Shown here: piece by piece, positions 1 to 64,000 of the stretch
Layout of the letters: each line of letters begins with the position of its first letter
Position numbering within the stretch: the stretch's first letter is position 1
Source: Isoetes taiwanensis
Taxonomy: Eukaryota > Streptophyta > Lycopodiopsida > Isoetales > Isoetaceae
DNA: 64,000 nt
Assembly: GCA_021234155.1 (NCBI GenBank)
Contig: JAJEKV010000003.1
Span: forward strand, 30,797,166-30,861,165
Direction: 5' to 3'
Made by a program: the position numbers and the translations under genes
The notes under the pieces: model-generated
What the model saw: only the letters and a program-made list of their open reading frames with translations
Database searches by the model: none
Told to the model about the DNA's origin: nothing

Positions 1-221
1 GAACAAAGCAGATTTTAACCTAACCTGTTTTTACGTGCCATGGATGAGACGTGACTCCTTTTGTATTGGGATGGCAGGTCATTTCAAGATGGGTGACCTA
101 ATGTCCAGGCTATACTAGAATGGCAAGCCTATATACAAGGATGCATACTCCATGGGTGGGGTCTTTTTGGCAAGTTGTAGAAAAGATGCAATACTTTAGA
201 AGACGTAATTCTAGGCAGCTT
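1..221. other. Unassigned sequence
   Basis: No reading frame, RNA gene or repeat boundary that I can support is visible in this stretch. Confidence 0.4.
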
Positions 222-306
222 AAAATTTCATTCCAGAATTTTTAGCTGACCTGGTGGAGCCGCGAGTGGCGTCACCAGGTCTGCTAAAAATTTGGAATGA
301 AATTTT
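222..306. repeat. Long foldback (34-36 nt arms)
   Basis: The arm beginning AAAATTTCATTCC at 222 is answered by GGAATGAAATTTT ending at 306. The arms continue inward through TTTTTAGC and CTGGTG with only two or three mismatches or bulges, leaving a short GC-rich centre that can itself pair (GCC/GGC). The size and near-perfect pairing fit a small foldback transposon remnant or a small-RNA precursor. Nothing in the sequence decides between them. Confidence 0.7.
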
Positions 307-309
307 ATG

Positions 310-348
310 ATGCTTTTATAAATTCTTATGTTGACTTTATAAAAGCAT
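310..348. repeat. Perfect 13-bp inverted repeat
   Basis: ATGCTTTTATAAA (310-322) and TTTATAAAAGCAT (336-348) are exact reverse complements around a 13-nt loop. It lies four bases after the larger foldback at 222-306, so the two may be parts of one structured element. Confidence 0.7.
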
Positions 349-1618
349 AAAGAATTTCTACTTTATTCCAAAATCTTTATGCAAGAACATATACCTTTGC
401 AAACCTACCTAATATCGATAAGTACAAGGCTTTGTAAGTCAAAATGTTAGTGCCATCTTTTCATTTCTTACCCCTTTGCTGGCCCCTGTTTTTGTATCGT
501 TTGTATCGTAACTTTGGGGCAAATGCTTTCTTGGCAACTACATATATTCCTGTTCACGTTTTTTCAAACAATATTTAGACAATATTAGTCAGTCAGTTTT
601 TGCCACATATTTAGAATAGATTTGAGGTTTGGTTCACACTAGATGATTTTTATTTTTTTTTTGGTCGAATCTCCCTTTTAGTTCTCTATAGTACATACCT
701 TGATGAAAAACATATCGAAGAAATTTTTTTCCCTTGGTAGAAAAGATATTCATGAAACGCACCGCGCCTATACACATGGGATGAACCATGTTTAAGTGAA
801 CAATGTGAGTCCGAACCTTGCACTATCCAACGGGGCACACATGAGATAGAGAGAGAAAGAGGGTTAGACCATTTAACTTCAGCGTATGCTAATGCCATGG
901 TCCTAGCTTACAAGTTAAGAGGGGATTTTTGGATATTGAGTCACGGGGCCTTTTCTAGTGTTACACTTTCCTGTCTAAAGAAGATGGATGTCATCCTCGG
1001 CATCGTTACTATTAATGCAACAAGATCATCTAAAAAATTCTAATTAGGCAAAAATAACACCTTATTAAGAAAAATATCCAAAAGAACAGAAGGTCATAAA
1101 ATTTAGGCATATCACAAGTTTTAAGTCTAGAAGCACATTTCCTAGACATGATGTCTGTTTGGTTTAGAAATTTGAATGGAGAAATTCCTCTTCATGTCCT
1201 CTTTGATTTCCCAGGCAGCTTCTTCTTCATTTGCAAATTGTCACTGGATCAAGTTTCCTTTGCATGTCGTCCTCCTTGTAACTGCCAATTCCCTTGGTTG
1301 AAGGAGAGTTCAAGAAGATTGTGATTCCATATTGATGCTGGCGGAGATATTGAGCTTCCCTAGTTATTACCCTGGTTGAAGTTGCAAAGCTTACATGTGG
1401 GTGAAAGCACAATATTGGGGGACAAAAATGCGCATGACAAGCACCCCTTCAGCACCCCCCCCAAAGAAGTTTTCTTTCCCTCCTTTTTTTTCCCTCCCTT
1501 TTTTTTCATTGCGTTCTTGCTTTACCCTAAAATCCTTTTGGCGCACATTTTCTGCGTGAAGCCAGAGCTATGATTTCATGCTATGATTTGAGGCCAGAGC
1601 TATAAACTTTAGCTGCCA
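349..1618. other. Non-coding AT-rich stretch
   Basis: No convincing gene. Only short open frames occur, and they lack domain signatures or codon bias. A pyrimidine-rich T/C tract lies at about 1455-1510. Confidence 0.5.
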
Positions 1619-4036
1619 ATGAATCACTGGTACTTTCTCATAATTGCCATGCCTGCTATGATGTTGCAGCTGGGTACAAACCCTGTAGAGGATTTAGTTG
1701 AAGATCGGCGTCTCGACAAAGAACCAAGCAAGCCGCCTACCATACAAGATGTAAAACTCCATGTCTGTGTGTTTAGCTTCCTGATTTTTCTGTTTGTCTT
1801 TGAAGTTAAGAAAGATTCAAGAATCAAGATTTATTTGTTTTGTTCTTTTTTAAGTTGAATCGCCTAACTTTTCTGATGCTTGCTTTGCAGATGAAGAAAG
1901 CTTACACAGTCCAGCAGTTTGTAGAATATTGTGGCTTGTGCAATGAGGGCAAGGATCCAAGCACTATAACTTGGGCAGATTGCACCAGGGGTGATTTTTT
2001 GACAGTTTGGATTGGGGAAGTGAAGAAAGACAACAAGATAAAAGCATCAGCAATTAGGCCAGAGTTTGAACATCGTCTGAAGGATTTGATTAATAGGGTT
2101 TATCAAGATGGTTTGAAAAACAATGAGGCCAGAACTATTTTTGCCCGTGCATTTGCTTGGCAGCACACCAGAAGAGCTGAATCGAACCCAAGTAAGTATT
2201 TGTTGGATTGGGCTATCTTTGCTTTTGAAAGAATTGAGATTTCAAACAGGAACAAAAAAAAAAAAAAAAAAACAGATCAAGTAGACACTACTTTGGAGAA
2301 TATTCATAACGGGTGTTTCTTATTTAGAAGCTGACTATTTAGCTTTTGAAGATTCCATTAAGTCTCTGCAGCAGCAAATCAAAGAGGTTGAAGTTGAGAA
2401 AATTAGAAATCTGCAGGTTTTGATAAGGCTGCAACCTCTATTTCCAAGTCTATTAAAAATGTTAAACTTGATATTCAGCTTTTGGTTGAAGACTTTCCAG
2501 AGGAGGATAATGCTATTGCTAAGCTTTCTGATGATGAATCTAAGCTTGGTTTGTCTTTGCTCACAATTCTGAAAAGGAAAAAACAGGCTGACAATAGTAA
2601 AGCAATGGAGGAGAAGTTAACAGATTTGAACAATGCCTTGCAGGCCAAAATGTTAGATTTTTCTGAATACAAAGAGAAGGCTAAAAATTTGCAGCACCTT
2701 CATGAGCACTATGCTAGCAGAAGCATTATTAGACCGAGTTCTGGTAAGGTGACAGTGATTAATCTTCTTTCTGGTTGTCAAGTATGTGGTTTTGATTTCA
2801 ATCTAGATTATACATTACGTGTTGAATTGAATTGTGGACACAAGTATCACTTGTTTTGTTTCCAAGTTTGTATGGAGAACCTTCTTTGCATAGTTTGCAA
2901 GAGTGAAGTGCCTACAGAATTATATGTTGAGCTTGGCTAGCTGGATTTCTTACCTAGCAACAAGAGTAAGTAAGAACCTCTTGCTCATGAAGAAGACGAT
3001 GAAGACATAGAGGATGATCAAGTCTCTGAACCTGAACCTGTGAAGGTCAAGAGACGTATAACAAGATCTATGACATCACCCAAGAAAGGTTAGTATGTTG
3101 ATAAATGTGTATATTAATTGCAGTTTATAAACCTTACAGCCTTGTATTTTTTGCAGTTGATGCTAAGAGGAAAAGGAAGGGAGAAGAACATGCTATCTTG
3201 TAGCTTCTAAGGATCAAACAGGTCCACGGATTTCTGAAGTTGAACCTGCACCAATACTAATAGAATCCTTACCAATTGTAGAAGAAGATGGACAAAAGAA
3301 ACTCCCTAATGTTCGTAAAGGTAGATCTAGTAAATGGAATGCACGTGAGCATGTATCTGCAGTTTCTGGTGAGTGTTCTAGCGATAAAATAATGTTATTT
3401 TTGTTTGTATTTCTAACTTACTTACCTTACAGATAAGCCAAAGAGTACAAAGAAGGCTGGACCAAAAAGTAAGCAGCCAGTGGTTACCAAAAAAAAATGT
3501 GGGGAGAATACACCTGCCAAAGAAGTGCCAAAGGATTCTAAGAAGAACCTACAACAGGATGCTCCCACAGGTATACATGTGCTACATTTCATTTCAAATA
3601 ATAATGTGCTATTAATTTGCAGATATTGATTCTCATTTTCTGCTGCTAGATGATACTTTAAGCAACCAAGCTGAGTCCTTCAACTCTAGCCAGATTGCAA
3701 ATTTGTGGTTTGAACTAGCAGCATCTACAATTGCTTCTATACAACCTTCAATTGCTGATGCACCATCATTTCCAGCACCTTCAACCGCCCCTGTAATTGC
3801 AGCACCTCTAGTTCTAGCACCTTTAGTTCCAGCACAGGTGGAAGCCACTGTACCTTTAGTGCAAGCTCCTTCATTTGCATCTCTTCATGTTCCTCTTGAA
3901 GTTGTAATACCGTTAGTTGAAGCCCCTTTAGCTCAAGCATCTTCAATTCCATCTCTTCCTGTTCCTGTTCGAGTTGCAGTACCTTCAATTCCATCTGTTG
4001 CTGCCCTCGTGATGATGACAGTGATGAAGAAGCCAT
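1619..4036 (+). pseudogene. Degenerate multi-exon gene with a RING-H2 finger
   Basis: Coding blocks joined by plausible introns run left to right. One ends in GAT at 1750 with donor GT. The next spans 1891-2191 and begins MKKAYTVQQFVEYC. The next starts at 2328 in matching phase and is Lys/Glu-rich and probably coiled coil. A one-base frame break near 2416 follows. The block then reads to a TAG at 2938-2940 and contains a RING-H2 pattern (CQVC, then NCGHKYHLFC, then CIVC; C-x2-C...C-x-H-x2-H-x2-C-x9-C-x2-C). Further reading crosses another stop into acidic, basic and finally Ala/Pro/Val repeat-like sequence to 4036. RING-H2 proteins are usually E3 ubiquitin ligases; substrate and role are unknown here. 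It faces the DDE transposase at 5123-6655 tail to tail and may be its partner gene in one transposon. The frame breaks make it a pseudogene as it stands. Confidence 0.55.
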
Positions 4037-4334
4037 GACACTGGAACAGTTTGTTAAACAGAAGAAGATCTCTTTACACTTGCCAAGTTTGTAACTTATT
4101 GATCTTGCAACTACATCTATGTGTATGTTAATTCAGTTTCATGTTTCTAATATACAGAGTGAAGATCCCTTTTTAAATGCACATGAACTACAATGTTTTT
4201 TTTTGTACAGGATGAATGTCAATCCATTGACACTATGTCAATGATTTTGTACTTGCCTATTTTGTAAAGGCAGAAAGCTTGAACCTTTCACAATGTAAAT
4301 GCCTTGTAAATGAATGCAATATTTATGGTTTTCA

Positions 4335-4544
4335 AATTTGTGAGCAGTCTTCTTCATGAATATGTGGGTTGCAACAGGTTTAATGTGCTGAAACTTTGAG
4401 GGTTAGCATTTTTTACTTCAATACTTGTTTACGTGAGCTTTTAGCAATTTGTGAGCAGTCTTCTTCATGAATATGTGGTTTGCAACAGGTTAAATGTGCT
4501 GAAACTTTGAGGGTTAGCCTTTTTTACTTGAATACTTGTTTACA
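4335..4544. repeat. Tandem duplication, period 111 bp
   Basis: A unit beginning AATTTGTGAGCAGTCTTCTT at 4335 is repeated from 4446 with few substitutions. It lies in AT-rich sequence between the two convergent pseudogenes, possibly in their shared 3' region. The rest of 4037-5122 holds no gene I can see. Confidence 0.8.
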
Positions 4545-5122
4545 ATGGAATACTTGAAACACGAGACAAACACTACAAATACTGAATTGAACACTTTGAA
4601 CATGCAATTAAACACTAAATATTGAACACAAGTACACAAGTTTTGAACTGTTTAAATTACAAACACAAACAAGACAATATAAACACACAAGTTATTGAAC
4701 TCAATACAAAAACACAAGTTATTGAACTCGAAATATTTAAACAACATCACTTGATGAAATAATGAAGACACTTAAACATTATTTATCAACACACCTAAAC
4801 ATTATACAACTGATCTAGGATGATAGAAAATAATGGACTTGTTTACTTGTAAAACTTCATTACTTAAGCGCTTGTTCATTTCATTGAACACCTGTTCCAT
4901 ACAGGCAGTTGACAATCCGGGCACCAAACAAGAAAAGCAAGAGAAAGGAAGACACTTGATCAATATTGAAACACTTGATATTAAAACACTTTAAATTTTT
5001 TATAACAATGGTTGAAACAATGGTTACAATATGGTTCTGTTACTATTGATAGAAAAAGAAGGCTGAAACAACACATGAACCATATGGTTCACTATTTAGA
5101 TAGAAGAGACAGTTGCCCAAGT

Positions 5123-6655
5123 TTACAATGTTATATTAACATTTATGCATGGATTCACTTCACTGCATGAATCCTCCTCTGTACTAGGGCTGGCAACGAG
5201 TGCCTCGGATGAAGGAGGAGGCAAATATTCAATAATCTGCTCATGTGCATCATCTGAGAGGCAGAACACACCCTTCTCACCATGTGCAGCCTGCAATTCA
5301 ACCTTTGCACAAACTACAAGGTGTGTATAGCAAGTTGCATCAGGCATATTGTCTAACAGCTCATACTTACCATCTCCGATGAACTTGTAATACTTACCTG
5401 ACAAGATAACCTCCTGCCTGTTGAACTTAGAGCCCCAATAGTCCTTAAATGCATGTTGCACAATGTGCTTAGGTTCAGTGCACTTGATTATCCAAAAATG
5501 CACATTCTCATCATTTCCTTCCTCTGCATTCACAACAAAGTTATCACCTACTTCAACCATTTCTGCTTTCCATTGATTGTCCCCCTCATACTGCACATGG
5601 TGGACAGGAGACTCCTACTCGAAGACCATAAGAATCAAGGTTGACAATGAATAATCTCCAAGCCGAGATGCATGTCTACATTTAGACCATAATTCTCTCC
5701 AACAAAATCTGCAAAAGCATGAGAGATGCCTATGTGCCATTTCAGTTGGCCTATCTTGGCAGTAAGTGTGTGAATCTTTTTTTGTACCTGCTAAAGTATC
5801 ACATTCATATGGCAAATCTCTGTTCACACCACCCAACTTAACAAGCCAGAAGAACCTAAAATAAATGGTTTTGGGTGTAAGAAATAATTTCAATATAAAA
5901 TTACTCAACACTATGGAATAAAACTAATACCTTTGTATGTTGCATTCCTTTGAAGTTTGTTTGCAGCTGAAATAAGAATTGAGAAAGTTGACAACATCTT
6001 CAGAATTCCTTAAGGGTGTGCTGTCCCTTTTAAGCATTTCACTCGTCAATATTCTTTTGATGACAGCTCTAGCCCCGTCATGCTCCCCTTTACCATGTGA
6101 TGTGGCAAAAAAGTTCCACTGCAACTTAATCTCCTTGAGCTTGTAGAATCTGCCTAAGAAGTAGAGAGCTCTAGAAGATTTGAACTGGGAGGCACATCCA
6201 TCAGAACAGAACACATGTTTTGACAAATTAACTCCCCTGCTCAACAAAAACTCGTGATGTTTTTGCAAACAATGCTGGACAAATAAACTGTCATGTTTCT
6301 TGTCGTCCGATATGTAGAAATGCATCTCTTTGACAATTTTTCTGTCACCAATCTTGATGTGTGGGATTTCAGAATCTTCGGCATGTCTGTAAGTGATATG
6401 AACTAGGATGGAACATTGGTCATTATGCCAATGCATGCTTTGGATTTCCTGTTGAACTTTGAAGGAGAAATTCTCGGCAAAATCTATAACAGAAACCACA
6501 GTACCTTTTGGAAATGTTTGAAGACAGTTTTTAAATTGTTCTGCTTGCCACGTAGCTGTGTAATTATGTGGAATGAACTGCTTCATGACAGATTCAGCAT
6601 GAGACATGAACTCGATGTCCGAGCCACTTCTGGGCCCGTCCAACCTCCAACGCAT
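5123..6655 (-). pseudogene. DDE-type transposase, unclassified superfamily, broken
   Basis: Two exons on the minus strand: 6655-5931 and 5855-5123, separated by a 75-nt GT-AG intron whose phase joins the frames (NIQR then FFWLVKLGG). The protein shows VIDFAENF, then FCSDGCASQFKS, then FFATSHGKGEHDGARAVIKR. These are spaced acidic residues of the type used by RNase H-fold (DDE) transposases, each in a conserved setting. I remember similar unannotated proteins from other eukaryotes but cannot name the superfamily safely. The second exon has an in-frame TAG (5615-5617), so the copy is probably dead. The true N-terminus is uncertain and more coding sequence may lie toward 6876. It is convergent with the RING gene at 1619-4036. 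Confidence 0.7.
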
Positions 6656-7288
6656 GTTGGAGGTACTTCAAGACAAGAAGATTTTTCGCCATTGCCATAT
6701 AGAGGGGTAAAAGAAATGACTTCTGTAGCAAATTCTGCTTCGATGCCTCCATCATCTATTGATGCACTTCTCCCTACAGTAGTGTCTACCCCTCGGTGGC
6801 CATCCGATAGCATTACTTGAGTTACATGTGTTCGCTTCTCTAAGTGGTTGTGCAAAGGATTATCATCCCCGGTCATATCCTCTCACGTATCAAAGGCATT
6901 ATCCACCATGGTGGATAATAATCAGAAGGTGGCAGCATCCTATCTTCAAGAACTGCACGCTAAGCAAGCCTCCATAGATGTACAACTTCCACCAAAGAGG
7001 ATCTATGAAGCGCAGGAGTGTCGAGCGGGCCTTTGAGCATTTCGTGTTTCCAGTCGTGCAGATTAGTCATGAGGCCCATCAACGTCATGTGAAGCAACGT
7101 GTTGCATGCTCGGTGGTGTGCCACTTCACTAGCCCATTTTTAGACTTGAAGCGTATGGGTCGTGGTTGTTTGGACATCTTCGTAAATTGGGTCTTCAAGC
7201 TTATCAGTCCATCAAGCTTATAGCAAAAGATCAACAATGTTTTCTTCTCATGTTCGATTCGCCTGACCCAGGCGCCCAGCTCATTGAA
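6656..7288 (+). other. Decayed coding-like sequence at the insertion site
   Basis: Several overlapping short frames on the plus strand (for example 6978-7223 and 7166 onward) look like an old gene or transposon with frame breaks. The sequence continues at 20625 beyond the inserted H3 element. I do not recognise a family. Confidence 0.4.
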
Positions 7289-7293
7289 CGTGG
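7289..7293. repeat. Target-site duplication, left copy (CGTGG)
   Basis: CGTGG directly precedes the 5' LTR and is repeated exactly after the 3' LTR at 20620-20624. Five bases is the usual duplication length for Ty3/gypsy integrases. Confidence 0.95.
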
Positions 7294-8937
7294 TGTGACG
7301 TTCCAGCACAGTATACGCTCTCAGAACGTATACCGTACTGCCTCGTCACGCGTACACGCCACCCCGACTGACGTGTACGCCAACGTGTAGCCAGGCTAGT
7401 AGCCCTAGGGGGCAACGTGCAAGGAGTGTGCATTTTGCACATTCACTTAGGTGCACATTTTCCCATGTAGCCACTTTATGCCAAGTGGGTCATACCCTTA
7501 GGTGCAATTAATGTGCACATTTTCCAATGTGCACCTTCATTAATGTGCACACATTTCCATGTGGGCACATTTGGCCACCTAGCCATTAAAGGCAAGTGGG
7601 CCCATTCCCAATTATCCCACATGCCTAAAGGGGATAATTGGAAACCCTAGCCAACCCCATGTCTATTTAGGGAGGGAAACCCTAACTCACCCAATTTTCG
7701 TTTCTAGGGTTCCAGGACTCTGTTTGGGCTGGCCCAAAGGTCAAAACCGCCTCCCAGACGCTGTCTGAGAGAATTGCTTCATTAGTTTTCCTTGATTCGA
7801 GCATCTCAGCAAGATGGTCGAGCTCAGGTCAGGAGGAGGAATTCAAGGATCAGGTATTTAGGCAATTTAATAGTCTAAACCCCATTTCAGTCATAGAATC
7901 AGTAGGTTTAGCCTCTTAAATTGCCCATAGCAGCCCTCTAGATCTCTAGATAGCAGATTCTAACTAAAGAACCTAACTCTATGATGTAGATTAGATCTAG
8001 TTCTTTAGTTCTCTGTGAAGTATATGGATGATGTATCTCTATGAACTCCTTGTATTGGGAAGGGGGGTAGAGACCTAAGGCTTTGTAGTTGATGCTCCTA
8101 GAGTAGCCTCTCTAGCACACTGTAGATTCGGCTTGTGTACAAGAACCACACCTGGTTGTAGGTGAAGGGGCCAGACTGGCTAAGAAGGAGGTTCATGTCC
8201 TGACTCCTGAACGATCCCTCTGGTGTGTAAAGCCTACCAGGGATCATTGTGACTAGGTCTAATGGCTTACCACTGAGTGTGGGTAAGGCATGGGCTCGAC
8301 ACCCGTGAAGTGGTGTTCACTTTCCAGTTGGTTCAGTCGAATACGGGCAGTGGCCCTCTAGTCACCTTGAGTCAGAATGTAGATCTTTGGAGGGAGTGAT
8401 CCCTACCTGCCCCATCAGAACTGGGGAGATGAAACCCAGGAGTAGCCCTCTTGGCTGCGCATCCGGCGGGCTACAGTCAGGTCCTGACACTTTTCAGCCT
8501 ACTCTGCAAAGTGTGCACAGGAGGGGCGGGTGGAGTGGACAACCCTATGCCATGTTCATATGCCAGCCAAATCCATCGCCATGAATTCTGTCTGCAATGA
8601 ACTCTGGAGACCCCAGCCGTCAGTCATCCCCTTGAGCCTGAGCCTTGGGTAGGATTTCCTATGTATATTGTGCTCACCCTTGTCTATGCAGATGTGATGG
8701 ACCACCCTTCGAGGTGGATATATGCTCTTATGTTATATACTGACATGTATGTTTATGCTTCCGCAGCTAGGTAGGCCCCGAGGGAGACGGGGTAGAATGA
8801 CACCTTCACTCTTCCCACTGGGACTCGTTACGGGTGCAGTGATTGTGGAGGGCCCTGTATCAGTATGGAGCTGGTATGGGGGATGAACTCCTGTTTGTAT
8901 ACGGTGAGTGCACCGTATATGAGTAGGGGACGTCACA
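7294..8937 (+). repeat. 5' LTR of the H3 element
   Basis: Begins TGTGACGTTCC and ends GGGGACGTCACA; length 1644 bp. The 3' LTR (18964-20619, 1656 bp) matches it nearly throughout. Differences include extra sequence near the 3' LTR start and a short extra stretch near 8664 in this copy. It contains a TATA-like CTATTTAGGG near 7661, the leader exon at 7814-7853, and a palindromic end region. U3, R and U5 limits cannot be set from sequence alone. Confidence 0.95.
7814..7853 (+). CDS. LTR-encoded leader exon (13 codons + 1 base)
   Basis: ATG at 7814 opens MVELRSGGGIQGS, then a single G followed by the donor GTATTT at 7854. Splicing to the acceptor TGCAG ending at 13303 would create GTT (Val) and run straight into the Gag frame ([11 protein letters not shown]). 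A branch-point-like CTAAC lies about 35 nt upstream of that acceptor. Three other diverged LTRs in the window (37262-37301, 60807-60846 and 45468-45429 on the minus strand) carry an ATG exon of exactly the same length and phase before a GT. The splice itself is inferred. Confidence 0.65.
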
Positions 8938-8938
8938 G

Positions 8939-8950
8939 TGGTATCAGAGC
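8939..8950 (+). other. Primer binding site (initiator-Met tRNA)
   Basis: TGGTATCAGAGC, one base after the 5' LTR, is the standard plant LTR-element primer binding site complementary to the 3' end of initiator methionine tRNA. Confidence 0.95.
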
Positions 8951-9145
8951 AATGTTCTTGGCGACCAAGAGCAAAGCACTGACCATGTTCCCAGTAGTAC
9001 TAACTTGATAGGATCCTTAAACCTCGAAAAGTGGGAAAATTTTTTCCCATTTTTGTAGTAGATGCTAAGCTAGTAACATGACTGAAAATATAATGAAAAC
9101 ATAAAAAGACTGAAATTGGTGAGCCAACATCCAAAAAGTAGGGTG

Positions 9146-9212
9146 GTCTCACACGTCGCGCCAGGACAGGAAATGAGATTCTCATTTTCGGGCTGGGCGC
9201 AACGTGTGAGAC
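9146..9212 (+). repeat. Foldback A1 (67 nt)
   Basis: GTCTCACACG at the left end is the exact complement of CGTGTGAGAC at the right end. Inside, GCGCC pairs with GGGCGC and GAAATGAGA with TCTCATTTTC. Nearly the whole 67 nt can pair, with about four mismatches and almost no apical loop. It is the first of four same-length copies in this element and belongs with B1 at 9347 (start-to-start 201 nt). Confidence 0.9.
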
Positions 9213-9346
9213 ATTCAGCTTAAACACACCAAAAAGTTATAAATTACAGAAAATTAACTTGATAATTCTAAATTTGAGTTAAGAATTAGTAGAATTAGCA
9301 TGTTATATGCGTAGAAAACATAAAATCTAGCAGTAGGCCCCACCAT

Positions 9347-9413
9347 GTCTCACACGTCGCGCCAGAGCAGGAAATGAGCTTCTCATTATCGGTCTGGGCG
9401 CAACGTGTGAGAC
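9347..9413 (+). repeat. Foldback B1 (67 nt)
   Basis: Same ends and length as A1 but with the B-type centre (GAGCTTCTCATTATC). It ends 77 nt before the TATA box at 9491. Confidence 0.9.
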
Positions 9414-9490
9414 CATGTTTAAATATAGGTGTTTTAGATGTTTTAGGCAACCCAAACAGGTAGTTTGAAGTTTGACCTAAAACCGACCCC

Positions 9491-9498
9491 TATAAATA
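9491..9498 (+). promoter_or_regulatory. TATA box for the H3 gene
   Basis: TATAAATA in a C-rich setting, 110 nt upstream of the H3 ATG at 9601. The second accessory gene has the same motif at the same relative place after its own A/B foldback pair, so each accessory gene appears to have its own promoter. Confidence 0.7.
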
Positions 9499-9600
9499 GA
9501 CCTAGACCCCCTCATTTTCTCGCGTACCCTGCTTAGAAGTCTGCTCTCCTTTGCCAAGGCGATTTTCTGGCGCATAGCTCGGATCGGCGAACCGTCAAAC

Positions 9601-10866
9601 ATGGCTCGGACAAAACAGACCGCTAGGAAGCCTCGCCAAGAAGAATCATCAAGCGCCCAAGGTCCTGCCCTCTTTCGGAGGATCCTTCAAGAACGCCTTT
9701 TCCGGGAAGACGAATCTTCTTCCAGCGAAGAGGCAGGATCGGAGCAGAGCGATCAGACGGAGATCATAGAAGAAGAGCGGCCGGATATCATGCATCAGAT
9801 TCTCGAAGAGGTCGCCGAGGAGGAGAAGAGGGCCAGGGAAGAGCAAGAGCAAAAAGAGCAGTCGACAGTCGAAGAACAACTCCAGACTGGGACCCATCGG
9901 CAGGAGGAGGAAGGGAGAGAAGAGCAGCGGCAGCCGACGCTTAGCCCTGCAGAAGAAGCAGACCTCGCGGCATTCATCAGCAAGTATGAAGCCAAAGAGC
10001 GCCGCCGGGAGCAGAGGACGAAGGACCGAGAAGACGACCCAACCACAGCCAGCGGGCCAAAGAAGAGGAAGGCCAAAGCTATTAAGGCGGGCAAAAGAAA
10101 AGTTGTGAAGGTTGGTAAACGAGCGACGGGCCCCGTCATCAACGAGCCATCAGGTGAACAGACCCCGCCTTCTACTGACGACGCGGACGAGGACTACGTC
10201 CCCAACACAGAGGGGGCGAGTTCGTCAAAACCCCCGCCCGTGAAGAAGGAAGTACCCCAGCAAGTGGCACCTGAGCAGGTAGCACAGGAGCAGGAGGAGC
10301 CCGGACAGGCAGTGAAGCCCCCACCTTTCCCGACGCGGGATAGAGTTAAAGCCCCGCGACCCCAACAGGAGGCGTACGTGATAGACCCGGTCAAGGTCTA
10401 TCAGAAGAGGATCAAGGAGCACAACACCTATATGGAGAAGTGGGAGGCGTACAATGCTTACTACCAGGAGCACAGGGTGAGAGCAGTCGAAGGTGGAGTA
10501 CCCTCGAAGCAGACTCTGAAGCCACCCCCACCAAAGCCCAAACCTCCCAGAGCGCCAGGGAAGAAGTGGACCAAGAGCAAGCAGAAGGAGCAGAGAGCCC
10601 TCAAAGAAATCCGGCACTTCCAGCGGAGTTACAGACTCTTGATCCCCCGGGCACCGTTTCAACGTTTGGTCCGTGAAGTCATTCAGGAGTACAACACGGA
10701 CATGCGCGTGACCGACGAGATGATGTTGTGCTTACAGGAGGCAGCAGAGGCAAAAATAGTGCAGCATTTTGAAGATTCGACAGCCTGCACGGTACACGCA
10801 AAGAGGGTCACCCTCATGAGGCAGGATATGCATCTTGCCAGACACATCAAGGGAGAACGCCCTTGA
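9601..10866 (+). CDS. Retrotransposon-encoded histone H3-like protein
   Basis: The protein has 421 residues in one exon. Residues 2-10 are ARTKQTARK, identical to the N-terminal tail of histone H3 with K4 and K9 at native positions; residue 11 is Pro where H3 has S10. A very acidic Glu-rich segment follows (about 35-140), then a Lys/Arg cluster (153-174, nuclear-localisation-like), then Pro/Gln-rich sequence (about 190-320). Residues 333-421 are an H3 histone fold: ALKEIRHFQRS, PFQRLVREV, LQEAAEA, HFEDSTAC, HAKRVTLM, LARHIKGERP. By hand about 49 of 89 positions match canonical plant H3 recalled from memory. H3-H3' interface residues equivalent to C110, H113, R116 and D123 are kept, as are R69, R72 and R83. 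Loop 1 has canonical length, unlike the lengthened loop usual in CENH3. K56 is Arg, K79 Asn and K122 Gln. It should enter the nucleus and may pair with H4 to build element-specific nucleosomes; that role is inferred. Start: TATA box 110 nt upstream and exact tail at the ATG. The frame is intact although pol is dead. Confidence 0.93.
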   Translation: MARTKQTARKPRQEESSSAQGPALFRRILQERLFREDESSSSEEAGSEQSDQTEIIEEERPDIMHQILEEVAEEEKRAREEQEQKEQSTVEEQLQTGTHRQEEEGREEQRQPTLSPAEEADLAAFISKYEAKERRREQRTKDREDDPTTASGPKKRKAKAIKAGKRKVVKVGKRATGPVINEPSGEQTPPSTDDADEDYVPNTEGASSSKPPPVKKEVPQQVAPEQVAQEQEEPGQAVKPPPFPTRDRVKAPRPQQEAYVIDPVKVYQKRIKEHNTYMEKWEAYNAYYQEHRVRAVEGGVPSKQTLKPPPPKPKPPRAPGKKWTKSKQKEQRALKEIRHFQRSYRLLIPRAPFQRLVREVIQEYNTDMRVTDEMMLCLQEAAEAKIVQHFEDSTACTVHAKRVTLMRQDMHLARHIKGERP

Positions 10867-11009
10867 GATTTTGTAAATAACTGAAATTTTTGTTAATATA
10901 AAGAATTTTGTGAGTAAATAATGTGTCTAATCTAGCTTAATTAAGTTAAGTTATAGAATTCCAGCTTTTATTTTGGTTAAATTGGAGTTTTTGAGCAAAC
11001 TGAGACGAT
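10867..11009 (+). other. 3' region of the H3 gene
   Basis: AT-rich sequence after the stop codon, with AATATAAAG-like runs suited to polyadenylation. It leads directly into the second foldback cassette. Confidence 0.4.
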
Positions 11010-11076
11010 GTCTCACACGTCGCGCCAGGACAGAAAATGAGATTCTCATTTTCGGGCTGGGCGCAACGTGTGAGAC
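11010..11076 (+). repeat. Foldback A2 (67 nt)
   Basis: Almost identical to A1, including the ATGAGATTCTCATTTTC centre, with the same 10-bp closing stem GTCTCACACG/CGTGTGAGAC. It starts the second cassette, so the A-B pair was duplicated as a unit. Confidence 0.9.
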
Positions 11077-11208
11077 CATGCCCAAAAATGCCCAAAACAG
11101 CTCCAAATCGACCAAATAAAGGGTCAATTCTGCCTAACTCGACGAGTTTAGTAGAAGTACAGCCTTAAATCACCCAAATTGATCAAGTTTAGCCTATTTA
11201 GAGCCCAT

Positions 11209-11275
11209 GTCTCACATGTCGCGCCAGGACAGAAAATGAACTTCTCATTATCGGTATGGGCGCAACGTGTGAGAC
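11209..11275 (+). repeat. Foldback B2 (67 nt)
   Basis: Matches B1 in its centre (CTTCTCATTATCGGT). It starts 199 nt after A2, close to the 201-nt A1-B1 spacing. One closing-stem base is changed (CACATG), turning a C:G pair into a T:G wobble. Confidence 0.9.
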
Positions 11276-11464
11276 CTCGTGACATTTCTTCACCATGCCA
11301 TACCTAAATGATCTCCCAATTGTTGCAATAGGTTCATTAGTCCATTCTAGCATGCTCAAACCCTAGAAGTAGTCTTCAAACTCGCAATTGCACCCTTTAA
11401 TAGATCAGAGTCATCCAATCCTAGTAAATTCTAGATCATCCAAAAATTAGGGTTTTCCCCTTTC

Positions 11465-11472
11465 TATAAATA
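11465..11472 (+). promoter_or_regulatory. TATA box for the second accessory gene
   Basis: TATAAATA followed by a C-rich stretch and the leader GTTTGCTCTCCACTGCTTAG, about 120 nt before the ATG at 11587. The leader resembles the H3 gene leader (GTCTGCTCTCC), which supports a duplicated promoter. Confidence 0.7.
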
Positions 11473-11586
11473 GGCTCCCCATTTCTCATTTAGCACCTTG
11501 CAAGTTTGCTCTCCACTGCTTAGGCAATCTTCCAGCTCCTTGAGGCACTTCTGCATCCGTCTGATACTCTCTTCTTCGCTAGATCA

Positions 11587-13123
11587 ATGGCCACTGCTGA
11601 CTTCAGGCGATGATACAGCGCCAGTGCCCATGCTGCTGAGGAGGATGTCGATGACATCTTCCGAGTCTTCGGGAAAGAAGTAGATGTGCAAGCTACTCTG
11701 AATGCAACCCCAGCATACAGACAAGTCCTAGCAGAATTCCAAGCTAGGGTAGGACCCTCCCTTGTCCAGCTCCCCCCCTTGCATAGGTTATTTTGTACCC
11801 CGCCCATCCCTTCAAGCAGCCTTGGGTGATGTCCCCAACATCGCCAAGTACCTAACTAATAAGGCGCAGAGGCTACCCGACTACATGGTCCTGACAGCTA
11901 ACAGGACCAAGTACTTCTCCTACACCGCCGCCCTTGCTATTTTCCTATCCCACCGCGCCGAAAATCCATTGGGGGCGACCTCTATCCCTCCCATGGAAGT
12001 GGACCCCATAGCAACCCGAGCAGAAGAGCAGATGCTTTTGCAGTACCAGCAGGAGCAAGAAGGAAGGGAAGAAGAAGAGGAGTCGGACGACGAGGAGTAC
12101 ACGGAGCTCGACTCAGACGAAGAACGGCGCCAAGCGGAGGAGGAGTTGGCCAACATGGAGCGGAGCCGGCAGACCCTTAGAGTCGCTCCCCCACTCGGGC
12201 TAGGCATCACAAGCCTAGACCCAATCATCATCGACAGAGAGGAGTATCTACTCCTCAGTGACATTCAGAATCTTCCCGAATGCAGGGAGAGGGAACTCCG
12301 ATTGGATGAGCTGCTCCACCAACTACGGCAGTCCGACCTGGACGACTTCATCGTCCGAGGAGCCTCGGACATTCCACTTCAAGTCAGGGAAGCCGACACT
12401 TATACAGGAGAGTCGACCTCCGACATCCAAGCCTACGGCAACATCAGGCAGATCATGGAGGCAGACCGAGCCGCAAACAGACTACCAACGGAGGAAGAGT
12501 TCCTTGCTCTACAGGAACAGATGAGGATCAGAGGCAAGACTACCAGCATCTTAATGCCGAGGCCTTCGACACCACCTCCAACAAGAGGAGCAGGAATTGA
12601 CCTCAGGAGAGTCGACTCCACAATTCAAGATTACCGGGAGCTGACGGAGATAGAGGTCGACGAATACGCGGGGCGGCACAGAGCTGGAGGCCAAACAAGC
12701 GGAGAAGCTTCGGCGACACACAACGATAGGTCGCTCAGGTACTACTTGCCGCTGCTGCTGGATGGGAGAATAGCGGTAGTACACCGCAAGTTCAGCCCCC
12801 GGGGAGAAGAAGGAGTCTTCATGCTCATTGCACTCTCAGGCTTCGGCAGGCATGCTCGAATAGCGGCAAATGTCGACTATGCTGTCCTGGTAAAGAGAGC
12901 AATGGCACTAGACCTCTTCGACCTCGCCGTGCCCCACCGACGGCAGGGAAGACTAGCAGTAGCCGCAGCACTCACATCTGACCGCAGAGTCGAAGACTTG
13001 GCAAGAGCCTTGCAGGGCGGCTCGTCAGCCAATGTCCTCAGGAACTTGGGTCAATCGGTAGGAACGGCCCAAGTTAAAAAGTTCCTCGAGGACAACCCGT
13101 CTTACCGGCGATTTCAAGACTAG
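11587..13123 (+). pseudogene. Second accessory gene: acidic protein of unknown family
   Basis: From the ATG the frame reads MATADFRR, meets TGA at 11611, and continues openly (AEEDVDDIFRVFGKEVDVQA). The reading frame then shifts, probably near the C-run at 11772 or shortly after. The main frame runs to TAG at 13123 (about 450 codons from 11762). It contains a strongly acidic stretch (EEEEESDDEEYTELDSDEE), a block PPLGLGITSL...NLPECRERE...DELLHQLRQ, and a helical C-terminus ending FLEDNPSYRRFQD. The related element at 60353-64000 carries the same protein (63017-63688) with the central block well kept, so it is a real gene of the family. Acidic stretches are common in histone chaperones, but no chaperone fold is recognised; a partnership with the H3 protein is only suggested by neighbourhood. 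This copy needs readthrough and a frame change, so it is probably inactive. Confidence 0.7.
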
Positions 13124-13303
13124 TTAGACTCTTGATCCCGGAGACTTTTTGTACTAAAATATTATATAATATAAATATGATTTCTGTTGCACTTTAAATG
13201 CCTTGTCAATATATTTTGTCCCACAACTATGTCAACAAACCGCATGTAATGCAAAAGAACAAGTTAAACTAACTATATAGCCATGAATTACTTGTGCATG
13301 CAG
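13124..13303 (+). other. Spacer with splice acceptor before gag
   Basis: AT-rich 3' flank of the second accessory gene, then CTAAC (branch-point-like) and TGCAG ending at 13303. The acceptor phase matches the LTR leader exon. Confidence 0.5.
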
Positions 13304-14784
13304 TTAGAGGCCTAGGTGCGGGAGAACAACAACGCCAAGACCTTAGGGAGGAACGGAGTCCGCCAAGGCCACGTCCAGCAAGGAACCTGTTTGAGGAATT
13401 CGGACCCATGACCCCAGAGGAAGAAATATCCCAGATGAGGACGGACCTTGAGCAGATAAAGGCTTTGCTGGCCGCACAAGCAGGAGCGGCATCTGTGGGC
13501 AACGCTCAACTGCCACAAGCATCAGCTCGGAAAACAGGAAGGGACAAGAAGAGGAGCAAGAGAGGGAGGTCCCCTAGCTCGGACTCCTCCGACTCAAGCT
13601 CAGATTCAGACTCCGACTCCGAGGAAGAAGAAAAGCAGCCCCAAGAACAAACAGATGGAAGGCAAAGGAACATTGCAGAGGGACGACAAAGGGACACAAG
13701 AACCTCTGACTACCAGAAGAAGGTAGACTCTGCATTGGGGAATGTTTGGAAGGCCAGGAAACTCGAGCAATTCTCAGGCGAGAACAGGTCAGGCATGGAG
13801 GCAGAGACTTGGCTCGATGAGATGAGTGAATATGGCAACACTTATGGTATGAAGGACAAGGATAAAGGAAGGGTGGCAACAGCCAACCTGAAAGGAGCAG
13901 CACACATATGGTGGAAGGGGTATGCAAAGGCCCATGGCTTGAGCAGGGATGCTTGCAGGTTCAAGAAGTTTGCTAAAGCCTTCAAGCGCCATTACGTCCC
14001 AAGAGAGCACAAGTCCAGCATGATGCAGCAGTTCTATAGGCTCCAACAGGGAAACAAATCAGTCCAGAAATATACAGAGGAATTCATGAGGCTGAGGCTG
14101 TATGTGCCAAAGTTAGGTGAGAAGCATGCAGTAGAAAGCTACATTGAAGGCCTGAATGAGGAGATCCGCAAGCTTGTAAGGGCAATAAATCCTAAGACAG
14201 TATCAGAAGCAGAGTCCAAGGCAATAAGCTTGCAAGGAACGGGACCTCAGAATAGCGGGCAGAGGCAGCAGTATTATCAGGACAAAGGCAAGGCAACAGG
14301 GAGTTATAGCCCTAGGGCAGCCAGCCCAGGTCCAGCTAGAGCCCCATATGGTGGCAATCAGGGGAAGCAGCAGGAGAAAAAGCAGGTGTCCTTCAAGGAC
14401 AAACAGGAGGGGTCAAACTACTCCAAAGCAGTGCGATCCTTTTTGCAGGCTATGCCCAAGGAAAAGAGACAGGAGTGCATAGAAAAGCAGCTTTGCTTCA
14501 GGTGCTTCCAGCCAGGGCATAGGACAGCGAACTGCCCCTACGTCATGAGTGCAGCGTTAGCGGAGTTGGGAGATTGGAACATCCTGTCTGACGACGACGG
14601 CGAGGAAGCCCGCGACTACATTCAGGGTGAGTGTCATATCTTTGCCGCAATAGATACAGAGCAAGCAGAGAGCCAGTATAAAGTAATTTCCACAGTAAGG
14701 AAGGCCAAGGACAAGTCCTTCATAGTCCTGATAGATTCAGGAAGTAGCCATAACTTTGCATCCCCCAGAATGGTTCAGCGTTGA
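13304..14784 (+). CDS. gag: Gag with zinc knuckle, running into protease
   Basis: The open frame begins just after the acceptor at 13303; an ATG at 13294 offers an unspliced start. The N-terminus is charged, followed by a Ser/Asp run ([19 protein letters not shown]). The retrotransposon capsid-like core follows ([54 protein letters not shown]). A CCHC zinc knuckle, [14 protein letters not shown] (C-x2-C-x4-H-x4-C), lies near 14497-14536. The frame then enters aspartic protease with the active-site motif [11 protein letters not shown] near 14725. It ends at TGA 14782-14784 inside protease, where the remaining domain is one frame back. Gag would form virus-like particles and bind element RNA. 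Since protease is split by this stop, the break looks like a mutation rather than a natural gag end. Confidence 0.9.
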
Positions 14785-17700
14785 AGTTGAAACCACTAAA
14801 GTCAAAGCCAAGACCCGTTGTCTTAGCAAGTGGAGCAGTAAGGCAGACGACAGGCAAGAGAATTAACTTTGACATCGATTTGCCAGGGATTAATATCCAG
14901 ATAGGGGCAGAAGTAATGGGTATTGGCAAGTACGACTTGATCATAGGAATGGAGTACCTTGGACCAGCAGGGGCCATTATTGATTGTGGAAAGCGGAAGG
15001 TGACCTTCCCAACACCCGACGGCAAGATCATTGAGATCACAAGTAAAGAAGTTGTTCCCATCATGCAGTGTATATCTTCTAAACGGCTATTCAAGTGCAT
15101 CAAGAGCGAACAGGTGTCATACGTCTTCAAGCTTGAGATTAGTGAGCCGGAATCGGAAGAAAGCAAAGAAGACAAGGTGCTCAGCAAGTTGCCGAGGCAA
15201 ATAGCTAAGCTGGTCACAGAGTTCCATGATCTCTTTCCAGATGAGATCAAGCAGCTTCCTCCTTATAGGGGAGTCGAGTGTGAGATAGCACTCGAACCAG
15301 GAACAAAGCCGACAAGCAAGGCTCCATACAGAATGACGACGCAGGAATTGACGGAGCTAAAGAAGCAGTTGCAGGAGCTACTCGACCTAGGCTTCATTAG
15401 GCCTAGCGTCTCGCCGTTTGGAGCACCCATTCTTTTTGTCAAGAAGAAGGATGGATCTTTGAGGATGTGCATAGACTATAGGCAGTTGAACAAGCACACC
15501 ATTAAGAACACGTATGCGCTCCCCAGATCAGATGACTTGATGGACTAACTCCAAGGTGCAAAGGTCTTCTCCAAAATCGACTTAAGATCAGGTTAGGATA
15601 AAGGAAGAAGATATCCATAAGACCGCCTTCAGAACGCGGTATGGGCATTATGAGTTCACGGTAATGCCTTTCGGCTTATCGAATGCCCCCGCGACGTTCA
15701 TGAGGCTCATGAACGACATCTTCAGGGAGTTTTTAGACACCTTTGTGATTGTATTTTTTGATGACATTTTGGTGTATAGCAGATCCCTTGAAGAGCACGT
15801 ACAACACTTAACGAGAGTGCTAGAGAAGTTGAAGAGGCACCAGTTGTACGCCAAGTTGTCGAAGTGCCACTTCGCAACGGAGAAGGTGGAATACCTAGGT
15901 CATGTGATCTCAGCAGAAGGAATCTCGACGGATCCTGCCAAGATTGAAGCCGTCATTCAGTGGCCGGCGCCGAAGAATGTGCATGAAGTCAGACGTTTTC
16001 TCGGTCTAGCAGGGTACTACAGGAAGTTCGTGAAGAACTTTGCTAAGATAGCGACTCCGCTAACAGACTTGACGAGGGCGGAGAAGGTAAAAGATTGGGC
16101 AGAGCATTGGCACAAGAAAGCCCAAGCAGGGTTTGAATTGTTGAAAGAGGCTTTAACAACCGCCCCAGTCCTAACCCTGCCAGACCCAGAGAAAGATAAG
16201 CTTGTAGTCACATATGCGAGTAAGATAGCTACAGGTGCGGTGCTTATGCAAGAAGAGCATGTGGTAGCGTATGACTCCAGGAAGATGAACGACGCCGAAA
16301 CGCGCTACCCAACGCATGATCAGGAATTGCTTGCGGTTGTCAGGGCATTAAGAATTTGGAGGCACTATCTTTCCAATTGGATACAGACCATCAGAGCCTC
16401 CAGTATGCGTATTCACGCAACCACACCTCAACCTGAGGCAGAGAAGGTGGATGGAGTTCCTTGAAGAGTACGACTTTGATATAGTCTACAAGCCAGGGAA
16501 GCTCAACGTGGTAGCGGATGCGCTTTCAAGGCATCCCCTGACAACTAGAGTGCATTGCAATGCAATTTCGACAGTCTCCAGCGAATTTGGTAAGAAGATT
16601 GAAGAGTCCTTGCCAACGGATGTGGATTTCAAGGAAGCATGGGAAAGCCTCTATAGGGAGGCTAGAACAGACAAAGAACGGGAAGCCTTCAAGCATTATA
16701 AGAAGGAAGGCAACCTGTTATATCATAAGAACAAGTTGTGCGTACCTGAATCATCAGGGATAAGGAAATTGATCCTCCATGACACGCACAACAGCCCAAT
16801 AGCTGGCCATGCGGGATTCATAAAAACATATTTCAAAGTGCGCAACAGCTATTATTGGCCAGGAATGAAGAAGCAGGTAGCTCGCTACATCAGGGAATGT
16901 CAGCTATGCCAGCAGACAAAGGCAGAGCAGCTTCGAATTCCAGGGGCATTAGAGCCATTAGCGGTGCCAAATGCTAAGTGGGAGGTGATCATCAGCATGG
17001 ATTTCATCACAGGGCTCCCAAGAACAGTAAGATGGAAAGATGTCTTGATGGTAGTGGTCGACAAGTTGTCGAAAATGGCACATTTTGTGCCCTGCAGGAC
17101 CACAGATACGGCTATGGATACAGCAAAGCTCTTCACCAAAGAGATCTTCAGGCTTCATGGCATGCCAAGGGAGATTATATCCGACAGGGATCCGAAGTTC
17201 ATGAGTGCCTTTTGGCAAGACCTCTTTGCGACGATTCAGACCAAGCTATCCATGAGCACGGCATATCATCCCCAGACGGATGGCCAAACGGAGCGGACCA
17301 ACAGGATTTTAGAGGACATGCTACGAAACTATGTCTGGAATAAGCAAGGTATGTGGGAAGAATTTATTCACTTGGTGGAGTTTGCATACAATAGCACCAA
17401 GCAAGAATCACCCCAAATGTCGCCGTTTATGATCAATTACGGCTATCAGTGCCTAACTCTAGACACTTGGCACAATCCCATGTCAAAAGTGGAAGTTTCG
17501 CAGCAAATGTTGGCCGATATGCAACAGCTCGTGGAAGAGGTTCGAGGGTATCTGCTAGCAGCAAGAAGTTGACAAAAGAGCATCGCCGACAAGCATCGAA
17601 CAGTCAGAGAGTTCCAAGTTGGAGATGATGTATGGCTCAAGATCAAGGTAAAGCAGACGAAGCTCCGCATTGGCAATTGCAAGAAGCTTGCTCCAAGGTG

Positions 17701-18094
17701 GGCTGGACCTTTCAGAATAGTCAAGAGAGTAGGTAATCAATCCTACAGGTTGGATTTGCCAGCACCCCTAAAGATTCATAAGGTCTTCCACGTGAGTCTG
17801 TTGAAGAAGCACACTCCAAATCCAGACGAAGTCTTGGACTCTCCAACGTTGTTGGAAATGACGGAGGAGCAGCTGGAAATAGTTCCAAAATTGATTCTTG
17901 ATAAAGCTTTCAAGAAAACAAGGAGGTCGGAGTTCCTCCAATACTTGGTCAAGTGGAAACACTTGCCAGTGGAAGACGCAACATGGGTACTCAAGAAAGA
18001 TTTAGTAAAGCAGTACCCACAGTTTATGGAGCAATGGGATGGCAAGGTCATCTCCGAAGAAATCGGCTCAGGCATGTCGATTTGTGTAGATTAA
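14781..18094 (+). pseudogene. pol: Pol: protease end, RT, RNase H, integrase, chromodomain (inactivated)
   Basis: Domains in order: protease C-terminus ([13 protein letters not shown]); RT with [32 protein letters not shown] and catalytic [10 protein letters not shown] near 15750; RNase H ([26 protein letters not shown]); integrase zinc finger (HDTHNSPIAGHAG, CQLCQQ); DDE core (SMDFITGLP, SDRDPKFMS, YHPQTDGQTERTNRILEDM); and a chromodomain near 17890-18030 (LQYLVKWKHLPVEDATWVL). The chromodomain keeps the central Trp but lacks the other aromatic cage positions, as in many plant chromoviruses. Lesions: TAA at 15546-15548 replacing a Gln codon; a deletion of about 11 nt near 15592 removing the usual YHQ; frame changes between about 16375 and 16450; TGA at 17570-17572. 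The copy cannot make a full Pol. Confidence 0.92.
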
Positions 18095-18910
18095 TTCTAT
18101 GTATAGTTAAGATTAATCTACGCATGCAACCTATGCTAGGTATGGGTCGCATGCGTTGTTACCGATGATGGGACCACTATGGTGATCTCTAGGGCGTGGT
18201 GTAATGTCAATGTAGGCATGACCGCGTTTTCGCTTGGGTGAGTGGAAGGTAGATTAGAAAGTCTACTTCTGTCCCACGAAAGTAGACGACGTCGAGAGAA
18301 AGGAGGTCATTAAGGAATGCATTGATAGGAAAGGCACCTTTAGCCCCATATATGCTTTGATAGGAGGAATCTATCCTTCACGCCCCCCACGCGGGAAGGA
18401 TATCCTCCACGCTGGGCAACTAGAGGTGTAGGCATGAGCGGCATATAGGCATATAGGTGATGTCTCCTCGGCCATTATGGAAGATTCATCCTCTTCCTAC
18501 GCCGGGAGATTAGCCATGCATCCACGTAGATAGGTGGGGTGGTCACCATATAACCAAAATTTTATTAATAATTAAATGGTACTAACGTAGTGTCGACCTG
18601 CAGGCCAATAGAGCGCTCCGGAGGGCAAGGAGGTCGAGCTACGAAGACTTGCAACACAAATTTTGTTGGAAGGTGTTGCAAGGAATGAAGAGTACCTCGA
18701 ACGCTAATTTAAAATTTGGATAAACTAATTGTCGTGATAAGTAAATTATTGAGTAACTTTTTTTCATGATGTTGGGAATCGATAAGGTATTCCATAATAT
18801 AACGGCGTAATAATGTCTAAAAATGTTACCCTAAGGTAATCCTAATAAATGTCTAAGCATAATAATAATATATTGTATGTATGAGGTTGATTGCAGGTTA
18901 TGAAGATCCC
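18095..18910 (+). other. 3' untranslated region of the H3 element
   Basis: Non-coding sequence between the pol stop and the polypurine tract. Much of it is conserved in a relative at 35777-36870, including the 18648-18682 stem-loop and CCATATATGCTTTGATAGGA, which suggests functional cis sequence rather than decay. Confidence 0.6.
18648..18682 (+). repeat. Conserved 10-bp stem-loop in the 3' UTR
   Basis: CTTGCAACAC (18648-18657) and GTGTTGCAAG (18673-18682) are exact complements around AAATTTTGTTGGAAG. The relative near 36385 keeps both arms and changes only loop bases. Confidence 0.7.
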
Positions 18911-18963
18911 AAGGTGGGGAGACCCACGATGCTGCGGACAGCATCATTTCAAGGTGGGGAGAA
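18911..18963 (+). other. Doubled polypurine tract flanking a small hairpin
   Basis: AAGGTGGGGAGA at 18911 and AAGGTGGGGAGAA at 18951-18963 flank GATGCTGCGGACAGCATC, a 7-bp hairpin with a CGGA loop. The second tract abuts the 3' LTR and is the expected plus-strand primer. The same double arrangement is present before the LTR at 36871. Confidence 0.75.
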
Positions 18964-20619
18964 TGTGACGTTCCAAAGACAAGACATGCCCCGGGGCGAT
19001 ATACCGCATCTTGCCTGCGTCCGCGTACCGCCACCCCACCGACGTGTATGCCAACGTGTAGCCAGGCTAGTAGCCCTAGGGGGCAACGTGCAAGGAGTGT
19101 GCATTTATTAATGTGCACATTAAACCATGTGCACATTCACTTAGGCGCACATTTTCCCATGTAGCCACTTTATGCCAAGTGGGCCATACCCTTAGGTGCA
19201 ATTAATGTGCACATTTTCCAATGTGCACCTTCATTAATGTGCACACATTTCCATGTGGGCACATTTGGCCACCTAGCCATTAAAGGCAAGTGGGCCCATT
19301 CCCAATTATCCCACATGCCTAAAGGGGATAATTGGAAACCCTAGCCAACCCCATGTCTATTTAGGGAGGGAAACCCTAACTCACCCAATTTTTCGCTTCT
19401 AGGGTTCGGGACTCTGTTTGGGCTGGCCCAAAGGTCAAAATCGCCTCCCGCATCGCATGCGAGAGAATTGCTTCATTAGTTTTCCTTGATTCGAGCATCT
19501 CAGCAAGATGGTCGAGCTCAGGTCAGGAGGAGGAATTCAAGGATCAGGTATTTAGGCAATTTAATAGTCTAAACCCCATTTCAGTCATAGAATCAGTAGG
19601 TTTAGCCTCTTAAATTGCCCATAGCAGCCCTCTAGATCTCTAGATACTTAGATTCTAACCAAAAAGAACCTAACTCTATGATGTAGATTAGATCTAGTTC
19701 TTTAGTTCTCTGTGAAGTATATGGATGATGTATCTCTATGAACTCCTTGTATTGGGAAGGGGGGTAGAGACCTAAGGCTTTGTAGTTGATGCTCCTAGAG
19801 TAGCCTCTCTAGCACACTGTAGATTCGGCTTGTGTACAAGAACCACACCCGGGTTGTAGGTGAAGGGCGACCGGCTAAGAAGGAGGTTCATGTCTCGACT
19901 CTGAACGATCCCTCCGGGTGTGTAAAGCCTACCAGGGATCATTGTGACTAGGTCTAATGGCTTACCACCGAGTGTGGGTAAGGCATGGGCTCTCACACCC
20001 GGAAGTGGTGTTCACTTTCCGGTGGGTTGATCGAATCGCGGGCAGGGGCCCCTCTAGTCACCTTGAGTCAGCATGTAGATCTCTGGAGGGAGTGATCCCT
20101 ACCTGCCCCATCGGAAGTGGGGAGATGAAACCCATGAGTAGCCCCTCTTGGGCAGATCCGGCGGCTCTGATCCAGTCCCGACACTTTTTAGCCTACTCTG
20201 CAAAGTGTGCACAGGAGGGGCGGATGGAGTGGACAACCCTATGCCATGTTCATTTGCCAGCCAAATCCATCGCCATGAATTCTGTCTGCAATGAACTCTG
20301 GAGATCCCAGCCGTCAGTCATCCCCTTGAGCCTGAGCCTTGGGTAGGATTTCCTATGTAACCCTTGTCTATGCAGATGTGATGGACCACCCTTCGAGGTG
20401 GATATGTGCTTATGTTATATACTGACATGTATGTTTACGCTTCCGCAGCTAGGTAGGCCCCGAGGGAGATGGGGTAGAATGACACCTTCACTCTTCCCAC
20501 TGGGACTCGTTATGGGTGCAGTGATTGTGGAGGGCCCTGTATCAGTATGGAACTGGTATGGGGGATGAACTCCTGTTTGTATACGGTGAGTGCACCGTAT
20601 ATGAGTAGGGGACGTCACA
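18964..20619 (+). repeat. 3' LTR of the H3 element
   Basis: Starts TGTGACGTTCC and ends GACGTCACA. It carries the same leader exon as the 5' LTR at 19508-19547. It has an extra ATTAATGTGCACATT-type stretch near 19108 relative to the 5' LTR. Confidence 0.95.
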
Positions 20620-20624
20620 CGTGG
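20620..20624. repeat. Target-site duplication, right copy (CGTGG)
   Basis: Exact repeat of 7289-7293. Confidence 0.95.
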
Positions 20625-21204
20625 TGTTGATCCTCTATGGAGGCATTTTCTATTGTATCAGCAATATCTTCCTGGTTCTTTTTTCGGGCAAACCAGATGC
20701 TCTACGTGCTCCATTTTGGATTTCCATTGACGACTTTTCTCCAAAAATGCAAGATTCAGAGTTTAACCATTGCAAATGCGATAGGGTTGCATCTTCAGCA
20801 CTCAATCATGAATGGCCTGACCAAGATTTGTATTACAAGACCCATTGATCGTGATTTGCCTCGGACAATTGTTGTCCAAAGTGATACCATGTTCTTTCCT
20901 TTCAAGTTACGATTACTTAACGGCCCTGAGCTGGATCTTATGTTCCCTGAGGCATCTGCTTTTCTCCAGTATCGTAGACCTCTCATACCCCACCACTTGG
21001 CTCCTGTCTCTGTTGCTCCTCATCCTGCTGCTACCATCCCGGTGCCCATGGATGTCTCCCAAACTTTTGCAGACCACTCCACTGCTGGCCCAGATGCATG
21101 TTTCTGACCAATGTATGAAAAAGTTGGATGAAAGAGCAAGCAGAGGCAACTCATATCAATACATGGATATTGTTCGTCGAGGTGTCCATCCTCCGCCTAA
21201 GCAT
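20625..21204 (+). other. Continuation of the broken insertion-site sequence
   Basis: Continues the pre-insertion sequence from 7288. A frame at 20637-21107 is open for 156 codons and ends in a Pro/Ala/His-rich stretch, but I do not recognise a family. The stretch ends where an LTR fragment begins (about 21205). Confidence 0.4.
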
Positions 21205-21683
21205 ACTTTTCAGCCTGTCTGCAAAGTATGCACAGGAGGGGCGGATGGAGTGGACTACCCAACGACCATGTTCCTATGCCAGCCAAATCCATTTGCCATG
21301 AATTCTGTCTGCATTGCTATCTGGAGACCCCAAACCGTCAGTCTTTCCCCATGAGTCTGAGCCTGGGTAGGATTTCCCCATGTTATGTTGATGTACTGAT
21401 GTGTTGTTGCAGCTACTGTGATATGGTGGACCACCCTTCGAGGTGGGTATGTTATTGTTGATTGATGTCATGTGCTCATGTTTTGTTTACGCTTCCGCAG
21501 CTAGGTCGATCCCGAGGGAGACGGGATGAATGACACGTCCATTCTTCCCCGTCGGGTTCTTGGCCACCATCAAGGGCCCGATGTTAGGTGGACGGCCTCA
21601 TGTCAGCGAGCAGATGCTGGTTTGAGGGATGATCTCCAGTTTGTATACGATCGGGGCATCGTATATGAGTTGGGGCCGTCACA
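21205..21683 (+). repeat. Truncated 5' LTR of a second family member
   Basis: Shares CTGCAAAGTATGCACAGG, TGGACCACCCTTCGAGGTGG and CGCTTCCGCAGCTAGGT with the H3-element LTR and ends GGGGCCGTCACA. The upstream two thirds of this LTR are missing. Confidence 0.85.
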
Positions 21684-21684
21684 A

Positions 21685-21696
21685 TGGTATCAGAGC
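21685..21696 (+). other. Primer binding site of the second family member
   Basis: TGGTATCAGAGC, one base after the truncated LTR. Confidence 0.9.
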
Positions 21697-21948
21697 TCTG
21701 ATCTTGGCAGACCATGATCGAGCACTGACCGAAACCCTATAGGAACTAACTAATCTAGACATTCAGTCTTGGAGATAAAAGCCCAAGCACGAACCTCGAG
21801 TAGCGGGAAAATTGTTCTTCCCGGGGTAGAGTTAGTAATTATCCAGGATTAGGGTAATTAGTGAACATAATTAAGATAAAGTACATCGAAGAAGAGTTAT
21901 CTAAGAAAGTCTAGCAAAATTCAGAGACCTTTTTCGGCCAACACCTCC

Positions 21949-22004
21949 AAGAGTGCGCCAGAGCATAGTTAGGTCCCAACCTAACACCCTCCTCGCGCAC
22001 TCTT
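21949..22004 (+). repeat. Foldback in the second family member (56 nt)
   Basis: AAGAGTGCGC pairs exactly with GCGCACTCTT; inside, GTTAGG pairs with CCTAAC. The inner motif GCGCCAGAGCA is shared with foldback B1 of the H3 element, but the closing stem is a different sequence that still pairs. Confidence 0.85.
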
Positions 22005-22318
22005 AGAGTAGTTACCCCATATGAACCCTAGAACTTGGTTTTAGGGAACTCCTCCAGCTGATAAAGAAAGCTGGAATAAACAGGCCTAAAAGATGGCAGC
22101 CATTGCTTTTTGAAGTCGATGAGCCAGAGGCATGGAGTGGAAGCAGTTCTCGGCTCAACCTCCTGAATTTTAGTTCCCAAGCGGTCTCCCTGCGCCCTGA
22201 CCATGTGCCCATCAAAGGTGTAAAAGTGCATGAATGGTCTCTGAAATTATGTGGAAACTATGCCAGTTCTGTAACTGGAGCAAGTTTGTTTTGGAAGTGC
22301 TTTCTATGAAGTCCAGGG

Positions 22319-22550
22319 AATCAGATTCCACGACCCTCTTTATTTAGAGGGGTTCGAGAGAAAATAGTTGAAGAAGACCTAGCTCGATTCACAGATATGG
22401 AGGATTTCCATCAACAAAACCAAGAAATTAAGCAGCAGAGATGGGAGGTCGTGGCACACTTTGAAGGCTGACTCATCAGCGTGCACTAAAAGACACCGAA
22501 AGACATGAGACCCAAGTACATCAAGAGGACAGTATAAATAGAACACAATG
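22319..22550 (+). pseudogene. Histone H3-fold relict in the second family member
   Basis: One frame reads IPRPSLFRGVREKI, then an acidic/Gln-rich stretch, then WEVVAHFEG before TGA at 22469-22471. After it the frame continues with VH and KDMRPKYIKR. These align in order and spacing with IPRAPFQRLVREVI, KIVQHFED, VH and RQDMHLARHIK of the H3 protein at 9601-10866. It sits between foldback units, as the H3 gene does. No ARTKQTARK-like tail is visible upstream. Similarity is low and judged by eye, so this is a probable rather than certain relict. Confidence 0.5.
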
Positions 22551-22682
22551 CTTTTGTAACTAATGTGTTTCTGGTGCGGATGGGCGAAAATTTCAATAAT
22601 AAAGATATATAGTCATTTAAAATGGCTCATTAGGGTACAGTATTAGATCTGGAGCAAATGCATGCTTGACCAATTTATTCTC

Positions 22683-22724
22683 AAGAAAGCGCCAGAGCAT
22701 AGTTAGTCCCCCTCCTGACTTCTT
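22683..22724 (+). repeat. Weak foldback, second cassette
   Basis: AAGAA/TTCTT ends enclosing GCGCCAGAGCATAGTTAG. Decayed but recognisable by its GCGCCAGAGCA core, and it lies about 200 nt before the next foldback. Confidence 0.6.
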
Positions 22725-22883
22725 AGAGTCATCCACCTAACCGGGCCTCTGGATTAGCCTTACTTTTGCCCAAACTTAGGTAATAAACAAAGAAACTTGT
22801 ATTTTGAGGAAGAAACTACTAGCAATTTGTACTCCTCCCAGCAGATTCTCCTTGGCACCATTAGAGATAGCTGACATGACTTC

Positions 22884-22933
22884 AAGAGTGTGCCAGAGGA
22901 TTTCCTAGTCCCAATCCCACCCTCAAGACTCTT
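22884..22933 (+). repeat. Foldback, second cassette
   Basis: AAGAGT pairs with ACTCTT around a GTGCCAGAGGA core. The ~200-nt spacing from the previous foldback equals the A-B spacing in the H3 element. Confidence 0.65.
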
Positions 22934-23112
22934 AGAGGCGTCCGATTAAACCCCATAACTTGAGCTACGAGCTCCAAATCGCTTGAAATTTGTTGCAATA
23001 GGACCGCGACAGCCTGAACTACGGTGAGGATCTGAATTAGCTAGAAATGCCGGAAACCCCAAAATGACCAAAAATTGCTCGTCCTGAATTTGTTTTTCCA
23101 ACCGTGGTTTCA

Positions 23113-23123
23113 TTTGTAAATAG
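23113..23123 (+). promoter_or_regulatory. TATA-like relict of the second cassette
   Basis: TTTGTAAATAG followed by CCCCATTAGTACCTCACAAG and TTGCTCTC. It aligns with the TATAAATA leader at 11465 of the H3 element. Confidence 0.5.
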
Positions 23124-26100
23124 AAGCATACCCCATTAGTACCTCACAAGTATTGCTCTCGGCCCAAAGCTGATGCCTTATCGCAAGTAGAAGTGCCTAA
23201 GAACACCCCTTTGTTATAGTCATCTAAACCTCAAAGATATAAATCAAGTCCAATCATATATCACCGCTTCATGCCAAAAGTATAAACATTGACCTCACTC
23301 TGTGTCCTTTCTAATAGAGTTTGACTCCATACAGCTGCCACATTGACACTCCCTTGGCTGCCGTGATACCCAGAAAGGAGCTGAGCCCAGAGTTGCCCAC
23401 CCGCAGGCAGACCGGACTCCAACTTTGAACCTAGAGTAGGCTCTCAAACATCATATGGAGGCTTGAAAACAACTCACGCCATACCATACCACACGCCCTA
23501 ATGTCCATAGATTCTGAGATTATAGACATGTCTTCTTAATGCTACTGAGCCATCTTGCTTGCTTATAGAGCCCAAAATATTGTAGTAGAGTCTCTTCCTG
23601 GCGGACCCTTAGACTTCTAGAATATAATGAAGCATTTCAGGTAATAAAAGTAATGTGAGCCACATAGAGGCGCACTTCTTGAAGATACTGGAACCTGTTT
23701 ATACGATAGATAAGGAGAGAGGAGACCTAAAAGGCGACCTAAGAGAGGAAAGTACAAACGCATAAACACTCTCTAACTGGCTAAACGGTAGAATGACACC
23801 ACCGCTTCATTAATAATCTTTCATCAAATGGAAGAATAATTGGTAACGGTATCAAGAATTTTAGATGTCAACCCCCAGCTACCACGCCCACGAAGCTCAC
23901 ATCAAAGAGACTTTAACGCCTACCAGCTCGACGCATGAGTTTAAATGGAAGAATGCAAGGCAGCAAAATAATGTGTGCGGTGAAGACGCAAACAAAGAAT
24001 TCCACATTAGCATCGAACAGCTAGCCGTAGGGCATAATCTTCCACGGTGAGAAGTCATGGCCATTGCCGTGAGCCGACAGAACCCGAGGAAGACAAACTC
24101 ACCCACCTGCAGTCCAGCAGCCCGCCAACACGTCACAACCAAACAAAACAGCCAAACCAAGCCAAAACTGCACAGCACCTAAGGCTGACCCTGACGAGCT
24201 TCGTACCTCCTTTGCACCAAAGAGGGAGAACTTTCTACTTGCCTCCAAAGGTAGGAGGACCATGAGGGGGAGGAGAGACGATATCGGAACATCTCCTCAC
24301 TTGAAGGCCTATACTCAGCGCCAGTGCGCGCGATCATGAGAGAATATTCGGCCAAACAAGAATTCGACCCTTAAATACTGAAAGCATAGGAAGGACGATT
24401 TACTATGTTAGCCAAGGAGGCGGTGACTCGAATGGATAGGATCCAAGGACGGAGGAGACGCACTCCAGCCGCCAGGAAAATCACGCGCAGCGCAACTAGA
24501 AGCGCCAGGCTAGGTAGATGCAATGAGATGACCACACTTCCAAGCACGAGAGGCACCCCTAATGAAGCAGCTCAATCAACAGGGCGACTCGAATTCAACC
24601 TACGAGGAAATGACAACGTCAATTCCACCACGCATTCAGAAGCTTCAAGACATTCAAGAACGCCCGACCGCGAACAGCCGTAGGGATGATCAATCGACAA
24701 TAGACGACATCGCCGAACCTTTACAACGACTCGTGATACAGGACGCTTGAGCGGTCACCGTGATTCTTTACTTCGGGCGACATACATACATTATGAGGAG
24801 CATCTTTTCATATCGATCACCTAACACTTTCGCAGAATTTGGGGTGACGAAGCCGGATCGACATGAAGCTCAACAATAGTAGCAAAGATCTCGGCGAACC
24901 TTTATCAACCGAACGAAGAAGATGTAGCAAAACCGTAAGGATCACCGCGAGTAGAGGAGGGGAAACCCTAAAAGGAGTATAAACATTTAAGTAGATCTTC
25001 GAGTTGTTTTAAAAAAGTGGATGAACCAAAACTCAACGCAAATGCATATATGTCCACAATCCTGCGCTCATAGATATAGTGCAGAAACATGAGCTTGAAA
25101 AGTCATGCTTTCCACGATTTAGCTTGTAAAGCCCTTCCACTCGAACACCAAATGAGTGCAGCCAGCGGTGCCACAACCATAGCCCAAGATAAAAAAATGG
25201 AAGAGCAAGACGTAGGAGAAACCACCGTGAGCCTGGGCAAACCTTCGACTTCAAACACTTCGAAGTGCCTCAAGTAGAAGACCGCCGTCCACCCAATGTC
25301 GTAATAAGAGACAACACCGGCCATGTCAAGTGATCATCAGCTAATACACCGTGACATCGCCAGGGCGACTCATACTACTCTTTGTAAAGTGCAACACTGA
25401 TCTAACTTATGACACGAAGTGGGCTCTCAATAATAGAAGGAGGAACGGCACTACATCAACGAGCCAACTAGGAAGGCAAATATCCTATTAACCATAATTC
25501 CACCTTTGTGGTGGAAGAGTAGGGTGATGCTTATGACACGGTATTAGATGGGAGAGGTACCGTAATAAAGGCAATCGCGATTTGTGAGATATGCCTTTCA
25601 ACAACTAGGTGATGTGCTTCTGCCGTACTCCTACCAAGAATGAAGAAAAGAAGCCGATCGATCTCCGACATGAGGGACATCAAACGCCGCATGTGTAGAA
25701 GCACTGACACCTTAACTACAAGGATAGCAACTGGGCACCTTCGCAAAAGAGAAAGTTCAAGATAATAGCCAAAGTATTCAACGACAAGACTATATCTACA
25801 AGGCAATTTCTTCAACTCAAGGGTCAAGCTGGAAATATATGATCCATCACCTCGGCCAATATAGCCAAAGGTGAGGAGAGCTAGCGAAGCTTTAATGGCC
25901 GTGAGAGACCGGCTACGCATAGAGGGACAAAGGTCGAACCGAAAGCCGGAGGAAAGTAGTAACCGACTTCTTTTCCAAGAGCTTCCCTAGAGGCAACAGG
26001 AGGATCAAAACCGACGCACAAATCTAAAACCAACGAGGGTACCCTACATGTAAGAAGACGGCATAGCACCGAGGAACGACAGCCCGCCGTGCGGATCGTA

Positions 26101-26336
26101 GGGGATCAGCAAGGAAGACAAATGCATGGAACTCAATTCAGGTGAGGTATACAGGCGAAGCCGATGACTTGCACGGATTCTGTGCATGCAACTTGGTGAA
26201 CCCAAGGATCGACGATTCAAAGAACAACTGCGAGAACAACCCGCAGGAGCATATGCCAGCGAAGCCGCCAAGATGCACTTCAAGAGACTTCCGCCAAGCC
26301 GGCATGTGCTCAGCCGCCCGAAAATGTGCAGTCTTA

Positions 26337-28029
26337 ATCAGGTTACGAACCAAAATTTTAAAGTACCAAAATTTCTCGACGGTATTCACATCAAACCATC
26401 AGAGCAATACGCCAACGCTAATCGCCCACGAGGCTATATACATGAGCCAATGACAATGTAGACATAACAAGATGACAAACATGTAGATAACTATACATCA
26501 ACACCCATGCCCCGCCTTCAGGCCACGCCAGCCCCACAAGCCCCACGCAGCCAAGAACATTTACAGAGCATTCAAGTGTCAACATGAAGCAACGACGGAT
26601 TTCCGGACGGCGAAGAACACACATATGGAATCCACCATCACTGACCATGATCGCTGCTATGACACACCCCACCATATCTAGACAGTACGTCGTTCAAACC
26701 CCGCGCTGGTGTGGGATCCAATGTAAGGGAGTAGAACAAACCGGCAATAAGAACCTGATCGTTGGTTCCACCTGTCACTGTCCCATACTAGTGACAGGCT
26801 GAATACCGCATCTTCGCCTTATTCGAAAGTCACACTCATGTGTAACCAGGCCATGCACAAACCCCTCGGTCAGCACTCATCATGCCAACCCAAGATCACA
26901 AGATACTGCAACAGTGGCCATTCAACAAATGGACACCGCCATCGTGGATCCGCCTGAGACCGCAGACACGTCCCATACCAATATCTTCGCCCACCCTCAC
27001 CATACACTCACAAGTATCCGTGCAACTGGCCATGCCTATTCACGTATGAAACGGCTCATGCCGATACAAACCCGTAGCACTATATCAGCATCAGCCTCGG
27101 CACTACGTGAGACTCCGCGCCAGCGCTGGGCAACACCTCAGCTTGCCCACTCACGTATCATCACCTTCAGGATACTAGCTCAGTTTATAGCAGCCAACAT
27201 AATTTCATATTCCGCACTTAGCAGAAGAAGAAGGTAACGGACTAAGCTAGAGAGTACCTGGCCGCAGAACCGCCTCCTTCTCCAAAGAGAATTTATCATA
27301 CTCACTTTATATTAGCAAGGAGATTCAGCCTACGCTAATCCCTTCCGCTATCGTGAGGTTAACCACCCCAAAACCAGCCCTTGTGTTTCAAGTAGTACTG
27401 AGCAATCTCGACCTGCACCAAAATTTCTCCGCACTGGCCCATTTCCGACCTTCTCTCCACTACCGCGCTTTTCACATCATGAGCTTCCCCAAATCCAGAG
27501 ATTTCGAACCGCTTCCTTCCGCTCACATTGCAGAATCCCTCCTTCCTATCAAACAGAGGCTCGGCTAAATCGCGGGTCTCGCGACGGGTAATCGCTTCCA
27601 ATGGCAGGCGGATTATGCCGGTCAATCCTACCAATCTCTACCCTTCTGATCCCATTACATGTGTCGCTGCCCACGCTCTAACCTGGGGCCTCGATTTCGT
27701 GTTCACGTTATAAAGTCTAATGTTCATAAAACTATTAAAGGTATTTATTACTTTAAGTTTTATTTTATGGTTGTTTAATCCCATTCAACTATTACATTCT
27801 CCTTATATTATATCCATAATGTAATTTAGGGCAATCGCTAACCAATCTATCATCCATAAATAGTTGCTCTTTAGTCTAGGAACTACTAGGTGCACCACCC
27901 TAGGCTAGAGAACAAATATACCATTATACTCATGGCCCAAACCCATAGAACATTTCATTATGCCCCAAACGCAGTTAATATGCATGCACAATATCACAAT
28001 GGTCTCAGGAATTTATTTTAGGCATAACA
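26337..28029 (-). repeat. LTR of the minus-strand gypsy element (left copy)
   Basis: Starts (minus strand) TGTTATGCC at 28029. The match to 32507-33863 is interrupted by indels. Confidence 0.6.
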
Positions 28030-29150
28030 TTACCCCCGGGATTCTTGTTCCCCAAGAACGGCCCGCACCAATGGTTTCACAACATCCCGATATTGAGTCA
28101 TGAAAACGAATTTTACTCTCCCACGCCGCCTCGAGACAAGCCCATGTTTCCACTTCACCAAATTCCATCTGCCTCATGGACTGCTCATCCGGGAATTCAA
28201 TATTCTTTCGTGGGGTAGGGGATTCTATCCAACTCCACCATGTGTTCTGTGAAGGCAATAACATTCCCAGCCTTTCCCCTGCAGCTGGTCGCGAATCACT
28301 ACATGGGAAAACCGATGAATGTCCACATTCTGGGGAGCTGCAACCTGAAGGCAACACTTCTTCAAAACTTATAAGGACCAATCGTGATCTGGGGAGAGCT
28401 TTGCTTTCTTTCCGCAAGCAATGGCAATATTGCTTTCCTTTCGTGCGTTTGGTGGAAGACCACACGGAAGGTGGCTACACCATCTCTGACCTCATGGCTC
28501 GATCGGGCTCTTGACAAATTGGCACGCGGCTCCTTGCCCGATCCCCGGGCCTATCTCTATATGTAATTGGATACAACTGCGCCTGACCATGCCTTCAAGC
28601 ATACTTATAGCAAAGATCGGCTTTCTGCTCCTTATCAAACCAAGCTGCATACGTGTCCTCTCGATTTCTCCCAAACATAGCTAATAAATCCAAGGTTTAT
28701 TACTCTGTTGGAACCCACTATTGTAAGCAAATCCCACAATAAAATAGTCCTCCCATCCGGATTGCCGAGTACACATAAGATCTCAAGACCCTCCGTATCC
28801 GACTTCTCTGCCCATCCCAAGCCTCCTGGGATGACTTCCACTCAGAGAACTCAAGTAATTCTACCGCGAGAACAATTCGCCCATAAATTCTGGCAATTTC
28901 TGCTACATCTCGACGCCAATAGCTTTGGGTAATCCAAACATAGAAATACATACGATATACGCCTTTGGCCAGCCAAGTTGTCAAGATTTTGTCGCAGTAT
29001 GTTTTTATTATTTCAGCTTTTCAACTCTATCTAAATAATGATAGTATTCTAGTAGTGATGCATAAAGATGAGGTAATTTCACAATGAGTCCACAGATCTC
29101 CACTCCCACCTCCCGGCACAGTGAGTTTGTAGTACTCTCGAGTCTGCCTC
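28030..29150 (-). pseudogene. 3' end of minus-strand pol plus decayed sequence
   Basis: Just before the LTR the minus strand encodes VLGEQESRG in one frame, a familiar gypsy Pol terminus. The rest is fragmentary. Confidence 0.4.
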
Positions 29151-29157
29151 ACCGCTT

Positions 29158-29403
29158 TTAACCCACGGACCAATGCACTTTTACATATTCCCCAGACATC
29201 CTCTTCAAGCCAGGCTGTAAGAAAACATTCTCTTTGAGCTTATTCATATGTTTTCCACTACCCCCATGCCCAGCATAGGGTGCATCATGAATGCTTTCAA
29301 CAATTGCTTTCAAAGTGTCCACAAACAGAACATAAATACGCCCCCTTATGATACTGCAGTCCATCCTCGATATCCCAAGCATCGCAACTTGGATAGATGT
29401 CAT
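29158..29403 (-). pseudogene. Integrase zinc-finger fragment
   Basis: The minus strand reads IVESIHDAPYAGHGGSGKHM followed by VFLQPGLKRM. This matches the HHCC region of gypsy integrases (His...His then WPGL); the Cys pair is degraded. Confidence 0.6.
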
Positions 29404-29489
29404 ACCAAAATATAGGCATCCAAGTCATATGCTTGCTTATCTGCGGATACTAAAGCAATTTCACATTGAACCATTACATTCACTTCCCA

Positions 29490-30560
29490 ACCCTAGAAAG
29501 AGCATCAAAGAATGTGATTTTCTCGAAGAGCCCAACATGGTAAAATGAAATTGAGAAAGAAAAGTCTAACCATCTTAGCTTGCTTTGGTCTTTACTTCTA
29601 CTGCTTTTAGAGGGAATTTCAAGGGGTTTATGATCCGTAGACCAATAAACTCACACTATGAGATAATGTTTCTGCATTCTTTGATGCATTAGAATCCATT
29701 GCCGCGAATCTCCGCTATGTGGAATAGTTCTCAAGAGCATTGAGCAATATTACTTTCACCATTCCTACCATGGCCCCGTGATGAGAACAAGCATTCTCAA
29801 TGGTATAACCATGCATCGTAAACCCTTTAAGGTTTACTCATGTCCGAATCAATAGAATAGGCCGAGGTCACAACCCTTCCTCAAAGATATCCACACCACG
29901 CACGCTTCGTCCACACACCGGACACAGTTTCAAACACAGTCACAATCTCACAAACTTCCGCATGCCCCGCTTACGGGTCAATCGCCAATCCTTAAAGAAA
30001 CCACGCGAATCAGATACATCTCTTTTGGCATGCCAAGACCAATTTCGTTTCCTCGCTTTCTGATCCACAGCCACACCCATCAAGATACAATGGGCTCAAA
30101 TATTCCACCTATGCTTTCAAAAAATTCACACTTTGACATTTTTGCATACAACTTATGCTGTCCGAGCAGAGTGCTAACATAGAATGCAAATGATTTCAAA
30201 TGCTCATCCGTTTTGCTATAAACCAGATATCATCTAGAAATACTTCAACAAAAGTATCAAGACATCCTGCAAAACCTCATTCATTCTGGAAAAAGTAGCA
30301 GAGCATTCGTTAGTCCTCAAAAGGTATCACCAAAACTCAAAATGACCAAAGGTTCCTAAGGCGCCTTTATGTATATCCCTAATTCTCTCACCCTTATCCG
30401 GTGATAACCATCACAAGAACTAACTTATAGTGCAAATACTTAGCTCCTGTTAATTTATCCATGATTCGTCAATCCTAAAAAGGATGTACCTATTCTTGAT
30501 CCATCCTGCCCAATGGGTACCCAATGCACATCCGGGCATTGATCCTGCCCTTTTCTTGAA
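29490..30560 (-). pseudogene. RT and RNase H fragments of the minus-strand gypsy element
   Basis: Minus-strand pieces include FVEVFLDDI (RT catalytic DD) with LCSDS/LGQHKLYAKMSKCEF in an adjoining frame, and the RNase H end VYWSTDHKPLEI with FDALSR. Stops and shifts are frequent. Confidence 0.65.
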
Positions 30561-32506
30561 TTAGTGAATGACAAGAGGCACCATAAGGGATTTGCTAGGT
30601 CTCACAAACCCTTTGGCTAACAACTCATGAACCCTTTCTTTACCTCCCTCTTGTTCCAATATGGACAATCTATAAGGCTACGTGTTTGGATCCGTGCTCT
30701 AAAACCAATCTCATGTTCAATCTCTGCCAGGGTGGAAGGCTCGCAGCTCCTTAGGGGAACACGGCCCAAATCGTGATAGCAACATCCTAACTTCTTTCTG
30801 GCCTTACCTCACAATGACCTCTACTATCACACTCATAAGACAGTACTCAAAAGCAGGATAACATTCATCAATAAATAGAAGAAAACATTGATTGAAGATT
30901 TACGCATCAGCTGATCTGCATTTACCTGAATACCCATCTGGAAGCCCCGCCAAAGGACTTCAAGATAGATTCACGTCCATCATGCTTTCTCTCACACCGT
31001 GAGTGTTCCAATCAATTGTATTTAACTCACAGGCCATATCCCAAAGACCACATACCGCCAACATCCAAGAGGTCAAAATCAAGCTTTTTCCGTATCCTTG
31101 AGCCAGTGGTACCCGACAGCTTATTTATCCTCCACCCGAGAATCGGCTCACAAAGGCCCATCTACCTTGTACTTTATTAGTCTTTACACAAGGTAGGTGC
31201 GCTCTTCCACCAATTTAGAAGATAAACATGTCGTGACGCAGCCACAATCCAATAACACAACAATGCTTCGCTCATATGACTGGCCAAGACCCATCCACAT
31301 CGCCCAAAGAACATGTCCATAATGTCTTTGCTTATGGGTTAATCACGCTGCATGCCTTCTTCTGTATGGCAATGGCTGAAACCGCCTTAGATTCCACTTT
31401 CGCCACGTTGTTTAAGACGTTTTCTTTGTTCTGTGGTCGAGAGTATTCACGACTACTGTGCTCCAGTTTCAAATGCCTATAGCAGATATCTTTCTTTTCC
31501 GACTACCGGATTCTAGAGTCCGCTTTTACTTTTGACTCTCCACCGCAGCACTTGGTGATCTGTAGCTGCTCGAATTTTCGCATTCTTTTTCTCTTGAAAA
31601 ACCTGTTTCTTGAGAACTTCCTGACGCCTTCTTAAAAAAGACTCATCCTTTCCTGTCGGCCATGTAACATCGCTGCTCCCTCAGTTCCTCAAGCCAATCC
31701 CATTAATATCCTCGCTTCTTGAGAGCAACACCGATAGTGGCCACCCAGAAAGAAATCAACCCTCCGTGGTTCTGCACAAGTTCTCCAACCCCGTGGATAT
31801 TATAACCCCGGTGACTATTGATATAAGCACCGAGAACTCGCTCGCTACAGTACCGCAACTTCAAGCGCATCACGAAAGACGCATACTCCCAATAGTATTT
31901 TGAACGGACCAGGTATTCACCTCCTTTTCTATGGTAGACTATTCCACCAACTATAGGCGTCCGATTACCGCGATTCGCACAACAACCGCCTATCACCTTA
32001 TTGGTAGCCCTCGCTAAAAAGGTTCAAGCTTGTCAACCAGTCGCTTCCTCAGCAGTGCTCCTTCCCATCCCAATCCGGATCTTCGCACCTCGAGATCACA
32101 TGTCCTCCTTGCTCAATCCGAACTCTTCGCCAGACCGCCCACGCAGCCACTTAGCCTGTGTACATCCTGGTCCACTACCACAACCGCCTAGAGACTTCCC
32201 TTTCTCCGCCAAGCAGACTTCCTAGCCATCCGTGCCAGCAAGGGCTCCCAAAGTCAGCTTCTCATATCGCCTCAGTATCCAATACAACCTGAGGCCTCGA
32301 CACCCAAAGAAGTCCTCCCACTTCAGTCTGCAGAGATGGCCTGTGTTCTTGGCTTCTGCACACGCAGCAGCTAGGCCCTCAGACATCGTTCTCCTCCATA
32401 GGAGTCAGTCTCAAGCAGCAGAGGGTGTCAGACTAGGTCTCGGCCAGGCTCCATCTCGCCACTCAAGGTCCAGTTTGAATTCTAGGGGTTTCGATATTTC
32501 ATCAGC
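30561..32506 (-). other. Decayed 5' interior of the minus-strand gypsy element
   Basis: Expected to hold gag and protease by position, but no zinc knuckle or DSG motif is visible. No primer binding site was found next to the right LTR. Confidence 0.35.
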
Positions 32507-33863
32507 ATTTAACCAAAATTTTAGTACTGTAATTATTTGTATTCTCACATCAAACCATATCAAAGAGTACACAGATAAGTACTCATTTCCCATTTAGGCT
32601 ATATACCATTTGTTAAAACGCATACGACATAACAAGATGACAATATAAGATAACCATATTACCAACACCGCCACCATCACATAGCCCCGCACAAGTCTCC
32701 CACGCGGTTAAGTAACATGCATAAGAGTTGTCCAAAGATGTCAACATGAAGCAACGATCGACGACGGCAAAGAACATTGCCATTGATCGTTTAGACGTAG
32801 GGGATATTGTCCCATACCAATATCTTTTCGTCCACCTCACCAGCACTCACAAGCATCTGTGTAATTCAAGCATGTTTATTCACGTATGAAATGTCTATGC
32901 CGCGATAAACTCCGCAAAGACTACAACAAGCATCACCGCAAAGACTATTGAGATCTGTCGTGCTGTGTTGGCAACACCCCTGGGCTTGCCCACTCACGTA
33001 ATTAGATACTAGGCCTCGCTTTATAGCAGCAGCCAACATAATTTGTTATGCTGCACTCCAGTAGTGAAACAGTTGCAATCTGACTGCCAGAGTACTGGCT
33101 GCGGCGAGTTCCGCCTCTTCTCCAAAGGGAGAAATTTATCAAGCACTACTTATATTAGCGGCAGATTCACTTTACGCTTAATCCTTCCGGTCGAGGTTAA
33201 CCACCCTAAAACCAGCCCCTGTTTCGCGTAGTACGGATAATTCCGACCTGCACCCGGCCTTCTCCGGGCAATTCGCCCCATTTCGACTCTCCACTACCTC
33301 GCTTCACAACAAGCTTCGTTAAGCTTCCCAAATCCTCTCAACTGCTTCCTTCCTGCCTCGCTGTAACCTCCCTCCTAACGTAAACAGAGGCTCGCTGGCC
33401 CTCACACGCGGGCACCGCCCCAATGGTGGTGGATTATGCTGGAAGCTATCTGCCTCATCCGGATTGGATCCGGCCACAGAGCAAAGTCAAAGGTTGGGCC
33501 ACGTGCTCAAAACCACAGCCCGGCTGCAGTCACTTCATAAAGCCTACGGTTCATGTAAAACCATTAAAGGTATTTATTACCTTAGTTTTTATTTTATGGG
33601 TTGCTTAACCCATTCAACCATTGTTCTCCTTTTACATTATATCCATAATGTATTTTAGGCAATCAAAAGCAACTAATCTATATCATCAAATAGTTGCGCC
33701 CCCCAGTCTAGAACTACTAAAAAACTATACCCTAGGCTGGGGAGAACAACATGCGACCATTACACATCTATGGCCCAAACCCATAGAACATTTCTTCATT
33801 ATGCCTCAAACGTTACATGCATGCACACATCACACAATGGTCTCAGGAATTTTAGGCATAACA
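32507..33863 (-). repeat. LTR of the minus-strand gypsy element (right copy)
   Basis: Direct repeat of 26337-28029; starts (minus strand) TGTTATGCC at 33863. Confidence 0.6.
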
Positions 33864-35776
33864 TTACCCCCGACTTCTTGTCCCATAGCCGCAACAAATC
33901 AAACCAAGAGATGTCGTGCAATTCTGTAGTACAATCAACACCAACACTCTCGCAACGCCATAACGCACAGCAAGAGACCTCCCATGTACAGACGTCTATG
34001 TCATGCAACAATATCGGATATAGAGTCAGCCCTTTAGTTGCCAAGACAAAGAGTTCAAGATGAAAGATCTTTTCAACCTACGCCACCTTCAAAGTTTCTT
34101 TTGAAAAGCCGCATGAAGATTTCAAGTGACCAACTACACCATCAAAGACCAGTAAGGAGAGGTTTAAACTAACAAAGTCAACTCTCATCAAAGGGGAGCT
34201 TAACGCCATGAGATCAAGTATCGAGCTTACTCTAAGAACGTATCTTGCAACTTCAAGGTATTAAAGAGGATGAGCCTTCAGCAAGCTCGTGGATCTAAGG
34301 CCATGGGCCTAGTAGATTAAATGTATAGATGCGAACATCCATACAGATTAGAAGGCACTTCCGATATTCGCCGAAAGGATTGCCCCAACATTGAGCCAAG
34401 GCCGCCAAGGACATGAAACCATAGGAGTGACCAAAGTACCAACGACAGCTAACGTACACTAACGACAAACCACTCGCGAGATTGGATCACCTCGCTAAGA
34501 AGGAATCATTACTAGGATAATGCTGACCATGTATGTGCTAGTGTTTCAAAAGAATAATCCAACCAAAAGAAAAGAAGCGTATCCAAACAAGTCCGCCAAC
34601 TTGTTACTATGGTATCAATTGACAGTAGGAATATTCCCAAGAGTTTAAATAACTAAGAAAGAGGGAATCTCTAGAATATAAAAGAATAATACATGTAAGG
34701 TACATCTAAAATAAGAATTATAGTAATCAAATAGTCTTTTGAGACAAAAGGAATTGTCATAATGACAAAACCTTGTAGTTTAGAATCGTTCTAACTAAGT
34801 AGGTAACCCATAGCTATATTGAAATAAATGATAACGTAATACGTATATCCATCTTAGATGGTTATATATGTCAGCTAAGGCTAGTAAATTAATGCGCTAA
34901 ATAAGAAGCGTATAACCTCTTAAGGGGAGAGAATAAATATGACGTTGTGTACAACGCCATTGAAGGGGTGCAGGACCATTTTCTTTTCGAAGAAAGTGGG
35001 AGGGCTCAATCTCAGGATTGAACGTACTTGCATCGAATTGACCGACCCGTAGAATAGAGTTCACTCGGCAATGGCGGGGCGAATAGAGCGTAAAATAGAT
35101 AGATACCTTAGGCTCAGGAGGCCTTTAACGTCGGCGAGGCCCGGCGTGGTAGCTAACTACACCAATGAAGTGGAGCAAAACTATGGGAGCAATGCAACGA
35201 CCAAGTCATCTCCAAATTACTCAATGCCAGCTCAATGGGTGGATGCGTTCTAGCCTTAGGTAAGGTGTGCGCATGTATTATAAGCTTTAATGTGTCTTAT
35301 AGATAAGTTAAATATAGATCCTAATAATTGCATAGAAATTGATGTACGTATATAAGTTAAATAACAACGATAATGTGAGTTAGCATGTTAATTAATCCTT
35401 CGCAGGGATGCAATTCCTTCCAAGGATAGCTATATGATCTCGAGATCCTTATAAATATAACTAGAAAATAGAATTCGGATATACTTAAGCGCATCTTAGG
35501 GATATACTTCCAAGGGTAATGCAACACCCAAGGAAGAGAATAAGAAGCACATCTAATTCTTGTGTATGATAACTAAAACCTTCTCTATGTAACAATAGGT
35601 CTAAAATCAGGGTTATTGTTTAAGTAATCGCGATCTAAAAGTAATTAAATATTGTAAAGCTTAGAGTAAATATAATTGTACTATCGGAAGTAATGTATCC
35701 GATGCTATGATAACGTTAATTCATAAATATTACGTTAAGGTAATTATGTTAATCACATGCATTAAAGGGAGCCAGC
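33864..35776. other. Decayed transposon interior
   Basis: No gene supported. Parts (for example GATCACCTCGCTAAGAAGGA near 34485) recur inverted near 46480, so both stretches derive from the same repeat family in opposite orientation. Confidence 0.4.
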
Positions 35777-36870
35777 AAAAATCGGCTCAGGCATGTCGAT
35801 TTGTGTTTAGATTAATTTCATGTGTAGTTAAGTATAATCTACGCATGCAACCTATGAGGTAAGGGTTGCATGCGTTGCTACCGATGATGAGATTACTACG
35901 GTGATCTCTAGGGCGTGGTGTAATGTCAATGTAGGCATGACCGCATTTCCGATTGGATGAGTGGAAGGTAGATTAGAAAGTCTACTTCTGTTCCACGGAG
36001 GTAGACGACCTCGAGAGAAAGGAGGTCATTCAGGAATGCATTGATAGGAAAAGCACCTCTAGCCCCATATATGCTTTGATAGGAGGAATCTGGCCTTCAC
36101 GCCCATATACGGGAAGGACCTATCCTCCACGCTGGGCAACTAGGGTGTAGGCATGAGCGGCATATAGGCATATAGGCGCTGTCTCCACGGCCATAATGGA
36201 AGATTCACCCTCTTCCTACGCCGGGAGATTAGCCATGCATCCATGTAGATAGGTGGGGTGGTCACCATGGATAATAAAATAGTACATTAATGTCTTAAAC
36301 ATTACCTTAGAGTAATTATAATAATTAAGATAGTAAGCGTGTAATTATAGATATTGTAAAATTAATACAGGATTTTAAGGTGCGAAGACTTGCAACACAA
36401 ATTTTGTTGGAATGTGTTGCAAGGAATGAAGAATACCTTAAATAATAATTGTATATGAAAGTGTTAAATTGTGATAAACTAAATGTGCCCATCGCAGTGG
36501 TGGTCTAGTGGTAAGGCCTTGGATTGGGGTGATCCCCACCAGGGTTCAAAACCCACTGGCTACCATCGGGTGGGAGACGTGGGTGGGTGCAAGTCCCACC
36601 AACCATGCCTTCAATAAAAAAAAATAAACTAAATGTTGTGATAACATAAACTAATAAGTACCTTGTTTTAATAGAAGTTACGATTTGACAAGTTATTTGA
36701 TAATGTAATGGCGTAATAATGATTTAAAAATATTGCCTTAAGGTAATCTTAATAAATGTGTAAGTATAATAGTAATAAATTGTATACATCAAGTTGGTTG
36801 CAGGACAGGAAGAGCCCAAGGTGGGGAGACTCCTGATGCTGCGGACAACATCAATTCAAGGTGGGGAGAA
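35777..36870 (+). mobile_element. 3' UTR of another relative of the H3 element
   Basis: Homologous to 18059-18963. It starts with AATCGGCTCAGGCATGTCGA (end of pol in the H3 element) and includes the conserved stem-loop near 36385 and the doubled polypurine tract ending at 36870. It is interrupted by a SINE at 36486-36623. Confidence 0.85.
36486..36623 (+). mobile_element. tRNA-derived SINE
   Basis: Contains the RNA polymerase III A box TGGTCTAGTGG and B box GGTTCAAAACC, a tRNA-unrelated body and a short A-rich tail. It is flanked by the 12-bp duplication ATAAACTAAATG (36474-36485 and 36624-36635). Box spacing and the A-tail make a SINE far more likely than a functional tRNA gene. Confidence 0.88.
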
Positions 36871-37590
36871 TGTGACGTTCCAGCATAACATATGGTATGA
36901 ATACGTATATTATACTGACACGTCACTAGTACATGTCGACTCAGACGACATGTACACGGCGACCATAAAGGGTAGTACCCTAGGGTACGACCTTGTGAAC
37001 CATTATATTGCACATGTTAAAGCAACATGTGAATATAATCCCTTTTTGCCACGTGGCAATGACCCATTGACCAAAAGGGACCAGCCCTAAATTCGTGGGG
37101 ATAAAGGGGCATAAACCCTAAAAGGGAAACCCTTTCAGTTCTCAGCCCCTGAGCCTCGGATTGGAGCAGCAGAGGATGCATTTTCGCCTGAACGGGAGCA
37201 TAGAAGTCGGATCTCCCAGGTTGCAGCTCGATTCAAGATCAGCAGACTCGAGATCAGCAGCATGGACGCTTTCAGAGGAGTGGGAGCCAGCCAAGATGCA
37301 GGTGGGTGGTTGATTCAATAGGTAGATCCGAGTTATCAGGCCTCTTTCATTAGGTTTAGCATCCATTCTTAGCTATAGGCGACCCCTACAGCCTAAGAAT
37401 GATAGACACTAACTCGGACTCAATGGTGTCAACTGACAGGCAGGGCCCAAGGGGGATTCACTCATGTATAAGGGGGATAGGCCATCTGCGTGCATGGGGT
37501 GGCAAAAAACCCCCCTGTATACGGATCTTTAAAAGCAAATTTTGACCCCTTTCGAATAAAAATTACCTAGGATAGTGCAAAAAATACTAG
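36871..37590 (+). repeat. LTR fragment of the relative, with leader exon
   Basis: Starts TGTGACGTTCCAGC directly after the polypurine tract, so it is a 3' LTR. The right end is lost where an inverted LTR piece begins. Confidence 0.75.
37262..37301 (+). CDS. LTR leader exon (13 codons + 1 base), relative
   Basis: ATG opens MDAFRGVGASQDA plus G, then donor GTGGGT. Length and phase are identical to the exon at 7814-7853 although the LTRs are strongly diverged. Confidence 0.55.
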
Positions 37591-37593
37591 AAA

Positions 37594-37745
37594 AAGGACC
37601 ATCCATCTGCCCCTCCTGTGCACACTTTGCAGATAGGCTGAATCATGCTATGGCATGGACGTAGCCTTTCAAAGACGCAATCTCATAGAATCACCCTATG
37701 AGACTACTCCATGGGTGGCTAGAGGATCGTGGCCCCACTGACGAT
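37594..37745 (-). repeat. Inverted LTR fragment
   Basis: CTGCCCCTCCTGTGCACACT is the reverse complement of the conserved LTR stretch found at about 8510, 20210 and 61520. It matches the minus-strand LTR near 44655. Confidence 0.75.
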
Positions 37746-38557
37746 TACACATCTGTCCCACATTGTTCATGCATAAAAGTCGAATGTTGCATCGCTTTCA
37801 ATAAGGGCATGCATATAGCCAAAATCCTCCCCAACCACAAAATTGAGGGATGCTTTTTGGTGACTCATCCTAAGGTGGAATCACTGCTCTCATCCTAAGG
37901 TGTAATCACATTTTTGCCCAACAAACTGAAAAGAAATGGACATATCACACCATTTAGCATGGGCAGGCATCCTGGTATCACATTAGAGATGCCCAAGTTT
38001 AGTGCACGCAGGAGCTCAATGTTACCAAGAAGTGTTTAAGACCCAAGATTAGAGTTGATTCAAGAGCAATTTAGGCTCAATTCAGTGCTATGCAGGGGCA
38101 ATCCTATCAACAAACACAAATTTGCAATGGGGAACAAGAAGCAAATATTTAAAGAAGAATGAATCTCACCATCGCTTGAGGCCCGTTAGGACAACTGGCA
38201 GGCGCCATGACCAAGTTTAGCATCTCAACAAGATCATCTGACGAAATTCTAATGACCTTGAAATTTGTCCTTTCTGGCAGTTACCGGACAACCTATTACT
38301 AGTGGCGCCGCTTCACATATCAAGCTGAAATCAACAGAAGGTGTAAAAACAAGTCGTTTTGGGTCGAAATTCCAAGGTATAGTTTCAAAAGTTGCAAAGA
38401 CGAGGTTATCAGCCGAAATTTTTAATCCTTTTTGAGATTGAAAGAGAAATTGGATTTAAAATGTCTATTCTTTTTTAGATTGAAAAAGAAATTGGATTTA
38501 AAATGTGTATTGTTTTTTTTAAGGAACTTTTCCGAAGTCGACAGTTTCTTTTCGCAT
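37746..38557 (+). other. Upstream region of the isocitrate dehydrogenase gene
   Basis: No gene seen. Two imperfect copies of a ~42-bp unit (GAAATTGGATTTAAAATGT, near 38445 and 38490) lie just before the start codon. No strong TATA box is evident. Confidence 0.45.
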
Positions 38558-40229
<1,672 letters not shown>

Positions 40230-41549
40230 AACAAAGCCAGCTAAGATTTATTAATGCCTTCACTGCATCGCTTTAATCCATTGATGCAAGAAGTCATGCT
40301 CATATAATTCATGACCTGGGAATTTGTTGGCACTATTAGATGCTCCACAAGTTCTTATACTCTTGAAACCATTTGTGTAACAATAAGAGTCAATAAATTT
40401 ACTGTGCCCGATCAGTTGCTGATTTATGGAAGAACTGACCCTTACGTTAGGCATCTTGCAGCAATGCCAGTCTAGTGCCACTTCTTAAAATCCACCTGCA
40501 AAAGCCCCAATATATTACACATATTGTTCCAACATGTTAAAATATGAGGTAGGTTGCACATATACACACACAACTACGGTTCAGGTTCATGTTGGATTGG
40601 TGTATAAGACCACAATTTTAATTTCTCTATCATCAGTAGTCATTATCTCCGCTTGTCTAGTATCATCATTACTGCAAAGGTTTTTTCCTTGAAAACCTTT
40701 CGAGGCAGGGGTTTTTTAATCCTAGTAGTAATGATTGTACTAGTCCATTGTATGGGTCCCATGACCTATTGCTCTCCGTGGACGTTAAAAAAACTATTCT
40801 ATTCTATTCTATTCTATTCTATTCTATTCTATAACTTGGTTTGTGGGAAGTCGCATAATCGTGCTGGATATGCCTAATAAGTCATCAAGATTGCTGGAAA
40901 ATGAATGCGAACAGTTGAGATTTCTTATTCTCTTGCATGTTATGATGTTTTAGGCAACAGACTTCCATGGTTGCCATGTGTCCTTGCGTCTAACCTTGGC
41001 CAAGGTGCAATTTTTTTTTCTAGACTTATATGATTTTCGCCATTTCCAAGGAGTATGTACGTAAGAATTCTTTTTGAAATTTAAATCAAAAACTTGTTAG
41101 GGTATGGTCGCCCTCTGTCGTGACCCCACCTCGGAGCATGCGTCAGCCCCCCATCCCTTCGCAGTTTAACTGGTCCACAAGTCTACGGACTGTCGTATTG
41201 TGGCTAGGTGTCATCGACTGGGTTTCCGTCAACCGAGACACAAGCGTCCATCAACCGTGCCTGCCGTTGCCTCTGTCGTGAGTTCAGGTCCCAGGCACCG
41301 TGCACTGAGTGACCATATCCGTGCACTGGATGACCATATCCGTGCTGGAGAAAATACCCCGAGCATGCCGATTTGAAAGACGAATTCAATGCGGGTGATT
41401 TGAATTGGCGTCCAAACCTAGCACTCGATTGCATTCTTCTGAATTCAATTCTCCGACTCCTGCTATGGCTTCCATGGACATAAAATCCTGGCCTCCTTTC
41501 ATAGTTCATATGTTCTCAAGAGGAGGTTGCGAAGAGCACGAAGACAGCC
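40230..41549 (+). other. 3' flank of IDH, with a (CTATT)n microsatellite
   Basis: No further gene. A CTATT repeat of about eight units occupies roughly 40793-40832. The region from about 41100 is richer in GC and may be the 5' part of the following transposon. Confidence 0.5.
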
Positions 41550-43409
41550 ATGGTTTTGACGAGGGCACGAAAAGATACCGATGTTGAAAGAGGTACCAGG
41601 AGACCGGCATCATCTAAGAGGGTTTGCGCGCCTAGGACAAAGAAGAGGGCACCACAAGGCAGTGCTGCTACCAGTCCAATGCCAAGGAGGCCGAGTAGGA
41701 GAGGTCAATGGACAGAGGAGCAAATGCTGGACATCCTCGAAGAGGTACAAGTGAACTTGCATTTCAATTAGAGAGCCATCAAGGAGGTCTGGTATACCAG
41801 AATCCACAATCCGAGATTGGCTATATGGTCGAACAACCCACAAGCAAAGAAACTATCCACAAATATTGACAACTCTCCAAGAGGAGGAGCTAGTTAATTG
41901 GGCCCTTAGTATGGCAGAGCAAGGAATGGGAGTTACCCTATCTGCTATCAAGGAAAAGGCAGCAGAGATGGCTAGAGCAGGGGTCTTGTGGGATATCTGG
42001 AGTACCAGGCAGTAAGTGGTGGAAGCTTTTTAAGCAAAAATACCCCGAAGTTGCACTCAGGAGTGCAGAAACCCTAGATGTGGCTAGGGCCCGTGCCATG
42101 ACCCAGGAGAACCTCGACAACTTTTATGCCAGGCTCAAGCAGATTTATGCTGAGTTTGCCTTCCCAGCCTCACAGATATGGAACGCTGATGAGACATGAA
42201 TTCAGGTAGGGAAAGTGAAGGGGCTGAAAATCATAGCTAGGAAGGGGAGAACAGGGTGAGTGAGGTCGTCATGAACAACAGGGAGTGGGTTACAATTTTG
42301 GTATGTGTTAATGCTGAGGGGTATAGGATCCCCAACATATACATTTTTAAAGGTAGTCAAATGAGGCAGGACAACATTGGAAGATGTGAAGAGGGTGCCA
42401 TTCAGGCTGTCCAGACTTCAGCTTGGATGACATCAAAATTGTTTAAATCATGGCTATCACATTTTGCAGCAAGAGTCCCAGGTGGTGTATCTCCAGATCA
42501 GCCTCACCTTATCATTTTGGATGGTCATGGCAGCCATGTGGATCTAGAAGTCATATTGGCAACAAGAGAGAAGGGCATTCACTTTGCCTTATTGCCTGCA
42601 GACACGTCTCATAGGCTTCAACTTGTAGATGTGGCATGCTTTGCCCCTTTCAAGGCATCATTCAAGAGACTTAGGTCTGCCTACATGGTTAGCAAAGGGA
42701 GCAGAGCCAAAGAGGGAGGAGATAGCAGAATTGAATTTCACAATCAATTGCATGTGGCCTAACACCCCACAACATCAAGGCAGGTTTTAGGGCCACTGCT
42801 ATCTGGCCCTTTGACCAAGAAAAGGTTAAGCCAGGCCAAGAGTGTACCAGGTTTGGGAGGGTGCATGTTGAAGACATTACAGAAGGCCATGAGCAAGCTG
42901 GAGAAGAGTACCATCCAGATGCACCAATGGAAGGGTTTGACATGGCAGAGGTGCACCTGCTATGGGAGGCCTTGCCTGGACAACTCCCAACTGATGTGCA
43001 AAATGACCAAGTGCCACACATTCAAGCTGGTGAGCATGTGGAACAATCTGTGCATGTGGAACATACACATGAAATTGGTGGTGAAGGTGCTACTGCAATG
43101 ATGGCTTCTCATACTCGTGTAAGTTAGGTGCATGTCCATGATGTTGGAGGGTCTATGGCTGGTCTGCAAGGACCATCTCAAACGTGTGTGCGGCCATCAC
43201 AGGCCATGAGGGCAAGGAAGAGGGGCTTTGCCCCAGATCTAGGGGGAAGAGTGCACATATCGAGTGATGGTTTCTGCAAGGCATTAAGAGCAGAACAAGC
43301 AAGAAGGGCAGAGGCCGAAAAATTGAAATTGGAGCAGCTGGCAGCAAGGAGGGTCGAGACTGCAAGGAAAGAGAGAAGGCTGCCAAGAGGGCACAGGCTA
43401 ACAGGGAGG

Positions 43410-43442
<33 letters not shown>

Positions 43443-44010
43443 AGGAAGATAGCTGATGCAGCTGAAGCTGCAAGTGCGGCAAGGCTTAGGGAGTTTACGT
43501 ATCCAAGGGGGGTGTCTAGAGTGGCATCTGTTTTTGGTTTTCAAAGGGTATTGAGTGAGGAGGTGAAGACAAGAACGTTACAGGTGAGGAACAGGCTGAG
43601 AATGAGGCAAGAGTTGAGTCCACTTAGGGCAGTCAGCCCACTTGGGGCAGCCATTACAGGCAATTAGACGTGCCCAGGTATTGACCAAAACCTTGAGCCT
43701 GCTAGTCCTGTTAGTCTTTGTGTAGATCTGAACTCACAACCATTGGAGGATGGTGATGAGATGCAAGTCATGTGCAGTTTAGATGACACACATATCTGCT
43801 CGGGTGATGCTGGACATGGGCAGAATGTAAGCATTGAGGGTTGCATACCTCTAGTTAGATCTGTAGCAAACCCAATCAGCACACTCAATTCTGCATTGAA
43901 GAGGTGGGACTTGCCAGCTCCACAGCATTGGTCATGGCAACTCATTAAGACTGGACACACAGGGATGCAGCCAATTCAAGACCCCAACATGACCAAGATG
44001 TTGCAATAGA
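41550..44010 (+). pseudogene. Pogo/Tigger-like DDE transposase, broken
   Basis: An N-terminal basic piece (41550-41771) is followed by fragments of a helix-turn-helix region (MAEQGMGVTLSAIKEKAAEM near 41911). Then comes the first catalytic motif WNADET, directly followed by TGA near 42197, and an intact core block 42256-42762 with NNREWVTILVCVNAEG, HLIILDGHGSHVDLE and LLPADTSHRLQLVDVACFAP. The last two motifs are typical of the pogo/Tigger/CENP-B-like branch of Tc1/mariner transposases. Downstream frames to about 44010 (including an Arg/Glu-rich helix at 43128-43667 with a GA microsatellite near 43410-43434) are probably its C-terminus in pieces. Several frame breaks and the stop make it inactive. 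Confidence 0.75.
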
Positions 44011-44240
44011 CAAGGCAAGGATTATCAGGGAGATGGTGGAAATTGTGGTGGACCCTGCAATTATTAGCCGTGCAAGGGGCATGGATGTTGGGTTTGCAAG
44101 AATATGGAGGGCTGAGATGGTTCGTGAAACCCAGCCAACTCCAAGGTTTGGGGAGGGGACCTCATTCATAGCTACACCAGCTGGTAGTCAGGTATGCTCG
44201 TTCACCTAGCATTCTTGATTTTAAGTCTACATTTTATTTG

Positions 44241-45800
44241 TGTGACGTTCCCTACAAAATATACGGCACCCGGCCGTACACTCCGTAGGAAATCCCCCAT
44301 CTGGTCCTCCGACCGCACGGGCCCTCCGTCTATCCCGCACTCTGGGATCACCTTAGTGCGGGAAGGGGACACGAAGATGTCTTGCGCGCCCTTCCCCTAT
44401 GGGCTCCTATCACAGCAGAAGCATAAACAACGTCAGAACTAGCAATAAAAACACATCATACTACCTCGAAGGGTAGTCCATCCCATATCCATAGCTACAA
44501 AGAAGATAGACATATGCCATAAAACATGAGAGCTCCTACCCATGGCTTCGACTCATGAGGAGGTTGACTGACTGGCTAGGCCTCAAGATAGAGTAGACCA
44601 AGTCATAACAATGGCGGGGCTGGCTATAGACAATGGCTAGGGTTGACCACTCCATCTGCCCCTCCTGTGCATACTTTGCAGATGGGCTAGATCGGGCTCT
44701 GGCATGACTCTAGCCTCCCGGATACGCAATTCCATGGTATCACCCATCGGGACTACTCCAGGTTGCATCTCCCCAGTCCGTCGAGGCAGGAAGGGTTGCA
44801 TCTCCCCTTTCTAGGGTCTAGAGGTTCCACGGGCGGCTAGAGAATCGTGGCGACACACGATTCGTACCCGACTTAACCCTCCAAAACAGGAGCCAAGCCG
44901 ACATTTGCAACTCCTGAGAGGCAGGGCGACACCATTGCCCCAGGAGGTGTCAGACCCATGCCCGGCCCACACAAAATGACCGGCCATAGGCCTAGCCCGC
45001 TATGGATCCCCTAGTAGCCACGCTCAGCAGGGATCCTCCCTCTGTATTGCCTCTAGCCCCGTTGTGTAGTGCTGAGTCACATCATAGCCCCCATAGCCCG
45101 GTGGGCTCTTATGCACAAGCCGCATAATAATAGGAACTAAAGGGTCTAAACTAAGAGCATCACTAAGTAATGGCTACTAGGTCTCTACCCCCCTTCCCAA
45201 TACAAGAGGAGCAAACATGATCAACCAACATAACATATCCATATACATGATAATAATGAGAGTAACATCTAAACCTAATCATATGTATATAACTTACAGT
45301 TAGGGTTCATTGATTAGGGTTTAAGATCTAGACTGAGGGTTCTAGAAAGGCTTTACTAGAGACACGAAATGAACTCATCTGGAGTCCTAACTTCCAGATG
45401 ATCTACAAAGAAATCTATGTCGAAATACCTGCTCTCGAAGAACTCCCTCCTGCTCCCGGCGTCTCCATGGTCTTCGAGGTGTTCGAGATAGCTCCCACTC
45501 TTGTTGATGAGCTCACGTTCTGGGGGCTGCCATGCTATGTTGTGCCACAGCAGACGGTTCTCGAAACGGAGTTTCGAGCGCGAAGAAGGTTCCCAGACTA
45601 TTGGAGCCAGAAAAGAGGCCTAGGGTTAGGGTTTAGGCCTTTTTAGGTTAGGGTTCACATGTTATGGCATGTGGCTCCAATAGGGTAAGTCCGTGTGGCG
45701 GGTGCCCAATAGGTTAAGGCCACGTGGAAAATGGTCTTAACCTAAGATTGGCTAAGTTATATGAATAACTTAGTCATGCCTCCTAGTGCCACAATCTATG
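44241..45800 (-). repeat. Minus-strand LTR of the H3-element family
   Basis: TGTGACGTTCCC at 44241 is the reverse complement of a GGGAACGTCACA LTR end. The body carries reversed family signatures (CTGCCCCTCCTGTGCATACT near 44655) and the leader exon at 45429-45468. No primer binding site follows at the 44241 side, so it is a solo LTR or a 3' LTR. The other end is not clear. Confidence 0.75.
45429..45468 (-). CDS. LTR leader exon (13 codons + 1 base), minus strand
   Basis: On the minus strand ATG (45468-45466) opens METPGAGGSSSRA plus G, then donor GTATTT. Same length and phase as the other three LTR types despite an unrelated peptide sequence. Confidence 0.55.
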
Positions 45801-48767
45801 GTATACAAGGCTATGAAGATAGATTTGTATAGTGACAACTTGTAGCTTAAGTATGTACGACCTCATTCCTCATGATGCACTTCACCAGGTACTTTAATTT
45901 AACTTTAATTATAAGGTACTTGCCCTTTGATGCAGGGATAACATCTCTTGCTTATGATAATCAATTATTGTCTTAGCCGGCTTTAATATTGCATGTCTAT
46001 TATGAGGTCATAGTTGCCAATGTACATAAGTTGGCGCCGATGCTCTACTTTGCTTTGCTTAATGTTGATGTCGAACTTGACTCTTGTTCCTTTAGTGCTG
46101 CTAATTTCTCGGCCTTGCCATAATTACTGGCCTAGATTTAGACTTAAGAGTCTTGCTCTTAAAGATGTCCGCCATCTAGGAGGTGCAAGGTTACAAGTTA
46201 AAGAACTACTTACATAAATCCTATGGCCACAAGTTTAGTAAGCATGACCTTACCTTTGGGCACACATACTACGTAATTAAATAATTATTCTTGTTTTAGA
46301 CCTAATCTATACTCTAGGATCTCCCCTTTCTTAATTATTGCCCTTTTGAAATAGCCCCACCTTTTGAGTTGATGCCGTCGAAGAAGTTGGCCGGACTTAT
46401 TAGATTGCTTCCCTTCATTTGGTCGGATTATTCCTTTTGCTGTGGAAGTACTCATCATATACATGGTCGACGGTTATCCTATTATTGAATCCTTCTTAGC
46501 GAGGTGATCAAGCTCACGAAGAGGTTCCAATATGTTGGATATCTGCCAGCAATGTATGTAGTTTTAGTACTCCATACGTGTTTCTTCCCAATCCTTGAAG
46601 CTTTGCTCCATTCTTAAAAGAAATGACAAAAATTTACTTGAAATTTTGTCCCAATCCCATCATGGATGTTATCACCCATATTTCTAAGATATTCAACTAT
46701 CTGATAGGTCCCCTAGCTTGCTTAAAGCTGGTGTAGTCGTTAGTCATTGGAGTAGCAAGGCGATGATCCATAATTTGTTGAAAAGAATCTGGTCTCCTTC
46801 GAGTTGTTGTATAATCATTCAAGTGCCCTGCTTTTTTTTATTGCACATATTCTGACTCTGCTCGTCCTTAATGTTGATGATGACTACCTTCATTAACATT
46901 ATCCCTCTTAGTGGACTTGCTGATGTAGTAGTGACATAAGGCTCGGTGTCGCATCCTAGAACCTTGAAGGTAATGTTCTTCATATTCTAGAATCTTTCAT
47001 GTCGGCTCATCTGCCTTGGAGGTTACGAGATTTGAGGATGATTCTTCTAACTCCTGAATTGATATTGTTGTGTTGACCTTGTCGATTCGATTCTTCATCT
47101 TGGCAGTCACCTGCTGTTGTTATAAGGCTGATGACAATGTTGAGTGCTTTTACCAGTTCTAACTGTGCAACTTCTCTTCCTGAGAGAAGTTTATTTGCAT
47201 CCATGTGCAGGGACTAATCTTGACTGATCAATTAGTAATGCTGGTATCTGGTCCCCCATGGCGCCTCTTCTTGATGGTGTTTGACCTCCATCTCTAAGGT
47301 GGAAGATCGAAGATCATCATTATCGGATATATTACAGTTGATCGCAGGTGCTGGATGGAATTCTGACCTAATGCTTGGGCTATCAGATGCAGGTCAACCA
47401 AGCTAAAAGATTATCTGCTAGTATCATTGTGTTTAAAATTCATCATATAATTATTGGATTTTGTAAATCGAAAGTAAAAAATCCACCTAACACCAGTTTA
47501 TCTCGTGAATAAAAAATGCTAAAATAAGAGATCCATCAGTGCATGTGCATTGGGTGTATTTGGATTTTTTAGAATGCTTGAAACATATGAGCTTTTCAAC
47601 ATCACACATTTTAAAGCGAATGGTCAAATATATGAGCACTTTTGATTAGGGCGTTGAATTTAACTGGATTTTTTAAATTACAAGTTAGAAAACCCACCTA
47701 TGGCGAGTTCGATGCTTAGGCTTTTATCGGCTATTTTCAGGTTGAAATTTACATTTTTGGCCTTTTTAGCTATTTTGGATATTTTGCAAGAAGAGTCAGT
47801 TTTGGTTAAAATGTTGGGAGACTTTTTTGGGCTAACTTTGTTAAACTCTAGCAAAGTTTGATCTCTATATTCTATTTTGGTAACTCTACCGACTGTTCTA
47901 CTTATCTTTGAACATTTCAATGACACTAATGTCAGGCAATTCCATGAGAAGCTCCATCTAGCATGCATTCCCAATACGCAAGACCTTATGGCTTTGATAC
48001 CTGTGGACCTTGGCGAAAAGATGTTAAATTTCCAGAATATGGAAATTAAAAATTTCTTCTCTTTTTTTAGTTGCTCGAAAGGGCAAACCCTTGTTTGAGG
48101 GGGCGCTATGAATATGGAACTGCTATATGATCATCCATGTATGGTGAACAACATGCGAAATTCATTAAGACCTATACAAGCTTGCACGAGCTACAAATAA
48201 GCATATGTGAACATATAGCCACGAGATAGCATATCATGTTGTATGAGATTGGCATCAAGCTACACATTTGGTTTGAGACATAAATGATGTGTAACGTTAT
48301 ATTCGCTGAAATGAAAAACATATGCAAAGGCATAGACATCATAATCTAACCTATTTAATGACATGTGGATGCATGCCATACAATGGCATGCCACACAGTT
48401 TCTTCAATGCACAATAATTTGTAAGAGAAAATCATTTTGTTGGGAAAAAAACTTTTAATACAAAAAATAGATTTCTGTGGCAAACCATTGTTGTAAGAAA
48501 AATATCCAAGTCATTAAGGATAAAGACAAAAAGGTAGACAAAGGTCTTTTATTTCTTGAAAGGCCACCACAACATCGCATGCTTTATAAACTAGGAAAAT
48601 GTGCAATCTATAATAGGCAAGGGCCTTCTATATTTTAAAAGGCTAACACAAAAGTTTTAATAAAAAAGAGATTTCTGTGGTAAACCATTGTTAGAAGAAA
48701 AACTATCCAAGTCACTAGATATAAAGAACAAACAAGGGTGGACGAAGGCCTTTTATCTTTTGAAAGG
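45801..48767. other. Decayed repeats, no gene
   Basis: The stretch near 46370-46510 is an inverted, diverged match to 34480-34600. A ~190-bp-spaced direct duplication lies at about 48470-48560 and 48660-48790 (AGATTTCTGTGG...AAACCATTGTT). Nothing codes convincingly. Confidence 0.45.
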
Positions 48768-51700
48768 CTACCGCAACATCACATGTTTTAAAAAACAATG
48801 AAGGAAGGAAGGAAAGAAGTATATTTTAACTTCCATGGAGGCCAACTGGCCTATGAGACGGTCACAATACAATACATCAGATAGTATCCAAACACAAAAG
48901 AAAACCACAAAAGCCCTATACAATGTGTCTTTACCACTGGGACGAAAAAACCCCCCATGTGGGAGGGAAAACCCTTGTACTAGATGTTCAAATTCCCTAT
49001 CTGGGCGCTCAAATTCCTTGTGTTGTGAGGGACTCTCTGACGGTGGAGACTTGCAGAATGTAGGATGCAAGACGTGCAACCATAGTGAAGCCAGCAATTG
49101 ATGAATTGCTATCTCAGAGCATCTGCGATCGGGATGAGCTGCTCGGATGTGTGCATATGCCGGACACTCCTGTAGAGCATGGTGTTCATCTTCTACTATC
49201 TGCATGTGGCAACACTGGCATAGTCTCTCATGCCGGGGGATTCTCTGCCCTCCATCCGTACCCCAGCAGGCTGTCTCAATTCTGAGATGGTGGGACCCTG
49301 TCCTCATTGCAGCTATGGCTCTCCGTTTCTTGGTAGAGATGTATGCCTTCAATTATCGGTGTGGGCCATGTTCCAGCGACGGATTAACCTGCGTGTGGTA
49401 GTGCTCTGTTTTGGGCTTTGCAAGAGTAAGCACATCCCACAGAGAGGCAGCAAAGCGCTCATTCAAATGCAGCTCCTGTTCCCCGATATCTGGTATAGCC
49501 ATAATTTGTTGATAGTCTATGGACCATCTTGCGAACCACCCCTTACAATGCTCCTGCCACACTCTCTTCAATCGTTGTGGCCCTTGTGCCAATAACAGAG
49601 CCCGGGGAGGGAGACGTTGTGCATCCATTCCGTCAACCTTATGGAAATACGCAAGGTGCCTGCGCATAGCAGAATGCTGCAGGGGCCAAAAACCCGTCTC
49701 ATACAGCAAAATCGGATAAGGCACCGTGTCCCTGATGCCTAGGCTGTATGTCAAGAAGGCCTTCTGTACCTCTCTAGCTTATCCCAGGTGTTCTTGCTAA
49801 TCGCTGGACCTCAGACCTCTACCCCATACAGCAATACTGGTTCAATGAGTGCTCTGAACAGGTGTTCTTTGCGTGCCCAATCGCAGAGACCTATTCTGTA
49901 ACAGCTATTCTGCGGGCTTTCCATCCCGCGCTGACCCTTCTTTCTACACAGTCATCCCATAGCATGTTAGCAGAAAAATCGATTCCCAGATACTTAAAGG
50001 TCCTTACAACATCCATCCTTTGTCCTCTGTAATAGAAGTCTGAGATATCATGCTGCGCCGCAGTGTTGTTAAAAAACCCCGTTTTTAACCATAGAGTACT
50101 TCTTAAAAAACCCCTACGTTTTCTAAACGTTTGCAACCATCGGGGGTTATCAAAAAATATAAAAAAAAAAAAAAAAAACCATTACTAATGCCTTGAATGA
50201 CTTTCATTTAGATTTTCTAGTCTAGCAAACAAGATTTTGGAACTATAAGCCGCCGCATGCATGTAGAAACATATTGAATGCATGTAGAACCAGGATTTTG
50301 GTTTTTTGCTCAATGAAAGAAAGGTTTTTACTCCACCATGCAAACCAGGAAACAGTTCTTGCGGCAATCCAAGACCAGTCGACCAAGGTAACTTTTTCAT
50401 TCTTCTTCTTTTACAACTAATTTTATTTCGATTCATTTTTTTCTATATTGCTTTTGAAGATCTGACTGCCATAAGTGACAAATAGAAGCAGGAAGTGACC
50501 CAAAACCGTTCCAAAGCTATAGCTGCTTCAAATAATTCTTTGTTACCTATATTCATTTCTCTTCTATCTACCTCTAGTATGATAATAAGCTAAACATTTA
50601 TGTTAGATGTTATATTATTAAGTTAAACCTTTGAATTGAATACACATTTTTGTGATTTGATTGGAACCCAAATATGGTGCTGGTATTAAAAAATGTTATA
50701 TAATCTGTTTCAAAGGGGCAATTTGGGGCTTTTAAAGTTTTTTTTTATGTTTTTTACGTTTTTAACGTTTGCAACGTTTTTAACGTTTTTAATGTTATAA
50801 AAACGTATTCTAAGATTTTAAAAACCAAAAATAAAAAACTTAAAAAAAACTTAAAAAACGTATGGTACCCGTACGGTATGCAAAGTATTTAACAACATTT
50901 CCAGTAGCTGCGCGGACAGGATTGCCAGTAGCTTGGTTTTCTGCTAGTTCACGGTCATTCCTGCTATTCACAGAATCCACTGAGAGCGTCCAAATGTTCC
51001 TGCATACTCCTAGATGTATGGGACAATAAGCCCACATAGTCTGCATAGAGCAACTGTTTTATTGTATATGCCTCTGGCAACTGTGGGCCACCACCTCCAT
51101 GTTCTTGCATCCATGTCTCCAACTTGTCAATATAGAGTCCAAAAAGCATTGGAGATAACGGACATCCCTATTTAACACCTATGGTGCTACTCACTCGGTG
51201 ATCTGACGCAGGCAAAGTGGCATATATTCCGTCATAGAGCATGTAGATGGCAGTTTGCAAGTCCCGTGGGACATGTAGCCTCTGCAAGCGCTGCCACAAT
51301 AGGTCTCGAGGGACCGTATCATATGCCGTCTTAAAATCCACGAAACAGCAATACAAGTCACGTCGTGCATTGCGGCTAGCTTCTATAAGAATTCCGGGAG
51401 TAAAAATATGGTCAATCGTGGAGTGGACATGGCGAAAACATGCCTGGCCAACTGCACGTACTCCAGTTTCCTCAGCCCACTGTGTTAACTTCTTCTCCAG
51501 CACACCTGCTAGAAGTTTTGCGAGTAATGGGCTCAGCATAATCATACGGTAGTTGGTGGAGTCATCCCTACTTCCTGTCTTATGAATAGGGGTGACCTTG
51601 CTAACCATCCATTTCTGTGGGAGGCCCTCTCTAATGGCCTGATTGATTATCACTGTCAAAGGCCCTAGCAAAGCTGGTCCACCCCATTTCAACAGCTCGG

Positions 51701-53106
51701 CCTGAAGTCCTTGCAAGTCCTTTGCTTTACCATTAGCAAGATGTCTAAGACCCTGGTGGATGTCCTCCTCTAAAAGCTGTAGCGTTTCTCCTAGCTGATC
51801 TGGTACCTCAGCGATCGCTCCTGGGGGGTCATACAACTCCCCTAACCGTTTTCTCCACTGGTCTGAGGTAACATTGCCCGGTGGTTGATGCCTCTTATAC
51901 AACACTCTACGCCAAAACGCCTTTGGCTCAGTCATCAGCAGATCAAACATGCGCTGCTGATTTTCTGCAATATACCGATGCTTTTTGGATTTCAAGAATG
52001 CCTTATAGTCCCTAATGGCATGTTGCCAGAGCTGTGGATCTAAAATGGGGTGTAGCTGGCTCTTTAGAGCCTTACATTCGGCGTCAAACCAGGGGTTCTG
52101 AGGGAATTGCGCAGTGTCCCTTCGCGGGGGCTTTCTTGCTGCAAAGCATTCACTAGCTGCTGCGAGTAAGGCCTTCACCAACCACTCACACTTATCATGC
52201 AATGTATAGAGGGCATCAATCCCTTGTAGCTCACGTTCAAGCGCAACCTCATATCCTGCTTGCTTCCGATAGTTCGGGGTGTATCCCAAACCCCGAGAGC
52301 GTCTATCTTGTGGCCACGCCATTTCCAAAGTGACATAAAGTTGATAGTGGTCTAACAAAGTCTCTTCATCTCTTGTTCTTTTGCCTCGCGAAATCTCTAA
52401 TCATATCAAGTTCTGGCACTGAAGCTAGGAAAGTCCACCACGCTGGCTCCACCATCGTATCAGTCGCTTCTACAAAAGCCTCATGATCGCTGCCATCTGA
52501 GCATACCATTGCAGATCACCATGTCAAAGATCTGGCAGAACTGGACCAACTCTTTTCCAAAGGCTCTAGAGACTGTATCCTGGGACCGTCTTGCATGCTG
52601 GGGCGCACCTGTCTCTAGCCAAAGTGGATTGGAGTCAGCATTTTCCTGGAAGGTGACCGACTGACCCTGTGCCGTATGTGCATTGAAATCTCCTAATAAA
52701 AACACATGACCCTCTTGGCGATACTGCTCTATGTCATCATACAGTTCCCTATAGGGCATATGCACATCTATATCTGCCTGATGAACCCTGAAGTTTCATG
52801 GGGTATATAACATCCTACAATAAACAGTGGGCGATGGTGAGGCTGCAACACTCGTATCCACAGGTAGCGGTTGAGTCTATCAGCCTTGTGGAGCGAGACT
52901 ATGGATGCTATAGCATCTTTGAAGTAGCACGCGACTCCTCCATACCCTCGCTTGCCATGGCACTCATTAGCCAGTGAGAAATGATGGTACCCTGGGATGT
53001 CCGGTAACAGATGAGCACTATATTCCCATGTCTCTTGCAAGAAGATGATGTCCATGCCTGTAGCAACTTCAGCAATGCCCTCGCCTCGCTTCCATCCATC
53101 TATCAA
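48768..53106 (-). mobile_element. LINE retrotransposon (APE endonuclease, RT, zinc-binding C-terminus), broken
   Basis: Reading leftward on the minus strand: AP-type endonuclease at 53106-52481 (IIFLQETWEYS, YGGVACYF, FLLGDFNAHT); RT at 52358-50964 (YRMIMLSPLLAKLL, CFVDFKTAYDTVPRDLLW, then LLYADYVGLL where the catalytic YADD should be); thumb region near 50030 (VVRTFKYLGIDFSANML); and a C-terminal Cys/His cluster at about 49250 (LCQCC...EDEHHALQECP). Stops occur at 51168-51170 (where GVKQGCPLS would be expected) and near 52766, and the second catalytic Asp is Tyr, so it is dead. An 839-bp insertion at 50061-50899 splits it. Confidence 0.9.
50061..50899. mobile_element. hAT-like miniature transposon inserted in the LINE
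   Basis: AT-rich 839-bp insertion interrupting the LINE frame. The left end CAGTGTTGTTAAA and right end TTTAACAACATT are inverted repeats of the hAT style (CAGTGTTG...). It contains no transposase. The right end has two changes and I could not find a clean 8-bp target duplication, so the superfamily is provisional. An A-run lies at about 50161-50178. Confidence 0.5.
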
Positions 53107-53284
53107 TCAATCAATCTATTATATATCCATCCATCTTAACAAATGTTAATGCATTTTTTTCTAATGTCCACACTCTAGCTTAATTAAATAACTGCAACAA
53201 GGAAAGAATGTAGAGGCCTAAAACATAGTAGTGCTGCATTTTCTTCATCTTACAATAATTTCCCTCCCTCCATCAACTCTTGCA

Positions 53285-53319
53285 ACCCAACCCAACCCAA
53301 CCCAACCCAACCCATTCCA
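53285..53319. repeat. (CCCAA)n microsatellite
   Basis: About seven CCCAA units. The rest of 53107-54357 shows nothing codable. Confidence 0.8.
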
Positions 53320-54357
53320 TTTTCCAAGCCTGCATTTCTGTTAGTTATTTTTATTTTTTTAACCAAAATACATCTCCCATAAACAACCACATAAAACAAG
53401 GTGCTGCGCACGAAGGGTTGCCCTCCACGGCCGGAGGATGAAGTGGCTTAAATCATAGTTCAAAGTCACAATCAATCAAAAATAGAATACTTGATACCAT
53501 GACTTTATACTTGAAGATGCCATCATAATCAAATAATTGCACCCCTACTATTGGTATTACACTGCAACTTCTAGACCAACTCTAGTGTCCCTACCAATTC
53601 TCTGCACATCAATTTTCTAACACGTTATCCTAAGATACAAATGGAAATGAGTGTTTTTCCTCCAAATAGTGAACCCCAATCTAATTCATAGATTGAAGCA
53701 TGACCAAAGCATTCATATGTGTTTTTGGATGATGTTGTGCTCTAGTCTTAAAATTTTGTATATAGTACTATTTAGGGACCCTTTAATATTGAATTGCAAA
53801 TCCTTGCAAATTTAATGGTTATTCCATAAGTTTTAGCTAGACTTGCAGTTTGCGTGATTGTAGTAAGAACACTTGCCTTTTTACTTAGAAATAATATTTT
53901 AGCATCTTTAAACATATGCATCCAAGTTGGATGCATTATGCTTTGAACATAATTTGTCCATTCTACTCACGTGATACATTTGATGTAAGAAACTAATGCC
54001 AATTTTGAGAAAAAAGTTCATTAGAAAGTCGGTAGTTCATTTCCCTTTTGACTCCGGCATAAATGATGGAAATGACAAATGTGCCATAGATAAATATGGC
54101 CAAATAGCTACTAATATGTAGCAAAATAACAGGGGGTTTTTTTTGTGTTTTTGTACGGTTTTCTCTAAGGTTTTCATATGATTTAGTGGCCGTATTCATC
54201 CAGGTGTACTAAATAGTATTTCTAGAGCGCACCGTTTTGTTAGCCATTGATTTTAGAAAAGTGACAAATCCTGTGGTGGAGGCTTCTCTTGTGTGGAAGT
54301 TAGATGTAGGCCAAGCATGCAAATATCCTCCCATTATTTTTAGGGTTTTGTTAGGGT

Positions 54358-55044
54358 ATGAAGGAATCTGACAACACTTCTGCTTTCGAAGAACTCAAAT
54401 GGCAGTTTCCATGTGGGCAGCATAGCTTGAATGGCCGAAGAAGGGTTTTTAGAGGAAATACCAAAGGGGTTTTAAGGCATAATAGAAGAGTTTCAAATCA
54501 GGATATTTGTGCATTCGTCCAGCAGGATATTTGTGCATCGATTTATGATGTGGCTGGATTCACTGTACGAGGGCGAAGAAGCAGCATAGCAGACCCATTT
54601 CCAGTTTTATCCCAAGTCTTGTATCTGCTTGCATTAGGGCATTCGGCAGGGAGTTCGACCAACACCTGACTAGGCCGTTTTGGCCTCTTGCCAAATCCCC
54701 AGGCTTTGTGATGAGGCGGATTCTTCTGGCCAGGGATGAATCTGGGGCTAGGGAGACAGATTCGTGATGATAACAGCTATAGGGCTACGATTTATTTGTA
54801 TGAATCCATCTTCTGGTATTATGCAGGTAAAACGAAGGGTTTTTCTTCGGCGGATTCTTCCGGCGGGGATGAAGTTGGGGCTAGGGAGGCGATTGGTGGC
54901 GATAGCGGCTATAGGGACTACGATTTATTTTATGAATCCATCTTACGGTATTATGCGGTAAAGCTCGTAACTAGTTTAGGGCTACGATTTATTTTTATGA
55001 ATCCATCTTCTGGTATTATGCAGGTAAAGCTCGTAACTAGTTGA
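54358..55044 (+). other. Unrecognised coding-like stretch with duplicated exon-like units
   Basis: An open frame (54358-54669) contains an internal 21-nt-like repeat (CAGGATATTTGTGCAT twice). Downstream, a unit containing CTACGATTTATTT...GAATCCATCTTC...GGTATTATGC occurs three times (near 54785, 54910 and 54980); two of the three end in CAG followed by GTAAA, like exon ends. I do not recognise the protein. It may be a decayed host gene with tandemly duplicated exons. Confidence 0.35.
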
Positions 55045-55109
55045 ACTTCTTTCCTTTCTTTCTTATTTCAAATATCCATTACCTTATATGACAAAGCACA
55101 AGATTTGCT

Positions 55110-55195
55110 ATGAAAGGGCTCTTGGCTAAGAGAGTTTTGACTTACAGGATTACTGCGGCAGTCACCAGCTCACCACTATTTCAAGCTATTAGAAG
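55110..55195 (+). other. Possible first exon encoding an organelle-targeting-like peptide
   Basis: ATG opens MKGLLAKRVLTYRITAAV..., Arg/Ser/Ala-rich with no acidic residues, and ends at a strong donor, AG|GTAAGT. A diverged partial copy of the same segment lies near 55310. No downstream exon could be linked, so this is tentative. Confidence 0.3.
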
Positions 55196-56175
55196 GTAAG
55201 TTATCTGTACGTGTGACAATTAATGTTAAACTTCTTTCCTTTCTTTCTTATTTCAAATATCCATTACCTACAACGATATTTAGGTCTATTATCGATATGA
55301 CAAAGGCACACTCTTGGCTGAGAGAGATCTTCCTTACAGAAGATCTTGTCTGGCGTAGCACAACGCCTGATTTGGAGAGCTGATTTGGAGAGCTGCCAAA
55401 ATTCAGGTGCTCACAGGAATGCAGTGGACCACACATCAACTCCTTCCCCGCAAGGATTCAAAAGCTATGTGAGTGTGCTTTGATTTTTTAGTTTAGCTCT
55501 AGCTCACATAGGGTTTGCCTTATTTTTTCAATCAATTGGTTAGCAGGAGCCATACAATACTTGAATTGAAATTGCTACAACTTCAAGCCCACGTAGAACA
55601 CACGCATAGACATAATGGGCTCAAATCCCATTGTAAATTTCTTTTATAATATCATTATAATTCAAACGTCCTGTTTATATACAATACTTTTTCTGAGGTG
55701 CTTGAATGTGCATTGCTCTTCGGATTAACCCAGGCTCAATTCCTGGGGGTTTGCTTTATTAGGTATGTATGAATAAAACGCTTTAAAGATGTGTACAACA
55801 TCATCACATATGTTTCCTACGTTACTTACCTATGTTTGGTTTTTGGTAATTAATATTTAGGGCCGTGCACTGACATAAATTATTTGACAACTCAATTGGC
55901 AGGCTCTAATACTAATGCGTATATGCCACATGGCCACATGCACAACCACATGCTGAGGCCTAGATTCCACTTGGCTATCATTTCTTAAAACATCCAATAT
56001 CAATACGCTAAAGATTCTCTACGTTTTGTTAGGGCCCGAAGGGCCCAAATTTTTTTTTCCTAACAAATAACTACCATGAATATTAATTAACATAAAATAT
56101 TACATTCAATGGTTTTAAATTTAAATCCCCCTAAAACCCCCTTTGGTTTGGGTGCATATTCACACGGGGGGTTAC
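55196..56175. other. No gene seen
   Basis: A stretch CTTTCTTTCTTATTTCAAAT near 55065 is repeated near 55238, extending the local duplication. No coding signal. Confidence 0.4.
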
Positions 56176-56970
56176 GTAGGGCATCGAGAGCTGTCGGATG
56201 GGCATATTTGCCCTTTATTCCTTAATCTGGACCGTACGTAGCGATCCTCGTTTGTGGGGTATGCATGTACAAGTTTTTGTATACTGTATATTAAAGTTTG
56301 CTAAATACTATAAGGTTTGAGCGAATGTACTTAATGGTGTTAATTTTGTACATATATTGTACGTTTTTAGCTCCCCTTCTATCTATCGAAAGATCTGTTT
56401 AAAAATCTTATGATAATGCAAATTTAGGAGCAATTGGTACAAATCAATTTGAGAATATCTAAGTCATGGGCTTTGATACCATCTCTTTTCTCTCTTTTTA
56501 CCTCCAAACTGGGCAAGATTTTGAATAAATGTCTAGAGCTTCTCATTTCAGAAATGCTAAACCCTATCTGGATTAGGTCTTCTATTGGAACACTAAATCC
56601 TATATTGGATCCACTCGAGCGTTGCATGTCAAGGAGCAGGAGAAAAGGAATATGTGCATTCTAAATGTATTGCATTAGTACATCCACTCGAATATACCGC
56701 TAAACCACAACATATTCGAGAACGTATAAAAATACAAATGGAACCCCTGTCACTATGCTGCATATTCTCGAGGAGAGCCTTCGGGCATCGAGAGCTATTG
56801 GATGGGCATATTGATGAGTTGTGCCTTGCTTTGGGTTGTAGATAGAAATCCTCGTTTGTGGGTATGCACCATAAGTTGGGATATACCATATAGTGAGATT
56901 AGTAATATTCTATAAGATTCAAACTAAATATACTTAATGCTGTCAATTTGATACATGTAATGTACAATTG
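56176..56970. repeat. Diverged direct repeat (~190 bp, two copies)
   Basis: Copies at about 56176-56360 and 56779-56970 share GGGCATCGAGAGCT, GGATGGGCATAT, ATCCTCGTTTGTGGG and ACTTAATG. They may be ends of a decayed element; no coding capacity was recognised between them. Confidence 0.6.
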
Positions 56971-59900
56971 AAACAAAAAGGGGGTTTCTCACTACTCTAT
57001 ACCACCTCTCGTAAAGGGAGGATTTAGGAAGAATTTGATTATAAATGTGAGGGGTAATGATTTTTGTTGTGGAAAAAAAATTTGGCCCCTTGAGGGCTTG
57101 AAAATGGTATTCCATATAGCCATTGACAATAATGCAACACATAGACTCCGATAGCAATAAATACATATATGTAACATTGAGACAATACAATAGAGGAGGA
57201 TGGCCAACATTGGTAAGTAGATGTTGCATGTGTGAAACATGTTGGTTCCAAGGAGTAGATGCAATGTGTGAAAACATAAAGGTAGCAAGACATACTTATC
57301 TAGAGTTTACATTGAGGATATAAAGCAACAACATTAGCACACCTTATGGGATTTGAACCTATTGTATCCTAGTAGCCATCCTGGCTTACTTATGCTATGC
57401 TGGTCAACTACAAAACTTTTGAAATGTCTTCGCCCACTATAGTAACAAGTTGAAGTTGCTAATTAAACAACAAATCCATGCACTTGTAAAATAGTCAACT
57501 ATGAAAATAGCCATTGCAACTTCTATTTTGCTTCTGTTTTGCTTCTACCATTGTAACCTTTGATCGAAGTAATCCAAGAACTCAAAATCGTCAAAGAACT
57601 CAAAATGGTTCAACCAAGAACGTGCAAGAGGTTTCCATCACTTCCGCAATCAACATGCTTGATGTCGATTGGGGAAGCAACTTATGGATCTGGCACATTC
57701 AAATTAGAATATGACATAATATTAGAACTGCCAAAAACCAAAAACCTCCATAAACAACACGAAAAAAAAAGAACCAAAAACCTTTATAAACAACGTAAAG
57801 GAGAAAAAGGGATGAGATCCTATTACATTAGGAATTTTGAATATTTAAAAAGAGCAATATCGAAGTTGAAGAAGATGTTGAGATGTCCCCATTTATCATT
57901 AGAGGAAGTGGCAGTTTATCATGGTGTAGGATTCAAAAACTACTACAGTTTTCGTCCTGCAAAAGCAATAGAAGAAAATTCAAATTCTGCTTGACAACCA
58001 ATGGCAGTAAAAAATATGTGATCTTTGACTAAATACTAACAATAGATAGGACTACACATACCTCATTTGAAATTAGTGCCTTTGCAGTGCCAAATATCAA
58101 TGTTCTAGGTGTAGGATCTGGAGATGAATTTGAAGCATGAGAGCTTAAGCTTAAAAAAGAGCTGACAGCCTTGATTACTTGGCCATATTTGTACGCTCAC
58201 TCATTTGAATCCTTCCTAGCTTCTGCTACATGACGTGCGAGATCTTTTGTTTGCACCCAAGGCTCAAGTCTTCGTCCATGGAGATGTTTGGCAGACCTTG
58301 GAGACGTTTCTTTCTATAACGCATGGATTGGCCTTCATACATGGATTGAGTTTTGCCAAGACAATAGGAACCTCTGGCCAAAGGAAGATCAAGCATTTCA
58401 GTCATAGTTGGCAGATCTCTCTTCAACGTGTGACATATTATATAACTTTGATTTCTAGTTGATGAGTAGCACCCTGGATTGGCCCAATGCGATCTACAAA
58501 AATCTCCCTTGTTGACATTTTGCAATGCTACCTTACTAATTTTTCTTTTTCTTTTTTTCCCTTTTTTTTGGAAAACAGTGACAACAGTCTTTAGAGGAGC
58601 CAGGATCTCCAGCCCAGACCGAAATTGCCTGTGATGTTGCATGTATTCAGGATCAACTTCTTTTACTATAGGCATGTGAAAAACTGAAGAAAGGGGCTTC
58701 AATTCTCCCCCCTCTCCAGAAATTTGTGCTGGTATATTTTGCTGATTGACTACTGCCCCATTGTGGAATACTGATTGGTTTCAGTACGCATTCATACGTA
58801 ACCCAATGAAGCACAATAATTATATGCATGGAACAAAGGACCAAGCCAACTTGGCTATGCAATCAATCCAGCCAAAAAACACATCTAAAGATGATCATTT
58901 TATAATTTAGGACAACAATTCTTTCAATGCTGGCATCCACAAAACCATGCTATCAATCCCACTAACATGCCCTGCAATCTAGGCGCTTGCCACATTTTGT
59001 ACTGATGTTCAACCAAAAGCTCTTCAACATCCACATTTGACGATAGGCCTGGTCGTATAAAAAACCTATATAATAGAAATCTTCTTATCATTCAAAATCA
59101 AGCTAATGAGCAGTAATTTCTATTACCACTTCTATAACATTCGTCTTTGCCAGCCCATCCTTTTGAGAAGAATCCAATTTTCTAACTCTTATACAAACTC
59201 AAAATAAACGATTTTGGTGGTAAAATGCTCAATTATTATCAGCTTGCACATGGGTTTTTCTAACTCTAAACTCTTATGGGTCTGCAATGTTAAACAGGTT
59301 ATCTATATCCTTGAATCATGGAGAAGATACGCTATCTTTGCAAAACAGAGGGGCAACATTAAATCAAGCATGCTCAACAGTATAAAAAGAAAAAGGTTCT
59401 AATTTTGATTCTTGGGCATATCGACTTTAAGAGACAAAATCTTTATATCAACCTCCTCGTCAATGGTAGCAAGCATTAGCAGTTGTCATATGACCCATTA
59501 TGCAACTTGGGAATTGACTGTTTGACCAAGAAGAATGATTCTATTTCGAAGCAATACTGACTGCAAGTCTACGATACTCCCTGGAGTAATCACTTCTGGA
59601 CTTATTGGAGGAGAACCCTTTTTAGCTACTGTGATGGTATCACTGACCAAAATACTAGAACACGTTACTGACTAAGACAAGAGAAAGGCAGAAACATGCT
59701 TTACTTACTTTGAAAAAAAAACTGTGCAGAAACAAATTTGAAGGAAATTTATTCGAGGAGAGCTCCATAGTAGAACAAGTCCTGAAGGGACGAATTTGTT
59801 GCCTTGTGGAAAAGGAGTGGCGACCATCTTCTCGAAGAATTGGGATTTGTCTCAGAAAAGAAGAACGAGACAAAGAAAAGTTCTTCAAACCCAACGTGGG

Positions 59901-60352
59901 CATAAGATAGCCTACTTCGGTGCCCTAACAAGTGAGTAACGAGGCTTCAAATAGTGGGACTTTTTTTCCCCAAACATGCTCCTCAAACATGCAGCATCTT
60001 ATCTTCTCCAAGAATTTCGTCTTTCCCAAAGGCTGAGTTTCTATTTGCTAAAATGACAGAGCTCTTGATGTGTAAAGCCATAAGAGTTTCACCTAATTTA
60101 TGCTGCAATGTAGGCAGAGTGGCAGAAAGATAAATCTAACATGTCTGGCATGCCTAGAAGCTGACTCCCAACATCTCCGGAGAGATCCTTCCTACGATAT
60201 TCGCAAATTGAAGCAGATGTGAGATGCGTGAATGATAAAACGCTGATTGTTTTAAAGATTAAAGAACCTGTTGTTTTGCCCTCTTCCCATGTTGCTGTCA
60301 AGCATTCAATCTACAAAAAATAGGTCAAGAATACATATCCGGGGTGGCACTA
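56971..60352. other. Unrecognised, mostly non-coding
   Basis: The longest frames (57560-57994 plus; 58226-58702 minus) are Lys-rich and of mixed composition, and I cannot match them to a family. No TIRs, LTRs or RNA genes are evident. Confidence 0.35.
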
Positions 60353-60600
60353 TGTGACGTTCCAGCATAATATACGATTCGAATACGTATATTATACTGC
60401 CACGTCACACGTACATGTCATAAATGACATGTACTTGGAGGCCGTAGAAGGTTGCACCTAGGAGGCAAGAGTTGCACCTAGGGGGGCAATTTCGAATGTT
60501 GTGCATGATTAATAAACATACACAATTTAAACCCATGGACCGCATTGCCAAATGGCTAAACCCCATTTGGCGAAATGTCTAACCTAACCATAAGGGTTTC

Positions 60601-60609
60601 TATATAAGG
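60601..60609 (+). promoter_or_regulatory. TATA box in the LTR
   Basis: TATATAAGG, followed by a C-rich stretch, about 200 nt upstream of the leader-exon ATG. This places the transcription start and the U3/R border shortly downstream. Confidence 0.6.
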
Positions 60610-60806
60610 GCTTCCCCTTAGACCCTAAACCTTTTCTTCTCTTTGCATTAAAGGTTTTCTTTGAGCTCCTTTCCCCATCTCGCATTTGGGGTTCTCTTGA
60701 GCCATTCCGGCCAAGATAAGAACCAAATTCGCATTGCCAGGCTCTGTAAAGCCGCCTTTGCACAACAGATCGTCGAATAGCAGCCATCTTCAGCAAGATC
60801 AGAGAC

Positions 60807-60846
60807 ATGGATGCATTCCGAGGATCTGGAGCAGGTCAAGGACCAG
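60807..60846 (+). CDS. LTR leader exon (13 codons + 1 base), third member
   Basis: ATG opens MDAFRGSGAGQGP plus G, then donor GTAATC. The peptide resembles the copy at 37262 (MDAFRG-x-GA-x-Q). Its gag acceptor lies beyond the window. Confidence 0.55.
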
Positions 60847-61956
60847 GTAATCAGTCATTCTGTTGTGCAAAGCTGCCTTTGGGCTAGGCAATAAGGTAGT
60901 TTAGCATATTCATTCAGCCATAGAGGCCTTGTAGATCCCAAGATCATAAGCCCTAACAAAGGAACCTAACTCTAGATGTTAGATAGATAGATTAGATGTT
61001 GACCTTCATTTCAGTTCTGTGATGATGTTGGTATTTCACTCTATGACCTCCATGTATTGGGAAGGGGGGTAGAGGCCTAAAGCCTGTATAGCAGATGATT
61101 CTAGGCAACCTACTAGTTCCCAATTACTTGCGGCATGTGCACAATGAGCCCGCCTGGCTGTGGGTGGAGGGACCAAGCCGATGAAAAAGGGGGACTTGTC
61201 CCATCACAGAAGAGTTCCTCTGGTGTGTAAAGCCTACCGGGAACCTTAGTGAGCTAGGCTTAATGGCTTGCCACTGCGTGTGGGCAAGGCATGAGCTCAA
61301 CACCTTTGGGGCGATGCGTCGCCTTCCATGAGGTTAAGTCGAATAAGGGCAGTGGCCCTCTAGCCACCTGTGATGGGCATGCATGCCCCTGGGGGAGAGG
61401 TGACTCTCCTCCTGCCTCATCGGGGCTGGAGAGATGCAACCCAGTAGTAGCCCTCTTGGCTAATGTACCTGGCATGCTACGGCCCGGTCCCAATACTTTT
61501 CAGCCTACTCTGCAAAGTGTGCACAGGGGCGGATGGAGTGGACTACCCTAAGCTATGTTCCTATGCCAGCCAAATCCAATTGCCATGAATTCTGTCTGCA
61601 ATGATTTCTGGAGGCCCAAGCCGTCAGTCATACCCCCTTGAGTCTGAGCCCTGGATAGGATTTCCCTTTGCTGTTATTGTTCATGATGATGTTGTTGTAT
61701 TGATGATGTCATGATGTGTTCACCCTTCGAGGTGATTGTATTGTTATATTGTATTATGTGCTCATGTTTATTCACGCTTCCGCAGATAGGTCGACCCAAA
61801 GGGAGACGGGTGAATGACATGTCCACTCTTCCCTTGCTGGCTCATTCCACTGGGAGTGGTGTCAGGTGGATGGCCCCTGCCAGTTTGGCTGACAGGGGGA
61901 ATGCTCCATCTTCTGATATGGTGTGTGCACCATAGAGGAAGCAGGGGACGTCGCAG

Positions 61957-61968
61957 TGGTATCAGAGC
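61957..61968 (+). other. Primer binding site of the third member
   Basis: TGGTATCAGAGC, one base after the LTR. Confidence 0.95.
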
Positions 61969-62176
61969 ATGATCTTGGTAGACCAAGGTCGAGCACTGAC
62001 CATTTTTCCCATAGGACTAACAGTAGACTTCAAGTCTTGGGAATAGCCACCCAAGCATGAACCTCAAAAATTGGGAAAAAATTTTCTAATTTCTAGTGCA
62101 TAAAATAGGTTAATGCTAAAGTTAGTAGTAAGTTTTAGCAGAAACCCAACCAAAATTGCACAAAAAGAGGTGACCC

Positions 62177-62240
62177 CTCACAAAGTGCGCCCAGACCAAA
62201 TCTGCCCATGCTCGGATTTGCTCCCCGCGCACTGTGTGAG
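62177..62240 (+). repeat. Foldback, third member, first (64 nt)
   Basis: CTCACA pairs with TGTGAG, AGTGCGC with GCGCACT, and inner AAATC with GATTT. The stem sequence differs from the H3 element but the architecture is the same. Confidence 0.85.
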
Positions 62241-62380
62241 TGGTGGACCCATGTTGACCTAGTTAGATGCATAATCTAATAGTGTAGTTCAGCTTATCCC
62301 TTAGATTTTAGCTAGTTTTGCATGTTAAAACACTAAGGAACTCTTTTAAATTGAAAATTGGACCCAAAAAGAGGTGACCC

Positions 62381-62444
62381 CTCACAGAGTGCACCCATAC
62401 CAAATCTGCCCATGCTCGGATTTGCTCCTCGCGCACTGTGTGAG
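62381..62444 (+). repeat. Foldback, third member, second (64 nt)
   Basis: Same length as the first and 204 nt downstream of it. CTCACAGAGTGCAC faces GCGCACTGTGTGAG. Confidence 0.85.
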
Positions 62445-63008
62445 TGGTCAAAACTGTGAACCTTCATAACTTGAGTTATACAGCTCCAAATCGCCTAAAA
62501 TTTATTGCGTTAGGACCATTAAAGAGTCTAGAATCCATTTATGATTTCAAATTAGGTTAAAAGTATTATATTCCATATCAAAATGACCAAAATTACTCAA
62601 CCCCTAAATTTTGTCTTCCGAACTAGGGTTTGTTTAGAAATAGAAGCAATAGCTTTTAACAGAAGGGAGGAGAGTGAAAAGGCAGACCCAAAAGAGGAAG
62701 CACTATGCCAAACACCTCTACCAACGAAGCGAGTAGTACAGGGCACAACTGGCCTACCAACAATCTTCATCGAATGGAAGACATACGTTAATCATCTGCA
62801 TGACTTCTCGACTATCAAGCACTCGGTTGCAACACCCACGAGCTCGTAGCAGAAAGAAGATTGCTACTTTATTGTAGAAATCTTTGTAAATACAAATTTA
62901 TGTTTTGACATGCTAATATGTGAAATCATAGTTATCTAGATTGTATTAATAACTTCTGCAACTGGAATCACCAAAATTGGAGCAAAACTCAGTGTTTTGG
63001 CCCCACCC

Positions 63009-63062
63009 CTCACAGAGTGCGCCCAGACCAATTCTGCCCAGGCTCAGAATTGCTCCCCGCGC
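63009..63062 (+). repeat. Foldback, third member, truncated
   Basis: Left arm CTCACAGAGTGCGCC and centre are present, but the closing ACTGTGTGAG is missing. The sequence jumps directly into the accessory-gene frame, marking a deletion of the promoter/leader. Confidence 0.75.
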
Positions 63063-63688
63063 CCCAGATAGGAGAACCATTTGTCCAACCCCTAGATATT
63101 GAGCCTATGGCCATGGCAGCAGGTGAAGAAGAGTCGATGCTTCTGGAGTACGAGGAGGCAGAACAGGAGGAAGATGAAAGACGTGGGTCGGACGTAGAGG
63201 ACATCATAGACATCGATCCAGCACAGGAGAGGCAGCAAGCTGAGAAGGAACTTCAAAGCTTTGAAGAGGGGCTGAGAACCACGGGGACAGCTCCACCGCT
63301 TGGGCTAGGCATCACAAGCTTAACCCCGGTAATCATCCACGGAGAGGCGTACCTGAGCCTGCACGACATCAAGAACCTTCCAGAGTGTAGGGACAGGGGC
63401 TACAAGATAGACGAGCTCCTACATCTCCTACGTCAACAACCGGACCTTGAGGACTTCATCGACTGGGAGACACAAGACTTCCCCATCAGCGTAAGGGAGG
63501 CCCGGACGTACACTGGCCAATCATCAACAGATATAAGCCTACACTGGCATCAGGCAGATGATGGCTCAACAAGAGTTACCCACAGAGAAGGAGTTCTTAG
63601 CGATCCAAGAGCGGATGGGAATCAGAGGGAAAACAACGATTGCGCTCCTACCCAGCACCTCGACAGCAACACCAGCCGAATAGGATAG
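63017..63688 (+). pseudogene. Second accessory gene, third family member (truncated)
   Basis: Matches the protein at 11587-13123: IEPMAMAAGEEESMLLEYEE, an acidic run, TAPPLGLGITSLTPVIIHGE, IKNLPECRDRG, DELLHLLRQ, VREARTYTGQSS. A frame change near 63540 follows; the neighbouring frame continues the match (IRQMMAQQELPTEKEFLAIQ, RIRGKTT-like) to about 63680. The N-terminal part was removed by the deletion that fused foldback 63009 to the gene. Many differences from the first copy are at third codon positions, suggesting past selection on the protein. Confidence 0.8.
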
Positions 63689-64000
63689 GGGCAACATCAA
63701 CAAAAGGCGCAACAACGCTAGACAACTGCAAAACACCCAAGTCCAGCCATGACGAGCTCCCAGACCCCCTGCCCCTAGTAAGAAGACAATAATGACTTCA
63801 TCGATTTCAAAAATAGGGGATCATGATCAAGGAAAAAAAGAGGAGACACACAATAGGGAAGGTACATCTCCGACTTGAAGGCATATATCAACACCAAGGG
63901 CAAGAACAAGGAGGAGAATAGTCGGTACGAATAAGAGTCCCAGATCCAGAAACGCCTGCAAACCTAAGGGAAGGGCGAGCCCGGTGCTTTAGCCAACTAG

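What the first reader, a model, noticed from the sequence alone, without database searches (positions are those of the whole stretch)
9601..10866. An LTR retrotransposon carries its own histone H3 gene
A 421-codon uninterrupted frame inside a complete Ty3/gypsy element encodes the exact H3 N-terminus (ARTKQTARK) and a full-length H3 histone fold ending GER-P. About half the fold positions match canonical H3 by hand alignment, including the H3-H3' interface residues. Bounded by LTRs, primer binding site and gag, it is part of the element, not a neighbour. Some large DNA viruses encode histones; I know of no LTR retrotransposon described with one. It could load element-specific nucleosomes on the DNA copy, block silencing marks, or steer integration.
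Basis: partly seen in the sequence, partly recalled or inferred. Interest (0 to 1): 0.97.

Follow-up and report, generated by a model that had tools for sequence, protein, structure and literature searches.

The report
Plant retrotransposon carrying a histone H3
A plant "jumping gene" of the retrovirus-like kind carries, between its ends, an uninterrupted gene for a long-tailed version of the DNA-packaging protein histone H3, which suggests that a genomic parasite may tamper with the chromatin its host uses to silence it.

Summary
Frame 9601-10866 encodes 421 aa with the exact H3 N-terminus (MARTKQTARK), a ~310-aa replaced tail and an H3 fold (Pfam PF00125, 2e-27; PDB H3.3, 2e-27). It lies inside a complete Ty3/gypsy chromovirus (7294-20619) with a 5-bp target duplication, LTRs, PBS, PPT, gag, pol and chromodomain. 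The gene has its own cassette (two 67-bp hairpin repeats, TATA box, leader); a second accessory gene, ORF2, has a matching one. A decayed neighbouring element shows a hairpin and a possible H3-fold remnant in the same place (0 of 2000 shuffles, Gumbel p 4e-4, first noticed by eye); another element shows none. A similarly built protein family (96 of 120 listed hits, 840 sequences) exists elsewhere, context unknown. The host-genome search did not complete, so copy number, selection and expression are untested. H3 captured by hAT DNA transposons is known in fungi; my searches found no LTR retrotransposon with one. Best reading: a retained accessory H3 that pairs with host H4 and alters chromatin or its silencing marks; the mechanism is inferred. 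ORF2 and pol are broken in this copy.

The parts
7289..7293 (+). target-site duplication CGTGG, left copy (right copy 20620-20624)
   Evidence: identical 5-mers abutting the LTR ends
7294..8937 (+). 5' LTR, TGTGACGT...CGTCACA
   Evidence: direct repeat of 18964-20619
8939..8950 (+). primer binding site TGGTATCAGAGC (tRNA-Met type, recalled)
9146..9212 (+). 67-bp hairpin repeat 1 of the H3 cassette
   Evidence: DNA fold z -7.4
9347..9413 (+). 67-bp hairpin repeat 2 of the H3 cassette
   Evidence: DNA fold z -6.8
9491..9499 (+). TATAAATAG, putative internal promoter of the H3 gene
   Evidence: TATA plus leader aligns with that of ORF2, score 49, largest of 200 mononucleotide shuffles 37
9601..10866 (+). 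histone H3-like gene, 421 aa: MARTKQTARK, long replaced tail, H3 fold
11010..11076 (+). 67-bp hairpin repeat 1 of the ORF2 cassette
   Evidence: z -9.0
11209..11275 (+). 67-bp hairpin repeat 2 of the ORF2 cassette
   Evidence: z -5.9
11465..11473 (+). TATAAATAG, putative internal promoter of ORF2
11762..13123 (+). ORF2, open part (453 aa, no Pfam match); its relative P0121 shows that the gene begins further upstream and is broken there
13294..14784 (+). gag (PF03732, PF19259)
14754..18094 (+). pol: protease region, RT, RNase H, integrase, chromodomain; in several frames (broken)
   Evidence: P0146, 1602 aa, aligns in frames 1, 3, 1, 2
18951..18963 (+). polypurine tract AAGGTGGGGAGAA
18964..20619 (+). 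3' LTR
21685..21696 (+). PBS of a third, decayed related element (LTR remnant 21205-21683)
21940..22012 (+). hairpin of the third element, other sequence, same position after the PBS
   Evidence: DNA fold z -7.3
22325..22542 (+). possible decayed H3-fold remnant of the third element
   Evidence: frameshift-aware alignment score 52 to H3 residues 348-414; 0 of 2000 shuffles reach it; noticed by eye first; plain DNA alignment and tblastn not significant
60353..64000 (+). second related element, cut off by the window end: LTR, PBS 61957-61968, hairpins 62173-62245 and 62377-62449, ORF2 remnant 63068-63601; no H3 detected

Best explanation
A lineage of plant chromoviruses captured a host histone H3 gene and keeps it as an accessory gene with its own internal promoter. 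The protein keeps the two parts of H3 that the host reads and assembles (residues 1-10 with K4 and K9; the fold with its H3-H3' interface) and replaces the rest of the tail with ~310 residues of acidic and basic stretches. Most likely it goes to the nucleus, pairs with host H4 and enters chromatin of the element or host, giving nucleosomes that lack S10, K14, K27 and K36 and so are poor targets for part of the silencing machinery. Shown: the gene, its place in the element, the conserved fold and N-terminus, the hairpin/TATA cassette as sequence. Inferred: promoter activity, expression, H4 pairing, chromatin entry, anti-silencing.
For: H3 by profile and sequence; inside an insertion with TSD, LTRs, PBS and PPT. 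Hairpin-hairpin-TATA-leader cassette like that of ORF2. Fold conserved while the tail is replaced; 29 of 30 listed core positions hydrophobic, H3-H3' residues 7 of 7 (lists recalled). 0 of 2000 simulated neutral copies stay stop-free at 0.2 substitutions per site, 13 of 2000 at 0.1 (stops only, no indels), so a frame with 43% changed fold residues was probably kept by selection for much of its history. Possible H3 remnant in the same cassette of a third element. A parallel family elsewhere keeps residues 1-10 in 92 of 96 clusters. Basic run at residues 151-180, net charge +12.
Against: No expression, localisation or copy-number data; the genome search was unanswered in 13 tries. Selection is inferred from one intact copy; part of the divergence may predate capture. 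Residues that contact DNA are changed (R49K, R63P, K64R, K122Q) and the R40-T45 stretch is lost, so a nucleosome could be weak. The second element has no detectable H3, and the remnant in the third fails plain DNA alignment and tblastn. The AlphaFold2 model is poor (mean pLDDT 57.5); Foldseek's 15 matches at E<=0.001 are all from nucleosome entries at 45-55% identity, but with target TM-scores of only 0.28-0.34.
Confidence: 0.5

Rival explanations
1. Passenger: the H3 gene was transduced by chance and is carried without benefit, as hAT transposons amplified H3 in fungi.
For: The H3 copies amplified by a hAT transposon in Pseudocercospora fijiensis were all inactivated (abstract of PMC6710886). 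Only one intact copy is seen here, and its present intactness fits chance (0.57 of simulated copies stay stop-free at 0.01 substitutions per site, 0.33 at 0.02).
Against: Long open frame despite deep divergence; own cassette matching that of ORF2; possible remnant in a diverged relative.
Confidence: 0.2
2. Histone-tail mimic: the protein works soluble, its ARTKQTARK end occupying readers, writers or erasers of H3K4/K9; the fold is only a scaffold or nuclear-import handle.
For: The first ten residues are the most conserved part of the parallel family (mean column identity 0.996 against 0.93 in the fold; the rows were found with a query that has these residues) and exact here.
Against: The fold keeps interface and core residues, unneeded for a decoy.
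Confidence: 0.2
3. Element DNA packaging or integration steering: the H3-H4 unit coats the cDNA or links the pre-integration complex to chromatin.
For: The element also encodes a chromodomain, a domain whose cellular members read H3 tails (passages of PMC3350952).
Against: By hand alignment with a recalled HP1 sequence the chromodomain lacks the first and third cage aromatics, like group II plant domains whose ligand is unknown (passages of PMC3350952 and PMC6317226). H3 is a separate gene, not fused to gag or pol.
Confidence: 0.1
4. Origin from a centromeric H3 (CENH3), giving a centromere-related role.
For: Shares ALKEIRHFQ, LLIP.A and VTLMR.D with recalled Arabidopsis CENH3; set beside plant CENH3 with weak support 78/67.
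Against: Loop 1 has H3 length and PFQRLVRE is canonical; higher score to H3.3 (257) than to the two plant CENH3 (196, 199); grouping with the parallel family is not rejected either (p-AU 0.71).
Confidence: 0.08
5. The H3 gene is a neighbour or nested insertion unrelated to the element.
For: Direct repeats of about 270 bp flank it (9146-9414 and 11010-11276), as a nested unit might have.
Against: The repeats are the hairpin pairs before both accessory genes; relatives have hairpins in the same place after the PBS.
Confidence: 0.03

Closest known systems
hAT DNA transposons carrying histone H3-like genes in Pyrenophora tritici-repentis, Pseudocercospora fijiensis and relatives (PMC3538342, passages; PMC6710886, abstract and passages)
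   Same: A transposon carries an H3-like gene within its ends; the P. tritici-repentis proteins have insertions in the N-terminal tail and match neither H3 nor CenH3 completely.
   Different: DNA transposon in fungi; here an LTR retrotransposon of a green plant, with a ~310-aa replaced tail and an internal hairpin/TATA cassette.
Phalaenopsis Ty3/Gypsy elements with an AlkB-type m6A demethylase ORF (PMC9289625: abstract, passages, section 12)
   Same: Plant Ty3/gypsy element with a captured gene as a separate ORF, proposed to act against host surveillance.
   Different: RNA demethylase in a 25-kb Tat-family element; the authors' screen of 121 angiosperm genomes reports 15 domains over its filter, and none named in the section read is a histone.
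Viral histones: histones of DNA viruses and bracovirus H4 (PMC9145170: start of abstract, two passages; extended tail of bracovirus H4 recalled)
   Same: A selfish genome encodes a core histone, in bracovirus H4 also with an extended tail.
   Different: DNA viruses, not a retroelement; not a long-tailed H3.
Plant chromoviruses (Ty3/gypsy with chromodomain)
   Same: gag, protease, RT, RNase H, integrase, chromodomain, 5-bp TSD, tRNA-Met-type PBS.
   Different: Two extra genes before gag, each behind a hairpin/TATA cassette.
Unnamed database family P0012-P0120 (96 of 120 listed hits)
   Same: MARTKQTARK start, 360-424 aa in most, long replaced tail, C-terminal H3 fold, hundreds of sequences.
   Different: No detectable tail similarity to the window protein; fold closer to canonical H3; genomic context and species unknown.

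Membership tests
Histone H3 | Core histone fold scoring above the family cut-off | tested here: met
   PF00125 96.2 bits against 26.4; PDB H3.3 E 1.8e-27
Histone H3 | H3 N-terminus ARTKQTARK | tested here: met
   exact; but P in place of S10
Histone H3 | Canonical tail beyond K9 (K14, K18, K23, K27, K36) and length of about 136 aa | tested here: not met
   421 aa, tail replaced
Histone H3 | Forms nucleosomes with H4, H2A and H2B | not testable with these tools
   -
Centromeric H3 (CENH3) | Longer loop 1 and no Q at position 68 | tested here: not met
   loop 1 of H3 length, PFQRLVRE kept (CENH3 sequences and criterion recalled)
Ty3/gypsy chromovirus | LTRs with TG..CA ends, TSD, PBS, PPT | tested here: met
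Ty3/gypsy chromovirus | gag, RT, RNase H, integrase, C-terminal chromodomain in this order | tested here: met
   P0146 co-linear over 13381-18058, 61-84% identity
Ty3/gypsy chromovirus | Intact polyprotein in this copy | tested here: not met
   aligns in frames 1, 3, 1, 2
hAT-borne H3 element | Terminal inverted repeats and hAT transposase | tested here: not met
   no inverted repeats of 40 nt or more found over 5000-22000 (shorter ones not sought); no transposase domain in the nine frames scanned

The most novel reading that the evidence does not exclude
Carrying a long-tailed H3 is a recurrent strategy of plant (and perhaps other) LTR retrotransposons: the element's H3 enters nucleosomes on element or host DNA and blocks the marks that silence it, and the database family of at least 840 sequences is a second, high-copy instance of it.
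Probability: 0.25. Interest if true: 0.93.

Novelty: new variant of a known kind. Interest (0 to 1): 0.82.

Why it matters
Hosts silence retrotransposons largely through marks on histone H3. A retrotransposon with its own H3, exact where readers and writers bind and replaced elsewhere, makes the question whether mobile elements fight silencing with their own chromatin proteins directly testable. It would also add a retroelement to the short list of selfish genomes (DNA viruses, bracoviruses, fungal hAT transposons) known to carry core histones, and give H3 variants shaped by a parasite's interest.

Tried and rejected
Rejected: chance open frame (0 of 2000 shuffles stop-free). Neighbouring host gene (TSD, cassettes). 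True CENH3 (loop 1). Common tail with the database family: profile score 15.6 lies inside the shuffled range, up to 20.6 in 40 shuffles. ORF2 related to H3: no.

Led nowhere: related loci in viral contigs for P0098, the H3 protein, ORF2 and alignment A4 (none confirmed); genome contigs with A4 gave 8 loci out of 33 pattern matches, matching only query residues 294-392 (the H3 part), probably eukaryotic contamination of bacterial bins. Contig lengths among the 120 listed RT hits and the 120 listed H3 hits, compared by eye, did not coincide, so no linkage could be shown. ORF2 structure prediction failed (mean pLDDT 34.5). The tree of 27 folds does not place the window protein.

Against the remnant in the third element: I saw it by eye and chose the tested stretch afterwards; tblastn gave E 0.3 at best there; a permissive DNA alignment gave 196 with shuffles up to 205 (60 shuffles); the tail of the protein gave 6 of 300 shuffles and 10 of 300 window stretches at or above the score; canonical H3, P0012 and CENH3 queries found nothing; ORF2 was not significant downstream (40 of 60 and 15 of 60 shuffles reach the score); two further repeat-like stretches there (22679-22732, 22876-22940) do not fold better than shuffles (z -0.1 and 0.2). 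In the second element H3 is not significant (57 of 300), and the partial repeat at 62998-63068 folds only weakly (z -1.4). The 3' ends and the spacers between hairpins of the H3 and ORF2 cassettes are not significantly alike.

Full report
Observation. The frame at 9601-10866 is open for 421 codons. It begins MARTKQTARK and ends in an H3 fold: Pfam PF00125 at residues 307-417, E 2.1e-27; PDB histone H3.3, E 1.8e-27. In the fold 50 of 88 residues equal Arabidopsis H3.3 (recalled), without gaps. Position 10 is P instead of S, and the tail from there to the fold is replaced by about 310 residues: acidic at 31-120, strongly basic at 151-180, acidic at 181-210. Of seven listed H3-H3' interface residues seven are kept, of eleven listed DNA-contact residues seven (lists recalled).

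The element. LTRs at 7294-8937 and 18964-20619 begin TGTGACGT and end CACA, with CGTGG on both outer sides, a PBS TGGTATCAGAGC one base after the 5' LTR and a purine tract directly before the 3' LTR. Inside follow H3, ORF2, gag (PF03732), RT, RNase H, integrase and a chromodomain. A database protein of 1602 aa (P0146) is co-linear over 13381-18058 at 61-84% identity, in frames 1, 3, 1, 2 of the window, so pol is broken here. The LTRs differ by 126 substitutions in 1628 aligned columns plus 12 gap runs (K2P 0.082), but the differences sit in patches: of twelve blocks shared by the two LTRs, nine match at 95-100% and three at 86-92%. Assembly error may inflate both this figure and the lesions; I did not test that.

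The cassettes. Two 67-bp nested palindromes precede the H3 TATA box, and two nearly identical ones precede the ORF2 TATA box; all four fold as hairpins with z from -5.9 to -9.0. TATA box and leader of the two genes align with score 49, largest of 200 mononucleotide shuffles 37; the 3' ends and the spacers between hairpins do not align significantly. So H3 and ORF2 look like two similarly built internal transcription units; no transcript data were available. ORF2 has one relative among 8000 scored candidates (P0121, 45% identity over 99%) and no Pfam match; against that relative ORF2 has a frameshift and, read by eye, a stop in its first part here.

Is it only in this copy? The genome search was asked 13 times and never answered. 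The window holds two related 5' pieces. In the element starting at 60353 two hairpins follow the PBS (z -5.0 and -3.7), and the H3 place holds 555 bp without detectable H3 (fold score reached by 57 of 300 shuffles), followed by ORF2 without its first part. In the decayed element with PBS 21685 a hairpin of other sequence follows the PBS (z -7.3). Reading on I saw by eye a stretch like the end of H3 and tested it: allowing frameshifts it aligns to H3 residues 348-414 with score 52 and 30 identities; 0 of 300 and 0 of 2000 dinucleotide shuffles, 0 of 300 other window stretches and 0 of 100 shuffled queries reach that, Gumbel p 3.6e-4. Against it: tblastn and a permissive DNA alignment are not significant, canonical H3, P0012 and CENH3 queries find nothing there, ORF2 is not detectable downstream and further repeat-like stretches do not fold. 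I take it as moderate evidence that H3 was present in a diverged relative.

Elsewhere. A protein search scored 5310 candidates, found 410 with E up to 0.001 and listed 120. Of these 120, 96 form one long-tailed family standing for 840 sequences; residues 1-10 are MARTKQTARK in 92 of 96. The tail shows no similarity to the window protein. The window fold scores 280 with the best of these (P0012), 257 with H3.3 and 196-199 with plant CENH3. A tree of 27 folds first drew that family apart from the window row, but a tree with them together scores better and is not rejected (p-AU 0.71); a place beside plant CENH3 has support 78/67. Origin is thus open. The high count suggests a mobile gene, but no context could be fetched.

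How it works. Shown: gene, place, cassette sequence, conserved fold and N-terminus. Inferred: that selection kept the frame (0 of 2000 simulated copies stop-free at 0.2 substitutions per site, 13 of 2000 at 0.1; the present intactness alone could be chance), that it is expressed, enters the nucleus, pairs with H4 and changes chromatin. Without K14, K27 and K36 such nucleosomes could not carry several marks, and P10 may hinder K9 marking; K4 remains. A soluble mimic of the H3 end, or a passenger, remain live rivals.

Known relatives. hAT DNA transposons with H3-like genes are described in fungi: Pyrenophora with tail insertions (PMC3538342, passages) and Pseudocercospora, where the amplified copies were inactivated (PMC6710886, abstract and passages). 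A plant Ty3/gypsy lineage captured an m6A demethylase (PMC9289625: abstract, passages, section 12). On extra ORFs in plant LTR elements, 'histone' does not occur in the main text of PMC7264820 or of the rice/sorghum capture survey PMC3726574, which does report chromatin-organisation terms over-represented among captured sorghum genes; passages of PMC12786077 name no histone gene in an element. Literature searches on histones or extra ORFs in transposons (listings) showed no LTR retrotransposon with a histone gene; the library holds open-licence PMC papers only.

Host. An exon-like frame at 38924-39325 encodes an isocitrate/isopropylmalate-type dehydrogenase (PF00180), close to plant NAD-isocitrate dehydrogenase by memory; the PBS and the chromovirus pol also point to a green plant. 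The species is not known.

Verdict. A real, complete retrotransposon carries a real H3-like gene; the kind (transposon-borne H3) has a precedent, the carrier and design do not, as far as I could search.

Noticed in passing
9146-9212, 9347-9413, 11010-11076, 11209-11275, 62173-62245, 62377-62449, 21940-22012: Hairpin repeats after the PBS occur in three related elements with different arm sequences that still pair (z -3.7 to -9.0), so the palindrome rather than the sequence seems conserved; three further repeat-like stretches do not fold well. Function unknown.
   Followed up: partly
11588-13123: ORF2, an accessory gene before gag with no known domain; one 45%-identical relative (P0121) found in the database; broken in this copy.
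   Followed up: partly
P0012-P0120: Large unnamed family (96 clusters, 840 sequences) of H3 proteins, most of 360-424 aa, with a conserved tail region around residues 35-150 and a C-terminal H3 fold; context unknown.
   Followed up: partly
7294-8937 versus 18964-20619: LTR differences are clustered in patches between nearly identical blocks, as if parts of the assembly were poorly polished; lesions in pol and ORF2 may partly be errors.
   Followed up: no
38924-39325 (+): Exon-like frame of an isocitrate dehydrogenase (PF00180), probably a host gene of plant type.
   Followed up: no
42241-42759 (+): DDE_1 transposase piece (PF03184).
   Followed up: no
51171-52400 (-): Reverse transcriptase piece (PF00078), possibly LINE-type.
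   Followed up: no
5927-6667 (-): Open frame of 247 codons with no Pfam match, containing a transposase-like SDGCASQFKS stretch (impression only).
   Followed up: no
35779-36955 (+): 3' end of another related element (84% to 18060-18697) with the same purine tract and LTR start.
   Followed up: no
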